Part shown: positions 1 to 64,000 of the stretch, one piece after another
Layout of the letters: each line of letters starts with the position of its first letter
Position numbering within the stretch: the stretch's first letter is position 1
NCBI RefSeq assembly: GCF_003333265.1
Contig: NZ_QOLB01000029.1
Location: forward strand, 62,001 to 126,000
Origin: Candidatus Halocynthiibacter alkanivorans
Lineage (GTDB): Bacteria; Pseudomonadota; Alphaproteobacteria; Rhodobacterales; Rhodobacteraceae
Direction of reading: 5' to 3'
Length of the DNA stretch: 64,000 nt
Notes under the pieces: generated by a model
Told to the model about the DNA's origin: nothing
The model's input: the letters and a program-made list of their open reading frames with translations, nothing else
The model's database searches: none
Translations under genes and position numbers: made by a program

Positions 1-117
1 GGTCATGCAGGCATCAAATTCGGCAGCGTCATAGGGCGTCCCATTTTCGCGCGCGAAAATGAAGTCCACCACCTCCTGCGTGCGGGGCAGCGATCCCACA
101 TGTGTTGTCTTGATCAT
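1..117 (-). CDS. MetE-like (cobalamin-independent methionine synthase C-terminal family) protein, partial
   Basis: Only the first 39 codons are in the window; the gene runs off the left edge. The start reads MIKTTHVGSLPR, the N-terminal strand and GSxPR signature of the Meth_synt_2 fold (zinc-dependent methyl transfer to a thiol). A strong GGAGG ribosome site sits just upstream of the ATG (115-117). It is the last visible gene of the SnoaL/HisD-like operon and follows the bicupin by 61 bases. Its position in a catabolic operon suggests methyl transfer from a methylated substrate rather than housekeeping methionine synthesis; that is inference. The zinc ligands lie outside the window. Confidence 0.7.
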   Translation of the reverse strand, partial: MIKTTHVGSLPRTQEVVDFIFARENGTPYDAAEFDACMT

Positions 118-178
118 GTCCGTCCTCCAATTTGCGCCGCCGGAGAACCGGCGGGCGCAGCATTCAATTCCAAAACGG

Positions 179-1144
179 TCAGCCCGCCCAGGTGGCACCG
201 GCCTGATCACTGGTGGCGGTGACGCGATACAGACTGGCCTCTCCGGTCATCGAGGGCGCAATCGAGTGGCGTTCGCCTGGTTTCAGCAGGCAGGTGTCGC
301 CGGGATTAAGCACGGTTTCGCCGCCCTCCCAGCGCAGCTTCCAATACCCGCGCATTGGCATCAAAACCTCATGCTGATCAACAGCATAGAAGTCCTCGGG
401 AATGGATCCACGGGTGAGGAATTCGACTTCAAACCCGGGTTTGTCTTTGAGAAGAGCGTTTTCGCCAATGACTTTGGCCGGTTTTTTGCCAGCGAGTGCC
501 ATCAGGTCCCAATAGCGTGCCACATAATCGCGCACGACCTGTTCCACCGGGGTTTCCGGAATGGACTTGAGCTGCTCCTCGGTCAGCACGCGCATCGGGC
601 CAACATTATGTGGCAGAGTGTCGCCCTTTTTGCTGTCGTAAAGCACGCCGTTTTCGCCCAGCACCAAACCGTGGGCTGAGGCTTCTTCGATTACTTGCGG
701 TGCCCAGGTCACACCGCCGCCAGCGTCATCCCCGCCCAGAATGGCCATGATCATCCCATAATCGGTGCCGACGTTTTCAAAGCCCCGGAAAATGCCGGTG
801 GGGATGTTAAAGATATCACCTTCTTCGGCGATGAATTCCCCTGCGGTGCCATAACGGCCCCAGAAGAACCGCCAGCGCCCCTTGAGCACAAAAAAGACCT
901 CCGCTGTCGTGTGGCTGTGCAGCGAGTTACGGCAATGTGGTGGCTGACCAGCAGCACCAATGTTAAAACCAGGCGTGTCAGTAATGTGGACGTGCTGATC
1001 CGTGGATTCAGAAACGCCACCCCCGATGATGGTGAAATTTTCCTTTTGATCGCTGCCCGGCGTATGGGCATCGATAAAGGCGGTTTTGCAGGGCTGAAGG
1101 TCGCCATAGCGAACGATGCGGGAAGGGATGTCCAGCTGTGTCAT
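179..1144 (-). CDS. Bicupin domain protein
   Basis: A 321-residue protein with two cupin halves. The first carries a histidine-rich metal motif (NSLHSHTTAEVFF), the second a degenerate one (DQHEVLMP followed by GDTCLLKPGERH). The longer frame starts with GTG at 1168, but the ATG at 1144 has a better ribosome site (GAAGAAAG) and gives MTQLDIPSR. Bicupins include aromatic-ring dioxygenases, isomerases and sugar-binding proteins; the exact reaction cannot be read from the sequence. It lies between a tandem SnoaL-like gene and the MetE-like gene, so it probably acts in the same pathway in the cytoplasm. No signal peptide is seen. Confidence 0.75.
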   Translation of the reverse strand: MTQLDIPSRIVRYGDLQPCKTAFIDAHTPGSDQKENFTIIGGGVSESTDQHVHITDTPGFNIGAAGQPPHCRNSLHSHTTAEVFFVLKGRWRFFWGRYGTAGEFIAEEGDIFNIPTGIFRGFENVGTDYGMIMAILGGDDAGGGVTWAPQVIEEASAHGLVLGENGVLYDSKKGDTLPHNVGPMRVLTEEQLKSIPETPVEQVVRDYVARYWDLMALAGKKPAKVIGENALLKDKPGFEVEFLTRGSIPEDFYAVDQHEVLMPMRGYWKLRWEGGETVLNPGDTCLLKPGERHSIAPSMTGEASLYRVTATSDQAGATWAG

Positions 1145-1262
1145 CTTGTTTCTTTCTTCACTGGGCACGCTGCCCTATGGATTCAATTTTTTGCCGCTGG
1201 TGCGTCGTCGGAAAACCGTAGATCAGTTTGCAGCACAACAAATTCGACGGGTTCAATCGCGG

Positions 1263-2231
1263 TCAGCCAGCCTGCAATAAGATCTGTTTCCAGATCGCCG
1301 TTTCGTCAAATAGTGTGCACTCCCGGCGCAAGCCCCATGGTCCGAATTCCGCATGGGAGATGCCCAGCACGTAGACCTCAGCCCCCGTAGGCGCACCAAA
1401 CACGCCCCAGCCATCATGTTTACCGTGCAGGCTCCAGCGAATAGCGGCACGGGGTGGCATCATAGGATCATCGCGGCCAATCTGGTGGTCAATCCGGAAC
1501 TCGGCATTGGGGAAACTGGCGCGCAGCCCCATCCAGAAACTGTCCACCGAGGTAAAGGAGTGACCGGTGACGCCGCCGGGGTATTCGGTCTGCACCGCGC
1601 GGTCGTATTCACGTGCAATCACGGCCATATCCGCACCCATGAGACCGGTCAGAATTTCCGCGTATTTTACGCCCCACTCGTTGTCATTGCCGGTGCCAGT
1701 GTAGGGCCCTTTAATGTCGTTTGCAGGCGTCAGCGGTTTCACACAGGCTTCAGGCCCGCCTTCACGTGTGATCAGGTCGGCGACGTATTGTTTGGGCTCC
1801 CAGCCCATCTGACGCACGATGGCGCCCTGGTCGCGGATCAGCCACTCATCGTCGATCTTGTTGTTGACCGCGTGACAGTCCGCAAGAATACGATAGACCA
1901 GCTTTTTACCTGTTGCCTTGCCGAACACCCCGTCACCCGTGTGGGTCGCGGTAGACAGAATGCGGTGCGAACTCAGCATTCCCTCTTCCGGAGTGCCGGA
2001 CCAGATCACGTCTTCGCCAAGCAGAGTACGGTCGGGGAATTCCGACAATGTGGCCATGGTCGCGCCGATCACACCCTGGTTGCCAGTAGATACCACGCCG
2101 GGCATCCGGACAACGATGTCGCTGGCGTAATAGTCATGCAGGGTGGCGATGCCGCGATCTTCCCAGATCTCTTTGGTGATCCCGATGATGTAGTCGGGGA
2201 AATCTTTGAACTTGGGATCAAAGCCTTTCAT
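1263..2231 (-). CDS. Tandem SnoaL/NTF2-like protein (divergent member)
   Basis: 322 residues, apparently two NTF2-like (SnoaL polyketide-cyclase-like) halves. The first contains IWEDRGIATLHDYYASD and the second SFTSVDSFWMGLRASFPN, both typical SnoaL helices and strands. It lacks the PGPATxDG linker and the WxGPxGxG motif shared by the other SnoaL-like proteins here, so it is the most divergent. Its ATG overlaps the stop of the LacI gene (ATGA), indicating translational coupling. SnoaL folds host aldol cyclases, hydrolases and dehydratases; the reaction is unknown. Confidence 0.75.
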   Translation of the reverse strand: MKGFDPKFKDFPDYIIGITKEIWEDRGIATLHDYYASDIVVRMPGVVSTGNQGVIGATMATLSEFPDRTLLGEDVIWSGTPEEGMLSSHRILSTATHTGDGVFGKATGKKLVYRILADCHAVNNKIDDEWLIRDQGAIVRQMGWEPKQYVADLITREGGPEACVKPLTPANDIKGPYTGTGNDNEWGVKYAEILTGLMGADMAVIAREYDRAVQTEYPGGVTGHSFTSVDSFWMGLRASFPNAEFRIDHQIGRDDPMMPPRAAIRWSLHGKHDGWGVFGAPTGAEVYVLGISHAEFGPWGLRRECTLFDETAIWKQILLQAG

Positions 2232-3247
2232 GATGTATATCCTTTTGGAATGCGGGCAGAGCCACGCACGATCAGGGGGCCGTCGATGGCAATTCGACGC
2301 GCCGGTGTTTCAGGTTTCTCAATTCGGGTAAGCAATACGTCCACCGTTTCCTCCACCATACGGTTGGCGGGTTGGCGCACGGTGGTCAGGTTGTAACTTG
2401 GCCAGGCGGCAAGCGAGACGTCATCATAGCCCACGACAGAGACGTCCTCGGGAATGCGAAGCCCGAGTTCAAAGCGCAACACATCCATCACAGCAAAGGC
2501 CATGTGGTCATTGGCGACAAAAACTGCATCCGGGCGCTCTGCCCCGGAAAACATAGAGCGTGTCGCTTCCTGGGCCTGATCGTAATGGAAATTACCACCC
2601 GCGCGCGCAAAAAGCGATTTCCCGCCTGCTGCAAGACCAAGCAGGAATCCTTTTTCCCGGTCGCGTTGGGTCGAGGCGCCTTCCCAGCCGGCAATATGGG
2701 CGATGCATTCATGGCCGCCCGCGACCAGAAAATCCGCCAGCTTGCGCCCCCCCGCCACGTTGTCAGAACTGACACCAGAGAGACGATCATCGTTTTGCAG
2801 ACGGTTAAAGAGAACGATTGGAATGCCTGCCGCCTCACAGCGTGCCGTCAGATCGTTGGACAAACTGACTGAAGCGGTGATTATGCCGTCCACCTGATAA
2901 TCCAGCAACTCGTCGATCACAGTTTGCGTGACCTCGTCTTTGTTGGAGGCCATGAAGATCAACACGTGATAGCCGTGTTTCTGCAGGGTATTGGACAACT
3001 TCTCAATGGCTTCCGGGTAGAACTGGTTTTCCAGATAGGCCACCACCAAACCGATGATGCGACTTTTCCCTGAAACCATCGCGCGGGCCAAAACGTTGGG
3101 ACGATAGCCCAGTTCGCTGGCTGCTTTGCGCACTTTTTCTGCCGTTTTACTTGAAACGGAAGCGCCTGGGGTGAACACACGGCTGACAGCTGACTGGCTG
3201 ACACCTGCGCGCTTTGCGACCTGAATAGAGGTGACTTTCTCTGCCAT
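2228..3247 (-). CDS. LacI-family transcriptional repressor
   Basis: About 339 residues. The N-terminal helix-turn-helix reads IQVAKRAGVSQSAVSRVF, followed by a hinge (YRPNVLARAM, Met where Leu is usual) and a periplasmic-binding-type effector domain. The start chosen (3247, MAEKVTS) overlaps the SDR stop by one base (TGATG), so the repressor is translated as part of the catabolic operon. It probably controls the operon through the two TGCATACGC(A/T)TGCA sites at 12.7 kb, because LacI proteins bind such central-CG palindromes; this is inference. The effector is likely the transported sugar-like substrate or a pathway intermediate. Confidence 0.9.
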   Translation of the reverse strand: MAEKVTSIQVAKRAGVSQSAVSRVFTPGASVSSKTAEKVRKAASELGYRPNVLARAMVSGKSRIIGLVVAYLENQFYPEAIEKLSNTLQKHGYHVLIFMASNKDEVTQTVIDELLDYQVDGIITASVSLSNDLTARCEAAGIPIVLFNRLQNDDRLSGVSSDNVAGGRKLADFLVAGGHECIAHIAGWEGASTQRDREKGFLLGLAAGGKSLFARAGGNFHYDQAQEATRSMFSGAERPDAVFVANDHMAFAVMDVLRFELGLRIPEDVSVVGYDDVSLAAWPSYNLTTVRQPANRMVEETVDVLLTRIEKPETPARRIAIDGPLIVRGSARIPKGYTS

Positions 3248-4011
3248 CAATCTGCCGTCCAACCTCCGTCAACCAACATGGAGGACCCAGTGACCAGCGC
3301 ACTGGCATCAGAGGCCAGATAAAGCACCGCCCCCATAATATCTTCGACCTCGCCAACCCGACCAAGTTTGATTTTCTCTTTGATCCAGGCCGCGCGTTCG
3401 GGATTGTCGAACGTCGACTGCGTAAGAGGGGTGCGAATGAATGTCGGACAGACCGAATTGATGCGCACCTGCGCTTTGCCCCATTCGATTGCCATCGATT
3501 TGACCATGCCTTCAAGCCCATGTTTCGTGGCGCAATACAGCGCGCGGTCTATCCCGCCGACATGAGCCATCTGACTGGAAATATGGATGATTGAGCCGGA
3601 TTTTCCGGCTGCAATCATCGCTTCAGCCGCGTAGGCCGACAGAAAATAGGCGGATCGAAGGTTCACGCCGACAACAGCGTCGAAATCTTCGGGCGTTGTG
3701 TCAATTGCAGGGCCATGACGTGCAAGACCCGCGGAATTGACCACCACATCAAAGCGACCCTCAGCGCAGACAGTTTTCAGGGCTGCCAGATCACCCTGGT
3801 CCAATTGTAGTGCTTCTGCGGACCAACCCTGCGCGCTCAACGCGGCAACGGCTTCCTGCAGCCGGTCCGCGCCACGTGCGGCGCAGATCACATGCGCACC
3901 AGCTTCGGCGAGCGCCACAGCGCAGCCAAGGCCAATACCGGAGGACGCTCCTGTTACCAGCGCAATTTTGCCAGCCAGGCTAAAAGAAGGGGTTCGTGGT
4001 AAATCTATCAT
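3247..4011 (-). CDS. SDR-family NAD(P)-dependent oxidoreductase
   Basis: 254 residues, a classical short-chain dehydrogenase. The Rossmann motif is TGASSGIG near residue 20, the NSAG motif matches NNAG, the catalytic Ser is in ISSQ and the YxxxK pair is YCATK. The C-terminus has the usual VDGGWTAD ending. Start and stop overlap the neighbours by one base each (TGATG), so it is tightly coupled to the tandem SnoaL gene upstream and the repressor downstream. It probably oxidises or reduces a hydroxyl of the pathway intermediate; the substrate is not known. Confidence 0.92.
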   Translation of the reverse strand: MIDLPRTPSFSLAGKIALVTGASSGIGLGCAVALAEAGAHVICAARGADRLQEAVAALSAQGWSAEALQLDQGDLAALKTVCAEGRFDVVVNSAGLARHGPAIDTTPEDFDAVVGVNLRSAYFLSAYAAEAMIAAGKSGSIIHISSQMAHVGGIDRALYCATKHGLEGMVKSMAIEWGKAQVRINSVCPTFIRTPLTQSTFDNPERAAWIKEKIKLGRVGEVEDIMGAVLYLASDASALVTGSSMLVDGGWTAD

Positions 4012-5063
4012 CAGTTCATTCCATCCGGGATATCAATGCGGCCAATGTTGCGGGCCTTATTGAACTCGCGCAATCGTGCAAAGACATCAATGCCAAGTTG
4101 GCCATAGACATCAAGCAGATCCACCAGAACCCAGTTTTCACGGATAAGTCCGTCTTCAACCCGCCAGAAATCCAGCGATTTCAATGTGATCTTCGCACCT
4201 GTTGGCGCGATGCCAAGCCAGCCGCCTCGGGTTACAGACTGCGCCATATTGGGCCAGCCTGTGACCGCTGCGTAGTTGCCATCGCCAAAGAAATGACAGG
4301 TGATTTCATCGTCGTTCTGGCCACGGTCGGGCATCGCGTTGAGAAACGGGATCTGGTGCCAGTTGCGAAAACCCGCGATGCCACGTGCGGTGCCGATGCC
4401 CGCAGGTCCGTACCAGTTCATGCGCGGATGCCAGAAGCGGTCAAGTTCCATCACCTCCGGGCCACCCTGCGCAGGGTGCCTGGTGAGATGGGTGATCATA
4501 TCGATGATCAACTGGCAGGTGGTTGCACCTTTTTCGGCCTCATACGGTCCTGGGACTATGCCATCCTGTGTGGCAGGCCCGGGAACCAGCCATTCCCGCC
4601 CAAGGCCTGGCGCCAGGGGCCAGGCACTGGCCTGCATCATGACTTCAGGGATATCCCAAAGCGCCTGCATCTCCACGATCTTGCCCTGCTCAAAGCGGTA
4701 GAATTCGTGAAACCGCATCGCAACCTGATGGCCCGTCGGTGGGATATCCAGCCAGGGGCCGGTGAACGTGCCGGTGTAATAGCCGGCACAACCAACCCAT
4801 TCTGCACCGTTGGCGTCCGGACCAGCGGTGACGATATAGTCACGCCGTTCAAGGTCAGGCCATGCGGCAAGCAGCTCCGAATATGCGGTGTCATAATAGG
4901 CAGTGGTACCAATGCTGTCGCCAAAGGGGTGGCAAAGGCGGAAGATCGCATCCGGTGCTGCCGCTTCGGCAAGGGCAGCACGCACACCGGCCTCGTCAAA
5001 ATCATACATTGCCGCCCGCAGAGACGCTGTCACGGTCTTATTCTGCGAGTGGCAGTCACTCAT
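4011..5063 (-). CDS. Tandem SnoaL/NTF2-like protein
   Basis: 350 residues made of two NTF2-like domains (about 15-155 and 180-335) joined by the linker PGPATQDG (161-168). Both halves end in a matching motif, DIPEVMMQ in the first and LLDVYGQLG in the second, suggesting internal duplication. The second half carries WYGPAGIG (217-224), shared with the proteins at 7.1-8.1, 6.4-6.9 and 12.8-13.8 kb. The start overlaps the HisD-like stop (ATGA). SnoaL-like proteins are usually single-domain of about 130-150 residues, so the tandem form is notable. Catalytic role unknown. Confidence 0.85.
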
Positions 5064-6388
5064 TCTGTGACCTCGCGGTAAGGCGCGCCTTCACCGTAGG
5101 GCACGTTGATGCCACCGTAGCGGCGTACACGCACGTTGCATTGTTCGGCATGGCCGACAAAACCTTCAAGCATACAAAGTCGCGACCCGTATTCCCCGAT
5201 CAGAGTCGCCGCCTCATCCGTAGTAATTTTCTGATAGCTGTGCGTTTTCAGAAATTTACCAACCCAGAGGCCACCGGTGTACCGGCCCGCCTTTTTGGTC
5301 GGCAGCGTATGGTTGGTGCCGATCACCTTGTCGCCGTTGCTAACATTGGTGCGCGGACCAAGGAACAAAGCGCCATAACACGTCATGTTCTCAAGAAACC
5401 AGTCATCCCGGTCTGTCATGACCTGGACATGTTCACTGGCGATATCATCCGCAACCGCAAGCATTTCGTCATAGGTGTCGCACAGGATCACCTCGCCGTA
5501 ATCCTCCCAACTGACGCGCGCGGTACCGGCAGTGGGCAAGATCTGCAACAGGCGGTCGATTTCAGTGAGGGTCTCCTCGGCCAGTTTCAGGGAGGTGGTC
5601 AGAAGCACGGCTGGAGAGTTGTAGCCATGTTCTGCCTGACCAAGGAGATCTGTTGCGCAAAGCTCCGCATCCACGGTGTCATCTGCGATGACCATGGTCT
5701 CGGTAGGCCCTGCAAAAAGGTCGATGCCGACGCGGCCAAACAGCTGACGTTTGGCTTCAGCCACAAAAGCGTTGCCCGGCCCGACAAGCAGGTGCACCGG
5801 GTCAATGGTTTCGGTCCCCAGCGCCATGGCACCGATGGCCTGAATGCCGCCCATAACATAGATTTCATGCGCGCCGCCCAGATGCATTGCTGCGATCACG
5901 GCGGCGTTGGGTTTGCCCTGAAACGGCGGCGTGCAGGCGATGATACGCGGCACGCCCGCCACGTTTGCAGTCGCGACTGACATATGCGCTGAGGCCACCA
6001 TCGGGAATTTGCCACCGGGCACGTAACACCCCACCGATTGCACGGGGATATTCTTGTGCCCAAGAATAACGCCGGGCATCGTTTCCACTTCGATATCGAG
6101 CATGGAATCGCGTTGCGCTTGGGCAAAATTACGGACCTGTGCCTGGGCAAACTTGATGTCAGCAAGTTCGCGTTCACTCAGCTGAGAAATCAGGTCATCA
6201 ATCTCTGCCTGAGAAAGACGGAAAGAAGCAGGAGAATAACTGTCAAACTTTTCCGAAAGCTCGCGTACAGCGCTGTCACCGCGTGTCTCGATATCTTTCA
6301 GCGTGGCCTCGACAACTGCACGCGTTTTGGCGTCGTCCTCTTCGCGCTCAGTCGCCGGTTTTCCTGTTTTCAAATACTGAATGGTCAT
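5060..6388 (-). CDS. Histidinol-dehydrogenase-family NAD-dependent dehydrogenase (HpsN-like)
   Basis: 442 residues, full length for the HisD family. All key residues of E. coli HisD have counterparts: zinc ligands Q251, H254, D353 and H413, the catalytic pair E319-H320, and H360 in TNHTLPT. The context is catabolic with no other his gene, so histidine biosynthesis is unlikely. A characterised catabolic homologue is HpsN, which oxidises 2,3-dihydroxypropanesulfonate to sulfolactate; I cannot assign that substrate because the usual hps/suy partners are missing. It probably performs a two-step oxidation of a primary alcohol to a carboxylate. The gene starts 11 bases after the single-domain SnoaL gene. 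Confidence 0.9.
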
Positions 6389-6399
6389 TCTGATCTTCC

Positions 6400-6930
6400 T
6401 TACTTCTCAGGGCGCGGCGCAGTTTTTTCGCCGCTGTCATAGGCTTCCCAGCCTTCGCCGTTAAACACATCCACACCAAGCTGTGCGGCAACATGGGCAA
6501 AATCGACGTTCACCCAGTTGTCTTCAATCTTGCCGTCCACCACTTTCCAGAAATCCATATACCGGATTTCAACGCGCTTGCCGGTCGGGGCGATGCCGAG
6601 AAACTCACCGGTGTGAGTTGCTTCCTGACGGCCAAAAGCCGCCGCCCATTCGCCCATATAAAGCCGGGCTTCATCGATACAGACTTTGTCGGTGAAGGCC
6701 GCCTGGAACGGGCGCTGCCAGTTGTCCTGGAACTCCTTCAGCCCGGTCTTTGTGCCGCAGCCCTGATTGCCGAACCAGCGGAACCCGTCGCTGAAGAAAT
6801 CTCCGATATCGCTGATACGGTGGTCATTCAGCCCGTCAACCATGCCCTCAATGACAGCACGTGTTTCATCGGTTTTGCTCATATCCGTGTCTTTGGTCAG
6901 CACGGCCTGTTCGGGGCGAGAACCTTTCAT
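6400..6930 (-). CDS. Single-domain SnoaL/NTF2-like protein
   Basis: 176 residues with one NTF2-like domain. It resembles the C-terminal half of the tandem proteins: WFGNQGCG at 52-59, then [23 protein letters not shown] and the ending [11 protein letters not shown]. The start at 6930 has a good AAAGGA ribosome site eight bases upstream; an internal ATG at 6882 is possible but weaker. It lies between the 341-residue tandem protein and the HisD-like gene. It may pair with a tandem protein or act as a homodimer, as SnoaL folds normally do. Function unknown. Confidence 0.85.
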
Positions 6931-7058
6931 GAGGTTATCCTTTCAAAATGCCAAGGGCTTGATCAATGGGGCGGGAGAGGGACCCATGCTCAAAAAGTCC
7001 CTTGGCATTCTGTTCAGCGCCGGGTGGCGCCCAACAGCGTTATGGCGGGCAGTATTGC

Positions 7059-8084
7059 TCATTTTGGCTGATCCAAAATCTCGGCAAATAAGTCGTATCC
7101 CAACTGCATCAGCACGTGGGGGATATCGAGCATGCACCAGTTTTCGATGATTTTTCCGTCCGCGCAGCGCCACCAGTCGCAGTCGCGCATGTAAACGCGC
7201 TTGCCAGTTGCCTCGATGCCCAGAAACGGTTTCACTTGTACGCCGGTGATCTGTGGCCAGCCGCACAGGAAGGCGTAATCGCCGTCGCCGGCCTTGCAGT
7301 TGGATCCGACTCCGGTGATGCCCGCGTCCTTGCCGTCGCCCCAGCCTTCGAAGGTGTCTTCGAACGGGGACTGGAAGTTAGCAAAGTCATCCACGGTGGC
7401 GTAGGAACCCAGCCCGCCTGGGCCGTACCAGACCATGCGGGCGTCCCAATAGGGGCGCCAGGTCTGGTCTTTGGTGGTCAGCTGTTTCAGCATGTCCTCC
7501 ACCAGATCGGCTGTGTGGCGGGACTGTACTGGATCAGATGGACCGATAACGTTGCCGTCATGTGTTGCTGGGCCGGGCACAACGCCCTCATAGCCCTGGC
7601 TTAGCGCCAGCGGCCAGAGCCCGAGAGCAATGATCAGCTCGGCAAATCCAAGGAATACATAGGATTCGACGATTTTGCCGTCTTCCATCCTGTGGAACTC
7701 GCCGAAGCGCAGGAAGGCCAGTTTGTTGCTGGGCGGGATACCACACAACGGTCGGGTGAAAAGGCCGTGGAAATAACCGGTTGAGGTGACCCATTCGGTG
7801 CCGAGGTACTCACCGCCGGTCACGACATAATCCTGACGGGTGAACCCCTCGAACGCCTCTGCGATGGTCGCAATGACTTCGCGGAAATAACCGTCGTCGG
7901 CGGCATTGATCGGGTGGCTTGCTTCGGTCCTGGCTGTGGTGCTGAAGATCTTTCCGGCGGCCTGTTCGATTGCTTTGCCGGAGCCTGCTGTGAAGCTTTC
8001 CAGAAACTGGCGGTACAACCGCTTGTTTTCAAATGTGGTTTCGGTGGCGATGCCCATAGCTGGGCGGTTTGCGCGCGTATTCAT
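7059..8084 (-). CDS. Tandem SnoaL/NTF2-like protein
   Basis: 341 residues when started at the ATG at 8084, which has an AGAGAG ribosome site; the upstream extension has no family similarity. Two NTF2-like halves are joined by PGPATHDG (170-177), and the second half has WYGPGGLG (219-226) and ends with DIPHVLMQLGYDLF. It is the first enzyme gene after the ABC transporter, with a 178-base gap after the second permease gene. The transporter-proximal position suggests an early step on the imported compound; this is inference. Confidence 0.85.
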   Translation of the reverse strand: MNTRANRPAMGIATETTFENKRLYRQFLESFTAGSGKAIEQAAGKIFSTTARTEASHPINAADDGYFREVIATIAEAFEGFTRQDYVVTGGEYLGTEWVTSTGYFHGLFTRPLCGIPPSNKLAFLRFGEFHRMEDGKIVESYVFLGFAELIIALGLWPLALSQGYEGVVPGPATHDGNVIGPSDPVQSRHTADLVEDMLKQLTTKDQTWRPYWDARMVWYGPGGLGSYATVDDFANFQSPFEDTFEGWGDGKDAGITGVGSNCKAGDGDYAFLCGWPQITGVQVKPFLGIEATGKRVYMRDCDWWRCADGKIIENWCMLDIPHVLMQLGYDLFAEILDQPK

Positions 8085-8262
8085 GGCGTTATACTCTCTA
8101 AACGAATTCCTGTTTGCTGTGACGGTGCGCAGGCACAGGGCCCCGCGCGCATCAGAGCAAAGGGAATCCGTCCTGGTCGCCGGGCCCTGCACGCTGCCAT
8201 ATTCTGGCTGGCTGCGTGCACATGGGCAGAGACGGACTGAGGTTGAGCGCGTCCCATCGGTG

Positions 8263-9144
8263 TCAGCCTTTCACCGCACCGGCGGTCAGGCCGCTGACGA
8301 TCTGGCGCTGGAAAACCATGACGAGGACAAAGAGTGGCGCTGTGGCAGACACAACAGACGCCACCGCAAACATAACGTTGCCCTCGGTTTGCGTGGTGCC
8401 AAGAAAGCTGGCAATTTTCGGAACCATAGTCTGGTTGTCTTTGGACAACAGCATCGAGGTCACCGCGAAGTCGTTATAGGCGAGCAGAAAAGAAAACAGC
8501 CCTGTGGTAACCACGCCTGGCCACATCACCGGAATGATTACGTGCCGGAATGCCTGAAACTGAGAACACCCATCGACCTTGGCGCTTTCATCAAGTTCTT
8601 TGGGGATTTTCTGGAAAAACGAGTGCAGCATCCACAGGGTGAAAGGCTGGTTGATCGCCACGAGCACGATGATAGTTGTCGGCAGAACGCCCCAGAGATT
8701 CCACGCGAAGAACGGCAGCAGATAGCCAGAAACCAGTGTGATTGGCGGCATCGCACGGAAGATCAGCGCAATAATCAGCAGCCAGAACGTGTAGCGGTAC
8801 GTCGAACGCGACAGCGCATAGCCACCCAGCGTACCGATTGTCAGCGACGTGACCACCACACAGAAACATACGATCGACGTATTAATCACGCTGCGCCAGA
8901 ATTCTTCCTGGACCCAGGCCCCTTCATAGCCGGCTCCGGTAAAGGCCGTGCCCTTTTCCGCCACCGTGCGCGCTCCGGTCAGGGCGTCAGTCCAGTCCGC
9001 CTTGGAGAAGAAATCCAGTTCAACTTTGAAGGATCCCCAGAGTGTCCAGAGGAACGGGAACGCCGCAAGCAGCAACCAGAATGCCATGAATCCGATCGAC
9101 AGGGCGCGCAGACTGGCGGGTTGTTTGAAAGCTTTCGAAGACAT
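8263..9144 (-). CDS. Carbohydrate ABC transporter permease (MalG/UgpE type)
   Basis: 293 residues with about six predicted membrane segments. The cytoplasmic EAA loop that contacts the ATPase reads ELDESAKVDGCSQFQAFRHV, a good match to the MalG-type consensus. It starts three bases after the first permease gene stops. It forms the inner-membrane channel with that protein for import of a sugar or polyol-like compound. The family transports many substrates, so specificity cannot be assigned. Confidence 0.93.
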   Translation of the reverse strand: MSSKAFKQPASLRALSIGFMAFWLLLAAFPFLWTLWGSFKVELDFFSKADWTDALTGARTVAEKGTAFTGAGYEGAWVQEEFWRSVINTSIVCFCVVVTSLTIGTLGGYALSRSTYRYTFWLLIIALIFRAMPPITLVSGYLLPFFAWNLWGVLPTTIIVLVAINQPFTLWMLHSFFQKIPKELDESAKVDGCSQFQAFRHVIIPVMWPGVVTTGLFSFLLAYNDFAVTSMLLSKDNQTMVPKIASFLGTTQTEGNVMFAVASVVSATAPLFVLVMVFQRQIVSGLTAGAVKG

Positions 9145-9147
9145 GTG

Positions 9148-10173
9148 TCAGCCCTTTGCGTTGAAGTCGCGCCAGGTGCGTACGAGCACCGGGGACAAGA
9201 GAATTGAAACACCGATGATAGTGAGAACCGACGTTGTAGAGGCCGAGGACAGCAGACGTGTTTCCCCTCCGAGATCATTGAAGATGATCCAGGACAGAGA
9301 TGTTGCATGCGCTTCAGCGTTAAACCCGACGATAGGTTCAAACACCCGGAAATGGTCCATCAGCTGAATAAGCGCGACAAAGGTCACCAGCGGCATCAGA
9401 TGCGGGATCACAACATAGCGGGTCTGTTGCCAGCGTGTCGCTCCGTCAATCATCGCAGATTCTAGTGTTTCCTTAGGCACTGTTTGCAGACCTGCATAAA
9501 ACACCACAAAAGCAAAAGGAGCCGAATGCCAGACGCCATAAACAATAAGCATCACCCAGGTCAGGCTGGTAGACGCCTTAAGCGACAGATCAGGATCTGA
9601 GAACAACCACTGCAATCCCGTACCGAGCACGCCCCGGGAATCGACCATCCAAAACAAGATCAGCGATCCGATCAGAGGCGTCACGATCATCGGCAGCAGG
9701 GAGAAAAAGATCGCAAGCCCTTTCAGGTGCCGGTGCAGCGAATTCACAGACAACGCAATCATAAAGCCGAGAGCGATGAGCAGCGGTGTAACGACAAACG
9801 TATAGGTCAGCGTAAAAGACATCGCGCGATAGAAAGGCAGATTTCCAATCGCCTTAAAAAACTGTCCCATACTGTCGGAAGCGCCCCATGCGGCGGCCAC
9901 TTCACTCACCGCCAGATGGCCACGGTCCAGGTAAACGTCCAGACCAGACCATTGCCCCAGCGGACGTGCTTGTTTCAGCGCGTCTGTCGCTTCGGTGTCT
10001 ATGCTTGTGATCTGCTTGCATCCGAACGGCCCGCAGCTTTCGACGATTTTGAAGACCTGGTCATGGGGTGTGAACAGGGACTGTGTCACCACCGACAGGA
10101 TTGGCAGCGCGATGAACAAAAGCATGGCTGTCGCTGTCGGGAAGAAGAACCAGAAGAATGTTTTATGCTGCAT
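9148..10173 (-). CDS. Carbohydrate ABC transporter permease (MalF/UgpA type)
   Basis: About 341 residues with an N-terminal membrane anchor (FFWFFFPTATAMLLF), a periplasmic loop of about 100 residues containing two Cys (CGPFGC), and five further membrane segments. The EAA loop reads ETLESAMIDGATRWQQTRYV. I chose the ATG at 10173; a TTG at 10191 adds six residues and has a slightly better ribosome site, so either is possible. It partners the MalG-type gene directly downstream. The enlarged periplasmic loop resembles MalF. Confidence 0.92.
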   Translation of the reverse strand: MQHKTFFWFFFPTATAMLLFIALPILSVVTQSLFTPHDQVFKIVESCGPFGCKQITSIDTEATDALKQARPLGQWSGLDVYLDRGHLAVSEVAAAWGASDSMGQFFKAIGNLPFYRAMSFTLTYTFVVTPLLIALGFMIALSVNSLHRHLKGLAIFFSLLPMIVTPLIGSLILFWMVDSRGVLGTGLQWLFSDPDLSLKASTSLTWVMLIVYGVWHSAPFAFVVFYAGLQTVPKETLESAMIDGATRWQQTRYVVIPHLMPLVTFVALIQLMDHFRVFEPIVGFNAEAHATSLSWIIFNDLGGETRLLSSASTTSVLTIIGVSILLSPVLVRTWRDFNAKG

Positions 10174-10280
10174 GAGTCCAGACCGCTGCAATGTTCCACA
10201 TCCTGCCCCGGGGGCGCAGTGAAACAGGATAAATCAGAGAGGCGAAGCGGGAGGGGAAGCCCCTCCCGCGAGAGGGCTGC

Positions 10281-11516
10281 TTACTGCAGGTACCCTTTTT
10301 CTTTTGCTGCTGCAGTGTATGCGGCTTCAACATCGGCAAGCGCTGTCTGGGCGTCTTCTCTGCCAAGCATGAAGTCAGACAGTTCTGCACCAAGTGCTGA
10401 ATGCAACAATCCCTGGAACGGCAACATCGGATATGGCACGGCACCGCTGTTCGCGGCCGCAAACACACCTTTCGCGGCGTCAGTCGGCTCATAGCCTTCG
10501 ATCAGCCAGACGGCCATCGGCGCGGTTTCTGCGTTCAGCATGGACGGGCTGGTCCCCTGAACAAGCGCTTTGAAGGTGGCTTCTGCATCTTCGTCAGAAA
10601 TATTCCTGGCGACTGTCCAGCCATCCCACCACAGTGTCGTCGCTGGAACAGAACCACCGCCAACAGTCATCGGACCCGCGATATCGGTATTGTCGACGAC
10701 AACCTGGCTGGAGCCTTCGGTATCCTTCAATGGTGGGACGCGTGATCCCCACATGTTCATCAGGGCAACATTGCCCGCTTTCCATTCCGAATTGGTTGCA
10801 TTTGAATCATGGGTCAGGAAGTCCGGGTTCATGTAACCCGACAATTCTTTCATCAAATTCAGTGTAGCAATACCGGCCTCGTTGTTGACAGTCGCCTTAG
10901 CAGAGCCTGGTTCGAAGAATTCACCACCAAAACCGATGTATATGTTGTTGAATTCCTGAGCGAGATTCCAGCCCGCTTTGTAGGCGCCGCCAACCGGGTA
11001 CTCGAGCAGACCCATCTCACGGATCTTTGCCGCGGCAGCCAGAAGTTCTTCATAAGACCTGGGTGGCTCAACGCCGGCCTGATCCAGAATGTCCTGGCGG
11101 AACACAAGGTGCTGTGCATTTGCCATAAAGGCCACAGCCATGATCTTGCCATCGATGGTGATCAACTGGTTCTTACGCAGGTCCTGGCCGAATTTTGCAA
11201 CAAGATCATCCAGCGGACGGATGACATCTTCGTTCATCAGCGCAACAATTGAGGAGTTGGCAACAATCGCAGAAGTGTATTCCGCCGGCTTGCCCGTCAT
11301 GCCGGCGAGATTGATCAATTGATGATCCGCCGTCAGATTCGATTTAATTTCCACGCCATTGCCGGCACAGGTTTTGGCCGCATTTACGACCGCATGAATG
11401 GCAGGAAATTCGTTGCCGATAATATTGACCCGGCCTGCGGAAACATTGCATTCCGCATAAGCGGCAGACGCCATCAAGGCAAAGCTCCCGGCCATTGTGA
11501 TTTCTTTCAGAAACAT
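10281..11516 (-). CDS. Carbohydrate ABC transporter substrate-binding protein
   Basis: 411 residues with an N-terminal signal peptide ending near ASAAYA-EC, so it is exported to the periplasm. The rest has the layout of family 1 extracellular solute-binding proteins (MalE/UgpB-like), including NAQHLVFRQDILDQAG and WDGWTVARN. An AGGGAGA ribosome site precedes the ATG. It lies between the ATPase and permease genes, so it delivers the substrate to this transporter. The ligand is probably a polyol- or sugar-like osmolyte or algal metabolite; this is inference. Confidence 0.92.
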   Translation of the reverse strand: MFLKEITMAGSFALMASAAYAECNVSAGRVNIIGNEFPAIHAVVNAAKTCAGNGVEIKSNLTADHQLINLAGMTGKPAEYTSAIVANSSIVALMNEDVIRPLDDLVAKFGQDLRKNQLITIDGKIMAVAFMANAQHLVFRQDILDQAGVEPPRSYEELLAAAAKIREMGLLEYPVGGAYKAGWNLAQEFNNIYIGFGGEFFEPGSAKATVNNEAGIATLNLMKELSGYMNPDFLTHDSNATNSEWKAGNVALMNMWGSRVPPLKDTEGSSQVVVDNTDIAGPMTVGGGSVPATTLWWDGWTVARNISDEDAEATFKALVQGTSPSMLNAETAPMAVWLIEGYEPTDAAKGVFAAANSGAVPYPMLPFQGLLHSALGAELSDFMLGREDAQTALADVEAAYTAAAKEKGYLQ

Positions 11517-11599
11517 TTCTATCTCCCTGTGTGTGTGTTTTGCGATTTCGATGACCGCAGTGTTTTTCGTTACCCGGACTACGCCCGGTTGCAGGGACG

Positions 11600-12652
11600 T
11601 CAGTCCCCGATCCGCTCGCCTGTTTTGTCAGCGAACAGGTGGCAAATTTCAGATGGCACCGAGATCGAGATCGTCTCACCAATCTCAACGCGGAAGGATT
11701 TGTCAGCTTTGACAGAAACCAGCGCCCCACCAATCCGCACCGAAATCATGGTCGCATCGCCAAGAAGTTCCATCGCGTAGACCGGCGCGTTGATCTGCCC
11801 CTGCCCCGTCACTGCAATGGTTGCGTCCTCCGCGCGGAAGCCAAGCGTCACTGGCCCCTCCGGTAAATCGATGTCCGTGATTTCAGTGTATTCCGCCGTG
11901 AAGGCCCCGTTTTTTACCGATCCATCAATGAGGTTCATCGCCGGGCTGCCGATAAAGCTTGCAACGAAAGTATTTGCTGGTTTGTCGTAGATATCGGTTG
12001 GGCTGCCAAGTTGTTGAACGACGCCCTTTTTCATCACAACAACACGGTCGGCGAGCGTCATCGCTTCGATCTGGTCATGGGTTACATAGATCGTGGTCAC
12101 CGCCAGTTCATGGCTGAGGTTTTTGATCTGCGCCCGGGTCGAGACCCGCAGTTTCGCATCCAGATTGGACAAGGGCTCGTCCATCAGAAACACTTTCGGC
12201 TTGCGCACAATGGCACGGGCCAGTGCGACGCGCTGACGCTGACCGCCTGATAGTTCGGCCGGTTTGCGATGCAGAAATTCACGCAGTTCCACCATATCGG
12301 CGGCTTTCATCACCCGCTCATCATGCTCAGCCGGATCGATGCCGCGCACTTTCAGAGGAAAGCGGATGTTTTCATAGACATTCATGTTCGGGTAAAGCGC
12401 ATAAGACTGGAACACCATGGCCACATCGCGGTCCTTGGGATCGAGATCGTTGACGCACTGACCATCGATCAGGATCTCACCATCGCTGACATCTTCGAGC
12501 CCCGCGACCATGCGCATTGTTGTGGTCTTGCCGCAACCGGACGGCCCGAGCAAAACCAGAAACTCCCTATCCTTAATCGTCAGATCAAAGTTGTCGACAC
12601 CAACGAAGGATCCCCAACGTTTCCCTACATTTCGCAGTTGAATTTCGGCCAT
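11600..12652 (-). CDS. ABC transporter ATP-binding protein (UgpC/MalK/MsmX type)
   Basis: 350 residues. Walker A is GPSGCGKTT, the signature is LSGGQRQRVALARAIV, Walker B is VFLMDEP, and the switch His follows in THDQ. A C-terminal TOBE-type regulatory domain follows (about 240-350). The start at 12652 gives MAEIQLRNVGKRWG behind a GGGGGA ribosome site; the upstream part of the frame runs through the operators. It is the first gene of the minus-strand operon, directly downstream of both LacI-type operators. Confidence 0.95.
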   Translation of the reverse strand: MAEIQLRNVGKRWGSFVGVDNFDLTIKDREFLVLLGPSGCGKTTTMRMVAGLEDVSDGEILIDGQCVNDLDPKDRDVAMVFQSYALYPNMNVYENIRFPLKVRGIDPAEHDERVMKAADMVELREFLHRKPAELSGGQRQRVALARAIVRKPKVFLMDEPLSNLDAKLRVSTRAQIKNLSHELAVTTIYVTHDQIEAMTLADRVVVMKKGVVQQLGSPTDIYDKPANTFVASFIGSPAMNLIDGSVKNGAFTAEYTEITDIDLPEGPVTLGFRAEDATIAVTGQGQINAPVYAMELLGDATMISVRIGGALVSVKADKSFRVEIGETISISVPSEICHLFADKTGERIGD

Positions 12653-12676
12653 TGGGTCCCCCGGATGGAATCTTTT

Positions 12677-12690
12677 TGCATACGCTTGCA
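12677..12690. promoter_or_regulatory. LacI-type operator 1
   Basis: TGCATACGCTTGCA is a palindrome with central CG, typical of LacI-family sites. It lies 25 bases upstream of the ATPase start codon and is repeated with one change at 12732-12745. Likely bound by the repressor encoded at 2228-3247. Confidence 0.65.
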
Positions 12691-12731
12691 CTAACGGTAA
12701 GCTATCAAATATAACTCTGACAAGTACTTTT

Positions 12732-12745
12732 TGCATACGCATGCA
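12732..12745. promoter_or_regulatory. LacI-type operator 2
   Basis: TGCATACGCATGCA, inside a longer near-palindrome TTTTGCATACGCATGCAAAA (12729-12748). Its centre is 55 bases from the centre of operator 1, about five helical turns, which allows both dimers to bind the same face or to loop. The two sites control divergent transcription. Confidence 0.7.
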
Positions 12746-12803
12746 AAATCGCCCCACGAAACGCCGGCAGTGGCCGCCGCAACGCACTGAAAAAGAGAAT
12801 AAA

Positions 12804-13799
12804 TTGACCAACTTTCAGCAAGAAAAAAACTTGATTCTGGACTTCTATGACAAATTGGACACCGCCAGTTTCGACAGTATTCCCGACGCGATCCGCGAGT
12901 ATACAACCCAGGATTATCTCTGGCAGGGCTTCCACCCGTTTGATGAAATCCGGGGAGCGGGCACCGTCGCAGAGCGATTTTGGCTCCCGCTGCGGCACAG
13001 CCTGACGCGCCTGCAGCGGCGCATGGATATCTTCATGGCCGGTAAAAATATGTTCGACGGTTTCGAGACCACCTGGGTGTGCTCCATGGGACATTTGATG
13101 GGGCTCTTTGACGCCCCATGGCTTGGCATCGCGCCGACCGGCAAAATGATATTCCTGCGCTACTGTGAGTTCCATAAAATCGTGGATGGCAAGATTGCTG
13201 AAACCGCGATGTATTTCGACATTCCCCATTTGATGATGCAAGCCGGCCTGAACCCTTTCCCGCCGCAGACAGCCGCGCATCTGGTGCAACCAGGCCCGAC
13301 GCCGCATGACGGGTTGATGTTTGACAAACAGGATCCGGATGAGGGCAAAAAGACGCTGGAGGCGATCAATTTCATGGTCTCAGACCTGGGCCAATGGCAA
13401 AGCGGCCTGCCACTGGAAGAAGAACTCGCCCGCAGTTGGCATGACGACATGATTTGGTGGGGCCCCGCCGGTATCGGCGCGACTTACACCATTGAACGTT
13501 ACGCCAAACAACACTCCGGTCCGTTTCGCGCAGGGTTTCGTGACCGCTCCGGCACCGGTCACGTCTGCCGGATGGCTGAAGGCAACTATGGCGGCTTCTT
13601 TGGCTGGCCCAATTTCACCGCCATTCCGACGGGCGGGTTTATGGGCATGCCTGGCAGTGACAAGCCAGGCGAATTCCGCGTCATTGATATTTACCGGCGC
13701 GACGGTGACAAACTGGCCGAGAACTGGGTCTTTATCGACCTGCTGCATTTCTGGAAACAACAAGGCGTGGATATCCTGGCCCGCACCACCGGGACATAA
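12804..13799 (+). CDS. Tandem SnoaL/NTF2-like protein, divergently transcribed
   Basis: 331 residues with two NTF2-like domains, linker PGPTPHDG (163-170) and WWGPAGIG (218-225); the end reads IDLLHFWKQQGVDIL. I chose a TTG start at 12804 because AAAGAG lies eight bases upstream; the frame's first ATG (12741) falls inside operator 2 and would add 21 basic, non-conserved residues. It is the only gene of the system on the plus strand and shares the operator region with the transporter operon. It lacks a downstream partner gene. Confidence 0.85.
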   Translation: MTNFQQEKNLILDFYDKLDTASFDSIPDAIREYTTQDYLWQGFHPFDEIRGAGTVAERFWLPLRHSLTRLQRRMDIFMAGKNMFDGFETTWVCSMGHLMGLFDAPWLGIAPTGKMIFLRYCEFHKIVDGKIAETAMYFDIPHLMMQAGLNPFPPQTAAHLVQPGPTPHDGLMFDKQDPDEGKKTLEAINFMVSDLGQWQSGLPLEEELARSWHDDMIWWGPAGIGATYTIERYAKQHSGPFRAGFRDRSGTGHVCRMAEGNYGGFFGWPNFTAIPTGGFMGMPGSDKPGEFRVIDIYRRDGDKLAENWVFIDLLHFWKQQGVDILARTTGT

Positions 13800-14752
13800 G
13801 GGGCTTGGGTGCGGGGCGGCCAAAGCGCGTGCTATTAACTTCTCCGTCCAACGTCTCTTCCAGAGGGGCCATACATTACTTAAGTTCGGAAAGTGTCCTT
13901 AACATGGTGCGATATATGTCCTGCCAATGCAGTCACCAGTCCAAAACTACTCTTGGCAGTGGACACGCAGATCAACTCAGATTCCGGAAGGTGGCGACAA
14001 CGCAGCGCTTACGATAAGCCAGAAGCTACTACCTCAAGTGCCCCAAGCTTTTCGTCCCGGTATGACGCTCCGTCGTAAGTAGCCGTTACGCCCTGGCCAG
14101 CATGTGCCAATGCTCTTTCAATGATAAATCGCGAAACCATACCTTCTGCCATTCGGGTCGCTGCTGTTTCGCGCAGGTCGTGGTATGTCCAGCCGGATTA
14201 CCTCCTCGGCGATGCTCTCGGCATCCCGGCCGTCAGCCTTGTAGACCTTTACGCTGGGGTGGACACGGGGGGAGCGACATCAGTCGTGGCTCATGACCAT
14301 GCTCAAGACAGAAACGCCCGATGCAGGCGCCCCGCCGCAGGTGTCCCTGGTGATGGCGCAAGGCACCAGATTTGCGAAAAAATCCAACAATCTGAAGCGT
14401 TGAATGCGTTTTCACAACACAAGCGCGCCAGAACGGCCCTGACCCGCAACACTGCGATCCGCGTTTCCCCAAAGCAATCCCAGGAACCGGGATATTCAAC
14501 GGAATTATCTTGTCCTGCGCCAAATTCAAATCACCAATAGCTGCGTTCGGATGGAATGGCAGCCCATCCCATCAGGTCACTTTTCCCATGCCTGGAGACC
14601 AAAAGGGGATAGTTCCAGCTCTGTTGGCCCGGCAATTTGGGGGTAGAGCAAAGTCATCTGTAATCCCGCCTGTGGGATATAAGTTTCCGTGCGCAAAACA
14701 TCTGTTTCACCAAAGAATTGGCGGCTTGCTTCTTCCGGCACGCCAGTCGATA
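13800..14752. other. Non-coding stretch with integrase relic
   Basis: Apart from the integrase C-terminal relic (14009-14197), I see no intact gene here. Open frames are short, mutually inconsistent between strands and lack family motifs. The region separates the SnoaL system from the sugar-acid regulon and looks like decayed mobile DNA. Confidence 0.5.
14009..14197 (-). pseudogene. Tyrosine integrase C-terminal relic
   Basis: The minus strand reads SGWTYHDLRETAATRMAEG (stop codon just upstream at 14198-14200), then IIERALAHAGQGVTATYDG and SYRDEKLGALE before a TAA at 14009. This matches the end of DUF4102-type phage/island integrases: the HxLR box, the later His of the LAHAG motif and the tyrosine nucleophile in TATY. 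The N-terminal two thirds is absent and the frame is closed upstream, so it is a broken remnant. I find no attachment site or tRNA beside it. Confidence 0.65.
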
Positions 14753-14764
14753 GTTATCGATAAC
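14753..14764. promoter_or_regulatory. Predicted GntR/IdnR-type LacI operator
   Basis: GTTATCGATAAC is a perfect 12-base palindrome 30 bases upstream of the GlcG-like start codon. It shares its core with 20291-20304 and 23046-23059, and resembles the known E. coli GntR/IdnR box (GTTA-N4-TAAC type). Confidence 0.7.
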
Positions 14765-14794
14765 ATATTACTGATCCTGCACTGGGAGCTCAAG

Positions 14795-15211
14795 ATGCGT
14801 GTGACCCAAAACAGCAAGATACTGACCGATGAAGCGGTGTTGGCGATGTTAACCGCCGCCGTGGCCAAAGCCGGCGAAACGGGCCAGCCGCAATGCATCG
14901 TCATCGTCGATGGCAGCGGCGAGACCCTGGGCGAATTGCGGATGACAGGGGCAAAATTTCTCAGCCGCAAAAGCGCCCGCGCCAAAGCGCGCACAGCGGC
15001 GTCAACCGGCGCAGAGACCGTAGCGATCCCTGACACGGTCAGGCCGCTGATCGGCCTGGCGACTGCGGGAGAAATGACCGGGCTGCCCGGTGGGTTGCCA
15101 ATCCGGATAGGGGGTATTCTGCTTGGCGGTATCGGCGTCGGCTCTGGCAGTGGAGACCAGGATATTGCAGTCGCGCAGGCGGCGCTGAAAACCATAGGAG
15201 CCACGTTATGA
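14795..15211 (+). CDS. GlcG/HbpS-family protein
   Basis: 138 residues, matching the compact GlcG/HbpS (DUF336) fold, with the typical TAASTGAETVAIPD-like region and a Gly-rich GGLPIRIGG / GGIGVGSG segment near the C-terminus. The ATG at 14795 follows a GGAG box. The stop overlaps the next start (ATGA). Members of this family are found in glycolate, propanediol and sugar-acid operons and bind haem or cobalamin in some cases; an enzymatic role is not settled. Expression is probably controlled by the palindrome at 14753. Confidence 0.85.
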   Translation: MRVTQNSKILTDEAVLAMLTAAVAKAGETGQPQCIVIVDGSGETLGELRMTGAKFLSRKSARAKARTAASTGAETVAIPDTVRPLIGLATAGEMTGLPGGLPIRIGGILLGGIGVGSGSGDQDIAVAQAALKTIGATL

Positions 15212-16065
15212 AAATCGCATTCCTTGGCACCGGGTTGATGGGGGCACCGATGGTGCGGCGGCTGGCGACGGCAGGCTTTGAACTGTCGGTGTGGAACCGC
15301 TCTGCAGCCCGGGCCACCGCACTGGCCGGTATTGCAACGGTGTGTGACACCGCCGAAAGCGCAATCCTGGACGCTGATGTCGTGATCATGATGCTGCTGG
15401 ACGGGCCTGTCACCGCAGAAGTGCTGAGCCCGTGTCTTTCGCTGCTGAAACCGGGCACCCTGATTATTGATATGGGGTCGGTTGATCCCGATACCGACCG
15501 GGCGCTGGCTGCGTTTTCCGCCAGGCTGGAACTGCACTATCTGGATGCACCGGTCTCAGGTGGTGTGGTTGGCGCCGAAGCCGGAACGCTGGCGATATTC
15601 GCCGGTGGCACCGCTGAAGCCTATGCCATGGCCGTGCCTGTCTTCGCCCCGCTTGGCCGCGCCACCCATCTGGGGGCAGTTGGCGCTGGTCAGGTGGCGA
15701 AACTTGCCAATCAGCTGATGGTAGCCACCACCATTGGCGCCGTGGCAGAAGGTCTGCGGCTTGCGGAGGCGGGCGGATGTGATCCGGCCGCGCTGCGAGA
15801 GGCGCTCAAAGGTGGTTTTGCCGACAGCCGCATCCTCGATCTCCACGGCAAACGCATGGTGACTGCGGATTTTGTGCCTGGGGGCAGATCGGTGGCGCAG
15901 CTGAAAGACCTCGACAATGTTATGGCACTTGCAGAGGCAAGCGGCCTTGAACTGCCGCTGGGCACAACAATCACCGCCAGTTTTCGCGATTTTGTAGAAA
16001 ACCATGGCGGCGCCGAGCTCGACCATTCTGCCTATTACCTCTGGCTTGAGCAGCGCTGGTCATAA
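15208..16065 (+). CDS. Beta-hydroxyacid dehydrogenase family oxidoreductase (GarR/HIBADH-like)
   Basis: 285 residues. The N-terminal nucleotide-binding motif is GTGLMGAPM, the substrate motif is DAPVSGG, and the catalytic lysine lies in GAGQVAKLANQ. Length and motifs fit tartronate-semialdehyde reductase / 3-hydroxyisobutyrate dehydrogenase relatives that act on C3-C4 hydroxyacids. It is translationally coupled to the GlcG-like gene and belongs to the sugar-acid regulon. It is a distant paralogue of the gene at 20.8-21.7 kb. Confidence 0.9.
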   Translation: MKIAFLGTGLMGAPMVRRLATAGFELSVWNRSAARATALAGIATVCDTAESAILDADVVIMMLLDGPVTAEVLSPCLSLLKPGTLIIDMGSVDPDTDRALAAFSARLELHYLDAPVSGGVVGAEAGTLAIFAGGTAEAYAMAVPVFAPLGRATHLGAVGAGQVAKLANQLMVATTIGAVAEGLRLAEAGGCDPAALREALKGGFADSRILDLHGKRMVTADFVPGGRSVAQLKDLDNVMALAEASGLELPLGTTITASFRDFVENHGGAELDHSAYYLWLEQRWS

Positions 16066-16254
16066 CTGGGACAACTGCCACAAAGATCCGGGCTGCTGTG
16101 GTATCAGCGCCCCTGATACGGATCCGGCGGGTCCATGGCCCGGATTGTGACCGCCCTGCCAGCCCCGCCTCGATTGGCCGTGAGCCGGGGCCGCAGCGCA
16201 GAATACGACCGCCAGCAATCGAATGTTAAAACTGATTGGCGCAGCTGCGCAGAT

Positions 16255-17274
16255 CTAGACGCGAAATGTCGATTGCCGGACCACGAGTTTTGGCGAAATG
16301 TTCCTGATCTGCTGTTCCCTGCTGGCTTCCGGGTTTCTCAGCAGGCTGGAAATGAGTTCGCCGGCCTCGCGGCCAATATCGAACGAAAAAGCGTCAATTG
16401 TGGTGATGGTCGGCACAGAGAAAGCAGAGATGTCATAGGCGCCAAACCCGGCAACCGCGATTTCACCGGGCACCCGGATATCACGCCGCTGGCATTCGGT
16501 CAGCGCCCCAAAGGCCGTCAGATCCGACACGCAGACCACCGCCTCGGTATCCGGAAAACGCTGCAGAAGCCGCGCCATGGCGTCAGCGCCCTCCCGCATG
16601 GAAATCGGTGCCGGCCCCGCGGATATCAGACGCGAGATGTCCAGCTGGTGCCGCCCGAGCGCCTCCAGAAAGCCGTTGCGGCGGTCGGCACCGCGGGTAT
16701 CGCCATCCGCATCCGCACCGATAAATCCGAGCCTGGTGTAATTTTGTGCCACCAGATGATCCACCAGCCCGCCCATGGTTGCCGCATTCGAAAACCCGAC
16801 CACATGATCAATCGGATCGTCTGGAAGATCCCAGATTTCGACCACCGGAATCGCTGAATTCTCCAGCATCCGCCGCGCCGCTGCGGTGTGGCGCCCGCCG
16901 GTCACCACGATCGCCTCGGGACGGCGTCGCAACAACTGGCCGATCAGCCGCTCTTCTTCTTCTATATTATAGCCGGTATAGCCCAGCAGGATCTGGAGGT
17001 TGTGATTGGCCAGTTCGCCCGACAGGGCGCTGACGGTATCGGCAAAATTGGCATTGTTCAGCGACGGGATGATGACCGCGACAAAACCGGTTTTTTGCGA
17101 GCGCAGATTAGACGCCGTGCTGTCAAACACATAGCCCAGCTGTTCTGCCACCGCCATAATCTTCTCTCGGGTAGATTTGCTGACAGATGAATCCTGGCTG
17201 AACGCACGCGAGACGGTCATCGGCGACACGCCTGCCGCTTTTGCGACGTCCTTCATAATGGGAGTTCGGGCCAT
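16255..17274 (-). CDS. LacI-family repressor, GntR/IdnR type
   Basis: 339 residues from MARTPIMKDVAKAAG; the longer frame adds 22 hydrophobic, unlikely residues. The helix-turn-helix is AAGVSPMTVSRAF. The effector domain contains VIIPSLNNANFADT, PVVEIWDLP and ECQRRDIRVPGEIAVAGFG, which parallel segments of E. coli GntR, the gluconate repressor. It lies convergent with the GarR-like gene and downstream of dctP, separated by a terminator. It is the natural candidate to bind the three GTTATCGATAAC-type sites; a weaker copy sits before its own start. Confidence 0.9.
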   Translation of the reverse strand: MARTPIMKDVAKAAGVSPMTVSRAFSQDSSVSKSTREKIMAVAEQLGYVFDSTASNLRSQKTGFVAVIIPSLNNANFADTVSALSGELANHNLQILLGYTGYNIEEEERLIGQLLRRRPEAIVVTGGRHTAAARRMLENSAIPVVEIWDLPDDPIDHVVGFSNAATMGGLVDHLVAQNYTRLGFIGADADGDTRGADRRNGFLEALGRHQLDISRLISAGPAPISMREGADAMARLLQRFPDTEAVVCVSDLTAFGALTECQRRDIRVPGEIAVAGFGAYDISAFSVPTITTIDAFSFDIGREAGELISSLLRNPEASREQQIRNISPKLVVRQSTFRV

Positions 17275-17289
17275 AGAATAGGGTGCCTG

Positions 17290-17305
17290 TGTTATCAATA
17301 TTATA
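17290..17305. promoter_or_regulatory. Degenerate operator before the GntR-type repressor gene
   Basis: TGTTATCAATATTATA keeps the left half (TGTTATC) of the regulon palindrome and a weak right half. It begins 15 bases upstream of the repressor ATG, suggesting weak autoregulation. Confidence 0.35.
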
Positions 17306-17380
17306 TAGGGGACTAGACAGAGAAACGGTGACAATTTCAACCGTCAGCGCGAAGGATCCCCGGCAATCATGCAACAGAAA

Positions 17381-17405
17381 TGGCGGGATCCGGAAGACCC
17401 CGCCA
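17381..17405 (-). terminator. Rho-independent terminator after dctP
   Basis: TGGCGGG and CCCGCCA pair around an 11-base loop; the minus strand continues with TTTCTGTT. It lies 35 bases beyond the dctP stop. Confidence 0.6.
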
Positions 17406-17439
17406 AATCTTTGTTTTGACTGACATTCCAGATGTCAGA

Positions 17440-18432
17440 TTACATGCCTGCTTCCAGGATGGCGTTGATCAACGTATCACCATTTTCTTTGATAAAGTTT
17501 CTCCACACCGGTTTCACAGCTTTCTGGAAAGCGGCACCGTCGACATCGCGGTTCACCATCATGCCTTCGGCTTCCAGCGTCGCGATCATCTCATCTTCTT
17601 TGGCAATGCTCAGCTCACGCTGCATCGCAACAGCTTCGGCAGAGACTTCGGTGATGATCTTTTGCTCTTCAGCGGACAGGCCATTAAACTTGTTCAGGTT
17701 CATCACCAGCGCCAGTGGCGAATAGGCGTGACGGGTCAGCGACAGGTACTTCTGCACTTCGTAGAACTTGAAGGACTGCACAACACCGATCGGGTGATCC
17801 TGCGCGTCGACAACACCAGTTTCCAGCGCGGTATAAAGCTCGGCAACCGGGATTTGCTGTGGATTGGCACCGACCATATCAAACATATCGTTCAGCGCTT
17901 TGGAGCTGTTGACCCGCATCCGCAGACCTTTGAGATCTTCCGGAACCCGGATCGGACCCCGGTTGTTTGACACGTTACGATAGCCATTTTCAGGATAACC
18001 CAGCCCTTTCAGACCAAATTCTTCCATTTGTTTGGACACGCCCTGACCGACGTCGCCATCCAGCACTTTATAGGCGATTTCACGTGTCGGGAACATGAAG
18101 GGCAAAGTGAAGGCCGCCGCTTCCGGGATCAGACCGGTAAAGTTGTTCAGACCGGACATTTCAATGTCGATAATGCCGGAACGCGTCCCGTCGATCATCT
18201 GCGCATCATTGCCCAGCTGGCCCTGAGGAAATACGTTGACCTTCAGCGAGCCGTTGGAGCGGGCTTCAACCTGCTCTTTGAAAAACAACGACAGCGTTTG
18301 CTGCAGATCTGAGGCCGGAGCCGCATGCGCCAGTTTCAGAGTGACCTGCGCGCTGGCGGAAAGGGCGCTGACAGAAAGAGCTCCAACGGCCAATACCGAT
18401 GCCACCCCAATTGCTTTGAAAAATGTCTTCAT
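17440..18432 (-). CDS. dctP: TRAP transporter substrate-binding protein DctP
   Basis: 330 residues with a signal peptide (about 1-28, ending SALSASA) and the DctP fold: VTLKLAHAAPAS at the mature N-terminus, FPQGQLGNDAQMIDG, and LRMRVNSSKAL containing the arginine that binds the substrate carboxylate. It is the last gene of the dctQ-dctM-dctP unit; SBP genes are more often first. The regulon context suggests a sugar acid (gluconate- or idonate-like) as ligand. Confidence 0.93.
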   Translation of the reverse strand: MKTFFKAIGVASVLAVGALSVSALSASAQVTLKLAHAAPASDLQQTLSLFFKEQVEARSNGSLKVNVFPQGQLGNDAQMIDGTRSGIIDIEMSGLNNFTGLIPEAAAFTLPFMFPTREIAYKVLDGDVGQGVSKQMEEFGLKGLGYPENGYRNVSNNRGPIRVPEDLKGLRMRVNSSKALNDMFDMVGANPQQIPVAELYTALETGVVDAQDHPIGVVQSFKFYEVQKYLSLTRHAYSPLALVMNLNKFNGLSAEEQKIITEVSAEAVAMQRELSIAKEDEMIATLEAEGMMVNRDVDGAAFQKAVKPVWRNFIKENGDTLINAILEAGM

Positions 18433-18451
18433 AGTTTCCTCCTTGAAGTTT

Positions 18452-19732
18452 TTATCCGATCAAAATTTTCATCGGGACGATAATTATGCTCGGGAAGGCG
18501 ACAAACAGCGCCAGAAGCATAAGGTAGACAGCGATAAACGGCAGGACGCCTTTCACCGCGGTGCTCATAGGGACGCGGCCAACACCGCAAACCACATTCA
18601 GTACATTTCCCACCGGCGGCGTGATCAGACCGATCGAGGTGTTGATCACAAACATCAGGCCAAAATAGACGGGATCAATGCCGGCCAGTTTGATGATGGG
18701 CATGAACAGCGGCACCAGGATCAGGATGGTCGGCGCCAGATCCATCACCATGCCCACCATGAGTACGATCACCATGATTGTGGCCATCAGCAGTTTGGGT
18801 GAATCCACCAGCGGGCCAAGAAGTTCAGCCAGTTGCTGCGGCAATTGCGCGACGGTGATCAGCCAGGCAGCAACCATCGCCGATCCCACCAGAAACATGA
18901 CCATGGCGGTGGTACGTGCCGACTGCACCAGCATACGAAACAGGCTGTGCCAGGTCAGTTCGCGGTAGATAAAGGCAGACACAGCGATGGCGTAGACTGC
19001 AGCAACCACGGCCGCCTCGGTCGGGGTAAAGACGCCAAACCGAATACCACCAATAATGATCACCGGCAGGAACAGAGCCCAGACGCCGTCTTTGAGCGCG
19101 GCAAGCCGTTCGCTGCGGTCGGCCTTTGGCGCGACTTCGACATCCTCTTTGCGCATGATCACAGTCCAGACCACGATCAGAGCCATGCCCATAATCAACC
19201 CGGGTACGATGCCACCGATGAACAGTTTGGCTATGGATATGTTGCCCGCAACGCCCATGATGATCAGCGGCAGCGACGGCGGGATTACCGGCGCGATGAT
19301 GCCACCTGAGGCCAGCAACCCCATGGACGGCGCCTCCGGATACCCGGCTTTTTTCATCATCGGATAGAGAATGCTGACCAGCGCCGCCGCGTCGGCAACC
19401 GCCGACCCCGACAGGCCGGCAAGCAGTACGGCGGTGAAAATGGCAACATAACCCAGCCCGCCTTTGCGGTGGCCCATAAGCGCCGTTGCCAGCCGCACGA
19501 TCCGGGTCGACAATCCGCCTGAGGCCATGACTTCGCCGGCCATCAGAAAGAACGGAATGGCCAGCAGCGGAAAGCTGTCAACGCCATTGATCATCGACTG
19601 CGCCAGGATGTCGGCGCTGAACAGATCCATCTGGAGCATCAGTGCCATTGCCGCCAACAGCAGAGCGAAGGCGACGGGCAGCCCAAGGAAAATGCTGAAC
19701 AGCAGCACCGAGAGAAACAGTAAAAGAGTCAT
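18452..19732 (-). CDS. dctM: TRAP transporter large permease DctM
   Basis: 426 residues, the normal DctM length, with about twelve hydrophobic segments and typical signatures (GLSGSAVADAAALVSI, GLITPPVGNVLNVV, FTPTEAAVVAAVYA). It overlaps dctQ by four bases (ATGA). It is the sodium-coupled transmembrane channel of the TRAP system. Confidence 0.95.
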   Translation of the reverse strand: MTLLLFLSVLLFSIFLGLPVAFALLLAAMALMLQMDLFSADILAQSMINGVDSFPLLAIPFFLMAGEVMASGGLSTRIVRLATALMGHRKGGLGYVAIFTAVLLAGLSGSAVADAAALVSILYPMMKKAGYPEAPSMGLLASGGIIAPVIPPSLPLIIMGVAGNISIAKLFIGGIVPGLIMGMALIVVWTVIMRKEDVEVAPKADRSERLAALKDGVWALFLPVIIIGGIRFGVFTPTEAAVVAAVYAIAVSAFIYRELTWHSLFRMLVQSARTTAMVMFLVGSAMVAAWLITVAQLPQQLAELLGPLVDSPKLLMATIMVIVLMVGMVMDLAPTILILVPLFMPIIKLAGIDPVYFGLMFVINTSIGLITPPVGNVLNVVCGVGRVPMSTAVKGVLPFIAVYLMLLALFVAFPSIIIVPMKILIG

Positions 19733-20223
19733 TCTTGTGCCTCGTCATCGGGTTTGTTAAGCGGCCCGAACAGGTTAAATAGTGCGACAAACCCCATCAG
19801 CGCGCCCGAGACGACCCCGGCGAGATAAAACAGCCCGGACGGCAATCCGGTCAGCGGTGAGATATTGTTCCAGTTGGCCAACGTCTGCTTGGCTGCGCCC
19901 CAAAAGAGCATCCAGACCGAAACGAGAATGACCAGCCAGATGGCTTTGCGAAGAAAAGGAACCGCGCGCGGGAACAGCCTGTCCGCCAGTTCCGTGACGG
20001 CCAGGTGTTCGCCCCGGCGCAAAGCGGTGACCGCACCAAGCATCACCACCCAGACGAAACCCAGGCGCGACAGCTCAACAGACGGGCGCAGGCCGGATGA
20101 AAACCCATAACGCAAGACGACATTTGCAAAGACCAGCAGAATCATCGCGGCCAGAAGCACCGCCATAATGATGTCGATAAATTGCCAAAGCCAGATAGAC
20201 AGCTGTCTCAAAATTTCCTCCAC
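19729..20223 (-). CDS. dctQ: TRAP transporter small permease DctQ
   Basis: 164 residues with four predicted membrane helices, including the conserved NVVLRYGF segment and the RRGEHLAVTELADRL loop. It is the first gene of the TRAP operon; the operator palindrome at 20291 lies 68 bases upstream of its start. It works with DctM. Confidence 0.93.
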   Translation of the reverse strand: MEEILRQLSIWLWQFIDIIMAVLLAAMILLVFANVVLRYGFSSGLRPSVELSRLGFVWVVMLGAVTALRRGEHLAVTELADRLFPRAVPFLRKAIWLVILVSVWMLFWGAAKQTLANWNNISPLTGLPSGLFYLAGVVSGALMGFVALFNLFGPLNKPDDEAQE

Positions 20224-20290
20224 TTCCTCCCCCCGGCCTAACCCTGAATCGTCATAGCCTTGCCAGCAGGTCGTCTTTATTTTTGATAAT

Positions 20291-20304
20291 TGTTATCGAT
20301 ACCA
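20291..20304. promoter_or_regulatory. Predicted GntR/IdnR-type LacI operator (TRAP operon)
   Basis: TGTTATCGATACCA; with three flanking bases (20288-20304) it is the exact reverse complement of 23046-23062. It lies upstream of dctQ. Confidence 0.75.
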
Positions 20305-20450
20305 TTTCAGCCCGTCAACAATAATTTCAACAAAAAGGGCGATCGTGATCAGTGGGCTGGATTTTTATTTACGGTGCCAAATTGAACAGAGGATGATGGG
20401 GGTAACACATCAAGCTATTGAGGTTAAACGGCAAAGTTTAACTGGCGACG

Positions 20451-20730
20451 TCAGACGTTAAGGCCGAGACGCCACCGCCAGAAACCACCCGAAACCGTGA
20501 TATCGGCAAATCGGAGCACTCCAACAATTGGCGAAAATCCCGCTTGTTTCATAAACTCTGACCGTGCGGCGCAGCCATATTGAAAGATGTGGACGTTTCC
20601 CGGCGACAGCGTGCAGGCCAGCAGACCGCCCCCTTGCCCAGACGCATTAACCAGCCCGGAACTGCGCTAAAATTTGCCCGCCCTGAGCCAGGACTGCAGC
20701 GTCGCCTCCAGGCATGAAGAATAAGTATTC
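20451..20730 (-). pseudogene. Possible decayed gene, unidentified
   Basis: Minus-strand codons read FFMPGGDAAVLAQGG, then after an apparent frameshift near 20665 SSGLVNASGQGGG, TLSPGNVHIFQYG and EFMKQAGFSPIVG before a TGA at 20451. The composition is protein-like and there is no start or intact frame. The PGNV...AGF pattern faintly recalls arginine-deiminase-type proteins, but I cannot assign it. Confidence 0.3.
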
Positions 20731-20765
20731 GCGCGCGTCACACCAAACGGGCCGGCGCGCGCGGA

Positions 20766-20788
20766 CCTGACCCGGTTTCGGGATCAGG
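20766..20788. terminator. Hairpin, possible terminator
   Basis: CCTGACCCG and CGGGATCAGG pair around GTTT with one bulge, 52 bases beyond the minus-strand dehydrogenase stop. The T-run (TTTT) lies on the plus-strand side, so its activity for the minus gene is doubtful. Confidence 0.3.
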
Positions 20789-20839
20789 CCCGTTTTATCA
20801 GCGCAGGCCTGCGCTATTGGCATCAGCCTGCCACGGAGG

Positions 20840-21727
20840 TCACGAGAATTGCGACCTGTCCGGCCCCTTGAAATACTCCATCAACGCCGCCTGATCTTCG
20901 CCGCCAAGCCCCGCCGCCGTCAGCATGCGGTGCACCTCGGCACAGACTGCCGTCAGCGGCATTGCGGTATTGGTCAGACGTGCCAGATCCTGCGCGCCGT
21001 TGAGATCTTTGACCATATTGTCGATACGCCCGGTCTTGCGGTAATCTTTCGCAACAAACCGCGGCATATATTCCTGCAGCAACGCACTGTCCGCACGCCC
21101 GCCTTTCAGCGCCTGGGGGATTTTAGCCGCATCCACACCTGCATCCAGCGCCAGCTGTGTCGCCTCAGCAACCGCCAGGAAGCCAAGACCACACAGCACC
21201 TGATTGATCAGCTTGGTGGTCTGCCCGGCCCCGCTCGGCCCCATATGGGTGTAGTTTGAGGCCACATCTTTCAGCACATTGTGGGCGTCCTCCACGTCTT
21301 TGGCCTCGCCGCCGGCCATCAGGGTCAACTCACCAATCAAGGCTTTTGGCGCGCCGCCCGACAGCGGGCTGTCGACCCAGCGCAGCCCTTGCGCCGCAGC
21401 TTTGGCAGCCAGGTCTTTTGTCGATTCCGGATCGATCGAGGACATGTCGATAATGACAGTACCTGGCTTCGCGCCACTGGCCACACCCTCGGCCCCAAAC
21501 ACTGCCAGATCAACAATCCGGGCCGAATTCAGGCTGACAATCACATAATCAGACACCGCCGCAGCGTCCGCAGCCGACGCCGACGCCTTTGCACCCCTGG
21601 CCACCAGTTCCGCCACTTTTTCAGCGTCCAGGTCAAACACCGTTAAATTATGCCCGACCTGCGCCAGCCTTGTGCCGATAGCGCCACCCATGGCCCCTGC
21701 CCCGATCAGTGCAACATTCTGTGTCAT
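20840..21727 (-). CDS. Beta-hydroxyacid dehydrogenase family oxidoreductase
   Basis: 295 residues. The cofactor motif is GAGAMGGAIG, the substrate motif is DSPLSGG and the catalytic lysine lies in GAGQTTKLINQ. Length and motifs fit L-threonate dehydrogenase / tartronate-semialdehyde reductase relatives. Its ATG overlaps the gntK stop (ATGA). It is the last gene of the SDR-gntK-dehydrogenase unit driven from the operator at 23046, so it probably oxidises or reduces a hydroxyacid derived from the imported sugar acid. Confidence 0.9.
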   Translation of the reverse strand: MTQNVALIGAGAMGGAIGTRLAQVGHNLTVFDLDAEKVAELVARGAKASASAADAAAVSDYVIVSLNSARIVDLAVFGAEGVASGAKPGTVIIDMSSIDPESTKDLAAKAAAQGLRWVDSPLSGGAPKALIGELTLMAGGEAKDVEDAHNVLKDVASNYTHMGPSGAGQTTKLINQVLCGLGFLAVAEATQLALDAGVDAAKIPQALKGGRADSALLQEYMPRFVAKDYRKTGRIDNMVKDLNGAQDLARLTNTAMPLTAVCAEVHRMLTAAGLGGEDQAALMEYFKGPDRSQFS

Positions 21728-22224
21728 GTCTCAACCTTTCCGATTTTCTCAAGTATCTCCGCCACGACCGCGTCAAAGGACTGATCGATATCAACCGTGA
21801 CTGATGCCTCATCAGGCTGAAGCGGCTGCAGTGTCGCAATCTGACTGTCCAGCAGGCTGAGCGGCATGAAATGGTCATCCCGCGCTGACATGCGTTTTCT
21901 GATCACCTCAGCGGCGCCGTCCAGATGTAAAAACAGCACCGGCTCCCCCGCCGCATCGCGTATCCGGTTGCGGTAGCTGCGTTTCAGCGCCGAACAGCCG
22001 ATCACGCAGAGCCCGTCAAAGTCGCGCAATGCAGTGCCAACTTTTTCCAGCCAGGGCGCACGATCCGTGTCATTCAACGCCTCGCCGCGCGCCATTTTTT
22101 CGATGTTTGATTTTGGGTGCAGATCATCACCGTCAATGAACGTTGCACTGAGCCCTGCGGCAAGTGCCGCCCCGACCGAGGATTTTCCACAGCCCGCAAT
22201 GCCCATGACCACATAACATCTCAT
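21724..22224 (-). CDS. gntK: Gluconokinase
   Basis: 166 residues, the normal GntK length. It has the P-loop GIAGCGKS (8-15), the substrate-site motif DGDDLHPKSNIEKM, and CSALKRSYRN, all characteristic of the gluconate kinase family. It phosphorylates D-gluconate to 6-phosphogluconate in the cytoplasm. It starts one base after the SDR stop, so both are one transcript. This is the strongest single indication that the regulon feeds gluconate into the Entner-Doudoroff or pentose phosphate route. Confidence 0.93.
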   Translation of the reverse strand: MRCYVVMGIAGCGKSSVGAALAAGLSATFIDGDDLHPKSNIEKMARGEALNDTDRAPWLEKVGTALRDFDGLCVIGCSALKRSYRNRIRDAAGEPVLFLHLDGAAEVIRKRMSARDDHFMPLSLLDSQIATLQPLQPDEASVTVDIDQSFDAVVAEILEKIGKVET

Positions 22225-22225
22225 G

Positions 22226-22999
22226 TTACAGCGACGCCGTTATGCCGCCATCGACATACAGCGTGTGCCCGTTGACAAAACTGGACGCTGGCGCGCTGAG
22301 GAAGATACATGCGCCCACCAGTTCGTCTACATTGCCCCAGCGACCGGCGGGGGTGCGTTTTTCCAGCCAGGAGCTGAACGCAGCATCGGCGACAAGCGCG
22401 GCGTTCAGCGGTGTGTCGAAATAACCCGGCGCGATCGCATTGCATTGCAGCCCATGTCTGGCCCAGTCCGTCGCCATACCCTTTGTCAGATTGCCCACAG
22501 CGCCTTTGGTGGCGGTATAGGGCGCGATGCCCGGACGGGCCAGCAAAGTTTGCACCGATGCGATATTGATGATTTTACCGACGCCACGGCTGATCATGTG
22601 GCGGGCGACCGCCTGCCCCACATTAAAAACCGTCGAAATATTTGTCCGCAGCAGTTGATCAAACATCTCCGCCGGAAAGTTTTCCAGCTCGCTCCGATGC
22701 TGCATTCCGGCGTTGTTTACCAGGATATCAATAGCACCGGTATTGGCTTCAAAATCGTCGATCGCCTGTTTGACTGCGGCGTGGTCGGTGGCATCAAAGG
22801 GCAATTCGCTGACCGTCGCCCCCTGGTCACGCAGCGACCGAGCCGCCTGCGCAAGTTTGCTGGTATCACGCCCGTTCAGTACGACATGCGCCCCAGCCTC
22901 AGAAAGCCCCCTGGCCAAAGCATATCCGATTCCCTGAGAAGAGCCCGTCACCAGCGCCAGCCGCCCCGTCAGATCGAACAGTTCATTTCCTTTGGCCAT
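22226..22999 (-). CDS. idnO: SDR oxidoreductase, gluconate 5-dehydrogenase (IdnO)-like
   Basis: 257 residues from the ATG at 22999, which has an AAAGGAAAG ribosome site; the longer upstream frame crosses the operator region and is spurious. Motifs are TGSSQGIG, NNAG, IASVQ and YTATK. The start FDLTGRLALVTG and the ending LYVDGGITASL match 5-keto-gluconate reductase proteins, which reduce 5-keto-D-gluconate to D-gluconate. Pairing with gntK and the IdnD-like gene supports the L-idonate route. Confidence 0.85.
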   Translation of the reverse strand: MAKGNELFDLTGRLALVTGSSQGIGYALARGLSEAGAHVVLNGRDTSKLAQAARSLRDQGATVSELPFDATDHAAVKQAIDDFEANTGAIDILVNNAGMQHRSELENFPAEMFDQLLRTNISTVFNVGQAVARHMISRGVGKIINIASVQTLLARPGIAPYTATKGAVGNLTKGMATDWARHGLQCNAIAPGYFDTPLNAALVADAAFSSWLEKRTPAGRWGNVDELVGACIFLSAPASSFVNGHTLYVDGGITASL

Positions 23000-23045
23000 A
23001 CAAGCTTTCCTTTTTGATCTCGACAATAACAAATTACATCGCTTA

Positions 23046-23059
23046 TGGTATCGATAACA
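23046..23059. promoter_or_regulatory. Predicted GntR/IdnR-type LacI operator (divergent promoter)
   Basis: TGGTATCGATAACA lies between the divergent SDR (start 22999) and 2-hydroxyacid dehydrogenase (start 23087) genes. It is the exact inverted copy of the TRAP operon site. Confidence 0.75.
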
Positions 23060-23086
23060 ATTCAAGTCAAGAGAGCGAGTACCCCG

Positions 23087-24046
23087 ATGGTCAAAGCAAA
23101 CATACTTCAGGTCGGTCCTTACCCGGAATGGGATGAAGGTCCATTGAATGAAGCCTTTACGGTACATCGCCTGTTTGACGCCGACAACACGGCTGCGTTT
23201 CTGGCCGAGGTCGGTCCAGACATCCGCGGCATCGCAACCCGGGGCGAACTTGGCGCTGATCGCGCACTGATTGAGGCCTGCCCGAACCTGGAGATTATTT
23301 CGGTGTATGGCGTCGGGTATGACGCGGTTGATCTGGCGGCCTGTGGCGAAAAAGGCATCCATGTGACCAACACACCGGATGTTTTGACCAAAGACGTCGC
23401 TGATCTGGGCGTCGCCATGATGCTGGCGCAGTCGCGCGGCCTTGTCGGTGCAGAATCCTGGGTTCGGGACGGCAGCTGGGCGGCAAAAGGGCTTTACCCG
23501 CTCAAGCGCCGCGTACACGGCGCCAAAGTCGGTGTGCTCGGCCTGGGCCGCATCGGTTTTGAGGTTGCCAAACGGCTGACAGGCTTTGACATGGATATCG
23601 CCTATTCCGATATCTCCGCCAAAGACTACGCGGCTGACTGGGCATATATTTCTGATCCGGTTGAACTTGCCCGCCATGCGGATTTCCTGTTTGTGACACT
23701 CGCTGCGTCGGCCGACACCCGCCATATCGTCGGACATGATGTGCTGGAAGCGCTTGGCCCGGAGGGCATGGTTATCAACATTTCCCGCGCCTCCAATATC
23801 GACGAAAACGCACTGCTGGACGCGTTGGAAAATGGTCACCTTGGCGCCGCAGCGCTGGATGTGTTTGAGGGTGAACCGGCGCTGGATCCGCGTTTTCTGC
23901 AGCTCAACAACGTGCTGTTACAGCCACATCACGCCTCGGGAACATTTGAGACCCGCAAAGCAATGGGCAAACTGGTGCGGGACAATCTGAGTGCGCATTT
24001 CGCAGGCGAAAGCCTGCTGACACCAGTGGCGCAGAGGCAGTCATGA
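23087..24046 (+). CDS. D-2-hydroxyacid dehydrogenase (glyoxylate/2-ketogluconate reductase-like)
   Basis: 319 residues from the ATG at 23087. It has the NAD-binding motif GLGRIG, the substrate arginine region INISRAS, the catalytic Glu in DVFEGEP and His in QPHHASGT. This is a complete D-isomer 2-hydroxyacid dehydrogenase. In gluconate/idonate regulons such enzymes reduce 2-keto-gluconate or 2,5-diketo-gluconate; glyoxylate/hydroxypyruvate reduction is an alternative. Its stop overlaps the idnD start (ATGA). Confidence 0.88.
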   Translation: MVKANILQVGPYPEWDEGPLNEAFTVHRLFDADNTAAFLAEVGPDIRGIATRGELGADRALIEACPNLEIISVYGVGYDAVDLAACGEKGIHVTNTPDVLTKDVADLGVAMMLAQSRGLVGAESWVRDGSWAAKGLYPLKRRVHGAKVGVLGLGRIGFEVAKRLTGFDMDIAYSDISAKDYAADWAYISDPVELARHADFLFVTLAASADTRHIVGHDVLEALGPEGMVINISRASNIDENALLDALENGHLGAAALDVFEGEPALDPRFLQLNNVLLQPHHASGTFETRKAMGKLVRDNLSAHFAGESLLTPVAQRQS

Positions 24047-25074
24047 AATCCATCGTCATTCACGCTGCAAAAGACCTGCGGCTCGAAGAAAGCCAGCCCG
24101 GGGAGCCCGGTGCCGGAGAAGTCCAGATTGCTCTGGCCACCGGCGGCATCTGCGGCTCAGACCTGCATTATTTCAACAACGGTGGTTTTGGTGCCATTAT
24201 ACTGCGCGAACCGATGGTGCTGGGCCATGAAGTATCCGGCCACATTGTCAAACTGGGCGCAGGTGTAGAAAACCTGAGCGTAGGTCAACTGGTCGCTGTC
24301 TCCCCGTCGCGCCCGTGCTACGCCTGCGAATATTGCCAGCAGGGCAAACACAACCAGTGTCTGAACATGCGCTTTTACGGCAGCGCCATGCCGTTTCCCC
24401 ATATCCAGGGCGCCTTCCGGCAAGTGCTGGTGGCCGACGCCAGCCAATGCGCCCCGGCGGACGGGCTGAGCCCGGCGGAAGCGGCGATGGCGGAACCGCT
24501 TGCGGTCTGTCTGCACGCCACAAGACAGGCGGGTGAAATGCTGGGCAAGCGTGTGCTTATTACCGGCTGCGGTCCGATCGGGCTGCTCTCCGTCCTCGCC
24601 GCGCGCCGCGCCGGAGCCGCAGAAATCGTCGCCACTGACCTGTCAGATTTCACTCTGGACCTGGCCCGGAAAAATGGCGCTGACCTGGGCATCAACATGG
24701 TGAACTCGCCGGAGCAACTGACTGAATATCAGGCCGGAAAAGGCCATTTCGATGTGCTGTATGAATGTTCCGGTGCAGCCCCCGCGCTTGCCGCTGGTAT
24801 CGCCGCGCTGCGCCCCGGCGGGGTGATTGTTCAGCTTGGCCTCGGCGGCGACATGAGCCTGCCAATGATGGCCATCACTGCCAAGGAGCTGCAACTGCGC
24901 GGGTCTTTCCGCTTTCATCGGGAGTTCTTCACCGGGGTGGAGCTGATGCAAAAAGGGCTGATCGATGCGAAACCGCTGATCAGCCACACACTGCCGCTGG
25001 AGCAGGCGGAAGACGCCTTCACCCTGGCCTCAGACCGCAGCCAGGCGATGAAAGTGCATATCGACTTTTCCTGA
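24043..25074 (+). CDS. idnD: Zinc alcohol dehydrogenase family, L-idonate 5-dehydrogenase-like
   Basis: 343 residues. The catalytic zinc site is GGICGSDLHYF with GHEVSGH, the structural zinc Cys cluster is CYACEYCQQGKHNQC, and the NAD motif is GCGPIG. The N-terminal HAAKDLRLEE and GGICGSDLHYFNNGGFG are close to E. coli IdnD, which oxidises L-idonate to 5-keto-gluconate. With IdnO and GntK this completes idonate to 6-phosphogluconate. It ends the plus-strand unit, before a strong terminator. Confidence 0.88.
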   Translation: MKSIVIHAAKDLRLEESQPGEPGAGEVQIALATGGICGSDLHYFNNGGFGAIILREPMVLGHEVSGHIVKLGAGVENLSVGQLVAVSPSRPCYACEYCQQGKHNQCLNMRFYGSAMPFPHIQGAFRQVLVADASQCAPADGLSPAEAAMAEPLAVCLHATRQAGEMLGKRVLITGCGPIGLLSVLAARRAGAAEIVATDLSDFTLDLARKNGADLGINMVNSPEQLTEYQAGKGHFDVLYECSGAAPALAAGIAALRPGGVIVQLGLGGDMSLPMMAITAKELQLRGSFRFHREFFTGVELMQKGLIDAKPLISHTLPLEQAEDAFTLASDRSQAMKVHIDFS

Positions 25075-25140
25075 TCTATGACCCGGATGCATTGCCCGGA
25101 CGAAAGGGCGCCCGCAGCACCGGCCGGCTCAGACAGACAA

Positions 25141-25178
25141 CAAAAGGGGCCAGGTGCTGCAACGCCTGGCCCCTTTTG
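25141..25178. terminator. Strong bidirectional terminator
   Basis: CAAAAGGGGCCAGG and CCTGGCCCCTTTTG form a perfect 14-pair stem around a 10-base loop, between idnD and the convergent pdxA-like gene. T-runs occur on both strands. Confidence 0.85.
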
Positions 25179-25318
25179 GCATCACAATAGCCCGCCGCTT
25201 CAAACCGCACCGGGCCGGTGCAGAGCGAAAATGCGTTTCGCCAGATATCCGATTGCCCGCGATCAGATGATCGCCATGCGGCGTGTATGTCATGTATTAT
25301 TCAGATCGTTTTTGGGCG

Positions 25319-26320
25319 CTATGCGTCGCGCCAGTTTTCAACCATATCGCAAGCGAGCTGAAAGGCCGCCAGAGTGGCACCGACATCCGCTTTGCCCAGC
25401 CCGGCAATGTCAAAAGCAGTGCCATGCGCCGGGGTTGTGACCGGGAAAGGCATGCCGCCCTGCACCGTTACACCCCGGTCAAAACCGAGCAGTTTCAGCG
25501 CGATCTGGCCCTGATCGTGATACATAGTGACGATTCCGTCAATCTCACCCGCCACGGCTTTCAGAAACACTGTATCCGAGGGCCAGGGTCCGTCCACCGC
25601 CATCTGACCGCCGGCCAGCCGGCGTACAGCAGGTTCGATCACGTCGATTTCTTCCCGGCCAAAATTGCCCCCGTCCCCGGCATGAGGGTTGAGCGCCGCA
25701 ACCGAAATACGCGGCCGGGCCAGACCGGAGCGACGCAGAGTTTTGTCGATCAGGGCAACGGCTTCCGTGATGCGCTCCTCTGAGATCGCATCGGCAACAT
25801 CGCGCAGGGCGATATGGCTGGTGACCCGGCTGGTCCAGAGCCCGTCCAGCGTATTCAGCTCCGAAAGATAATCGACCACACCCAAACGGTCCGCCATATA
25901 ATGAAGCTCATCACTGTGCTCCATCCCGGCCAGGTGCAAGGCTGCTTTGTTGAACGGGGCAAACACCACCGCGTCAATCACCCCGTCGCGGGCGAGATCC
26001 AGCGCCAGGTCCAGCGTCGCCAGAACCGATGCTCCGGACGCCCGGGTGGCTTCTGCCTTCACCACCGCGTCGCGGGTGATCGTACGGGTCTCGTGCCAGG
26101 CAAAGCCGCCGGACACGCTCCAGGACCCCTGGCGCGCATCAACCGGGATCAGCTCGTGCTGGACGCCGGCCAGTTGCTGGCCGCGCTCAAAGATATGCGC
26201 ATCGCCAATCAGCAGGATGTCGGCGGCCTCTGCCACCCCCTCGCTGGCCAGCAAACGGGCGATCAACTCCGGCCCGATACCACTGGGATCCCCGGGAATA
26301 ATTCCTATTCTGGGTTTCAT
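25319..26320 (-). CDS. PdxA-family 4-phospho-hydroxyacid dehydrogenase (PdxA2-like)
   Basis: 333 residues, full length for the PdxA family. It has IPGDPSGIGPE at the N-terminus, NPHAGDGGNFG and TMYHDQGQIALK with the metal-binding His, and PAHGTAFDIAG. The catabolic context points to the PdxA2 branch, which oxidises 4-phospho-D-erythronate or -threonate rather than making pyridoxine. The usual DUF1537 kinase partner is absent. It is the last gene of the TctABC operon, overlapping the regulator by four bases. Confidence 0.85.
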   Translation of the reverse strand: MKPRIGIIPGDPSGIGPELIARLLASEGVAEAADILLIGDAHIFERGQQLAGVQHELIPVDARQGSWSVSGGFAWHETRTITRDAVVKAEATRASGASVLATLDLALDLARDGVIDAVVFAPFNKAALHLAGMEHSDELHYMADRLGVVDYLSELNTLDGLWTSRVTSHIALRDVADAISEERITEAVALIDKTLRRSGLARPRISVAALNPHAGDGGNFGREEIDVIEPAVRRLAGGQMAVDGPWPSDTVFLKAVAGEIDGIVTMYHDQGQIALKLLGFDRGVTVQGGMPFPVTTPAHGTAFDIAGLGKADVGATLAAFQLACDMVENWRDA

Positions 26321-27018
26321 GTGTCGCTGTCCTCAGCCTGAGCCAGGGCGATGTTTTTTATCGCCGTATTCAGATGGCTGCGCATCGCAATTCCGGCGGC
26401 CACACCGTCGCGGGCCTGCAACGCCACTGAGATGTCATCATGTTCCTGCAGCGTCCTTTCACGGCGGGTGGCACGTCGCGAAGAGACAAAGCGCGCCCGC
26501 CACAGCCGGGCGTTATACTGACGGTGAGTCTCGATCAGCGGCAGGTTGCGGCTGGCTTCGATAATTGAGGTGTGAAACAGCATGTCGAGGCGGAAAAACT
26601 CCAGCGGATCTTTTGTCTTCAACCCGTTGGCCATCCGGGCATTCAGCTTGAGGATTTTCTGTATTTCGGCGTCACTCGCCTCAGCACAGGCCAGCTCGCC
26701 GCCCAGCGCTTCTAACGCACCCAGCACTTTGATAAACTGAACAAGTTCCTCAAAAGACGGGTCCGCCACCCTGGGCCGCCGTGTGGAGGAATATTCCACC
26801 AGCCCTTCGACCTCCAGCAGGCGCAGTGCTTCGCGCAGAGGCGTACGGCTGATGCCCAGCGCCTCGGCCAGCTCACGCTCTGGAATTGGTGTTCCGGCGG
26901 GGAGCTTCTCCAGCAGGATAAATTCACGCAGATTGTCGGCGGCTTCGTCCGCTAGAGTCTGACGCGGATGCACTGCGCCTTCTTTCTTTAGCGCCGTAAA
27001 CCAGTTGTTTTCACTCAT
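26317..27018 (-). CDS. GntR-family (FadR/FCD subfamily) transcriptional regulator
   Basis: 233 residues from the ATG at 27018 (MSENNWFTALKK). The winged helix-turn-helix reads ERELAEALGISRTPLREALRLLE, followed by an all-helical FCD effector domain with the metal-type residues RLDMLFHTSI and MRSHL. It lies inside the operon it probably controls, by binding GTATAC boxes upstream of tctC. Its ligand is probably a pathway sugar acid. Confidence 0.9.
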   Translation of the reverse strand: MSENNWFTALKKEGAVHPRQTLADEAADNLREFILLEKLPAGTPIPERELAEALGISRTPLREALRLLEVEGLVEYSSTRRPRVADPSFEELVQFIKVLGALEALGGELACAEASDAEIQKILKLNARMANGLKTKDPLEFFRLDMLFHTSIIEASRNLPLIETHRQYNARLWRARFVSSRRATRRERTLQEHDDISVALQARDGVAAGIAMRSHLNTAIKNIALAQAEDSDT

Positions 27019-27020
27019 CT

Positions 27021-27935
27021 CTATTTCCCCCAATTCAGCACAACAGGCTCCAGCGGCGCCAATATTTCCAAAAGACCAGAGCGGGTTTGCGGATGCAATG
27101 GCATGATTGGATGGCGGCAATAATCCGAGGCAATGACCCCACCCGCCAGCATTGCAGCCTTGGCGGCGCGGAAACCACACTGCCGGTTTTCATAATTGAT
27201 CGCGGGCAAGACCTTTGCATAGGCGGCAGCGGCCTGCGCCCTGTCCCCTGCCAGATGGTGGCTTATCACTGGCCTGATCAGGTCCGGGATCATCGCCGAC
27301 GTCATACCACCGGTGGCGCCTGCGTCCAGATCAGCCATAAGTGTGATGGCCTCTTCACCGTCAAACGGCCCTTCAACCGCCGCGCCGCCTGCTTCAATCA
27401 GCGCCCGCAATTTTTCTGCCGCCCCGGCGCATTCGATTTTGAACAGTTTCACCATCTCGATTCTCTGGGCCATCTTCGCCAGCAGCTCAACCGGAAGCTC
27501 AACGCCGGACAAAGGCGCATCCTGCACCATGATCGGAATGCCCACTTCGCTGACGGCTGCCATCTGTTCAAAGGTCTGGTTCGCAGTGCCCTTCATTAAA
27601 GCACCATGATAGGGCGCCATCATCATCACCATCGCCGCACCCAGGCCCCGGGCAAACCGGGCGCGTTCCACCACAATCGAGGTGGCAAAATGGCTGATGG
27701 TCACGATGACCGGCACCCGGCCAGCAACATGTTCGAGGCAAAGCCGGGTCAGCACCGCCCGCTCCTCATCGCTGATCAGGAACTGTTCCGAAAAATTGGC
27801 GAGGATACAAATGCCGTCTGAGCCCTGATCTATCATCAGGTCCAGAACCCGGCGCATGCCCTCAAGATCAATCTGCCCGTCCTCATGAAACGGCGTCGGG
27901 GCGACCGGCCAGATGCCGCTGTAAACCTGGCTCAT
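27021..27935 (-). CDS. DapA/NAL-family aldolase or dehydratase with altered active site
   Basis: 304 residues with the DHDPS/N-acetylneuraminate lyase barrel. The Schiff-base lysine is K166 (VKLFKIE). The position of the usual catalytic tyrosine (YNxP) is Q138 in VQDAPLSGV, and the GTTGE loop reads ANFSEQ, so the chemistry may differ from classical DapA. It overlaps the upstream dehydratase by four bases. It probably acts on the 2-keto-3-deoxy acid that enzyme produces, by cleavage or dehydration; this is inference. Confidence 0.85.
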
Positions 27936-29104
27936 TCTGTCACCTCAAACTGATGCCGGTGGCGGTCGGATATTTCAATGCCCAATCCCGGTTTCGTGTC
28001 GTCCAGATCCAAAAACCCACCCTCGGCATCGGGGTCGCCGTCGAAAATATAGTAGAAAAGCTCGTTGCCGATTTCCACGTCATGCACCGGAAAATACTCC
28101 GACATCGGACAGTTCACATTGGCCATTGTCAGGTGGTAATTGTGCATCTGACCGGCATGCGGAATAACCGGTACCTGATGCGCTTCTGCCAGCGCATTGA
28201 TCTTTTGCGCCGCAGTGATGCCGCCAACACGGTTGGTGTCATACTGAATGACGCTGACCGCTTTCGCCTCCAGCAGTTGGCGGAACCCCATCAGGCTGAA
28301 TTCATGTTCGCCACCCGAGATCGGAATTGGCCCTTTGTTCAGCTCCGCGCAACCATGGATATCATCGGCAATAACCGGTTCTTCCAGCCAGCGCGGCTCA
28401 TATTTCTCCAGTTTAGGCAGCATCCGCCGGGTGTAATCCAGGTTCCAGCCCATATAACATTCCAGCATAAGATCCTTGTCATAACCTATCACTTCCCGCA
28501 GTGCTTCAACCCGTTTGAGGTTTTCGCGCATGCCCGCCATGCCGTCCTGGGGGCCGAAGCCAAAACGCGTCTTAAACCCGGAATAGCCATGTTGCATCGC
28601 CGCTTCGGCTTCGGCCTGCATATCCGGGATATCACCCGCGTAGAGTTTGGAATAATAGACCGGGATTTTCTCTTTGGTACGCCCGCCCAGCAATTTGAAC
28701 ACCGGTTTGCCCACCAGCTTCCCCATCAGATCCCAGATCGCGATATCGACCGCCGAGATCGCCACCATACCGATACCTTTGCGTCCCCAGGCATGGGTGC
28801 GCCGGTACATTTTTTCCCACAGATAGGCATAGTCAAACGGGTCTTCACCGATCACCAGCGGGGCGTAATACTGATCAATCGCCCCTTTCACCAGATCCGG
28901 TGCCAGGGCCGCATTGCCGATGCCAATGGTGCCGTCCTCTGTCTCAATCTCGCAGGTCAGCCACTGATGGAAGCGAAAGCTGTCCATCGCATCACCGCGC
29001 TCATAAAGAACATCGCTGGCGTTGGTACAGAAATTTGCCTGCGGCGGAACCGTGGGGCCTTTCCAGTTCCAGACCCGGGTGCGCACTGATTTAATTTTTA
29101 CCAT
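27932..29104 (-). CDS. Enolase-superfamily sugar-acid dehydratase (L-rhamnonate dehydratase-like)
   Basis: 390 residues, mandelate racemase/RhmD-like. Three metal ligands can be placed: E215 (LMLEC, where RhmD has Asp), E241 (WLEEP) and E266 (SGGEH). Catalytic His316 (PHAGQ) and E336 (SEYF) are also present. The gene lies between tctA and the DapA-like gene. It should dehydrate a sugar acid to its 2-keto-3-deoxy form. Rhamnonate itself is uncertain because no lactonase or rhamnose dehydrogenase is nearby. Confidence 0.85.
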
Positions 29105-29105
29105 G

Positions 29106-30605
29106 TTATTCTCCAGTCGAGTCGATAGGTGCGCGTTGTTTGAAAAACCGGCCCCAGATCATCGGGCCAAAAAGTGCCAGCGCCGTCAGCACAAAGAAAA
29201 ACAGCGTCAGCGGACGGGTGACCATCAGCCACCATTGCTCGTCCAGCATCACCATGCTTTGGCCCAGCCGCGTTTCCAGCATGCCGCCAAGGATCAGGCC
29301 AATGGCCATGGGCACAACCGAAAACCCGTGGCGCCGCATCATGAAACCGATGATGCCAAAAGCCAGCGCAATCCAGACATCCATCATCGACTGATCAAGC
29401 GCATAGGCACCGACAATCGAAAACGTGAAAACGGTGGGCCAGAGGATCTGGGTCGGGATGAATGTCACGCGGGCAAACAGTTTGGCTCCGTAAAGGCCGA
29501 CAAAAAAGAATAGTACATTCACCAGCATCATCGACCAGAAGATTGCGTACACAAAATCAGCCTGTTCGGTGAACAAGCTGGGACCCGGGCGCAGCCCGTG
29601 CACCATCATGCCCGCCAGGATCACCGCAGCTGTCGGGCTGCCCGGAATGCCCAGCGCAAGCGTTGGCACCATGGCGCCACCGGTGGCCGCGTTGTTTGCG
29701 GCTTCGGAACCTGCAATACCTTCAATCGCGCCGTTGCCAAACTCTTCCGGGGTTTTGGACCAGCGTTTGGCCTCGTTATAACCGATCATTGAAGCGACCG
29801 TTGCACCCTCAGCGGGCAGAATTCCAATGAAAGTTCCAATGCCCGAGGAGCGCAGAATGGTGCGCCAGACTTTGACATAATCCGCACGCCCTGGCAGCTT
29901 GATCGACTTCATCGACACCTGTTTCCGCACGGTATCAAGACCGCCCGCCTGCACCAGAAGCTCTGAAATTCCGAAAACACCGATCATGACCGGTACAAAT
30001 CCGATGCCCTCAGACAGTTCATTGTAGCCAAAGGTAAAACGTTCGACTGAGGTCAACAAGTCAACGCCAACCGTGGCCAGAAGCACGCCAAAAGCGCCTG
30101 ACAGAATGTTTTTGACCGGTGATCCGTCCCCTATTGATGCCAGCATCGAAAGGCCAAAAACCGTCAGCGCAAAATATTCAGGTGGTGCAAAATTGTAAGC
30201 GGCCCGCGCCAGCATCGGCGCCGCCAGCATCAGCGCGATCACGGAAATAATGCCACCGATTGTTGAGGACACCGCCGCCATGCCAAGCGCGCGTCCTGCC
30301 TCACCGCGCTGTGCCAGCGGGTAGCCGTCAAGACAGGTGGTGGCGCTGGCCGAGGTGCCGGGTGTGTTGATCAGAATAGCGGTGATCGCGCCGGCGAAGG
30401 TCGCCGAGCAATAGATCGTTGTCAGCACAACAATCGCCGGGATCGGATCCATGGTGATCGTAAACGGCAGCAACAGGGCAGCCCCCGTGGTGGCGTTCAG
30501 CCCCGGCAACGCGCCAATAAGCACGCCGCCAAGCGTTGCGATAACGATCAGTGCCAATATATAGGGATCGGCAAGCGCCAGAAGTCCCGAAAGTGCAGCG
30601 TCCAT
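29106..30605 (-). CDS. tctA: Tripartite tricarboxylate transporter large permease TctA
   Basis: 499 residues from the ATG at 30605 (a TTG at 30623 would add six). It has the TctA signature [19 protein letters not shown] and the second conserved [18 protein letters not shown], with about twelve membrane segments. It imports carboxylates with TctB and the TctC binding protein. The neighbours suggest a sugar acid. Confidence 0.95.
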
Positions 30606-30610
30606 TTTAC

Positions 30611-31075
30611 TTATCCATACCAAAGATTTGTCAGAAGTCCGCGCGGGAAACGAATGTCAAATACCGTATCAAAAAAGAAGAAGATCAGCATTGGGACCAC
30701 CAGACCGACAAACAGGATCGCTCCGGGTCTCCGATCGCCCCAACTGAGGCACAGCGCCGCCGAAAAGACCCCCAGCCCCAAAAAAAGATCAACCTCAGCG
30801 AGAAGCGCAAATGCGATCAGCAAGCCGGCGGAGCTCAGTGCTTTCGGGTGCAGTTTTTCTACAGTGACTCGCTTTTCTTTCACCAGCACATAGAGCGCCA
30901 GGGCAATAATCAGCAACAGCACCAACTGGGGGAAATCCGAGGGTTGCATGCCGCGTTTCAGGATCGGCGGCACACGTTCAAACTGTGTGCTCTGCCAGAA
31001 CGCCAAGAGGCTGATGCCGATAATAGTGACCGGCGCAACCCACCTGGCTGGGCCTCTCCCCGACGATTTCGTCAT
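30611..31075 (-). CDS. tctB: Tripartite tricarboxylate transporter small subunit TctB
   Basis: 154 residues with four predicted membrane helices, including a Phe-rich segment (LIFFFFDTVF). Size, topology and location between tctC and tctA identify it as TctB, whose sequence is poorly conserved in general. Confidence 0.88.
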   Translation of the reverse strand: MTKSSGRGPARWVAPVTIIGISLLAFWQSTQFERVPPILKRGMQPSDFPQLVLLLIIALALYVLVKEKRVTVEKLHPKALSSAGLLIAFALLAEVDLFLGLGVFSAALCLSWGDRRPGAILFVGLVVPMLIFFFFDTVFDIRFPRGLLTNLWYG

Positions 31076-31156
31076 GTGATGAACCTTTCAAAGCATGGAG
31101 TACCAGGGCCGGAATGCTGCTGCGCCAGAGAGAGCCGCAACAGCACTCCAAATAAG

Positions 31157-32113
31157 TTACTCGATGAAACCGAGCTCTTTCAGAGCGGATTCCATATCAA
31201 CGACCATTGAAGAAATCTGGTCTCCCCAGACCTCAGATCCGGCCACGGAAGTTGCATCCAGCCCCGCAGAGGTCAGGAACGCCTGGTAGACCGGGTGCTG
31301 CATCGCCTTCATCAAAGACTCTTCGATTTTTTGCGCGACATCATCCGGCGTGTCTTTGGCAACAACAAAGCCGCGCACGGTCGAGAAGCTGACATCAATG
31401 CCCATTTCCTTAGCAGTGCTGACATCCGGCAGCCCCGCCATACGCTCGTCGGCCAGGACCACGACCGGGCAGATATCGCCGTTTTCAATCTGGGCCCCGG
31501 CTTCGGCCAGGTTCAGAACCGCCGCATCGACAGCACCGGCAATCAGCTGCGTCGCCAGCTCAGCTCCGCCTTCAAAGGGCACGATCTTTGGCGTTTTCAT
31601 GCCGCCCTTTTTGGTAAACATAAAGGCTGATACATCGTCAATATTGCCCAGATGGGTGGTGCCATAGAGAATAGGCTCATCCTTTTGTGCCGCAACGAAC
31701 TGCTCGGGGGTGTCATATGCACCACATCTCACCATAAGAATCTGAGGGTCATCCGTTCCCCGCGCAATGGGGCGGATGTCGTCCAAAGTCATCTCTGTTT
31801 TGCCTTTGGCAAGAGTGGCGGCGTGACCGATGGTAAAGGTCAGGATCGAATACCCATCCGCTGGCTGTTCCAGATAATAATCCATCGCAACTGCGCCACC
31901 ACCACCGCGTTTGTTCACCACAACCATATCTTCGCCCAGTTCACGACGCGCCCGCAGCATCATCATCCGGGTGGTAACATCTGTACCACCACCGGCACCT
32001 GCATGGGTCACCACCTCGATGGGTTTGGACGGGTATTCCTGTGCCGCCGCCGAAAAGCCGGCAAAGCTCAACACTGCAGCAGACGCCGCGGAAAGCAATT
32101 TGTTCATATTCAT
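31157..32113 (-). CDS. tctC: Tripartite tricarboxylate transporter substrate-binding protein TctC (Bug family)
   Basis: 318 residues with a signal peptide ending AGFSAAA-QEYPSKPIEV. It has the Bug-family ligand loops (HAGAGGGTDVTTR and the GTTHLGN region). It is the first gene of the tctC-tctB-tctA-dehydratase-dapA-gntR-pdxA operon and is preceded by two GTATAC boxes. It captures the substrate in the periplasm. Confidence 0.93.
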   Translation of the reverse strand: MNMNKLLSAASAAVLSFAGFSAAAQEYPSKPIEVVTHAGAGGGTDVTTRMMMLRARRELGEDMVVVNKRGGGGAVAMDYYLEQPADGYSILTFTIGHAATLAKGKTEMTLDDIRPIARGTDDPQILMVRCGAYDTPEQFVAAQKDEPILYGTTHLGNIDDVSAFMFTKKGGMKTPKIVPFEGGAELATQLIAGAVDAAVLNLAEAGAQIENGDICPVVVLADERMAGLPDVSTAKEMGIDVSFSTVRGFVVAKDTPDDVAQKIEESLMKAMQHPVYQAFLTSAGLDATSVAGSEVWGDQISSMVVDMESALKELGFIE

Positions 32114-32193
32114 TCCTCCGTTGGTGGGGCACAGCCATTTGCCTCCGGTATATTATTTACTGGCAAGATCTCACTATCAGGTATTTGGGATTC

Positions 32194-32201
32194 GGTATAC
32201 C
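32194..32201. promoter_or_regulatory. Predicted FCD-GntR operator
   Basis: GGTATACC, within TTCGGTATACCAAA, matches the usual FadR-type palindrome. It lies 81 bases upstream of tctC. The second box is 31 bases further away. Confidence 0.6.
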
Positions 32202-32224
32202 AAAATTTGAAAAGGAAATCCCCC

Positions 32225-32235
32225 CGTATACCACG
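32225..32235. promoter_or_regulatory. Second predicted FCD-GntR box
   Basis: CGTATACCACG keeps GTATAC. Its centre is about three helical turns from the first box, so the two dimers would bind the same face. Confidence 0.5.
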
Positions 32236-32497
32236 CCGATAAACACTGCCTTTATGGGCGAGCTATTGACCCGGTTGTTGCTTGAGAATTCCAAAGTCTG
32301 CGGCGCGCGGCGTTTTGGCGGCACGCTTTGAGACCGTCAGCCCCTCTCCCGGCAATCATCATTTTTGAGATCACGGAAGATGTGCTGTCCAGGACGACGA
32401 AGGGCGGGCGCGGAAAAATCCGAACCGGCGCGGCACCTCTTACTTGCTCGGGCATTGCAGCCACCGCGCGGAAAACCAACGCAATCCAGCGCCGGCC

Positions 32498-32695
32498 TTA
32501 TCCGCGCAGCTGCGCCATCCACCCCAGCGTTTCGCCGGTCTCAGCGACCGGCTTGTATTCCGCACCCGGCGGAGCAGTGTAGCTCAGCGCCCCGATCCGC
32601 TCACACATATGTGCGCAGCATATTTCGCCGTGATCCGGTGCGCCGTGATCGGGTACGGAGGCAAACCGGATATGCCCGATCAACGGCAGAAGATC
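32498..32695 (-). pseudogene. Hydroxypyruvate isomerase / 2-oxo-tetronate isomerase C-terminal relic
   Basis: The minus strand reads LPLIGHIRFASVPDHGAPDHGE, then GAEYKPVAETGETLGWM and a stop. This is the C-terminal end of the Hyi/OtnI TIM-barrel family (compare GHIQIASVP, EPDEGE and GCEYKP in E. coli Hyi). The N-terminal two thirds is missing and is replaced in the same frame by integrase-like sequence. It lies upstream of the TctABC operon. Confidence 0.65.
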
Positions 32696-32920
32696 CCTCG
32701 CCTCTGCGGTAGCTCCAGCGTTCAGACCAGCCCAGGGATGCGCACTAATTATTCTTTCGTCCGCTGCCCAATCAAACATCGGTCGCAAATATCGGATTAC
32801 GGCACCGGCTCCAATTTCACTGGACTGACCTGCTACATAGTCGTGCAAATCAAGCCTGTGATGCACTGTAATGCCCGCCACCAAAACAGGCCTGTCCTGC
32901 GCAATGCCCAGGTGTCCCAA
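32696..32920 (-). pseudogene. Tyrosine integrase core-binding relic
   Basis: The frame reads VIRYLRPMFDWAADERII, then SAHPWAGLNAGATAEARD, the usual end of the core-binding domain of DUF4102-type integrases just before the catalytic domain. The catalytic domain is absent; the frame runs into the isomerase relic. The first 30 or so codons are not recognisable. Confidence 0.5.
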
Positions 32921-33199
32921 ACTGAGTGAACGCCGCGCCAGCTCCGCATACTAGATTTTTTGAAGTTTTATAGCTGGCGAACAGATCCTCAAAAATTTTG
33001 CATCAACGCCAATTAACGGAGAGAGAGAGCAACCTCTTTCGCTGCCTCAGCTTTTTCCTGGCCTCTTTGACGCTCAGTCCTGAGGCCTTGCCAGGTCTGC
33101 AATCAGCAAAATGCTGCACCGGTTCACATTGTCGGGTCACGACGACTACCCTGCCGATGCACGCAACACCGCGAAGTAAAAGCAGCCCCTGCCGCCGGC
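32921..33199. other. Intergenic region after puuD
   Basis: No gene, repeat or clear terminator seen between the integrase relic and the puuD stop. Confidence 0.5.
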
Positions 33200-34459
33200 T
33201 CAGTTAATCGCAACAAAAAACGACATGTCCGCCTGAGCTTTGCGAAACCATTTCACGATCTTTCTGCGTTCATCTTCTTCCATCCAAGTGACATTTGCCG
33301 GTGGCATGGCGTTGGTTGCGCCCGCTTGCAGGAATATCTCACTCGCGGCAGCAACGATATCGCCCCGGGTCTCCAGCAACATGTTTTTGGGTGCACGGTT
33401 TATCCCGTCCCAGGAGGGCTCCCGCGCATGGCACATGGAGCAGCGGCCCAGGACAATGTCCTGGACCTCCTCAAAGCCGTCCGCACTGGCAAAGATCTGT
33501 TCCTTTGCCGTCAGATCCCGCGCTTCTTCTTCGTCATAATCGCTTTGCATCAACGGCGCGGTGGACAACCACATGATGCCAAGGAACAAGAGCACCGACA
33601 CCAGCCAAGTCCAGGTCGGATTGCCTTTGCGCGCGTGCCTTGTATTGAAATAATGGCGGATTGTGACCCCCAGCAAAAACACCAGACCTGCGATGATCCA
33701 GTTATATTCGGAGGCAAAAGCCAGCGGATAGTGGTTGGACAGCATGAGGAACAATACCGGCAGCGTCAGGTAATTGTTGTGGGTGGAGCGCAGCTTGGCA
33801 ATCTTGCCATATTTCGGATCCGGTTTGCGGCCTTCTTTCAGGTCCTGCACCACGATACGCTGGTTCGGCATGATCACCAGAAACACATTGGCGGTCATAA
33901 TCGTGGCGGTGAAGGCCCCCAGATGCAGCAAGGATGCACGGCCGGTAAACACCTGATTGTAGCCCCAGGCCATCACCATCAACAGAATGAAAAGCAGCAC
34001 CATCAGCAGGGTCGGGCGTTCGGCCAGACCGGATTTGCACAGGAAGTCATAGACCAGCCAGCCTATCGTCAATGATCCGAATGAAATCAGAATGGCCTGC
34101 CAGACCGCCAGATCCGCCTTGCTGCTGTCGATCAGATACAGCTCTGCTCCGGCCCAGTAGACGATCATCAGCAATGCCGCACCGGACAGCCACGTCACAT
34201 AGCTTTCCCATTTAAACCAGATCAGATCTTCCGGCATCCGTGCGGGCGAGACCAGGTATTTCTGGATGTGGTAAAACCCACCCCCATGCACCTGCCACTC
34301 TTCGCCATGCACACCCTCAGGCATATCCGGGGCCCGCCGCAGCCCGAGATCGAGCGCGATAAAATAGAACGATGAGCCGATCCATGCGATTGCGGTGATG
34401 ACATGTAACCAGCGGACCGCAAAGGCCAGCCAGTCCCACATGATAACAATTTCAGACAT
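33200..34459 (-). CDS. puuD: Urate oxidase PuuD (membrane protein with C-terminal cytochrome c domain)
   Basis: 419 residues: about eight membrane helices in an N-terminal urate-oxidase domain (DUF989) and a C-terminal cytochrome c domain with the haem motif C340-S-M-C343-H344. Methionine ligand candidates lie in GATNAMPPANVTWM. The family oxidises urate to 5-hydroxyisourate and passes electrons to the respiratory chain instead of to oxygen directly. It is divergent from the LysR gene and is the first urate-degrading step of the island. Confidence 0.93.
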   Translation of the reverse strand: MSEIVIMWDWLAFAVRWLHVITAIAWIGSSFYFIALDLGLRRAPDMPEGVHGEEWQVHGGGFYHIQKYLVSPARMPEDLIWFKWESYVTWLSGAALLMIVYWAGAELYLIDSSKADLAVWQAILISFGSLTIGWLVYDFLCKSGLAERPTLLMVLLFILLMVMAWGYNQVFTGRASLLHLGAFTATIMTANVFLVIMPNQRIVVQDLKEGRKPDPKYGKIAKLRSTHNNYLTLPVLFLMLSNHYPLAFASEYNWIIAGLVFLLGVTIRHYFNTRHARKGNPTWTWLVSVLLFLGIMWLSTAPLMQSDYDEEEARDLTAKEQIFASADGFEEVQDIVLGRCSMCHAREPSWDGINRAPKNMLLETRGDIVAAASEIFLQAGATNAMPPANVTWMEEDERRKIVKWFRKAQADMSFFVAIN

Positions 34460-34562
34460 CGTCAGTTCTCCAGAATAAGTTACCTGTCACTCTAGCGGCA
34501 TACACCACTTTCCTGTATTAACAAAAAGACCCAAACAGTTTCAAAAAAATCCGAATAAACCT

Positions 34563-35468
34563 ATGGCCTACCTGGACAATATTCAAACCTTTGTACGCGT
34601 TTACGAATTGGGCAGCATGTCAGCGGCAGCCCGCGACCAACGCATATCCGCCGCCGTGGCCTCTGCCCGCATATCCCAGCTTGAAGAGCATCTGAGTGTC
34701 AGACTGTTCCAACGCACGACCCGCACCTTAAGTCCAACCGAACAGGGCAAACTGTTTTACCCCGGTGCCTGTAAAATTCTTGAGACGATTGAAGAGGCCG
34801 AAGCGGAAATCAACAATGTCACCCTGACACCGCGCGGCCATCTTCATGTGGCAGCACCATTGGGAGTCGGGCGCCGGCTGATTGCACCGCTGATCCCCGA
34901 ATTTAAGGCGCAGTTTCCGCTGATCGATATCCGCATGCGCCTGTCTGACCGTACACTGGACCTGGCCGCGGAAGGGCTTGATCTGGCATTTTTCCTGGGA
35001 ATTCCAAAGGATTCGACGTTGCGCATGCGCAAGATCGCGGAATGTTCGCGTCTGCTCTGTGCCTCGCCGCAATATTTGAAGAACCACGGCACGCCGGAAA
35101 CAGCCGCCAGCCTCAACGGCGGCGTCCATAATTGCCTCAACCTGCGTTTTCCCGGTGCTCCGGAATTCCGCTGGCCGCTGCAGACCATTGATGGTCTGAA
35201 ACGGGTGGCGGTCACCGGATCGCTTGAATCTGACGACGGCGACGTCTTAACCGGCTGGGCGCTGGACGGGCATGGCATTATTCTGAAACCGATGTTCGAA
35301 GTTGCCGATCACCTGAAGTCCGGCGCGCTGGTCCCGGTGCTGGAACAGGAACCACCGATGCCTATTCAGATGGCCTGTCTTTACTCTCACCGGCGCTTGC
35401 AAGATCCGAAAACACGTCTGTTCATCGAATTTATGGTGGAACGGATCCGCAAGTCGCTGGAGCCTTAG
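34563..35468 (+). CDS. LysR-family regulator, left boundary of purine island
   Basis: 301 residues. The helix-turn-helix is [25 protein letters not shown], followed by a substrate-binding domain ([15 protein letters not shown] onward). It is clearly paralogous to the LysR at 57.2-58.1 kb over its whole length: both share LDLAFFLG, PxYLxxHGTPxT, HNCL and [10 protein letters not shown] / [10 protein letters not shown]. Divergent from puuD, which it probably controls in response to a purine intermediate. It overlaps the convergent uraH by four bases. Confidence 0.92.
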
Positions 35469-35818
35469 CTGCCCCGGTAGGTGGAATAAGAGTAAGCCGA
35501 CAACAGCAGCGGCACGTGATAATGCGCGGCTTCTGACATGCCAAACCGCAGTGGAATTACATCCAGAAACCGGGGGCCGTCCACCGCAGCGCCGCTGTCA
35601 TCCAGATAGTCGCCGGCATGAAATACCAGCTCATAGATGCCGGTTTCAAATTCCGCCTCCGGCAGGATCTGCCCGTCGGTGCGCCCGTCTTTATTGGTGT
35701 GCAACGTACGCAACAATGCGCGGGTCCCACCCGTCAGACGGTAAAGTTCGATTTTCAGACCCGCAGCCGGGCAGCCGCGTGCAGTATCAAGCACATGTGT
35801 CGTTAAATATCCGGCCAT
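35465..35818 (-). CDS. uraH: 5-hydroxyisourate hydrolase
   Basis: 117 residues, the normal length of the transthyretin-like HIU hydrolase. It begins [15 protein letters not shown] with the active-site His and ends with the diagnostic YRGS tetrapeptide. The ATG at 35818 is preferred over the longer frame. It hydrolyses 5-hydroxyisourate to OHCU. Confidence 0.95.
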
Positions 35819-35875
35819 ATTCTGTTCCTTTTTGGGTCGCCACATCCTGCCCGAACTGCGGCTTTGACGTCACTA

Positions 35876-35949
35876 GATTATTTTAGAAACACCTTTCGGA
35901 AAACAAAGTAAATCGCGACCATTGTTCTAAACTACAATCAAGTGAACTG
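35876..35949. promoter_or_regulatory. Inverted repeat in uraH-puuE divergent promoter
   Basis: GATTATTTTAGAAACA (35876-35891) and TTGTTCTAAACTACAATC (35932-35949) are imperfect inverted copies (GATT...TTTAGAA-CA) facing each other across 40 bases. This is compatible with a two-dimer LysR site. Confidence 0.4.
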
Positions 35950-35962
35950 CAGGAGAGACCCC

Positions 35963-37378
35963 GTGAACAGATACCCCCGTGACATGCGCGGCTATGGCGC
36001 TGAGGCACCGGACGCCCGCTGGCCCGCTGGCGCCAAAATCGCTGTGCAATTTGTCATCAACTACGAGGAGGGTGGCGAGAATTGTGTGTTGCATCACGAC
36101 GCGGCATCCGAGGCTTTTCTGTCGGAAATCGTTGGTGCTGCGCCCTGGCCCGGGCAGCGGCACTGGAACATGGAATCGATCTATGAATACGGCGCGCGCG
36201 CCGGGTTCTGGCGGCTGCACCGGCTGTTCACAGGGCTGGATATCCCGGCCACGGTTTACGGCGTCGCCAGCGCGCTTGCGCGCAGCCCGGAGCAGCTTGG
36301 CGCGATGCAGGCCGCCGGTTGGGAGATTGCCAGCCACGGGCTGAAATGGATCGAATATAAAGACGCCAGCCGCCGTTCTGAGCGTGATGATATGGTCGAG
36401 GCGATCCGGCTGCACACAGAAGTCACCGGCGAACGCCCGCGTGGCTGGTACACTGGGCGTTGCTCGGAAAACACCGTCGATCTGGTGGCAGAAGACGGTG
36501 GTTTCGACTACGTCTCAGACAGCTATTGTGACGACTTGCCCTATTGGATTGAGGCCGGGGAACGCGAGCAGCTGGTCATCCCATATACGCTCGATTGCAA
36601 CGACATGCGTTTTGCCACGCCGCAGGGATTTAACTCCGGCGACCAGTTTTACACCTATCTGAAAGACACGTTTGACGCGCTTTACGCCGAAGGCGAAGCG
36701 GGCGCTGCCAAAATGATGTCCGTGGGGCTGCACTGCCGGCTGATCGGGCGGCCTGGCCGGGTGATGGCGCTCAAACGCTTCATGGAATACGCCCAGTCCC
36801 ACGCGGATGTCTGGTTCGCGCGCCGCATCGATATCGCGCAGCACTGGCAGGAAAACCATCCGCATCAACGCTTTGAACGCCCCTCGGAGATGCGCCGCGA
36901 ACGTTTTGTGGAACTGTATGGCAGCATCTTTGAACATTCGCCCTGGATTGCGGAACGCGCTTTTGAACTGGAGCTGGGCCCGGCGCATGACTCTGCCTGC
37001 GGCTTGCACCATGCGCTGACCCGCATGTTCCGCTCCGCCAGTGATGCGGAACGGCTCGGCGTGCTGAAAGCGCACCCGGATCTGGCCGGCAAACTGGCGC
37101 AGGCCGATCGGCTGACCGAGGAATCCACCTCGGAACAAGCCGGCGCCGGACTGGACGCGCTGACGGATGCGGAACGCGCCCAGTTTACCCGTCTGAACAA
37201 TGATTACACCGCGCGCCACGGCTTTCCCTTCATCATCGCGGTGCGCGACAATTCCAAAGCCTCAATTGAAGAGGCCTTTGCCCGCCGCATCGACAACAGC
37301 CGCGACGAGGAGATGCGCGAAGCCTGCAAACAGGTGGAACGCATCGCGCAGCTGCGGCTGCAGGACCTGCTGCCATGA
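35963..37378 (+). CDS. Fused allantoinase (PuuE) - OHCU decarboxylase (UraD)
   Basis: 471 residues from a GTG start with AGGAG seven bases upstream. Residues 1 to about 300 are a polysaccharide-deacetylase-type allantoinase (RDMRGYG, INYEEGGE, ASHGLKW, VGLHCRLIGRPGR). About 315-471 is an OHCU decarboxylase (FVELYGSIFEHSPWIAERAF, LKAHPDLAGKL, NDYTARHGFPFIIAVR). The protein would convert OHCU to S-allantoin and then allantoin to allantoate. The enzymes are separate in most bacteria; the fusion is known in alphaproteobacteria. It overlaps allA by four bases. Confidence 0.93.
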   Translation: MNRYPRDMRGYGAEAPDARWPAGAKIAVQFVINYEEGGENCVLHHDAASEAFLSEIVGAAPWPGQRHWNMESIYEYGARAGFWRLHRLFTGLDIPATVYGVASALARSPEQLGAMQAAGWEIASHGLKWIEYKDASRRSERDDMVEAIRLHTEVTGERPRGWYTGRCSENTVDLVAEDGGFDYVSDSYCDDLPYWIEAGEREQLVIPYTLDCNDMRFATPQGFNSGDQFYTYLKDTFDALYAEGEAGAAKMMSVGLHCRLIGRPGRVMALKRFMEYAQSHADVWFARRIDIAQHWQENHPHQRFERPSEMRRERFVELYGSIFEHSPWIAERAFELELGPAHDSACGLHHALTRMFRSASDAERLGVLKAHPDLAGKLAQADRLTEESTSEQAGAGLDALTDAERAQFTRLNNDYTARHGFPFIIAVRDNSKASIEEAFARRIDNSRDEEMREACKQVERIAQLRLQDLLP

Positions 37379-37998
37379 GCGCCGGGAAAGCCGGGCGGAC
37401 CGGGGATGCTGCCGGCGGTGACGGGAGTGTGGCAGAGCGCGCAGGGGATGCCGGAGGCACCGGGCGCGCCAGGGAAAACAGGGATGTCGGCGATGGCGGA
37501 AGCCGCGCTGAGCGGACCCTGCAGCTCGAGCCGCTGACAGCGGCGGAGTTTGCCCCGTTTGGCGAAGTGATCGAGATCACCGGTACCCCGGACAAGCTGA
37601 TCAATCAGGGGCTCTGCGGCCGCCACCACGACCTGGCGCGACTTGATTTTGGCAGCGGGGCCGCCGGCATCAGCCTGTTTAACGCCGAGGCGCGTCAGCT
37701 GCCCTATCTGGTGGAACTGGTGGAGCGCCACCCTGAAGGCAGCCAGGCCTTTATCCCGCTCAATCAGGTGCCGATGATGGTGATCGTGGCGCAAGATGAT
37801 GCCGGCACGCCGGCAGATCTGCGCGCGTTTCTGAGCCAGCCGGGCCAGTCCATAAACCTGCACCGCGGCACCTGGCACGGCGTGCTGGCGCCCTTTGAAG
37901 CGCCCGGCCAATACGCTGTAGTCGACCGCATCGGCGAGGGCGACAACCTGGAAGAACATTGGTTCTCCGCGCCGTACACCGTGAAATCAGATCAATGA
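37375..37998 (+). CDS. allA: Ureidoglycolate lyase with low-complexity N-terminal extension
   Basis: 207 residues. From residue 48 on (RTLQLEPLTAAEFAPFGEVIE) it matches AllA, with SQAFIPL, INLHRGTWHGVL and VDRIGEG. It cleaves ureidoglycolate to glyoxylate and urea. The first 47 residues are Gly/Ala/Arg-rich and not found in ordinary AllA; they come from three degenerate GGGATGYCGG repeats in the DNA. A GTG at codon 19 is an alternative start. The ATG overlaps the upstream stop. Confidence 0.9.
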   Translation: MSAGKAGRTGDAAGGDGSVAERAGDAGGTGRARENRDVGDGGSRAERTLQLEPLTAAEFAPFGEVIEITGTPDKLINQGLCGRHHDLARLDFGSGAAGISLFNAEARQLPYLVELVERHPEGSQAFIPLNQVPMMVIVAQDDAGTPADLRAFLSQPGQSINLHRGTWHGVLAPFEAPGQYAVVDRIGEGDNLEEHWFSAPYTVKSDQ

Positions 37999-38059
37999 AT
38001 TAATATTTAAGCCGACGTTGAAGCGGCATGTTTGACAGTCAATTCTGGGAGGAAAATTA

Positions 38060-39496
38060 ATGACTGACAATTCGATAGGGACAGCGGAACAGCTCCGGGA
38101 TCCCAATTACACGCCCCCAACGGGCAAGGCGATCTTTTTAGGAATTCAACACGTTCTGGCGATGTTTGTCTCCAACATCACGCCTGCCATTATTGTTGCA
38201 GGCGCTGCCGGTTTTGGCTTTGGCTCTAACTCGCCGGATTTTCCGGAACTGCTTTACCTCATTCAGATGTCGATGCTGTTTGCCGGTGTCGCAACATTGC
38301 TGCAAACCATCACACTTGGCCCGGTTGGCGCCGCGCTGCCCATCGTTCAGGGCACCAGTTTCGCGTTCTTGCCGATTATGATTCCGCTGGTCGCCGGCAA
38401 AGGTGTTGACGGCCTGGCCGCGCTGTATGGCGGCATCATCGTCGGCGGGCTGTTTCATGCACTGCTCGGCACATTCATTGGCAAGATCCGCTTTGCCATG
38501 CCGCCGCTGGTGACCGGTCTCGTTGTCACCATGATCGGACTGGCTCTGGTCAAGGTCGGCATCCAGTATGCCGCCGGCGGGGTTCCGGCGATCGGCACAC
38601 CGGAATATGGCTCTGCGCTGAACTGGTCCGCCGCGCTGGTGGTGATCTTTGTCACCCTGGGTCTGAAGTTTTTTGCCCGCGGAATGTTGTCCATCTCCGC
38701 AGTTCTGCTGGGACTGATCGTGGGGTATTTTTACGCGCTGCTGACCGGCATGATAACCATTGATGCGATCTCTTCCAGCTGGCAGAGTGCCGCCGTTTTT
38801 GCCCTGCCGCAGCCGTTTAAGTATGGCATTGATTTCACTGTCGCCGGAGTTATCGGCTTCAGCCTAATGGGCTTTATTTCCGCCATTGAAACAGTCGGCG
38901 ATGTCAGCGGCATCACCCGGGGCGGCGCCGGTCGCGAAGCCACCGGCCGTGAAATCCAGGGCGCGACCTATGCCGATGGGTTTGGCACTGCTTTGGCAGG
39001 GTGTTTCGGCGGGTTGCCAAACACATCCTTCAGCCAGAACGTCGGCCTGATTGCGATGACCGGGGTGATGAGCCGCCATGTGGTGACTTTCGGGGCCATT
39101 TTCCTGATCATCAGCGGCCTGATTCCGAAAGTTGGCGCCATCATCCGTACGGTGCCGATTGAGGTGCTGGGCGGCGGTGTGATCATCATGTTCGGTATGG
39201 TTGTTGCCGCTGGTATTTCGATGCTCTCGGATGTGGTCTGGAACCGTCGCAACATGGTGATTTTCGCCATCGCGCTTTCAGTTGGTCTCGGGCTGCAGCT
39301 TGAACCAGGTGCGGTACAGCATCTGCCCGATACGCTGCGCATTCTGATGACCAGTGGTCTGCTGCCTGCGGCGCTGATTGCCATGACACTCAATCTGGTC
39401 TTGCCCGCGGAACTGTCGGCCGAGTCCACTGAGGAAGTGTCTGGCGGTATGGCGGGTCACGGTGCAGGATCGTTGCCCCAGGATAGCCAGGGCTGA
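38060..39496 (+). CDS. NCS2 (NAT) family purine permease, urate/xanthine type
   Basis: 478 residues with about fourteen hydrophobic segments. The NAT signature reads PNTSFSQNVGLIAMTGVMSR, and the Glu that binds purine lies in ISAIETVGDVSG. A GGAGG ribosome site precedes the ATG. It is a proton symporter of the nucleobase-ascorbate family; in this context the substrate is probably urate or xanthine. It ends the plus-strand puuE-allA unit. Confidence 0.93.
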   Translation: MTDNSIGTAEQLRDPNYTPPTGKAIFLGIQHVLAMFVSNITPAIIVAGAAGFGFGSNSPDFPELLYLIQMSMLFAGVATLLQTITLGPVGAALPIVQGTSFAFLPIMIPLVAGKGVDGLAALYGGIIVGGLFHALLGTFIGKIRFAMPPLVTGLVVTMIGLALVKVGIQYAAGGVPAIGTPEYGSALNWSAALVVIFVTLGLKFFARGMLSISAVLLGLIVGYFYALLTGMITIDAISSSWQSAAVFALPQPFKYGIDFTVAGVIGFSLMGFISAIETVGDVSGITRGGAGREATGREIQGATYADGFGTALAGCFGGLPNTSFSQNVGLIAMTGVMSRHVVTFGAIFLIISGLIPKVGAIIRTVPIEVLGGGVIIMFGMVVAAGISMLSDVVWNRRNMVIFAIALSVGLGLQLEPGAVQHLPDTLRILMTSGLLPAALIAMTLNLVLPAELSAESTEEVSGGMAGHGAGSLPQDSQG

Positions 39497-39516
39497 GACA
39501 GGAAAGCAGAGTTGCT

Positions 39517-39546
39517 AAAGGGGGCCCATTGTGGCCCCCTTTTTTT
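39517..39546 (+). terminator. Rho-independent terminator after purine permease
   Basis: AAAGGGGGCC and GGCCCCCTTT form a perfect stem around CATTGT, followed by a run of T, about 20 bases after the permease stop. Confidence 0.9.
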
Positions 39547-39656
39547 ATCTCTGGTCACGTACAGGCACCGCGCATGAGCGCAGGATCATCTGACACGTCT
39601 GCCGCCGGTAGGGATCGGCGGGCTGAAGGCACCCGTAATTGCCGTAATCCCACAAA

Positions 39657-39683
39657 AAAGCCCGGCTGCAACAGCCGGGCTTT
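39657..39683 (-). terminator. Rho-independent terminator after bhcD
   Basis: AAAGCCCGGCT and AGCCGGGCTTT pair around GCAAC. The minus strand continues in TTTTTT, so it ends the bhc operon 44 bases after the bhcD stop. Confidence 0.85.
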
Positions 39684-39726
39684 GTCCCCGGATCATCCCT
39701 CCGGTCAGGCAATCAATGGCGTAAGC

Positions 39727-40692
39727 TCAGAAATCAACCACGGTCGCGACCCCTTTGGCCAGCGCAAGATCCACCACTGCAGAGGCGACGGCCAGATCCT
39801 GCAGCCCGACACCCGTGCCGTCAAACAGCGTCAGCTCATCCTCAGAGCTGCGGCCCGGATGCGCGCCGTTGATCACCGCGCCCATTTCACTGATGTCAGC
39901 CTCGGTGATCAGACCCGAGGCCACAGCGTGCTGGCATTCGCCGATACTGACGGACTGGGCGATCTCGTCGGTAAACAGCGTGGCACGGGCGATGAGCGCG
40001 GCGTCGACTTCCTGTTTGCCTTTGGTGTCGGTGCCCATGCAGGCAATATGGGTGCCACCGGTGACATGGGCGTCCAGCAGGATCGGATCAAAACTTGAGG
40101 TGATGGAAATGATCACATCTGCCTCTGCCCCCAGCTGATCCAGTTCAACGGCTTCAAACGGCAGGCCAAGCTCAGCCGCCGTATCTGCCAGCCGCGACAG
40201 CATTTCAGGATGCAGGTTCCAGCCGATCACCCGGTCAAAATCACGCTGCGCCACCGCGGCGCGCATCTGAAACGCCGACTGGTGCCCCGCACCAATCATG
40301 CCCAGGGTTTTGGCCGCTTTGGGGGCCAGGTAACTGATCGACACCGCAGAGGCCGCCGCAGTGCGCAGCGCAGTCAGAAGATTGCCGCCAATGGCCGCTT
40401 TGACCTTGCCGGTGTCCGCATCAAACAGAAAAATGGTAGACTGGTGATTGGGCAGGCCGAGCTTTTCATTGCCCGGCCAGTAACCGCCGGATTTCAGACC
40501 CAGCGCCAGGCCGGCGCGGTCAAAGCCGGATTTGAAGCCGTACAGCGCATCCGCATGGCCGATCGCTTCGCGGATCACCGGGAAGTTATAGGCGTCCCCA
40601 CGCGACATGGCGGCGAACACTTGTTCCACCGCCGTAAAAGATTCTGTTGCACCGATCAGCCCGGCGATTTCTTTTTCTGGAACGATAATCAT
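39727..40692 (-). CDS. bhcD: Iminosuccinate reductase BhcD (ornithine cyclodeaminase family)
   Basis: 321 residues from the ATG at 40692. It has the OCD/mu-crystallin fold with a Rossmann motif (GMIGAGHQSAFQ), TALRTAAASAVS and the conserved DGTGVGLQDLAVA. Alone it would be called ornithine cyclodeaminase; its place as last gene of a bhcABCD operon identifies it as the NADH-dependent reductase that turns iminosuccinate into L-aspartate. Confidence 0.92.
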   Translation of the reverse strand: MIIVPEKEIAGLIGATESFTAVEQVFAAMSRGDAYNFPVIREAIGHADALYGFKSGFDRAGLALGLKSGGYWPGNEKLGLPNHQSTIFLFDADTGKVKAAIGGNLLTALRTAAASAVSISYLAPKAAKTLGMIGAGHQSAFQMRAAVAQRDFDRVIGWNLHPEMLSRLADTAAELGLPFEAVELDQLGAEADVIISITSSFDPILLDAHVTGGTHIACMGTDTKGKQEVDAALIARATLFTDEIAQSVSIGECQHAVASGLITEADISEMGAVINGAHPGRSSEDELTLFDGTGVGLQDLAVASAVVDLALAKGVATVVDF

Positions 40693-40760
40693 TCCGCTCT
40701 CCTTGCGTCTTAAAAAAGCAGCGGGACCACGCCAGGCGGCCCCGCCAGTCAGGGGGTAAA

Positions 40761-41924
40761 TCAGTAAGCTTTGCCGCGCGCAGAGACCGGCCACAGGGTT
40801 TCAACCTTGCCGCCACGCACGCCAACGTACCAGTCATGCACGTTGCAGGTCGGATCGCAGTGGCCCGGCACCAGGCGCAGCTTGTCATTGACTTTCAACA
40901 CACCCGCAGGGTCTGCAACGACGCCATGTTCATCAGAGCATTTGACGTATTCCACGTCATCCCGGCCAAACACGGTGGGCAGACCGGAATCGACCGACTG
41001 GGCCTTCAGCCCGGCATCCACGATGGCCTTGTCCGCCTTGGCGTGGCTCATCACGCTGGTCAGGATGAACAGCGCATTTTCCCATTCGCCCTGGTCAATG
41101 CGCTTACCTTCTTTGTCCAGAATCCGGCCATAATCCGCATCCATAAACGCATAGGAGCCGCATTGCAGTTCGTTGAAAACACCCGAACTGCCCTCAAAAT
41201 AATAGGACCCGGTGCCACCCCCGCCGACGATGTCACATTCCAGCCCCAGCGCTTTCAGCGCGTCTACGGCGTCGCGTACCATATCCACGGCAATGTCGAT
41301 TTTGCCTCTGCGGTCTTCATAGGAAGCCATGTGCTGCATGGCGCCCTGATAGGCCTGGAGACCAGCGAATTTCAGCCCCTCCGCGCCGTCAATCGCCTGC
41401 GCGATTTCAACCACTGCAGGCGTGGTGGTCACACCACAGCGCCCGGCGCCACAATCGATCTCAACCAGACATTCGATCTGGGTGCCATGTTTGACAGCCG
41501 CAGCCGACAGACCGGCAATATTTTCAATGTCATCGACACAACAGATCGTGCGCGCACCCAGTTTGGGCAGCCGCGCCAGACGGTCAATCTTGGCCGGATC
41601 CCGGACCTGATTGGACACCAGCACATCCTTGATACCGCCACGGGCAAAGACTTCGGCCTCGCTGACTTTCTGGCAACATACACCACAGCTGTTGCCCAGT
41701 TTTTCCTGCAACAGAGCCACATCCACCGATTTGTGCATTTTGCCATGCACCCGGTGGCGCACACCCATGTCACGGGCGAAATTGCCCATTTTCACAATGT
41801 TGCGTTCCAGCGCATCAAGATCCAGCACGAGGCAGGGGGTCTGAATGTCAGCCTCATCCATGCCCGGCAGGGCAGGCACATCATAGCCGACTTCAAGGCC
41901 GGAAAAATTTGATTTCTCGTTCAT
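40761..41924 (-). CDS. bhcC: Beta-hydroxyaspartate aldolase BhcC (D-threonine aldolase-like)
   Basis: 387 residues, fold-III PLP enzyme. The Schiff-base motif is RVHGKMHK (58-65), with K62 the likely PLP lysine. The C-terminal metal site is PGHCDPTCN. It condenses glycine and glyoxylate to (2R,3S)-beta-hydroxyaspartate. It begins 14 bases after the bhcB stop. Confidence 0.93.
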   Translation of the reverse strand: MNEKSNFSGLEVGYDVPALPGMDEADIQTPCLVLDLDALERNIVKMGNFARDMGVRHRVHGKMHKSVDVALLQEKLGNSCGVCCQKVSEAEVFARGGIKDVLVSNQVRDPAKIDRLARLPKLGARTICCVDDIENIAGLSAAAVKHGTQIECLVEIDCGAGRCGVTTTPAVVEIAQAIDGAEGLKFAGLQAYQGAMQHMASYEDRRGKIDIAVDMVRDAVDALKALGLECDIVGGGGTGSYYFEGSSGVFNELQCGSYAFMDADYGRILDKEGKRIDQGEWENALFILTSVMSHAKADKAIVDAGLKAQSVDSGLPTVFGRDDVEYVKCSDEHGVVADPAGVLKVNDKLRLVPGHCDPTCNVHDWYVGVRGGKVETLWPVSARGKAY

Positions 41925-41938
41925 TATGCTCTCCTAAA

Positions 41939-42892
41939 TCAGCGGTTCATCCAGGGCAGACTGTCCAGATCGACATTGCCCCCGGTCAGAATGATGCCGA
42001 CTCTTTTGCCGGCGAAGGTTTCGGGATTTTTCAGAATGCTTGCCAGAGTGACCGCCGAGGACGGCTCGACCACGATTTTCATGATCTTCCAGATCAGCAC
42101 CATGGCCTCGATGATTTCAGTCTCAGATACGGTCAGAATATCGCTGACGTGGTTGGACACAAAATGCCAGGTCAGCTCCTTCAGCGGCACTTTGAGACCA
42201 TCGGCCACCGTCACCGGCGCGTCATCGGCAATGATATAACCCGCGCGCAGACTGCGGGCAGCATCATCGGCCTGTTCCGGCTCGGCGGCATAGATTTTCA
42301 CGTCTGGCGCCAGGTTGGACAGGGTCAGGCAAGTGCCCGAAATCATGCCGCCGCCGCCGATCGGGGCCACTATAGCCTCAAGACCTTCCACCTGGCGCAG
42401 CAGTTCCTTGGAGCAGGTGGCCTGTCCTGCAATCACCCGCGGGTCATTATAGGGGTGCACAAAATCGGCGCCGGTTTCCTTCACCACTTCGGCGAATGTC
42501 GCTTCGCGCGAAGATGTGGAAGGCTCGCATTCGACGATGCGGCCACCATAGCCGATAACCGCGTCTTTTTTGGCCTGAGGCGCGGTGCGCGGCATCACTA
42601 CGGTGCAGGGAATGCCCCGGCACCCGGCCGCATAGGACAGGCTGAGCGCGTGATTGCCCGAAGAATGGGTGGCAACACCGCGTTCCAGCTGATCATTGCG
42701 CAGCGAAAACACCGCATTTGAAGCGCCCCGGACTTTGAACGCGCCGGCTTTCTGAAAGTTCTCGCACTTAAAAAACAGATCTGCGCTGGTCAGCCGGTTG
42801 AGAAAGGCCGAGGTCAGAACCGGCGTTTCCCGGATGTAATAAGCGATCCGGTGTTCGGCGGCCTGCACATCGTCAAAAGTAGGTATATACAT
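41939..42892 (-). CDS. bhcB: Beta-hydroxyaspartate dehydratase BhcB (threonine dehydratase-like)
   Basis: 317 residues, fold-II PLP enzyme of the serine/threonine dehydratase family. The PLP lysine is K53 in GAFKVRGA and the phosphate loop is GGGGMISG. The ATG at 42892 has AGGAG upstream and is preferred over a GTG at 42901. It dehydrates beta-hydroxyaspartate to iminosuccinate. Confidence 0.92.
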   Translation of the reverse strand: MYIPTFDDVQAAEHRIAYYIRETPVLTSAFLNRLTSADLFFKCENFQKAGAFKVRGASNAVFSLRNDQLERGVATHSSGNHALSLSYAAGCRGIPCTVVMPRTAPQAKKDAVIGYGGRIVECEPSTSSREATFAEVVKETGADFVHPYNDPRVIAGQATCSKELLRQVEGLEAIVAPIGGGGMISGTCLTLSNLAPDVKIYAAEPEQADDAARSLRAGYIIADDAPVTVADGLKVPLKELTWHFVSNHVSDILTVSETEIIEAMVLIWKIMKIVVEPSSAVTLASILKNPETFAGKRVGIILTGGNVDLDSLPWMNR

Positions 42893-42904
42893 TGGCACCA
42901 CTCC

Positions 42905-44095
42905 TTATGCTGCCGCGAGGACCGGCACGCCTGCCGTACTGCGGAAATGCTCCTGCGCCGCGGCGACACCCGCTCCAAGCCGGATGTTCAGGCCAAGATC
43001 TGCCATACACATTTCCGCCGTGGCCAGGCCCGAAAGCATCATCACATCTGTCAGACTGCCCAGATGGCCGATGCGGAACAGCTTGCCTGCGACCTCGCCC
43101 AGACCGACGCCAAAAGCCACGTCGTATTTTTTTGCCGCCAGAGAGACGATGTCAGTGGCGTTGAAACCCTCGGGCGTGCAGATCGCACTCACGGTATCAG
43201 AATACACGTCCGCAGACTTTGCGCAAAGCTCCAGCCCCCAGGCATCAACCGCAGCACGTACACCACCTGCGATGCGGGTGTGGCGCGCGAACACGTTGTC
43301 CAGCCCTTCGCCCAGCAGCATCTCGGTGGAGAGTTTCAACCCGTTCAGCAGCCCGACGGCCGGCGTGTAAGGATAAGCGTCCGCGGCATATCCTTTGGCC
43401 ATGTCGCGGATATCAAAGAAGGTGCGCGGAAGCTTCGCAGCATCCACCGTCGCCATCGCCTTGGGGCTGAAGCCGGTGATTGCCAGCCCGGCCGGAAGCA
43501 TGAAGCCCTTTTGGCTGCCGGTGACGGCGATATCGACGCCCCATTCATCCATGCGGAAATCCATCGACGCGATGGAGCTGACCCCGTCCACAAACAACAA
43601 AGCCGGATGGCTCGCCGCATCCATTGCCCGGCGCACGGCAGCAATGTCAGAAACCACCCCGGTGGCCGTTTCATTGTGAGTCGCCAGCACCGCTTTGATC
43701 TGGTGCGATGTATCTGCGGTCAGGATTTCTTCATAGCGGTCGGCTGGAATGCCCGCCCCCCATGGGGTTTCAACGATCTGCACGTCGAGGCCATGACGCT
43801 GGCACATGTCAATCCAGCGATGGCTGAACATACCGTTGCGCGCGACCAGAACTTTGTCCCCGGCACTGAGCGTATTGGTCAATGCGGTCTCCCAGCCACC
43901 GGTGCCAGTAGAGGGAAAGATAAAGATCTCGGCGGTTTTGGATTTGAGGATCTTTTTCACGCCCTGCAGTGCCGGGTGAAGAATTTCCCCGAACAATGAG
44001 GAGCGGTGATCAAGGGTCGGCATGTCGACTGCTTTGCGCAGGCGTTCGGGCATGTTGGTCGGGCCGGGAATAAAGACCGGGTTCTGAAAGCTCAT
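42905..44095 (-). CDS. bhcA: Aspartate-glyoxylate aminotransferase BhcA
   Basis: 396 residues, class V PLP aminotransferase. The start reads PVFIPGPTNMPE, the cofactor Asp is D170 (FVDGVSS) and the PLP lysine is K196 (GSQKGF). It transfers the aspartate amino group to glyoxylate, giving oxaloacetate and glycine for the next turn. Class V relatives include ureidoglycine-glyoxylate aminotransferase (PucG), so a purine side-activity is conceivable. It is the first gene of the operon, divergent from bhcR. Confidence 0.93.
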   Translation of the reverse strand: MSFQNPVFIPGPTNMPERLRKAVDMPTLDHRSSLFGEILHPALQGVKKILKSKTAEIFIFPSTGTGGWETALTNTLSAGDKVLVARNGMFSHRWIDMCQRHGLDVQIVETPWGAGIPADRYEEILTADTSHQIKAVLATHNETATGVVSDIAAVRRAMDAASHPALLFVDGVSSIASMDFRMDEWGVDIAVTGSQKGFMLPAGLAITGFSPKAMATVDAAKLPRTFFDIRDMAKGYAADAYPYTPAVGLLNGLKLSTEMLLGEGLDNVFARHTRIAGGVRAAVDAWGLELCAKSADVYSDTVSAICTPEGFNATDIVSLAAKKYDVAFGVGLGEVAGKLFRIGHLGSLTDVMMLSGLATAEMCMADLGLNIRLGAGVAAAQEHFRSTAGVPVLAAA

Positions 44096-44157
44096 TTTCT
44101 GCCCTCCGTTGGCAAGGTTATTTCAAGTCTACGCCGAAGGTGATCACCTGCCAATTT

Positions 44158-44178
44158 TTTTGAAAACGTTTTTCAAAA
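44158..44178. promoter_or_regulatory. Inverted repeat in bhcA-bhcR promoter
   Basis: TTTTGAAAA (44158-44166) and TTTTCAAAA (44170-44178) are perfect inverted arms separated by CGT. It lies 62 bases upstream of bhcA and 113 upstream of bhcR. It is the best candidate for the IclR-type regulator site. Confidence 0.5.
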
Positions 44179-44291
44179 CTGCCAAATGTGGCAATATAAG
44201 TGTAATTTCAATAGTTTACATTTTTTCACTGTACGAAATTGATTTTCAACATTAGGATGAAACTGCTTCTCAAATTACAGGTTTTCAACCC

Positions 44292-45119
44292 ATGCAACCT
44301 CCCAAAAGCAAACGCGGACGCCCAAAAAGCTTTGACAACAAACCGTCTCAAAACACGATTCAGTCTTTAGACCGTGCGCTGGATGTTCTCGATTTACTGG
44401 CAAACAGTGGCGGTATGACGCTGTCCCAGATTGCCGCCGGTCTGGATCAGTCAGCGGCGACGATTCACCGGGTGCTGGCCACGCTGGAAGCGCGTGACGT
44501 GGTAGAGACTGACGCTTCAACCCAGGCCTGGCACGTGGGTCCGGCGGCCTTCCGTCTGGGGGCATCATTCCTGCGGCGCAGCTCAGTGGTGGAACGCAGT
44601 CGGCCGGTTATGCGCGATCTGATGGAGGCCACCGGGGAGACGTCGAACCTGGGCATCGAGAACCGGGGCAATGTCATGTTCCTGAGCCAGGTCGAGACCC
44701 ATGAAACGATCCGGGCGTTTTTTCCGCCAGGCACGCTGTCCCCGATGCATGCTTCGGGCATTGGCAAAGCACTGCTCAGCCAGTTCACCGCCGCGCGGCT
44801 GGATCAGTATCTCCGCGACAGCGAGCGTGAACGGTTTACCGGAAAAACCATCTGTGACAGCGACGCGCTGCGCCGCGAGTTGCAGCAAATCAGGGATCAG
44901 GGTTTCGCCTTTGATGACGAAGAGCGCACCCAGGGCATGCGCTGTATTGCCGCCCCGGTGCTGAATTTCTACGGTGAAGCGGTGGCCGGGATTTCGGTCT
45001 CTGGTCCAACCCACCGGATGAGCGGCGCACAGATGACGCGGATTTCCATGCTTGTGCGTCAGGCCGCGCTGGACTTGTCACGCGGCCTGGGGGCTCAACC
45101 GCCGCAACCGGGCGGTTGA
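44292..45119 (+). CDS. bhcR: IclR-family regulator BhcR
   Basis: 275 residues. A basic N-terminus (SKRGRPKS) is followed by a winged helix (SLDRALDVLDLLANSGGMTLSQIAAGL) and the IclR effector domain (LSPMHASGIGKALL, GFAFDDEERTQGMRCIAAPV). It is divergent from bhcA, as in known bhc clusters, where the regulator responds to glyoxylate. Its last codons and stop form part of a hairpin. Confidence 0.92.
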   Translation: MQPPKSKRGRPKSFDNKPSQNTIQSLDRALDVLDLLANSGGMTLSQIAAGLDQSAATIHRVLATLEARDVVETDASTQAWHVGPAAFRLGASFLRRSSVVERSRPVMRDLMEATGETSNLGIENRGNVMFLSQVETHETIRAFFPPGTLSPMHASGIGKALLSQFTAARLDQYLRDSERERFTGKTICDSDALRRELQQIRDQGFAFDDEERTQGMRCIAAPVLNFYGEAVAGISVSGPTHRMSGAQMTRISMLVRQAALDLSRGLGAQPPQPGG

Positions 45120-45122
45120 GCC
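45092..45122. terminator. Hairpin overlapping the bhcR stop
   Basis: GGCTCAACCGCC and GGCGGTTGAGCC form a perfect 12-pair stem around GCAACCG and include the bhcR TGA. No T-run follows, but it separates convergent bhcR and allE. Confidence 0.5.
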
Positions 45123-45157
45123 GGGAGATATAGCCCGGCGCAGTCAGCCGTGCCTTA

Positions 45158-45982
45158 TCAGCCAGGCAACGCCATATGCCGGTTCACGTCCTTGTACAGC
45201 AGGTAACGGAATGGGCCCGGGCCGCCGGCGTAACAGGCCTGGGGGCAGAAGGCGCGCAGCCACATATAATCGCCGGCTTCGACTTCGACCCAGTCCTGGT
45301 TCAGCCGGTAAACCGCTTTGCCTTCCAGCACATAAAGCCCGTGTTCCATCACATGGGTCTCCGCAAAGGGGATAACTCCACCTGGCTGGAATGTGACGAT
45401 GGTGACATGCATGTCATGGCGCAGGTCGGTCGGATCGACAAAGCGCGTGGTGGCCCAGGCGCCGTCTGTGTCCGGCATCTCGGTGGGCGCTATATCGCGT
45501 TCATTGGTGACAAAAGCCTCCGGCGGCGCCAGTCCGTCAACAGGTTGGAAACGCTTGCGGATCCAGTGGAACCTTACCGGGGCATCACTATCATTGCGCA
45601 GGCTCCAGGCGGCCCCCGCCGGGATGAAAGCATAACCGCCCTCGCCCATCTCATGCGCCTGCCCGTCAAGCGTCACCTGCATGGTTCCCTCAACAACGAA
45701 CAGCACCGCCTCGGCACTGGCATCTGTTTCCGGCCGGTCACTGCCACCGCCGGGCTGCACTTCGCCAATATACTGCGAAAAGGTCTCGGCAAAGCCGCTC
45801 AGCGGGCGGGACAACACCCAAAACCGGGCTTTGTCCCAAAACGGCAAGAGACTGGTGACAATATCGCTGAACGTGCCTTTGGGGATCACCGCATAGGCTT
45901 CGGTAAACATCGCCCGGTCGGTCAGCAATTGCGTTTGCGGCGGCAGGCCCCCCTTGGGAGCATAATAAGACGACTGAGACAT
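45158..45982 (-). CDS. allE: (S)-ureidoglycine aminohydrolase
   Basis: 274 residues from the ATG at 45982 with a GGAAAGG ribosome site. It is a bicupin; the active C-terminal cupin carries the metal ligands in ETHVMEHGLYVLEG, and the WLRAFCPQACYAGG segment is typical of UGlyAH. It releases ammonia from ureidoglycine, giving ureidoglycolate for AllA. It is separated from guaD by about 310 bases, so it has its own promoter or a long leader. Confidence 0.93.
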   Translation of the reverse strand: MSQSSYYAPKGGLPPQTQLLTDRAMFTEAYAVIPKGTFSDIVTSLLPFWDKARFWVLSRPLSGFAETFSQYIGEVQPGGGSDRPETDASAEAVLFVVEGTMQVTLDGQAHEMGEGGYAFIPAGAAWSLRNDSDAPVRFHWIRKRFQPVDGLAPPEAFVTNERDIAPTEMPDTDGAWATTRFVDPTDLRHDMHVTIVTFQPGGVIPFAETHVMEHGLYVLEGKAVYRLNQDWVEVEAGDYMWLRAFCPQACYAGGPGPFRYLLYKDVNRHMALPG

Positions 45983-46291
45983 AGACGGCCCTTTCCGGCA
46001 ACTGATTTGCACTCTCTTTAAAACCCGGTCTTTGCCCGCAGTTCAACGATAAAACCGCCCGGTGATACCAGAAGGAGTGCCTTGAAAAATATGATAATTC
46101 GATGACGTTCTCAGGTCATCAGCTTTTGCACCGTTTGCGGTTTTTTGCCGCAATTCACGCATTTGCACAGATCGCGTCAGGCCGCAAACCCTGCCTGCGG
46201 CCCCGGTCAGGGGCGAAACCTGACCGCAATCATTCGCATCCACCTGGCTGGCGGCCAGCGAAGAAACTGCGGTCAGACCGGCTGAACCGGC
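45983..46291. other. allE upstream region with three consecutive hairpins
   Basis: This 309-base gap between guaD and allE contains inverted repeats at 46137-46152 (TGCGG/CCGCA), 46180-46202 (GGCCGCA/TGCGGCC) and 46204-46226 (CGGTCAGG/CCTGACCG). No known riboswitch consensus was recognised. Confidence 0.5.
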
Positions 46292-47575
46292 TTAAAGCTG
46301 CGCCTGACCCGCAACATAGGTCTGCTGAACAGAGCGGTCATCGGCCATGATCTGCAGGATAAACAGCTCCTCCGCCAGCGTTTCCGCCCGCTCCATCCGC
46401 AACGCCATCGCGCTTGTGGCGGAACTGTTCAACACGACGATGTCGGCCTCTGAACCAGCATCCAGGGTTCCGATCTTGTCTTCCAGCCCCAGCGTCACAG
46501 CATTGCCGCGCGTGATCCAGTAAAACGCCCGGAACGGGTGCAGTTTCTGGTTGTTCAGCTGCAGGATCTTGTAGCCCTCGTTCAGGGTCTGCAGCATTGA
46601 ATAGCTGGTGCCGCCGCCGATGTCAGTTGCGATGGCATTTTGAATGCCGCGTGCCCTGAGCCCCGCGTCATCAAACAAGCCGCTGCCCAGAAACAGGTTC
46701 GAGGTCGGGCAGAACACCGGATGGCTGCCGGTTTCCGCAATCGCCCCGATCTCGCGCTCTTTCAAGTGAATCGAATGGCCAAGGAACATCTTTGGGCCAA
46801 GCAGATCATAGGACTGGTACACATCCAGATAGTCCCGCGCGCCCGGATACAGCTCGGCGGTAAAGGCGATCTCGTCCACGTTCTCAGACAGGTGGGTCTG
46901 CACGTAGCAATCCGGATGCTCAGCGACCAGCGCCTGGGCCGCCTCCATCTGTTCCGGGGTCGAGGTGATGGCAAAACGCGGGGTGATCGCATACAGCCCC
47001 CGGCCACGGCCGTGCCAGTCTTCGATCAGCGATTTGCTGTCGTCATAGCCCGACTGAGGCGTATCACAGACCATGTCCGGCGCGTTGCGGTCCATCAGCA
47101 CCTTGCCACCGATCATGCGCATGTTGCGCTTTGCGGCCTCGCCAAAATATGCGTCGGCCGAGGCTTTGTGCACAGAACAGTAAGAAACGGCGGTGGTGGT
47201 GCCGTTCTTGACCAGCTCATCATAGAACAGCCCTGCCATTCTGGTGGCATGAGCGGCATCGGCGTAACGACTTTCTTCCGGGAAAGTGTAGGTATTCAGC
47301 CAGTCCAGCAATTGCGCGCCCCAGGAGGCTACAACCTGCACCTGAGGGAAATGGATGTGCGTATCAATGAACCCCGCCATCAGCAGATGCGGGCGGTGGT
47401 CGATTATTTCGGCGTCAGTGGCCTGAAGGCTGACAGTGGCAAAATCGCCTTGTGCGATGATGATGCCATCGCTGACAAGGACCGCGCCGTTTTCGTGAAA
47501 TTCATAAGCATCCGTATCGTCCGCGCCCTGGGGTTCGGATACGAAATTCAGCACTCTGCCGCGTAGAAGTTTCAT
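46292..47575 (-). CDS. guaD: Guanine deaminase
   Basis: 427 residues of the amidohydrolase superfamily. The metal motif is DTHIHFPQ (HxH), with TPRFAITST, THLSEN, LGHSIHL and the late Asp in ATDIGGGTSYSM, all typical of GuaD. It converts guanine to xanthine, the substrate of the XdhABC enzyme encoded upstream. It follows the BMP-type binding protein gene, separated by an 11-pair hairpin. Confidence 0.94.
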   Translation of the reverse strand: MKLLRGRVLNFVSEPQGADDTDAYEFHENGAVLVSDGIIIAQGDFATVSLQATDAEIIDHRPHLLMAGFIDTHIHFPQVQVVASWGAQLLDWLNTYTFPEESRYADAAHATRMAGLFYDELVKNGTTTAVSYCSVHKASADAYFGEAAKRNMRMIGGKVLMDRNAPDMVCDTPQSGYDDSKSLIEDWHGRGRGLYAITPRFAITSTPEQMEAAQALVAEHPDCYVQTHLSENVDEIAFTAELYPGARDYLDVYQSYDLLGPKMFLGHSIHLKEREIGAIAETGSHPVFCPTSNLFLGSGLFDDAGLRARGIQNAIATDIGGGTSYSMLQTLNEGYKILQLNNQKLHPFRAFYWITRGNAVTLGLEDKIGTLDAGSEADIVVLNSSATSAMALRMERAETLAEELFILQIMADDRSVQQTYVAGQAQL

Positions 47576-47652
47576 TGGTATTCAAGTTTCCTGAGAATTC
47601 TCTCTGACCAGGATCGCGCCTGTGGCGTGATGGCAGGACAGATTATTAGGGT

Positions 47653-47682
47653 GGGAAACGCGCCACGAACAGCGCGTTTCCC
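47653..47682. terminator. Intercistronic hairpin between bmp and guaD
   Basis: GGGAAACGCGC and GCGCGTTTCCC form a perfect 11-pair stem around an 8-base loop, without a T-run. It could be an attenuator or an mRNA 3'-end stabiliser for the binding-protein message. Confidence 0.5.
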
Positions 47683-47693
47683 TGCGTTGCAGA

Positions 47694-48770
47694 TCAGGCA
47701 GAAACGCCTTCGACGTACCAGTCGATCCCGTTCAGCGCACCGTCATCCAGCGCGCCACCGGCGGCCAGCCGCTCGGTTCCTGTATTGTCAGATATTGGTC
47801 CGGCAAAGGCCGGGACGGACCCGTCAATGATGTTGTCGCGCGTTGCAATTGCAGCCGCCTGCACCTCGGCTGGAATGCGGTCATTGAACGGAGACATCTC
47901 TACGGCACCTTCTTTCATGCCCCACCAGGTGGACCCGGTTGACCAGTTGCCCGCCAGCACTTTTGCAATACGGTCAACATAGTAGATGCCCCAGTTGTTC
48001 TGGATCGCCGTCAGATGCGCGGTGGGTGCAAAGGAGGACATATCCCAGCTTTGACCAAAGGCCATCAGACCACGCTGTTCAGCGGCCTGAAGTGCCGCCG
48101 GACTGTCGGTGTGCTGGGCGATGATGTCCGCGCCCTGATCGAACAGCGCCTTGGCAGCATCAGCCTCTTTCGCAGGATCATACCAGCTTGAAACCCACAG
48201 AACCCGGGTCTGGAAATCCGGATTGACCTTGCGTGCGGCCAGGGTGAAGGCGTTGATGCCCTGCACCACTTCGGGGATCGGGAAGGAGGCGATATAGCCG
48301 GCAACGCCCGTTTCCGACATGTGGCCCGCAATGGTGCCACAGACTGCGCGGCCCTGATAATAACGTGCGTTATAAGACGCGACATTTTTGGATTGCTTGT
48401 ACCCGGATGCGTGCTCAAACTTCACGTTCTTATAGCGTTTGGCAACTTTCAGGGTCGGGTTCATATAGCCAAAGGACGTGGTGAAGATCAGCTCATTGCC
48501 CTGCTCGGCAAGGTTGCGGATCACCCGTTCGCTGTCCGGCCCTTCGGCAACGTTTTCCACGATGGTCGTTTCAATCGCGTCGCCGTATTGTGCGATCGCC
48601 GCCTGACGGCCCTGCTCATGGGCATATGTCCAGCCGTGATCCCCGATCGGGCCCAGGTAGACAAAGGCGACTTTCAGCGGCGCGGTGCCCCGTGCCATGG
48701 TTCCCAGCAAAGGCAGCGTTGCCGCCGCACCAGCTGTTTTCAGGATGTTTCTGCGCGTAAAATTGGTCAT
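47694..48770 (-). CDS. BMP-family (PnrA-like) nucleoside/purine binding protein
   Basis: 358 residues with a twin-arginine-like N-terminus (TRRNILKTAGAAATLPLLG) and the BMP/Med domain: GPIGDHGWTYAHEQGR, IFTTSFGYMNPT, GYIASFPIPEVVQGINAF. It is the periplasmic component of the adjacent nupP/nupQ-like permease. BMP proteins bind nucleosides or purines, which fits the island. Confidence 0.92.
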   Translation of the reverse strand: MTNFTRRNILKTAGAAATLPLLGTMARGTAPLKVAFVYLGPIGDHGWTYAHEQGRQAAIAQYGDAIETTIVENVAEGPDSERVIRNLAEQGNELIFTTSFGYMNPTLKVAKRYKNVKFEHASGYKQSKNVASYNARYYQGRAVCGTIAGHMSETGVAGYIASFPIPEVVQGINAFTLAARKVNPDFQTRVLWVSSWYDPAKEADAAKALFDQGADIIAQHTDSPAALQAAEQRGLMAFGQSWDMSSFAPTAHLTAIQNNWGIYYVDRIAKVLAGNWSTGSTWWGMKEGAVEMSPFNDRIPAEVQAAAIATRDNIIDGSVPAFAGPISDNTGTERLAAGGALDDGALNGIDWYVEGVSA

Positions 48771-48794
48771 GGTCTCTCCCTTTGGTATTGAAAT

Positions 48795-49718
48795 TCAGGT
48801 GGATGGTTTGAAGGGCTGGCCCAGACAGGCCGGAGCCTGAGCACCGGCTGATTTCCTGAGCGAAATCAGCGCAAGCACAGCGATCGTTGCGATATAAGGC
48901 ATGGCGGCCAGAAGTTCGGGGGCGATGAGCGTGATGCCGGCGGCTTTGGTGTAAAGCTCCAGTGTCATAACCACGCCAAAGAAATACGCCCCCAGCAGCA
49001 GGCGCCACGGGCGCCAGGCTGAAAATACGACCAGGGCCAGCGCGATCCAGCCACGCCCGGCGGTCAGCTGCTCCGCCCACATCGGCGTCAGAACCAGCGA
49101 ATAGTAACTTCCGCCAATGCCAGCCATGGCACCGCCAAAGGCCACGGCAGCATAACGCACGCCAATCACCGAATAGCCGATGGAATGGGCCGAACTGTCA
49201 CTCTCGCCCACCGCTCGCAGGATCAGACCAGCGCGTGATTTCTTCAGGAACCACGCCACCGCGCCGATCATCGCAATCGAGAAGTAGACAACCACGTTGT
49301 GGCCGAAGACAACACGCAGCACCGGATGTTCGGCCAGACCAGCCGGGAAGACCGGTCCCATGACGTCAATGGTGAAGCCGACAAACCCTTCGCCCAGCAG
49401 CGAAGACAGCCCGATACCAAAGATCGTCAGCGCCAGGCCGGTTGCCACCTGGTTGGCGGTCAGCGTCAGTGTCAGATAGGCAAAGATCAGTGCCGCCAGC
49501 GTCGCAGTTATCGCCGCAACAATGATGCCAACCAGTGGCATGCCAGTGATTGAAGTCACCGCAAACCCGGTGACGGCCCCCACCAGCATCATGCCTTCGA
49601 CACCCAGATTCAGCACACCGCTTTTTTCAACCACCAGCTCGCCCAGCGCGGCCAGCAGGATCGGGGTCGAGGCCCCGATGACGGTCATGATGAATGATAT
49701 GAGAAGATAGTCGTTCAT
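48795..49718 (-). CDS. Nucleoside ABC transporter permease (NupQ/YufQ-like)
   Basis: 307 residues with eight to ten hydrophobic segments and the branched-chain/ribose-type permease signature (GELVVEKSGVLNLGVEGMML). It overlaps the other permease by four bases and forms the channel with it. Confidence 0.92.
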   Translation of the reverse strand: MNDYLLISFIMTVIGASTPILLAALGELVVEKSGVLNLGVEGMMLVGAVTGFAVTSITGMPLVGIIVAAITATLAALIFAYLTLTLTANQVATGLALTIFGIGLSSLLGEGFVGFTIDVMGPVFPAGLAEHPVLRVVFGHNVVVYFSIAMIGAVAWFLKKSRAGLILRAVGESDSSAHSIGYSVIGVRYAAVAFGGAMAGIGGSYYSLVLTPMWAEQLTAGRGWIALALVVFSAWRPWRLLLGAYFFGVVMTLELYTKAAGITLIAPELLAAMPYIATIAVLALISLRKSAGAQAPACLGQPFKPST

Positions 49719-50791
49719 TTTGCACCTCCAGGTGCTGCGGAACCAAACCGCAAGCGATATTTCACCAGGATGTCTGTCGCCAGCAGGAAGAACAGCATCA
49801 TCGCCTGAAACAGTCCGGCGGCGGCATTGGGCAAGCCAAGCGTGGTCTGCGCGATTTCACCGCCCACATAGGAGATCGCCAGGATGACACCGGCCAGCAT
49901 GATGCCGATCGGATGCAGACGACCCAGAAAGGCAACGATGATGGCGGTAAAGCCGTAGCCGGTCGGAAACTGCGGCACCATCTGGCCAAAGGGACCCGCC
50001 GCCTCAAAGACACCGGCAAGACCGGCCAGCCCGCCACCGGCAAGCATCGACAACAACACCGTGCGGTTCTTGTTAAAGCCACCATAGCGGGCCGCATGCG
50101 GCGCAGCGCCAACGACACGGACCTGAAAGCCAAACACGGTCTTTGACATGGTGAACCAGGCGATCAGCGCAATGATAAAGGCCAATGGCACCCCAATATG
50201 GACAAAGGTATCGCCGATTTCCGGCATCAGTTGCGAGTCACTGAACAGACGTGTCTGCGGGAAGTTAAAGCCCTCCGGATCCATCCATGGACCGCGCATC
50301 AGGTAATAGAGCAGCTGCACCGCGACATAGGTCATCATCAGGCTCGACAGGATCTCGTTGACCTCAAGCTTGATTTTCAGCAGCGCCGGAATCGCGGCAT
50401 AGAGCATCCCGCCGACAATCCCCGCCAGACACATCAACGGCAGGATCCAGACGCCTTCCATATCCCAGGTCAGCAAGGCCACCCCGGTGCCGGCAAGTGC
50501 GCCGAAAATGTACTGCCCTTCGGCGCCGATGTTCCAGACATTCGCCCGGAACCCGATCGACAGGCCGGTCGCAATCAGGATCAGCGGCGCGGCTTTGATG
50601 CCAAGATCCGGCCAGCGGCCAATATCAATGGCAGGGGTGATGAAGATTTCCCGCACTGCGGCCAGACCATTGTAGCCCAGCAGCGTAAAGATGACCGCGC
50701 CGAACACCATGGTCAGCAAAACGGCAATGACCGGTGTCAGGTATAACATGGAGCGGCTGGGCTCCTTGCGTGCTTCAAGTTCAAGCAACAT
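49715..50791 (-). CDS. Nucleoside ABC transporter permease (NupP/YufP-like)
   Basis: 358 residues with about nine hydrophobic segments. It contains FRANVWNIGAEGQYIFGALAG and RVVGAAPHAARYGGFN, conserved in the BMP-associated permeases. Its first 11 bases overlap the ATPase gene. Confidence 0.92.
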   Translation of the reverse strand: MLLELEARKEPSRSMLYLTPVIAVLLTMVFGAVIFTLLGYNGLAAVREIFITPAIDIGRWPDLGIKAAPLILIATGLSIGFRANVWNIGAEGQYIFGALAGTGVALLTWDMEGVWILPLMCLAGIVGGMLYAAIPALLKIKLEVNEILSSLMMTYVAVQLLYYLMRGPWMDPEGFNFPQTRLFSDSQLMPEIGDTFVHIGVPLAFIIALIAWFTMSKTVFGFQVRVVGAAPHAARYGGFNKNRTVLLSMLAGGGLAGLAGVFEAAGPFGQMVPQFPTGYGFTAIIVAFLGRLHPIGIMLAGVILAISYVGGEIAQTTLGLPNAAAGLFQAMMLFFLLATDILVKYRLRFGSAAPGGAK

Positions 50792-52340
50792 GGGCTGCCT
50801 CCGTCATTTCAGTGGTAGAATTCGGGTCGCCGTGGACCCCGCCCATCAACAGGCCGATCTCATCAATCGTGGCCTCGGCGACATTGAGGGTTTTGGACAT
50901 TTTTCCTTCGTTGATCACCGCCATCCGGTCACAGATTGCCAGCAGCTCATCCAGATCCTGCGAGATCACCACGATGGCAGAGCCCCGCCCGGCAAGATTG
51001 ACCAGTTCCTGATGGATCGCCGCAGCGGCACCTGCGTCCACACCCCATGTGGGTTGCGAAACAATCAACACTTCGGGCGTTTGCATGATCTCGCGCCCCA
51101 TGATGAATTTTTGTAGGTTACCGCCCGACAGAGAACCGGCAGTTGACGTCGAACCCGTTGTTTTCACCGAGAATTGCTGGATGATTTCGTCGGCATATGT
51201 CTCGGCTTTTCTGGCGTTGATCACGCCCCAGTTCACCATGCCTTTGCGATTGCGCGCGGTCAGAATTGCATTGTCGGTCAGTGAGAAATTTGGCACCGCC
51301 CCGTGGCCGTTTCTTTCTTCTGGCACCGCACACAGACCGAAATAGCGGCGCAGCGTGGTGCCCAGTTTACCCAGCGGTTTGCCATCCAGCTGAACGGTAT
51401 AACTGTCCTCAGATTTGACCTCTCCGCTCAGCGCCAGCAGCAGCTCGTTCTGGCCGTTGCCGGCAACGCCTGCGATGCCAAAAATCTCGCCTTCGCGCAC
51501 GCTGAAATTGATGTCGTCAAGGGCGACACCAAAATCGCCTTCGCCCGGAACTGTCAGGCTGTTGACGACAAACCTGTCGCCGCCAAGCTGGCGTGACGGG
51601 CCTTTCTCAACATCCATCAACTCGCCGCCGATCATCATCTCGGCCATCGAGCGCGCGCTCTCTTGCTTGGGGTCACAGGCGCCGACAATCTTGCCGCCGC
51701 GCAGGATCGAAGCCCCGTCGCACAGCGCCTGAATTTCGTGCAGCTTGTGGCTGATATAAAGGATCGAACAGCCGTTGGCCGCCAGATGCCGCAGGGTTTC
51801 AAACAGTTGTGCCACTTCTTGCGGCGTCAGAACTGATGTGGGTTCGTCCATGATCAGAAGGTTGGGATTCAGCAGCAACGCGCGCACGATTTCGATCCGC
51901 TGACGTTCCCCCACGCTCAGCGTCGACACGATCCGGTGTGGCTCAAGCGCCAGCCCGTACTGTGTCAGCACTTCACGAATACGCTTTTCCAGCTCCGCGT
52001 GGCTGATATTTTCATCCAGACCCAAAGCAATATTTTCCAGCACTGTCATCGCCTCGAAAAGCGAGAAATGCTGGAACACCATGCCAACGCCCATGGCGCG
52101 CGCGGCTTTCGGGTTGGGCACATGAACCACGTTACCGTCGAGCAGAATTTCACCCGCGTCGGGCTGCATAATGCCGTAGATCATCTTGACCAGCGTCGAT
52201 TTTCCGGCGCCGTTTTCTCCAAGCAGCGCATGAATTTTTCCGGGGCCCACTTTAAAGCTGACCTGATCATTGGCCAGCACCCCCGGAAACGCCTTGGTCA
52301 CGCTGCGCAGCTCCAGCCGACAGGCCACATCCGTATTCAT
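50781..52340 (-). CDS. Nucleoside ABC transporter ATPase with two cassettes (NupO/YufO-like)
   Basis: 519 residues with two ABC domains. The first has GENGAGKST, LSVGERQRIEI and LLIMDEP. The second has a degenerate P-loop (GVAGNGQNE), SGGNLQKF and an altered Walker B (IVSQPTWGVD), as is usual for BMP-linked ATPases. It overlaps xdhC by four bases, so uptake and oxidation genes are one transcript. Confidence 0.94.
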   Translation of the reverse strand: MNTDVACRLELRSVTKAFPGVLANDQVSFKVGPGKIHALLGENGAGKSTLVKMIYGIMQPDAGEILLDGNVVHVPNPKAARAMGVGMVFQHFSLFEAMTVLENIALGLDENISHAELEKRIREVLTQYGLALEPHRIVSTLSVGERQRIEIVRALLLNPNLLIMDEPTSVLTPQEVAQLFETLRHLAANGCSILYISHKLHEIQALCDGASILRGGKIVGACDPKQESARSMAEMMIGGELMDVEKGPSRQLGGDRFVVNSLTVPGEGDFGVALDDINFSVREGEIFGIAGVAGNGQNELLLALSGEVKSEDSYTVQLDGKPLGKLGTTLRRYFGLCAVPEERNGHGAVPNFSLTDNAILTARNRKGMVNWGVINARKAETYADEIIQQFSVKTTGSTSTAGSLSGGNLQKFIMGREIMQTPEVLIVSQPTWGVDAGAAAAIHQELVNLAGRGSAIVVISQDLDELLAICDRMAVINEGKMSKTLNVAEATIDEIGLLMGGVHGDPNSTTEMTEAAHVA

Positions 52341-53191
52341 GAGCTTCTCCCTTCGAGTAAAACTGATGGTTTTTCCGCAGCTTCGCGCGCTTTAAAACCG
52401 GTCAGTTCAGTGATGACTTCTGCTGCAACAAGCGCGGCAATAACGTCGGGCCGTTTGTCGCAGCAACTGCCTGCACCGATCGGGCAGGTCAGGTTATTGA
52501 TGCTCTGGCCGTCGTTTTCACGCCGGCACCAGCTTTTGAATGAGGCCCGTTTACTGGCCGAGCCAATCATGCCGACATAGGCGGCGTCGCCACGGGCAAG
52601 CGCTTCGGAAGCGGCCAGAAAATCAAGCGAGTGATCATGGGTCAGCACCACAAAAGCACTGCCGGCAGATGCCGCGCGAATTTCAGCTTCCGCCAGCGGT
52701 GTCAGGCGTTTTTCGACCGCTGCTTTGCACTGCGACAATTCGTCAGTGCGCCCGTCGATCAAAATGGTTTTGACCGGCAAAAGAGCCAGGGACGCCGCCA
52801 GCGCGCGCCCCACGTGACCGGCGCCAATGATGTAAACACTTGGATAGTTGGACACTTCCCCGGCGAGGCTGCCAACCGCCATCAGTTTGTCCGCGACACT
52901 CATCCGCGCCAGGCTGATCTCCACACGACCGCCGCAGCATTGGCCGATTTCCGGGCCCAGCGGCACGTCCATGACCATCTTGTCACCGCCCTGAGCCAGC
53001 ATCACGCGGGCCTGGCTGATGGCCATATATTCAAGCTGGCCACCGCCGATGGTGCCAAATGTCGCGCCCTTTGCCACGAACATCTCAGCGCCTGCATCCC
53101 GCGGAGATGAGCCCCGCACGCGGGTCAACCTGACGGACGCGACCCCGGCGTGATCTTCCAGAAACGTTTTAATTGCGCGCGTATCAGACAT
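52337..53191 (-). CDS. xdhC: Xanthine dehydrogenase accessory protein XdhC
   Basis: 284 residues. N-terminal XdhC motifs are RGSSPRDAGAEM, GTIGGGQLEY and GQCCGGRVE; the C-terminal Rossmann part begins YIIGAGHVG and contains THDHSLD and GMIGSASKR. It loads sulfurated molybdenum cofactor into XdhB and is not part of the final enzyme. It starts three bases after xdhB. Confidence 0.94.
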   Translation of the reverse strand: MSDTRAIKTFLEDHAGVASVRLTRVRGSSPRDAGAEMFVAKGATFGTIGGGQLEYMAISQARVMLAQGGDKMVMDVPLGPEIGQCCGGRVEISLARMSVADKLMAVGSLAGEVSNYPSVYIIGAGHVGRALAASLALLPVKTILIDGRTDELSQCKAAVEKRLTPLAEAEIRAASAGSAFVVLTHDHSLDFLAASEALARGDAAYVGMIGSASKRASFKSWCRRENDGQSINNLTCPIGAGSCCDKRPDVIAALVAAEVITELTGFKAREAAEKPSVLLEGRSS

Positions 53192-53194
53192 GGC

Positions 53195-55537
53195 TCAGCC
53201 CTCACCGTCCTGCAGCCGGTCAATGGCCATCAGAACCCGTTCGGGGGTGGCCGGGCTGTCCAGCCGTGGGCATTCGCGATAATCCGCGATCGAAGCAACC
53301 GCCATCGACAGCGCTTCAAACACCGATATCCCCAGCATGAACGGCGGCTCGCCGACGGCTTTGGACCGTTTGATGGTCAATTCACGGTTCTCTGACCAGT
53401 CGGCCAGGTTCACGTTGAATTCACGCGGCAAGTCAGACGCCAGTGGGATTTTGTAGGTCGAGGGCGCATGGGTGCGCAGGCAGCCCTCGTCATCCCACCA
53501 CAATTCCTCGGTGGTGACCCAGCCCATGCCCTGAACAAACGCGCCTTCGACCTGGCCCTTGTCCAGAATTGGGTTCAGCGAGCGGCCGACGTCGTGCAGG
53601 ATATCTACCCGGTCGACCTGATATTCGCCGGTCAGCGTATCGATGCTGACCTCAGATACCGAGGCGCCGTAAGCGTAATAATAGAACGGGCGGCCTTTGC
53701 CTTTTGCCCGGTCCCAGTGAATGTCCGGCGTTTTGTAAAACCCTGCGGCTGAAAGCTGGATCCGCGCCATATAGGCCTGTTTTATGAAGGCGTTGAACGA
53801 CAGCCGTGTGTCGCCGATATGAACTTCATTGGGGGCGAAAACCACCTCAGACGGGTCAACCTTCCAGGTCTCCGCCGCGAATGTAACGAGGCGCGCTTTG
53901 ATCTGTTCTACCGCGTTCAGCGCCGCCATACCGTTCAGGTCAGAGCCGGACGAAGCTGCGGTAGCCGACGAGTTCGGCACTTTTTCAGTGGTGGTTTGGG
54001 TGATTTTGATACGGTCAAAGTCCACCTGAAACGCGTCCGCCACAACCTGAGCGACCTTGGTGTTCAGCCCCTGCCCCATCTCGGTACCGCCGTGGTTCAG
54101 CGCGATCGAGCCGTCATTGTAGACGTGCACCAGCGCACCGGCCTGGTTGAACCAGGTAGCGGTGAAGGAGATGCCGAATTTGACCGGCGTCAGCGCGATG
54201 CCCTTGCGGATGATGCCGCCTTTGGCATTGTGTTCCAGCACCGCAGCTCTACGCGCCTGATACTGCGAAGTGTCTTCAAGCTCGCCCACCAGGCGCTGCA
54301 GTATATTGTCGGAAACCGTCTGATGATAGGGCGTCAGATCACGGCCTTCGCCGCCATAGAAATTCACTTTGCGGACTTCCAGCGGGTCCTTGCCAAGATG
54401 ATAGGCGATTTCTTCCATGATCCGCTCAGCGGCGATCACCCCGTGCGGGCCACCAAAACCGCGAAATGCGGTGTTGGACACCGTGTTGGTTTTCATCGGC
54501 TTTGAGACCAGGCGCACATGCGGATAGAAATAGGCGTTGTCCGCATGAAACAGGGCGCGGTCGGTGACCGGTCCCGACAGATCCGCCGAAAAACCACAGC
54601 GGGCCGCAAAGCTGCCGTCCAGCGCCTGGATCCGGCCGTCACTGTCAAAGGCGACGTCATAATCGATGACAAAGTCGTGCCGCTTGCCGGTCGCGATCAT
54701 GTCCTGATCCCGGTCAGGGCGGATCTTGACTGCGCGGTTCCATTTTTTCGCCGCCAGTGCTGCCACTGCACAAAACAGGCTCATCTGGCTTTCTTTGCCA
54801 CCAAAACCACCGCCCATGCGGCGCACATTGACCGTCACCGCGTTGGAAGCAACACCCAGAACATGCGCCACCATATGCTGCGCTTCGCTTGGGTGCTGGG
54901 TCGAAGAATAAACCGTTACGTCTTCATCTTCACCAGGCATAGCAAAGGCGATATGGCCTTCAAGATACATGTGATCCTGACCACCGGCGGTCATCTGGCC
55001 CTTGATACGGTGTTCCGCTGCTGCCATCGCGGTTTCAACGTCGCCCCGTTCCAGTTTCAATGGCGCGGTGACACAGGGTCCGCCTGCCTCGATGGCCTGA
55101 ACGGCGTCCAGTATATGCGGCAGTTTTTTGTAGCTGACCTCTGCCAGTTCAGCGGCCCGGCGCGCGGCATCCCGGCTTTCCGCAACTACGGCAAACAGCG
55201 GCTGCCCCCAGAACTCAATCTTGCCGGTGGCAAAAACCGGGTCGTCATTTGAGCCTGTCGGGCTGACGTCATTGACACCGGGAATATCATCCGCAGTCAG
55301 AACGCCGACCACACCAGGCGCCGCCAGAACCGCGCTGAAATCTATGTTTTCGATCTCTGCATGCGCAACTTCAGACAGACCAAGATAGGCGTGCAGCGTG
55401 CCAACCGGCTCGGCGATATCGTCGGTATAATCTGCCGCCCCGGTGACGTGTTTTGTGGCACTGTCATGGCGCAGATCGGTGGTGGCAGCACCCTTGATAA
55501 CCGTTGTGTGTTTCATCGTATTTGCCTGAACGTTCAT
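53195..55537 (-). CDS. xdhB: Xanthine dehydrogenase molybdopterin-binding subunit
   Basis: 780 residues. It has GGGFGGKESQ, TAFRGFGGPHG, GTEMGQGLNTKVAQV and the catalytic Glu in AVGEPPFMLG near the C-terminus. It oxidises hypoxanthine and xanthine to urate. It overlaps xdhA by four bases. Confidence 0.95.
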   Translation of the reverse strand: MNVQANTMKHTTVIKGAATTDLRHDSATKHVTGAADYTDDIAEPVGTLHAYLGLSEVAHAEIENIDFSAVLAAPGVVGVLTADDIPGVNDVSPTGSNDDPVFATGKIEFWGQPLFAVVAESRDAARRAAELAEVSYKKLPHILDAVQAIEAGGPCVTAPLKLERGDVETAMAAAEHRIKGQMTAGGQDHMYLEGHIAFAMPGEDEDVTVYSSTQHPSEAQHMVAHVLGVASNAVTVNVRRMGGGFGGKESQMSLFCAVAALAAKKWNRAVKIRPDRDQDMIATGKRHDFVIDYDVAFDSDGRIQALDGSFAARCGFSADLSGPVTDRALFHADNAYFYPHVRLVSKPMKTNTVSNTAFRGFGGPHGVIAAERIMEEIAYHLGKDPLEVRKVNFYGGEGRDLTPYHQTVSDNILQRLVGELEDTSQYQARRAAVLEHNAKGGIIRKGIALTPVKFGISFTATWFNQAGALVHVYNDGSIALNHGGTEMGQGLNTKVAQVVADAFQVDFDRIKITQTTTEKVPNSSATAASSGSDLNGMAALNAVEQIKARLVTFAAETWKVDPSEVVFAPNEVHIGDTRLSFNAFIKQAYMARIQLSAAGFYKTPDIHWDRAKGKGRPFYYYAYGASVSEVSIDTLTGEYQVDRVDILHDVGRSLNPILDKGQVEGAFVQGMGWVTTEELWWDDEGCLRTHAPSTYKIPLASDLPREFNVNLADWSENRELTIKRSKAVGEPPFMLGISVFEALSMAVASIADYRECPRLDSPATPERVLMAIDRLQDGEG

Positions 55538-56997
55538 ACCCGCACCAACTGCGCTGTCTGATCAGCGCTCCCTTTTTCGAGCCAGAACCGGCGGAACAGA
55601 TTTTGGGATACCCGCAGCCGGTAGTCCGCCGAGGCACGCCAATCCGAGAGCGGCGTGAAATCTTTGCCAAGCTCCCTGGACGCTGCGATCAACGTTGCTT
55701 CACTCCAGGCCTGACCGATCAGTACCGCCTCAGCATGTGCCGCACGTTTGGGCGTCGCTGCCATGCCGCCAAAGGCGATGTTGGCGCGTAAGATCATGCC
55801 GTTTTCAACCGTCAGGTTAAACGCTGCGCAGACCGAAGAAATGTCCTCATCCCGGCGCTTGGTGATTTTATAGGCGGCGTGAAGCGTGTTGGCCGCGGCT
55901 TTCGGAATGTGGATGCTTTCCACAAAGTCACCCTCTTCCCGGTCCTGCTTGCCGTAGGCGATAAAAAACTCAGCAATCGGAACCACACGTCTGGTGGCGC
56001 CTTTGCGCAGCGTGATCTCAGCGCCAAGTGCGATCAAAAGCGGTGGTGTGTCGCCGATCGGGGACCCGTTGGCGATATTGCCACCGATGGTGCCCATATT
56101 GCGCACTTGCCAGCCGGCAATACGGTTCCAGAACTCCGCCAGATGCGGGAAGTTGGAGGTCAGAACAGTCTCAGCTTCAGAATAAGTAGCACCTGCGCCC
56201 AGGGTGATATTGTCACCATCGCTGCTGATCTGCTTCAGCCCATCCAGATGGCCAATGAAAACTGCAGGCGAAATCGGGCGCATCATTTTTGTGACCCAGA
56301 GGCCAACATCGGTCGATCCTGCAACAATGGTGGCTTGCGGATGTTCCTGCAGCACCACGGCCAGGTCATCGACATCTGCTGGTACGATTGCCAGATCGCT
56401 GCCTTCAGACAGTTCAACCCGTGCGCCATCCTTATACGCGGCAAGACGTGCCATCGTGGCGTCACGTTCCGCCAACAGATAGTCACTTGTTGGCGTGCCA
56501 TATTGAGACACAGCATGTGCGGCCTTGATGATCGGTTCATAGCCGGTGCAACGGCACAGATTGCCCTGCAGCGCGGTCTCGATCTCTGTGCGCGAGGGAC
56601 TGGGGGATTGCATCCACAGCGCGTAGAGCGACATCACAATGCCTGGCGTGCAAAAGCCACATTGGCTGCCGTGGAAATCCACCATAGCCTGCTGCACCGG
56701 ATGAAGCCGCCCCTCGGGCCCACGCAAATGTTCGATGGTTACAATGTGACAGCCGTCAAGCGACGCCATAAAGCGAATGCAGGCGTTGACGGTTTCATAG
56801 ATCAGTTCCCCGTTTGCAATCCGGCCGATCAGCACGGTACAGGCACCGCAGTCCCCCTCCGCACAACCTTCTTTGGTGCCCGTCAGACGACGCTCAATCC
56901 TGAGAAAGTCCAGCACCGTATCCGTTGCAGAAACCTCCGCGATGCACTGCTCGCGGTCGTTCAGAAGAAATCGAATTTCTCGACGTATCGCCTGCAT
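55534..56997 (-). CDS. xdhA: Xanthine dehydrogenase FAD/2Fe-2S subunit
   Basis: 487 residues. The N-terminal plant-type 2Fe-2S cluster is GCAEGDCGACTV, the second cluster CGFCTPG with CRCTGY, and the FAD domain contains VAGSTDVGLWV and MGTIGGNIANGSPIGD. It passes electrons from molybdenum to NAD. It is the first gene of the xdhABC-ABC-bmp-guaD operon, divergent from the LysR gene. Confidence 0.95.
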   Translation of the reverse strand: MQAIRREIRFLLNDREQCIAEVSATDTVLDFLRIERRLTGTKEGCAEGDCGACTVLIGRIANGELIYETVNACIRFMASLDGCHIVTIEHLRGPEGRLHPVQQAMVDFHGSQCGFCTPGIVMSLYALWMQSPSPSRTEIETALQGNLCRCTGYEPIIKAAHAVSQYGTPTSDYLLAERDATMARLAAYKDGARVELSEGSDLAIVPADVDDLAVVLQEHPQATIVAGSTDVGLWVTKMMRPISPAVFIGHLDGLKQISSDGDNITLGAGATYSEAETVLTSNFPHLAEFWNRIAGWQVRNMGTIGGNIANGSPIGDTPPLLIALGAEITLRKGATRRVVPIAEFFIAYGKQDREEGDFVESIHIPKAAANTLHAAYKITKRRDEDISSVCAAFNLTVENGMILRANIAFGGMAATPKRAAHAEAVLIGQAWSEATLIAASRELGKDFTPLSDWRASADYRLRVSQNLFRRFWLEKGSADQTAQLVRV

Positions 56998-57092
56998 TAA
57001 ACGGGCCTCCCGGAAAAGCGAACTTTTGTCCGCAGCATTTCGTTGGGCTGACCCTAATCCGGGGCATTACCCGCAAGATACCGGGCATTTCC

Positions 57093-57121
57093 TTCGACAC
57101 TTTCAACGTTTCGTATATAAT
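57093..57121 (+). promoter_or_regulatory. Sigma-70-like promoter for the right LysR gene
   Basis: TTCGAC (57093-57098), a 17-base spacer and TATAAT (57116-57121), reading toward the LysR start at 57228. Confidence 0.45.
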
Positions 57122-57227
57122 GACCGTGGCGCGCATCAGAGATGCCGGACCCATTGGAATTCCCAGCCGTTTTCCAGAGTTTGGGCCAGCAGGCATATCC
57201 GTAGCCACAACAGCCAGGAGAGGCCCA

Positions 57228-58142
57228 ATGCCCTATGTCGAAAGTATCAAGGTCTTTGTCCGGGTGGTGGAACTGGGCAGCATCACCGCTGGCGGCCGCG
57301 ATCTGCGCCTGACACCGGCAGTTGCCAGCAACAGAATCAAGGAACTGGAAAGCCGCCTGGGGGTGCGTTTGTTCAACCGCACCACCCGCGTGCTGACGCC
57401 GACCGAAGTGGGGCGGATTTTTTACGAGCACGCCAAAAAAGTCATCGGCACTCTTGAGGACGCGGAGGCCGTCGTTGCAAGTTTTTCCGACAGCCCGCGC
57501 GGCGTCATCCGCGTGACGGCGCCTCTGGGCATTGGCCGCCGGATCGTGGCGCCGCTGGTGCCGGTTTTCTGCGAACTCTACCCTGAGGTCGATGTGCGCC
57601 TGCGATTGTCGGACCGCAGAGTAGACATTGTTGAGGACAGTCTGGATCTGGCATTTTTCCTCGGCGAACTGGTTGATTCCAATCTAAAACTCAGAAAAAT
57701 CATGAACTGTCCGCGCGTGCTGGCCGCCGCCCCCGGATATCTGCAGAAACACGGGACACCAAAAACGCCGGACGATCTGATTTCAAAAAACCACAATTGC
57801 CTTTTGCTGCGCTATCCGCGCTCGCCGGAATATTTCTGGACATTGAAGACAGTGGACGGCCCGCGCAAAATGGAAGTTTCCGGCCGGTATGACGCTGATG
57901 ATGCGGATGTGCTGACAGAATGGGCGCTGGACGGGCATGGCATCATCAACCGGCCAGAGTTTGATATTGAGCGGCATTTTCGTTCGGGAAAACTGATCGA
58001 AGTGCTGCCGGATACACCGCCGGTTCCGATCTCTTTTGGCTGTCTCTATCCGCACCGGAAGCTGCAGGATCCAAAGATCCGCCTGTTCGTAGATTTCATG
58101 ATCGATCACGCCCGCAGAATTATCGACGGTGGCGGAACTTAA
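57228..58142 (+). CDS. LysR-family regulator, right boundary of purine island
   Basis: 304 residues from the ATG at 57228, with CCAGGAGAGG upstream. The helix-turn-helix is GSITAGGRDLRLTPAVASNRIKELE; the effector domain matches the LysR at 34.6-35.5 kb throughout ([34 protein letters not shown]). It is divergent from xdhA and is the likely regulator of the xdh operon. The pair of paralogues brackets the whole purine region. Confidence 0.92.
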   Translation: MPYVESIKVFVRVVELGSITAGGRDLRLTPAVASNRIKELESRLGVRLFNRTTRVLTPTEVGRIFYEHAKKVIGTLEDAEAVVASFSDSPRGVIRVTAPLGIGRRIVAPLVPVFCELYPEVDVRLRLSDRRVDIVEDSLDLAFFLGELVDSNLKLRKIMNCPRVLAAAPGYLQKHGTPKTPDDLISKNHNCLLLRYPRSPEYFWTLKTVDGPRKMEVSGRYDADDADVLTEWALDGHGIINRPEFDIERHFRSGKLIEVLPDTPPVPISFGCLYPHRKLQDPKIRLFVDFMIDHARRIIDGGGT

Positions 58143-58510
58143 ACCACAACAGACGCGCCCGTTGTCCTGCGATCCGGGTGCTAGCTGCCGCACGCGTGCG
58201 CCATACACGTCGCTCTCGCGATGATTTTGGCGACTTCCCTGTCGATTTACGCCCCGTTCCTTTTGTTCGGGCGCCTGAGCCGCCGGGCCAGACCTGGCCC
58301 CCTAACTCCGCCTCATGCCCCGCGCCTGGTGGTTGCCATGAGCGCGAAACTCACGGATCAATAAGGCAATCAGAAGCCACACGCGCTGAGATCAACCAAG
58401 TTCGTCGCTCATGCGGCCCTCAGAAGCAGGGCAGTGCGCCCCGGTGCAATATCACAGCCGGGGGTGGCAATCGTGCTGCCGGTCTCTGCCTTTGTGGCCG
58501 CGTTACCGGA
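58143..58510. other. 368-base convergent intergenic region
   Basis: Lies between the LysR stop and the crotonase stop. I see no gene and no convincing terminator. Confidence 0.5.
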
Positions 58511-59311
58511 TCAGTCCGGACGCACGCGGGCTGCGGTTTTGTTGGCAAAAGCTTCAAGCCGTGCGCGCGACGCTGGTTGCGTGTTCACAATACCCGCCAT
58601 CACCGCTTCGGCATAGGAGGCATCCAGCGGTGACATGTTCTGGAAATGCGAAATCGCCGAACAGATGGCAAAATTTGACAGCGGCGGGTTTTTGACCGCG
58701 GCGCGGGCCAGTTCCATCGCTTTGTCTTCCGCGCTGTCTTCCACCAAATACTGGCACAGCCCGACGTCAACCGCCTCCTGGCCTTTATAGATCCGCCCGG
58801 TCAGCATCATGTCGATCATGCGGGATTTGCCCACCAGATCGGCGACCCGGATGGTGGCGCCACCGCCGGTGAACAACCCACGCTGCCCTTCGGGAAGCGC
58901 AAAATAGGTGCCCAGATCCGCCACCCGGATATGGGCGGACGAGGCCAGTTCCAGCCCGCCGCCAACCACCGCGCCCTTGAGCGCCGCAATCACCGGGATG
59001 CCGGAATATTCGATTTTGTTGAACGCCTCGTGCCAGCGCATGCAGAGATGCATGAAATCCGCCGCCGAGCGGTCCTCGTTGAAATGCTCCACCAGATCCA
59101 GCCCGGCACAGAAATGATCACCATTGGAGCGCAGCACCACCGCCTGGGCGCCTTCGCGCGGCAGGATCGAAAACAGCGTCACAAATTCTTCAATCGTCGC
59201 CGCATCCAGCGCGTTGCGCTTGGCAGGCCGGTTCAGCGACACAATGGCGATGTTGTCCTCGCCCATCTCCACGTCGAGATTCACCAGAGGTTTTTGTTCG
59301 ATCTTAATCAC
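58511..59311 (-). CDS. Crotonase, DmdD-like enoyl/methylthioacryloyl-CoA hydratase
   Basis: 266 residues. It has [13 protein letters not shown], the oxyanion and catalytic Glu in [12 protein letters not shown] and the second Glu in [15 protein letters not shown]. The C-terminal [13 protein letters not shown] and [11 protein letters not shown] strongly recall DmdD, the methylthioacryloyl-CoA hydratase of DMSP demethylation in Ruegeria. It overlaps the ligase by four bases. DmdD-type enzymes also hydrate crotonyl-CoA, so the physiological substrate is not certain. Confidence 0.85.
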
Positions 59312-60942
59312 GTCTTGTCCTTCCCCATCTCACGGGCGCGTTCCCGCAACAGGAACTTTTGAATTTTACCGGTCGCGGTCTTGGGCAGGTCCCCGAACAC
59401 CACCGCTTTTGGTACTTTGAACCCTGCCAGCCGCTCTTTGCAGAAAGCGATGATCCCTGCTTCGTCTGCGGCAGCGTCACTGCGCAATTCCACGAAAGCA
59501 CAGGGGCTTTCCCCCCATTTGGGATGCGGCATCGCAACCACCGCCACAGCGGCAATGGCCGGATGGTGGTGCAGCGCGTTTTCGACCTCGACCGAAGATA
59601 TGTTTTCGCCGCCGGAAATGATCACATCTTTCAGCCGGTCTTTGATCTGCACATAGCTGTTGGCATGTACCACGGCGCCATCCCCGGACCAGAACTGACC
59701 GTTCTCAAACGCCGCCGCAGTTGCCGTCGCGTCTTTATAATAGCCCTTCATCACCACGTTGCCACGAATGGCAATTTCGCCCTGGGTTTTCCCGTCTTTT
59801 GGCACCTCGCCCCCAGTGGCACGGTCGACAACAGCAAAACCTTCGACCATGGGAAAACCAACCCCCTGCATGGCCTGCATTTCGGCCTGCTCATCGGCGC
59901 TCAAAGCGTCCCATTCTTCGCGCCAGATGCATTGCGACACATGGCCATAGGTTTCCGTCAGCCCATAGACCTGCATCACCTCAAAGCCCAGCGCCCGGGT
60001 TTTCGCCAGCACCGCCGGCGGCGGTGGCGCGCCTGCGGTGAACACTTTGAGCGGCGGCGAAAACGGCGCTTCTGGCGCGTCTTCGCTGTCCGCCAGCATC
60101 GCCAGGATCACAGGCGCCGCGCCAAAATGCGTCACGCCCTCCTCTTTGATCGCGCGAAACAGTTTTTGCGGCAGCGCGTCGCGGGTGAACACCATTCGCG
60201 CACCGACCATGGCCATCGCCCAGGGGTGGTTCCAGCCATTGCAATGGAACATCGGCACCACCGACAGGTAGACCGGGTTTTGCGGCACATTCCATCCGGC
60301 AATTGTGCCCATGCTCATCAGATAGGCGCCACGATGGTGATAGACCACACCTTTGGGTTTGCCGGAGGTGCCCGAGGTGTAATTCAGCGCCAGCGCCTGC
60401 CATTCATCTGCGGGCAGCCTGGGTGCGAAACCGCCATCACCACTGGCAATCATATCCTCGTAATTGTGCTGGCCGAACCCCGGTGTTGCACCGGCCTGGT
60501 CATCGATGATGTCGATCACCGGAATCTCGCGGCCCAGGATGTCAAACGCCGCCCGCAAGAGCGGCGCATAGGCGCTGTCGGCAATCACCAGCTGACTGTC
60601 TGCATGATCCAGAATATAGGCAATGGTCTCTGCTTCGAGGCGTGAATTGATTGTGTTCAGCACCGCGCCGGTCATCGGCACCGCATAATGCAGTTCAAAC
60701 AGCGCCGGAATATTGGGGGCGATCACCGACACCGTATCCCCAAGCCCGATGCCCCGCGCCACCAGCGCTGAGGCAAAAGCCTGGCAGCGCCGCTCAACGT
60801 CGGACCAGCTGTAGCGGTGGTCGCCATAGCTCACCGCCTCCCGGTCGCCAAAAACGCCGGCCGCGCGGGATAAAAACGAAAGAGGCGTCAACGCCACATA
60901 GTTGGCCGCTGTCCTGGGCAAAGCGTCAAAATTTTTGTGCAT
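59308..60942 (-). CDS. Acyl-CoA ligase (AMP-forming), DmdB-like
   Basis: 544 residues from the ATG at 60942 (AGGGAA upstream). The AMP motif is [11 protein letters not shown], followed by [20 protein letters not shown] and the catalytic Lys in KTATGKIQK. The N-terminus resembles short/medium-chain or aryl acid ligases of the plant AAE type. Pairing with a DmdD-like crotonase suggests activation of methylmercaptopropionate or another short acid; this is inference. Confidence 0.88.
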
Positions 60943-60992
60943 CCCGAATTCCCTGTGAAGTGTCCGGCTGACCTGGGGCCGGGCCAGTGTTG

Positions 60993-61013
60993 CCCCGGTC
61001 ATCAGGACCGGGG
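60993..61013. terminator. Intercistronic hairpin between DmdA-like and ligase genes
   Basis: CCCCGGTC and GACCGGGG pair perfectly around ATCAG. No T-run, so attenuation or RNA stability is more likely than full termination. Confidence 0.4.
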
Positions 61014-61031
61014 ACTTGCTGCGCTATTTGT

Positions 61032-62135
61032 TTACAAAAACGGAAAGTCTACAAGCACGCCGTTCTGCGGTCCGTCGGCGCGCATCACCTGCACCCGGTC
61101 TCCCGGCCCACATGTGCTTGAAATCAATGCAAAGCCGATGTTCTTTTTCATACGCCAGGACCAGGAACAATTGGTCAGATGACCCATTTTCCTGCCCTCG
61201 CAGGTGATTTCGTTCCAGCCTGGTTCCGGCACCAGAGCGCTGTCCCCGTCCAGGATCACCCCAAGCTGCTGCCGCACCGCGCCCCGCGCTTTAATGTCAC
61301 GCAGCGCCTGAATGCCGATCACATCGTCCGGCACATCCAGATCAACAAAGCCGCCAAGACGCACCTCATAGGGGTTGGTCACATCGTCCGTGTCACCGCC
61401 ATAAGACAGCAACCCGCTTTCCACCCGTTCTGAAGGATTGGGATTACCCGGGCCAATACCCCATGCCTGCCCGGCCTCGCGCACAATATTCCACAGCTCT
61501 TCGCCCCGGCTGCCATCCATCAGATACAGCTCAAAACCGCCCTGCTTGGACCAGCCCGACCGCGCCACAGCAACCGGTATTCCTCTCAACGTGGTCTCCT
61601 GAAACCAGAAATATTTCAGATCCCGCACCCAGTCGCCAAACAGATGCGCCACCACATCTTCGGCTTTTGGCCCCTGCAGCGCCATCGGTGAGACATCCGG
61701 CTCCGACACCTGCACGTTCAAGCCGCGTTCCGCCGCAACCGCCCGTGCCCAGAACAATATATTTGAATCCGCGATCGACAGCCAATAGCGGTCATCCGCC
61801 AGTTTCAGCAGGATCGGATCATTGATCAGCACGCCATCATGATTGCACATGGCGACGTATTTCCCCTGCCCCACTTTGCAGCGGCTCAGGTCGCGCGGGC
61901 TCAGGATCTGGGCCAGGGTGCCGGCATCCGGTCCCAAAAGTTCGACCTGACGCTCAACGGCCACATCCCACTGGCTGACACCATTGATCAGACGCCAATA
62001 TTCGCCCTCAGGATCGCCGTAGCCGGTCGGCATCAGCATCTGATTGTACGTGGTGAAGGATGCCACGCCCTCTTTCAGCGTTGCATTGTAATAAACCGAG
62101 GGGCGCACACGCGCAGAAGGAGCAATGACAGCCAT
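61032..62135 (-). CDS. GcvT-family protein, DmdA-like (DMSP demethylase-like)
   Basis: 367 residues from the ATG at 62135 with AGGAAC upstream, close to DmdA length. It shares with DmdA the segments YNQMLMPTGYG (YNHMLLPT in DmdA), QWDVAVERQVEL, EPDVSPMALQGPKA, ARSGWSKQGGFELY and ERVESGLLSYG. Several regions differ, especially the C-terminal 100 residues, so it may be a non-DMSP tetrahydrofolate-dependent demethylase. It heads the operon with the ligase and crotonase. Confidence 0.82.
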   Translation of the reverse strand: MAVIAPSARVRPSVYYNATLKEGVASFTTYNQMLMPTGYGDPEGEYWRLINGVSQWDVAVERQVELLGPDAGTLAQILSPRDLSRCKVGQGKYVAMCNHDGVLINDPILLKLADDRYWLSIADSNILFWARAVAAERGLNVQVSEPDVSPMALQGPKAEDVVAHLFGDWVRDLKYFWFQETTLRGIPVAVARSGWSKQGGFELYLMDGSRGEELWNIVREAGQAWGIGPGNPNPSERVESGLLSYGGDTDDVTNPYEVRLGGFVDLDVPDDVIGIQALRDIKARGAVRQQLGVILDGDSALVPEPGWNEITCEGRKMGHLTNCSWSWRMKKNIGFALISSTCGPGDRVQVMRADGPQNGVLVDFPFL

Positions 62136-62373
62136 GTTAGTTCCTGTGTTGAGGGCGATCCTGGCGGCACCAGGTTCCCGCCTATCAGCACCAGATCTGC
62201 TGGTGCTGACAAACAACCAAATCACAGGCTCAGCCCAACTTTTGCGACGGTATCGGCGCAGCACCTCTGCGGCTCCGGCGTCGCGCTAGTCTTGTGCGGG
62301 CAAAATTCCTGATTTGACAGTTCGGATAAAATCGACAGGATAAACGACCGACCGCAAAAAGAGACCCGCGCTG

Positions 62374-63261
62374 ATGAAAAACCACCTGCCACCGCTGCCC
62401 TGGCTGCGGGCCTTTGAGGCCGCCGCCCGCCATCTCAGTTTCACCCTCGCCGCCCGGGAACTGGGGCTGACCCAGGCTGCGGTCTCCAAACAGGTCAAAC
62501 TGCTGGAACACCACCTTGGCGAAGCGCTGTTTCACCGCCAGGCCCGCAGCCTGAGTCTCAGCAAAGCCGCGCTCTCTTATCTTCCCAGCGTGCAGGACGG
62601 TTTTGAGCGCATCAGAACCGGCACCGAAGAAGTCTTTGCCGGGCGCAAAACCGGCATTCTGACCCTGCGGGTACAGTCGACCTTTTCGGTGAACTGGCTG
62701 GCCCCGCGCCTGCCGGATTTCTTTGCCACCCATCCCGGCACACCCCTGCGGATCATCTCCATCATCTGGGCCGACGATCCGGACGCCGGGCAGTTCGATC
62801 TCGACATCCGCTATGGCAGTGGCCGCTGGAACGGCTATCACTGCGACCGGCTCAGCCACGACCGTTTGCGACCGCTGTGCAGCCCCCGGACTGCCCGGGA
62901 ACTGACCCAGCCCACCGACCTGGAAGATCATCGCATGCTGCATGTGATGGGCTATCTCGAAGGCTGGGGCATCTGGCTCAAAGCCGCCGGCCTGCCCCAC
63001 ATTCCTGCCGGGGCCGGGATCCAGTTCGACACCTCCCTGCTTGCCTATCAAGTTGCCGCAAGCCACGGCGGCATCGCGCTTGGCCGCAGCTGCCTCTGCG
63101 AATCCGCGCTGGCCACCGGCGCGCTGGTCGCCCCTTTTGCGTTGTCAGTGCCTGTAGAGGAAGCCTTCTACCTGCTCAGCCCGCAAGACCGTCCCGCCCA
63201 CCCTGACAGCGCGCTATTTCGCGACTGGATCCTGCAACAACTCCGCCCCAGCCCGGGCTGA
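62374..63261 (+). CDS. LysR-family regulator (GcvA-like)
   Basis: 295 residues. It starts LPPLPWLRAFEAAARHLSFTLAARELGLTQAAVS, the GcvA-type helix-turn-helix, and has the matching effector domain (FDLDIRYGSG, GGIALGRSCLCE). It is divergent from the DmdA-like gene across 238 bases and probably controls that operon. GcvA-type regulators often sense amino acids or one-carbon metabolites. Confidence 0.92.
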   Translation: MKNHLPPLPWLRAFEAAARHLSFTLAARELGLTQAAVSKQVKLLEHHLGEALFHRQARSLSLSKAALSYLPSVQDGFERIRTGTEEVFAGRKTGILTLRVQSTFSVNWLAPRLPDFFATHPGTPLRIISIIWADDPDAGQFDLDIRYGSGRWNGYHCDRLSHDRLRPLCSPRTARELTQPTDLEDHRMLHVMGYLEGWGIWLKAAGLPHIPAGAGIQFDTSLLAYQVAASHGGIALGRSCLCESALATGALVAPFALSVPVEEAFYLLSPQDRPAHPDSALFRDWILQQLRPSPG

Positions 63262-63723
63262 GCCACTGCCTGCAAGGTATTGCGCAGAAATATCCTGGGA
63301 CGGATCAGGATTCTGGCAGCCGGTCTGCGTTTACAGCCCCACCTTGCCGGTTTTCCCAACCTCGCAGAGCAGATCGCCGGTGTGACAGACCTGTCAATAT
63401 CGTGGAGTGAGACATTGGTTTTGGCGCGCCGACAGGCGATGCCCACCCTTTGCATGAAGAAAGAACTTTGCATCGCATCGCGCGCCCTGCAAAATATGTA
63501 GCATCAGGCCGCCAGTCCGGACCGTGGCAACGACCTCATGCAACCATTTGAAAAGCAACAGATAAGGGCCAAGGACACAATTGCGCAAGCCGTAATTGGC
63601 GCACATAAAAGCGGTAATTTAACCGTTTTGGCAAAAAAATCGACATTTTAAGACGAGGCTGATATAGTTCAGGAGCGCAACAAGCGCCGGGAATAAACCG
63701 ATAAAAAAAATAGGGAGAGAAAC
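63262..63723. other. 462-base intergenic region upstream of TRAP SBP
   Basis: No gene seen. The A/T-rich stretch around 63600-63680 is the likely promoter of the plus-strand TRAP gene, but I see no confident -35/-10 pair. Confidence 0.4.
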
Positions 63724-64000
63724 GTGAAATTTAAGGGAATTCTGACCACCGGTCTTGTTGCCGCCAGCTTGCTGGTGCCGACACTGGCCAACGCAGCCGC
63801 CAAAATTGACGGACCAAAAGTCTTTTGGAAAATCTCGATGTGGGGAAATCCACGTGCTTTGTCCGCCGGCATGGAGGCCCTCGCCGAACGCGCCGCAGCA
63901 GAAACCGACGGCAATTTCCAGATCAAGATTTTCTACGGTGCGCAATTGTCGTCATCGCGCGAGAATCTCGACGGGCTGAAGCTCAACGCTTTTGAGGGCG
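63724..64000 (+). CDS. TRAP transporter substrate-binding protein, partial
   Basis: First 92 codons, running off the right edge, from a GTG start with a strong AGGGAGAG ribosome site. The signal peptide is KFKGILTTGLVAASLLVPTLANA; the mature part begins KIDGPKVFWKISMWGNPRA and has the DctP-type IKIFYGAQLSSSRENLDGL. It is a separate system from the TRAP genes at 17-20 kb. Its permeases lie beyond the window. Confidence 0.85.
   Translation, partial: MKFKGILTTGLVAASLLVPTLANAAAKIDGPKVFWKISMWGNPRALSAGMEALAERAAAETDGNFQIKIFYGAQLSSSRENLDGLKLNAFEG

Follow-up and report, generated by a model that had tools for sequence, protein, structure and literature searches.

The 64,000-nucleotide stretch of DNA analysed here (the window) carries a compact cluster of three minus-strand genes for a DmdA relative, an acyl-CoA ligase and a crotonase, which we interpret, with a probability of roughly 0.65, as a DMSP-demethylation route with a divergent DmdA-like lineage and with a dehydrogenase supplied from elsewhere. 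In the proposed pathway, tetrahydrofolate would receive a methyl group that the DmdA-like enzyme takes from DMSP or from a closely similar methylsulfonio acid, yielding 5-methyl-THF and 3-methylmercaptopropionate (MMPA), and the ligase would convert MMPA to MMPA-CoA. An acyl-CoA dehydrogenase encoded on contig C113 would then produce methylthioacryloyl-CoA, which the DmdD-type crotonase would hydrate to methanethiol, acetaldehyde, CO2 and CoA, while a divergent LysR probably acts as the operon switch.

Layout of the cluster and its probable regulatory region

The dmdA-like gene (61032..62135, minus strand) encodes a probable tetrahydrofolate-dependent demethylase of the GcvT fold, with 367 aa counted from the ATG start of the CDS, compared with a mechanical ORF that begins farther upstream, at GTG 62264. 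The acyl-CoA ligase gene, in the DmdB position, lies at 59308..61002 on the minus strand, and ATG 60942 is likely its start rather than the ORF start, judging by comparison with the ligase of locus L250; the spacing from the dmdA-like gene to the ligase is 29 or 89 bases. The DmdD-type crotonase gene (58511..59311, minus strand), for a predicted methylthioacryloyl-CoA hydratase of 266 aa, starts with GTG and overlaps the ligase stop by 4 bases. Such spacing suggests that the three minus-strand genes are co-transcribed. The initial annotation had placed the genes correctly and had rightly noted that the operon lacks dmdC, none being found in the cluster. It had also joined the GcvA-like LysR gene to the operon; the clustering of the three minus-strand genes stands, but the LysR gene (62374..63261) is a neighbour outside the operon, because it lies divergently on the plus strand.

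This LysR, the probable operon regulator, scored 268 bits against the NCBIfam GcvA model, under the cut-off of 288. The divergent intergenic region (62136..62373, no strand assigned), a probable promoter and operator, contains an inverted repeat with 10-base arms, TCAGCACCAG...CTGGTGCTGA. A TTTGAC-like element was found upstream of the dmdA-like gene in 14 of 24 loci including the window, vs. at most 4 in 200 shuffled sets, the pattern being derived from the same sequences in which it was counted, and the window's own copy was not significant (61 of 1000 shuffles). In a pattern scan, promoter-like sites slightly exceeded chance (4 found vs. 1.6 expected, sd 1.4); none fell in the divergent intergenic region, and one match (60959..60931, 9/12) spans the likely ligase start. 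Terminator-like sites in the same scan occurred at the chance level (6 found vs. 5.4 expected), with none in the dmdA–ligase gap. A riboswitch was also considered; no Rfam match at gathering scores was obtained within the window.

Fold, active-site motif and clade of the DmdA-like protein

By family profile search, the DmdA-like protein carries GCV_T and GCV_T_C domains, and it scored 362 bits against the NCBIfam DmdA model NF009133, below the curated cut-off of 410, and 266 bits against 3TFH. Its AF2 model (pLDDT 92.4) matched 3TFH at rank 1 over the full length (TM 0.95, 1.7 A), and the next structure was the T-protein 1WOO (TM 0.88). The initial annotation had pointed to a departure from DmdA in the C-terminal third and had taken it as a possible mark of a different substrate. 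Divergence does peak in this third (27% identity to 3TFH and 25% to Ruegeria DmdA), but the substrate argument fails, because Ruegeria DmdA and 3TFH, both accepted DmdAs, are equally far apart there (likewise 25%), and the fold matches over the full length.

The DmdA-type active-site motif is present, comprising Q200, G201, A154, W/Y197, E204 and Y206 (3TFH numbering). Q200, G201 and A154 were kept in 96 of 96 rows of the window's clade and in 25/25, 24/25 and 24/25 rows of the DmdA clade, respectively, while a third paralogue group has E200 and Q154 in 22 of 22 rows, G201 being absent from its listed residues. The importance of W197 for DMSP is taken from the available part of PMC7487153, where it is numbered W171, the mapping of W171 to W197 being our own.

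In the phylogenetic tree, the window's clade (support 100/99) was separated from the clade of Pelagibacter and Ruegeria DmdAs (100/100), and nesting with roseobacter-type DmdAs, the sole nesting tested, was rejected by the AU test (p 4e-72). A placement inside accepted DmdA was rejected by the clade split and the AU test, which supports the initial annotation insofar as the demethylase lies outside the clade of accepted DmdAs. The tree included only 6 of the 30 true DmdA loci of the family and no SAR92 DmdAs; in the selection of rows, 13 identical sequences were merged, and matches of less than 150 bits to the window protein, L059 (frame) and L218 (in-frame TAG) were dropped. A search for SAR92 DmdAs in the order of genome G306 covered 4 genomes, of which none is a known SAR92 member.

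Partner enzymes, neighbourhoods of relatives and alternative readings

The ligase scored 785 bits against PRK08162 (cut-off 677) and only 332 bits against PRK07008, the DmdB model (cut-off 822, passed by none of the 13 matches in the genome), so it belongs to the PRK08162 subfamily and is not a canonical PRK07008 DmdB. Its best chain was 1ULT (308 bits), and 6IHK, which we take to be a DmdB, gave 243 bits. The PRK08162 ligase is not specific to this demethylase lineage, because it is also found near a paralogue without the DmdA motif (L172). The crotonase exceeded the PRK08150 cut-off (360 vs. 232 bits) and scored 417 bits against 4IZB, presumably DmdD, compared with 217 bits for the highest-scoring chain that is not in the 4IZB/4IZC set; identity to 4IZB was 71.6% over 257 residues, and both glutamates, E121 and E141, are present. 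A dehydrogenase was found elsewhere in the host genome: the acyl-CoA dehydrogenase L015 on contig C113, neighboured by thiolase and FadJ-like genes, matched 6IJC, which we take to be a verified DmdC, at 1046 bits. The absence of dmdC from the organism was thus rejected. Further, one host protein scored above the Pfam DMSP_lyase cut-off (136 vs. 27 bits), which was exceeded in 0 of 14 control genomes, and an SBP56 methanethiol oxidase was not found in the host genome.

Besides the window, 97 loci (98 in all, after removal of 3 duplicates) were compared; they are not independent events, 24 of the 97 lie on contigs under 12 kb, and 3 of the 98 (L257–L259) belong to the sister group and lie outside the window's clade. 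At least one of five gene types, i.e., PRK08162 ligase, DmdC-type dehydrogenase, DmdD, AcuI and MetY, occurred within 5 kb in 27 of the 97 other loci (27 of 94 without L257–L259) and at least two in 10 of 97, whereas 70 of 97, some of them short contigs, had none; at 5–10 kb, the sole match was L085's own dmdD at 5.05 kb. In L096, from Mesorhizobium huakuii, and in L097, dmdA is followed by ligase, DmdC-type dehydrogenase and dmdD in a single row, while L085 has the order dmdA-DUF2182-DUF1326-ligase-acuI-dmdD, followed by a betaine/TMAO-type ABC importer. L250, from another genus of the window's family, has the identical three-gene order without dmdC. The same gene types recur beside relatives in other genera, more than chance would explain. 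The dehydrogenases of L096 and L021 are graded as DmdC-type and not as proven DmdC, because they reached only 448 and 501 bits against 6IJC and the best chain of the former was 8PNG; the AcuI of L049 (436 bits) is slightly below its cut-off of 440. MetY, a type able to use methanethiol, was nearby in 9 of 98 loci. Counting the window, 27 of 98 loci have, no more than 5 kb away, a LysR that shares 45% or more identity with the window's. Among family genomes with a window-type gene, 12 of 18 sampled had no gene over the DmdA cut-off; in raw figures, 6 of 18 carrier genomes had one vs. 125 of 295 overall. In Ruegeria pomeroyi SZCCDBG043 (L032/L112), a clade member of 70% identity occurs in addition to the true DmdA; this copy is surrounded by genes of a peptide-type ABC transporter, and all five gene types are missing from the 5 kb around it.

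Counted for the DMSP route were the crotonase identity to 4IZB, the C113 dehydrogenase, the motif, the fold, the recurring context and the host DMSP_lyase-family protein. Counted against it were the 70 of 97 loci lacking the five gene types, the non-specific ligase, the unproven L096/L021 dehydrogenases, the sub-cut-off AcuI of L049 and the SBP56 oxidase not found. According to the available part of PMC5395565, an R. pomeroyi dmdA deletion made no methanethiol; strain SZCCDBG043 (not DSS-3) has a clade member, yet the dmdA mutant of its species is methanethiol-free, which was also counted against DMSP, as was undetectable methanethiol in Ahrensia isolates, reported in the accessible portion of PMC6309047.

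A somewhat doubtful alternative is an MMPA-type route fed by another sulfonium (e.g., gonyol, dimethylsulfonioacetate or another DMSP analogue), whose acid would pass through the ligase, DmdC and DmdD-like steps. The unchanged DmdA motif, the DMSP-pathway types of the DmdD and the C113 dehydrogenase, and AcuI near relatives in 5 of 98 loci argue against it, although the demethylase falls in a separate clade and transporter contexts are mixed (SBP_bac_5 peptide-type binding proteins near 9 of 98 loci; a TRAP carrier next to the LysR of the window). This alternative is also consistent with the statements, in the parts of the sources available, that R. pomeroyi's own paralogues do not rescue its dmdA mutant (PMC5395565) and that gonyol and dimethylsulfonioacetate disturb DMSP cycling (PMC7221440).

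It is improbable that an MMPA-salvage cluster (ligase plus DmdD, with MMPA from methionine breakdown) adjoins an unrelated folate-dependent demethylase by chance, since the adjacency recurs in varied arrangements and orders and the active-site motif is of DmdA type, even if the 70 loci without the five gene types would suit it and dmdBCD without dmdA is described as common, and read as MMPA rather than DMSP use, in the available text of PMC7039863. The version of the initial annotation argued from the missing dmdC to another pathway, in which some other compound would lose a methyl group and the resulting acid would be activated and hydrated without dehydrogenation. This version agrees with the dmdC-less operon and the identical order in L250 but is very improbable indeed, as a close 6IJC relative is encoded elsewhere in the genome, a DmdC-type gene lies within the L096 and L097 operons, and L250 shows the same order likewise without dmdC. 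In addition, the DmdD hydratase would be left without the enoyl-CoA it requires, since only an acid that was unsaturated from the outset could supply one after demethylation.

Implications and comparison with known systems

Returning to the DMSP-demethylation reading, we tentatively suggest, at somewhat less than even odds, that the window gene might represent a second, uncounted DMSP demethylase lineage (a DmdA isozyme) across Alpha-, Beta- and Gammaproteobacteria, including rhizobia and apparent lake bacteria, in part clustered with ligase, DmdC-type, dmdD, acuI or methionine-synthesis genes and escaping the present curated DmdA cut-off. Among the matches listed, titles and abstract openings did not report this lineage. 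A metagenome study, in its available part, raised the possibility of DmdA isozymes in hydrothermal sediments and stated that there is no evidence for such enzymes (PMC7039863). Estimates of the share of DMSP that undergoes demethylation (methanethiol) as opposed to cleavage (DMS) use dmdA counts, so if the lineage is active, demethylation would be undercounted by dmdA surveys; a lineage without activity on DMSP would instead point to a yet-unfound methylated compound feeding DmdD-type chemistry.

Compared with known systems, the DmdA-like protein shares with the Ruegeria and Pelagibacter DmdAs the whole-length fold, the GcvT and GcvT_C domains, the S-G-W-S-K-Q-G-G-F-E motif and the length, at 37% identity to Pelagibacter ubique DmdA (3TFH) and 40% to Ruegeria DmdA, but unlike them it falls in its own clade (100/99) and under the NCBIfam cut-off. 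The ligase has in common with PRK07008-type DmdB (6IHK) the AMP-binding acyl-CoA ligase superfamily and the place in the pathway, and differs in its PRK08162 subfamily. The crotonase, with 71.6% identity to DmdD (4IZB) and both catalytic glutamates in common, here adjoins a dmdA-like gene and a ligase. Similar to the window protein, the members of the 'non-DmdA' clade in the available part of PMC7487153 are closely homologous to DmdA yet fall outside its clade, and some of them have a DmdA-type structure and the key tryptophan. The SAR92 DmdAs (HTCC2207, H921 and H231), described in the available part of PMC10746254 as functional by complementation and peripheral to clades A–E, are 38–40% and 35–39% identical to accepted DmdAs, a distance similar to that of the DmdA-like protein, while their gene order, dmdA-acuH-dmdB-dmdC, is unlike that of the window.

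Layout of the operon and its surroundings

The operon was correctly placed by the initial annotation. The DmdA-like gene (61032..62135), the acyl-CoA ligase (59308..61002, its start lying probably at 60942) and the crotonase (58511..59311) all lie on the reverse strand, the GTG start of the crotonase overlapping the ligase stop by 4 bases. The LysR gene at 62374..63261, annotated as part of the operon, is indeed adjacent and GcvA-like, but it is transcribed away from the three genes and so is likely their regulator rather than an operon member. An inverted repeat with 10-base arms (62184-62210) was found directly upstream of the dmdA-like gene. Past the LysR gene, in the same orientation, come TRAP transporter genes, from 63724 to the window edge and on into L176:1-3312; the large permease exceeds the dctM cut-off, a binding protein, a small permease and a GlcG-like gene were recognized by reading, and the transporter could import the operon's substrate.

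The crotonase scored 417 bits against 4IZB, which we take to be the R. pomeroyi DmdD and which the structure listing labels merely as an enoyl-CoA hydratase family protein, and 217 bits against the top-scoring chain not belonging to 4IZB/4IZC. Identity to 4IZB is 71.6% across 257 residues, the two glutamates (E121 and E141) are retained, and the gene was taken as DmdD.

Elsewhere in the window, a complete beta-hydroxyaspartate cycle cluster occupies 39727-45119, with BhcD, BhcC, BhcB, BhcA and the regulator BhcR each over its NCBIfam cut-off. A purine breakdown block (45158-56997) encodes (S)-ureidoglycine aminohydrolase, guanine deaminase, XdhC, XdhB and XdhA, with an ABC importer, identified by reading, between these genes.

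The demethylase lineage and its active site

Against the NCBIfam DmdA model the DmdA-like protein scored 362 bits, below the cut-off of 410, while being the best match of its genome (next, 151 bits). A 154-row tree set its group apart from that of Pelagibacter 3TFH and Ruegeria DmdA. Phylogeny had been proposed as a check in the initial annotation, and a careful 78-row tree likewise placed the protein outside the verified-DmdA group, with supports of 100/99 for the window's group and 100/100 for the 3TFH/Ruegeria group. Joining the window's group with roseobacter-type DmdAs was rejected at a log-likelihood 101 lower. Judged by sequence, the lineage is distinct from the DmdA clade, whichever way these two and a third, DmdA-related paralogue group (L123 type) branch. 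The pathway is already known; among the titles and abstract openings listed in literature searches, no experimental test of this lineage is reported.

The predicted active site is DmdA-like. Q200, G201 and A154 (3TFH numbering) are kept in 96/96 rows of the window's clade and in 25/25, 24/25 and 24/25 DmdA-clade rows, respectively, whereas the third group has E200 and Q154 in 22/22 rows. At position 197 the 25 DmdA rows have W (12 rows), Y (12) or F (1), and the tryptophan emphasized in PMC7487153 is therefore not invariant. The AF2 model (pLDDT 92.4) matched 3TFH over its whole length with a TM-score of 0.95, compared with 0.88 for glycine-cleavage T-proteins. The annotated departure in the C-terminal third does exist (27% identity to 3TFH), but is no special sign, as Ruegeria DmdA reaches only 25% there.

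Of the window's family, 295 genomes were sampled: 52 have a match to the protein at E 1e-100 or better; in 18 of these, counting the window's own, the identity is at least 59%; and 6 of the 18 carry a gene above the DmdA cut-off as well. By isolate names, many loci among the best 80 of 592 matches suggest a lake origin.

Dehydrogenase supply and the neighborhoods of relatives

The cluster holds no dmdC, as had been annotated, but a genome search does not support the suggested other pathway. Two 600-residue acyl-CoA dehydrogenases with a PF12806 domain were found; that on contig C113, whose gene stands alongside those of a thiolase and a FadJ-like protein, scored 1046 bits against 6IJC, presumably the DmdC of Ruegeria lacuscaerulensis, and the second 452 bits. 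Since DmdB and DmdC are described as broad enzymes in the review PMC5395565, it is plausible that a shared fatty-acid dehydrogenase supplies the DmdC step.

In Mesorhizobium huakuii (L096) and in L097 the gene order is dmdA, ligase, DmdC-type and dmdD. The L096 dehydrogenase scored 448 bits against 6IJC and slightly better, 489, against 8PNG, and that adjoining dmdA in L021 has 6IJC as best chain (501 bits); by similarity both are DmdC-type, candidate rather than proven DmdCs. The window's order of three genes recurs in L250, which belongs to a different genus of the family; there the LysR shares their strand.

Neighborhoods were compared at the best 80 of 592 confirmed matches from a scan of genome contigs, plus 20 stretches from the window's family (17 of window type, 3 of its sister group) and the window, 101 loci in total and 98 after duplicate removal. 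In this set of best matches and family stretches, 27 of 97 loci (window excluded) carried at least one of five gene types (PRK08162 ligase, DmdD, DmdC-type, AcuI and MetY) within 5 kb, 10 at least two and 70 none; between 5 and 10 kb the sole match was L085's own dmdD at 5.05 kb, short contigs ending sooner. Within 5 kb of the 98 loci, similarity calls, with families named on examples, gave LysR 27, DmdD 13, PRK08162 ligase 9, MetY 9, peptide-type binding protein 9, a second ligase type 6, DmdC-type 5 and AcuI 5.

The L085 row reads dmdA-DUF2182-DUF1326-ligase-acuI-dmdD, followed by a betaine/TMAO-type importer closest to 4XZ6 (152 bits; 7YLE, 49 bits), these chains presumably being TmoX and DmpX. 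DUF1326/DUF2182-type genes (Pfam PpoB2, copper chaperone) adjoin both true dmdA and window-type genes (L101 and L102, and L041, L085 and L089). In five loci (L069, L076, L080, L081 and L086) the window-type gene adjoins MetY and a common gene set; one common gene, in its L069 member, is of the methyl-THF:corrinoid methyltransferase type, which beside MetY would suit methionine synthesis from 5-methyl-THF and methanethiol. Genes of the third group, lacking the DmdA motif (Glu200), lie near a PRK08162-like ligase in Ruegeria pomeroyi (L172:4215-8297), L173 and L161, the last also with an adjacent DUF1326 gene.

DMSP as the candidate substrate

The three-gene operon is real and sensible. The parts of the pathway were found, and each reaction is predicted from the family of its enzyme: the DmdA-like enzyme would convert DMSP and THF to MMPA and 5-methyl-THF, the ligase MMPA to MMPA-CoA, the C113 dehydrogenase MMPA-CoA to methylthioacryloyl-CoA, and DmdD the latter to methanethiol and acetaldehyde. 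We assign a probability of roughly 0.65 to a DMSP-demethylation route with its dehydrogenase supplied from elsewhere. Contact with DMSP is plausible, because the genome also encodes, on contig C149 (L272:1339-1974), a cupin that exceeds the cut-off of Pfam DMSP_lyase (136 bits vs. 27) and shows weak similarity (34 bits) to lyases of solved structure.

That the ligase and DmdD merely salvage MMPA beside an unrelated demethylase is improbable given the DmdA-like active site, although the in-operon dehydrogenases of relatives, being less close to 6IJC, slightly strengthen this alternative and slightly weaken DMSP demethylation. A further point against DMSP is that a PRK08162 ligase occurs near the motif-less paralogue of R. 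pomeroyi too.

The main reason to doubt DMSP comes from R. pomeroyi: one sequenced strain combines a true DmdA with a protein of the window's clade at 70% identity, yet dmdA deletion in the species yields no methanethiol (PMC5395565). The strain differs from DSS-3, and its gene of the window's clade lies away from the other dmd genes. According to PMC6309047, methanethiol was undetectable in Ahrensia isolates, although sequenced Ahrensia genomes carry DmdA homologues; an Ahrensia genome (L094) is among the carriers of the window's clade, but those isolates may or may not carry the gene. In favor of DMSP, SAR92 DmdAs, which are as far from accepted DmdAs as the window's lineage, brought methanethiol production back to 34-54% of the wild-type level (PMC10746254).
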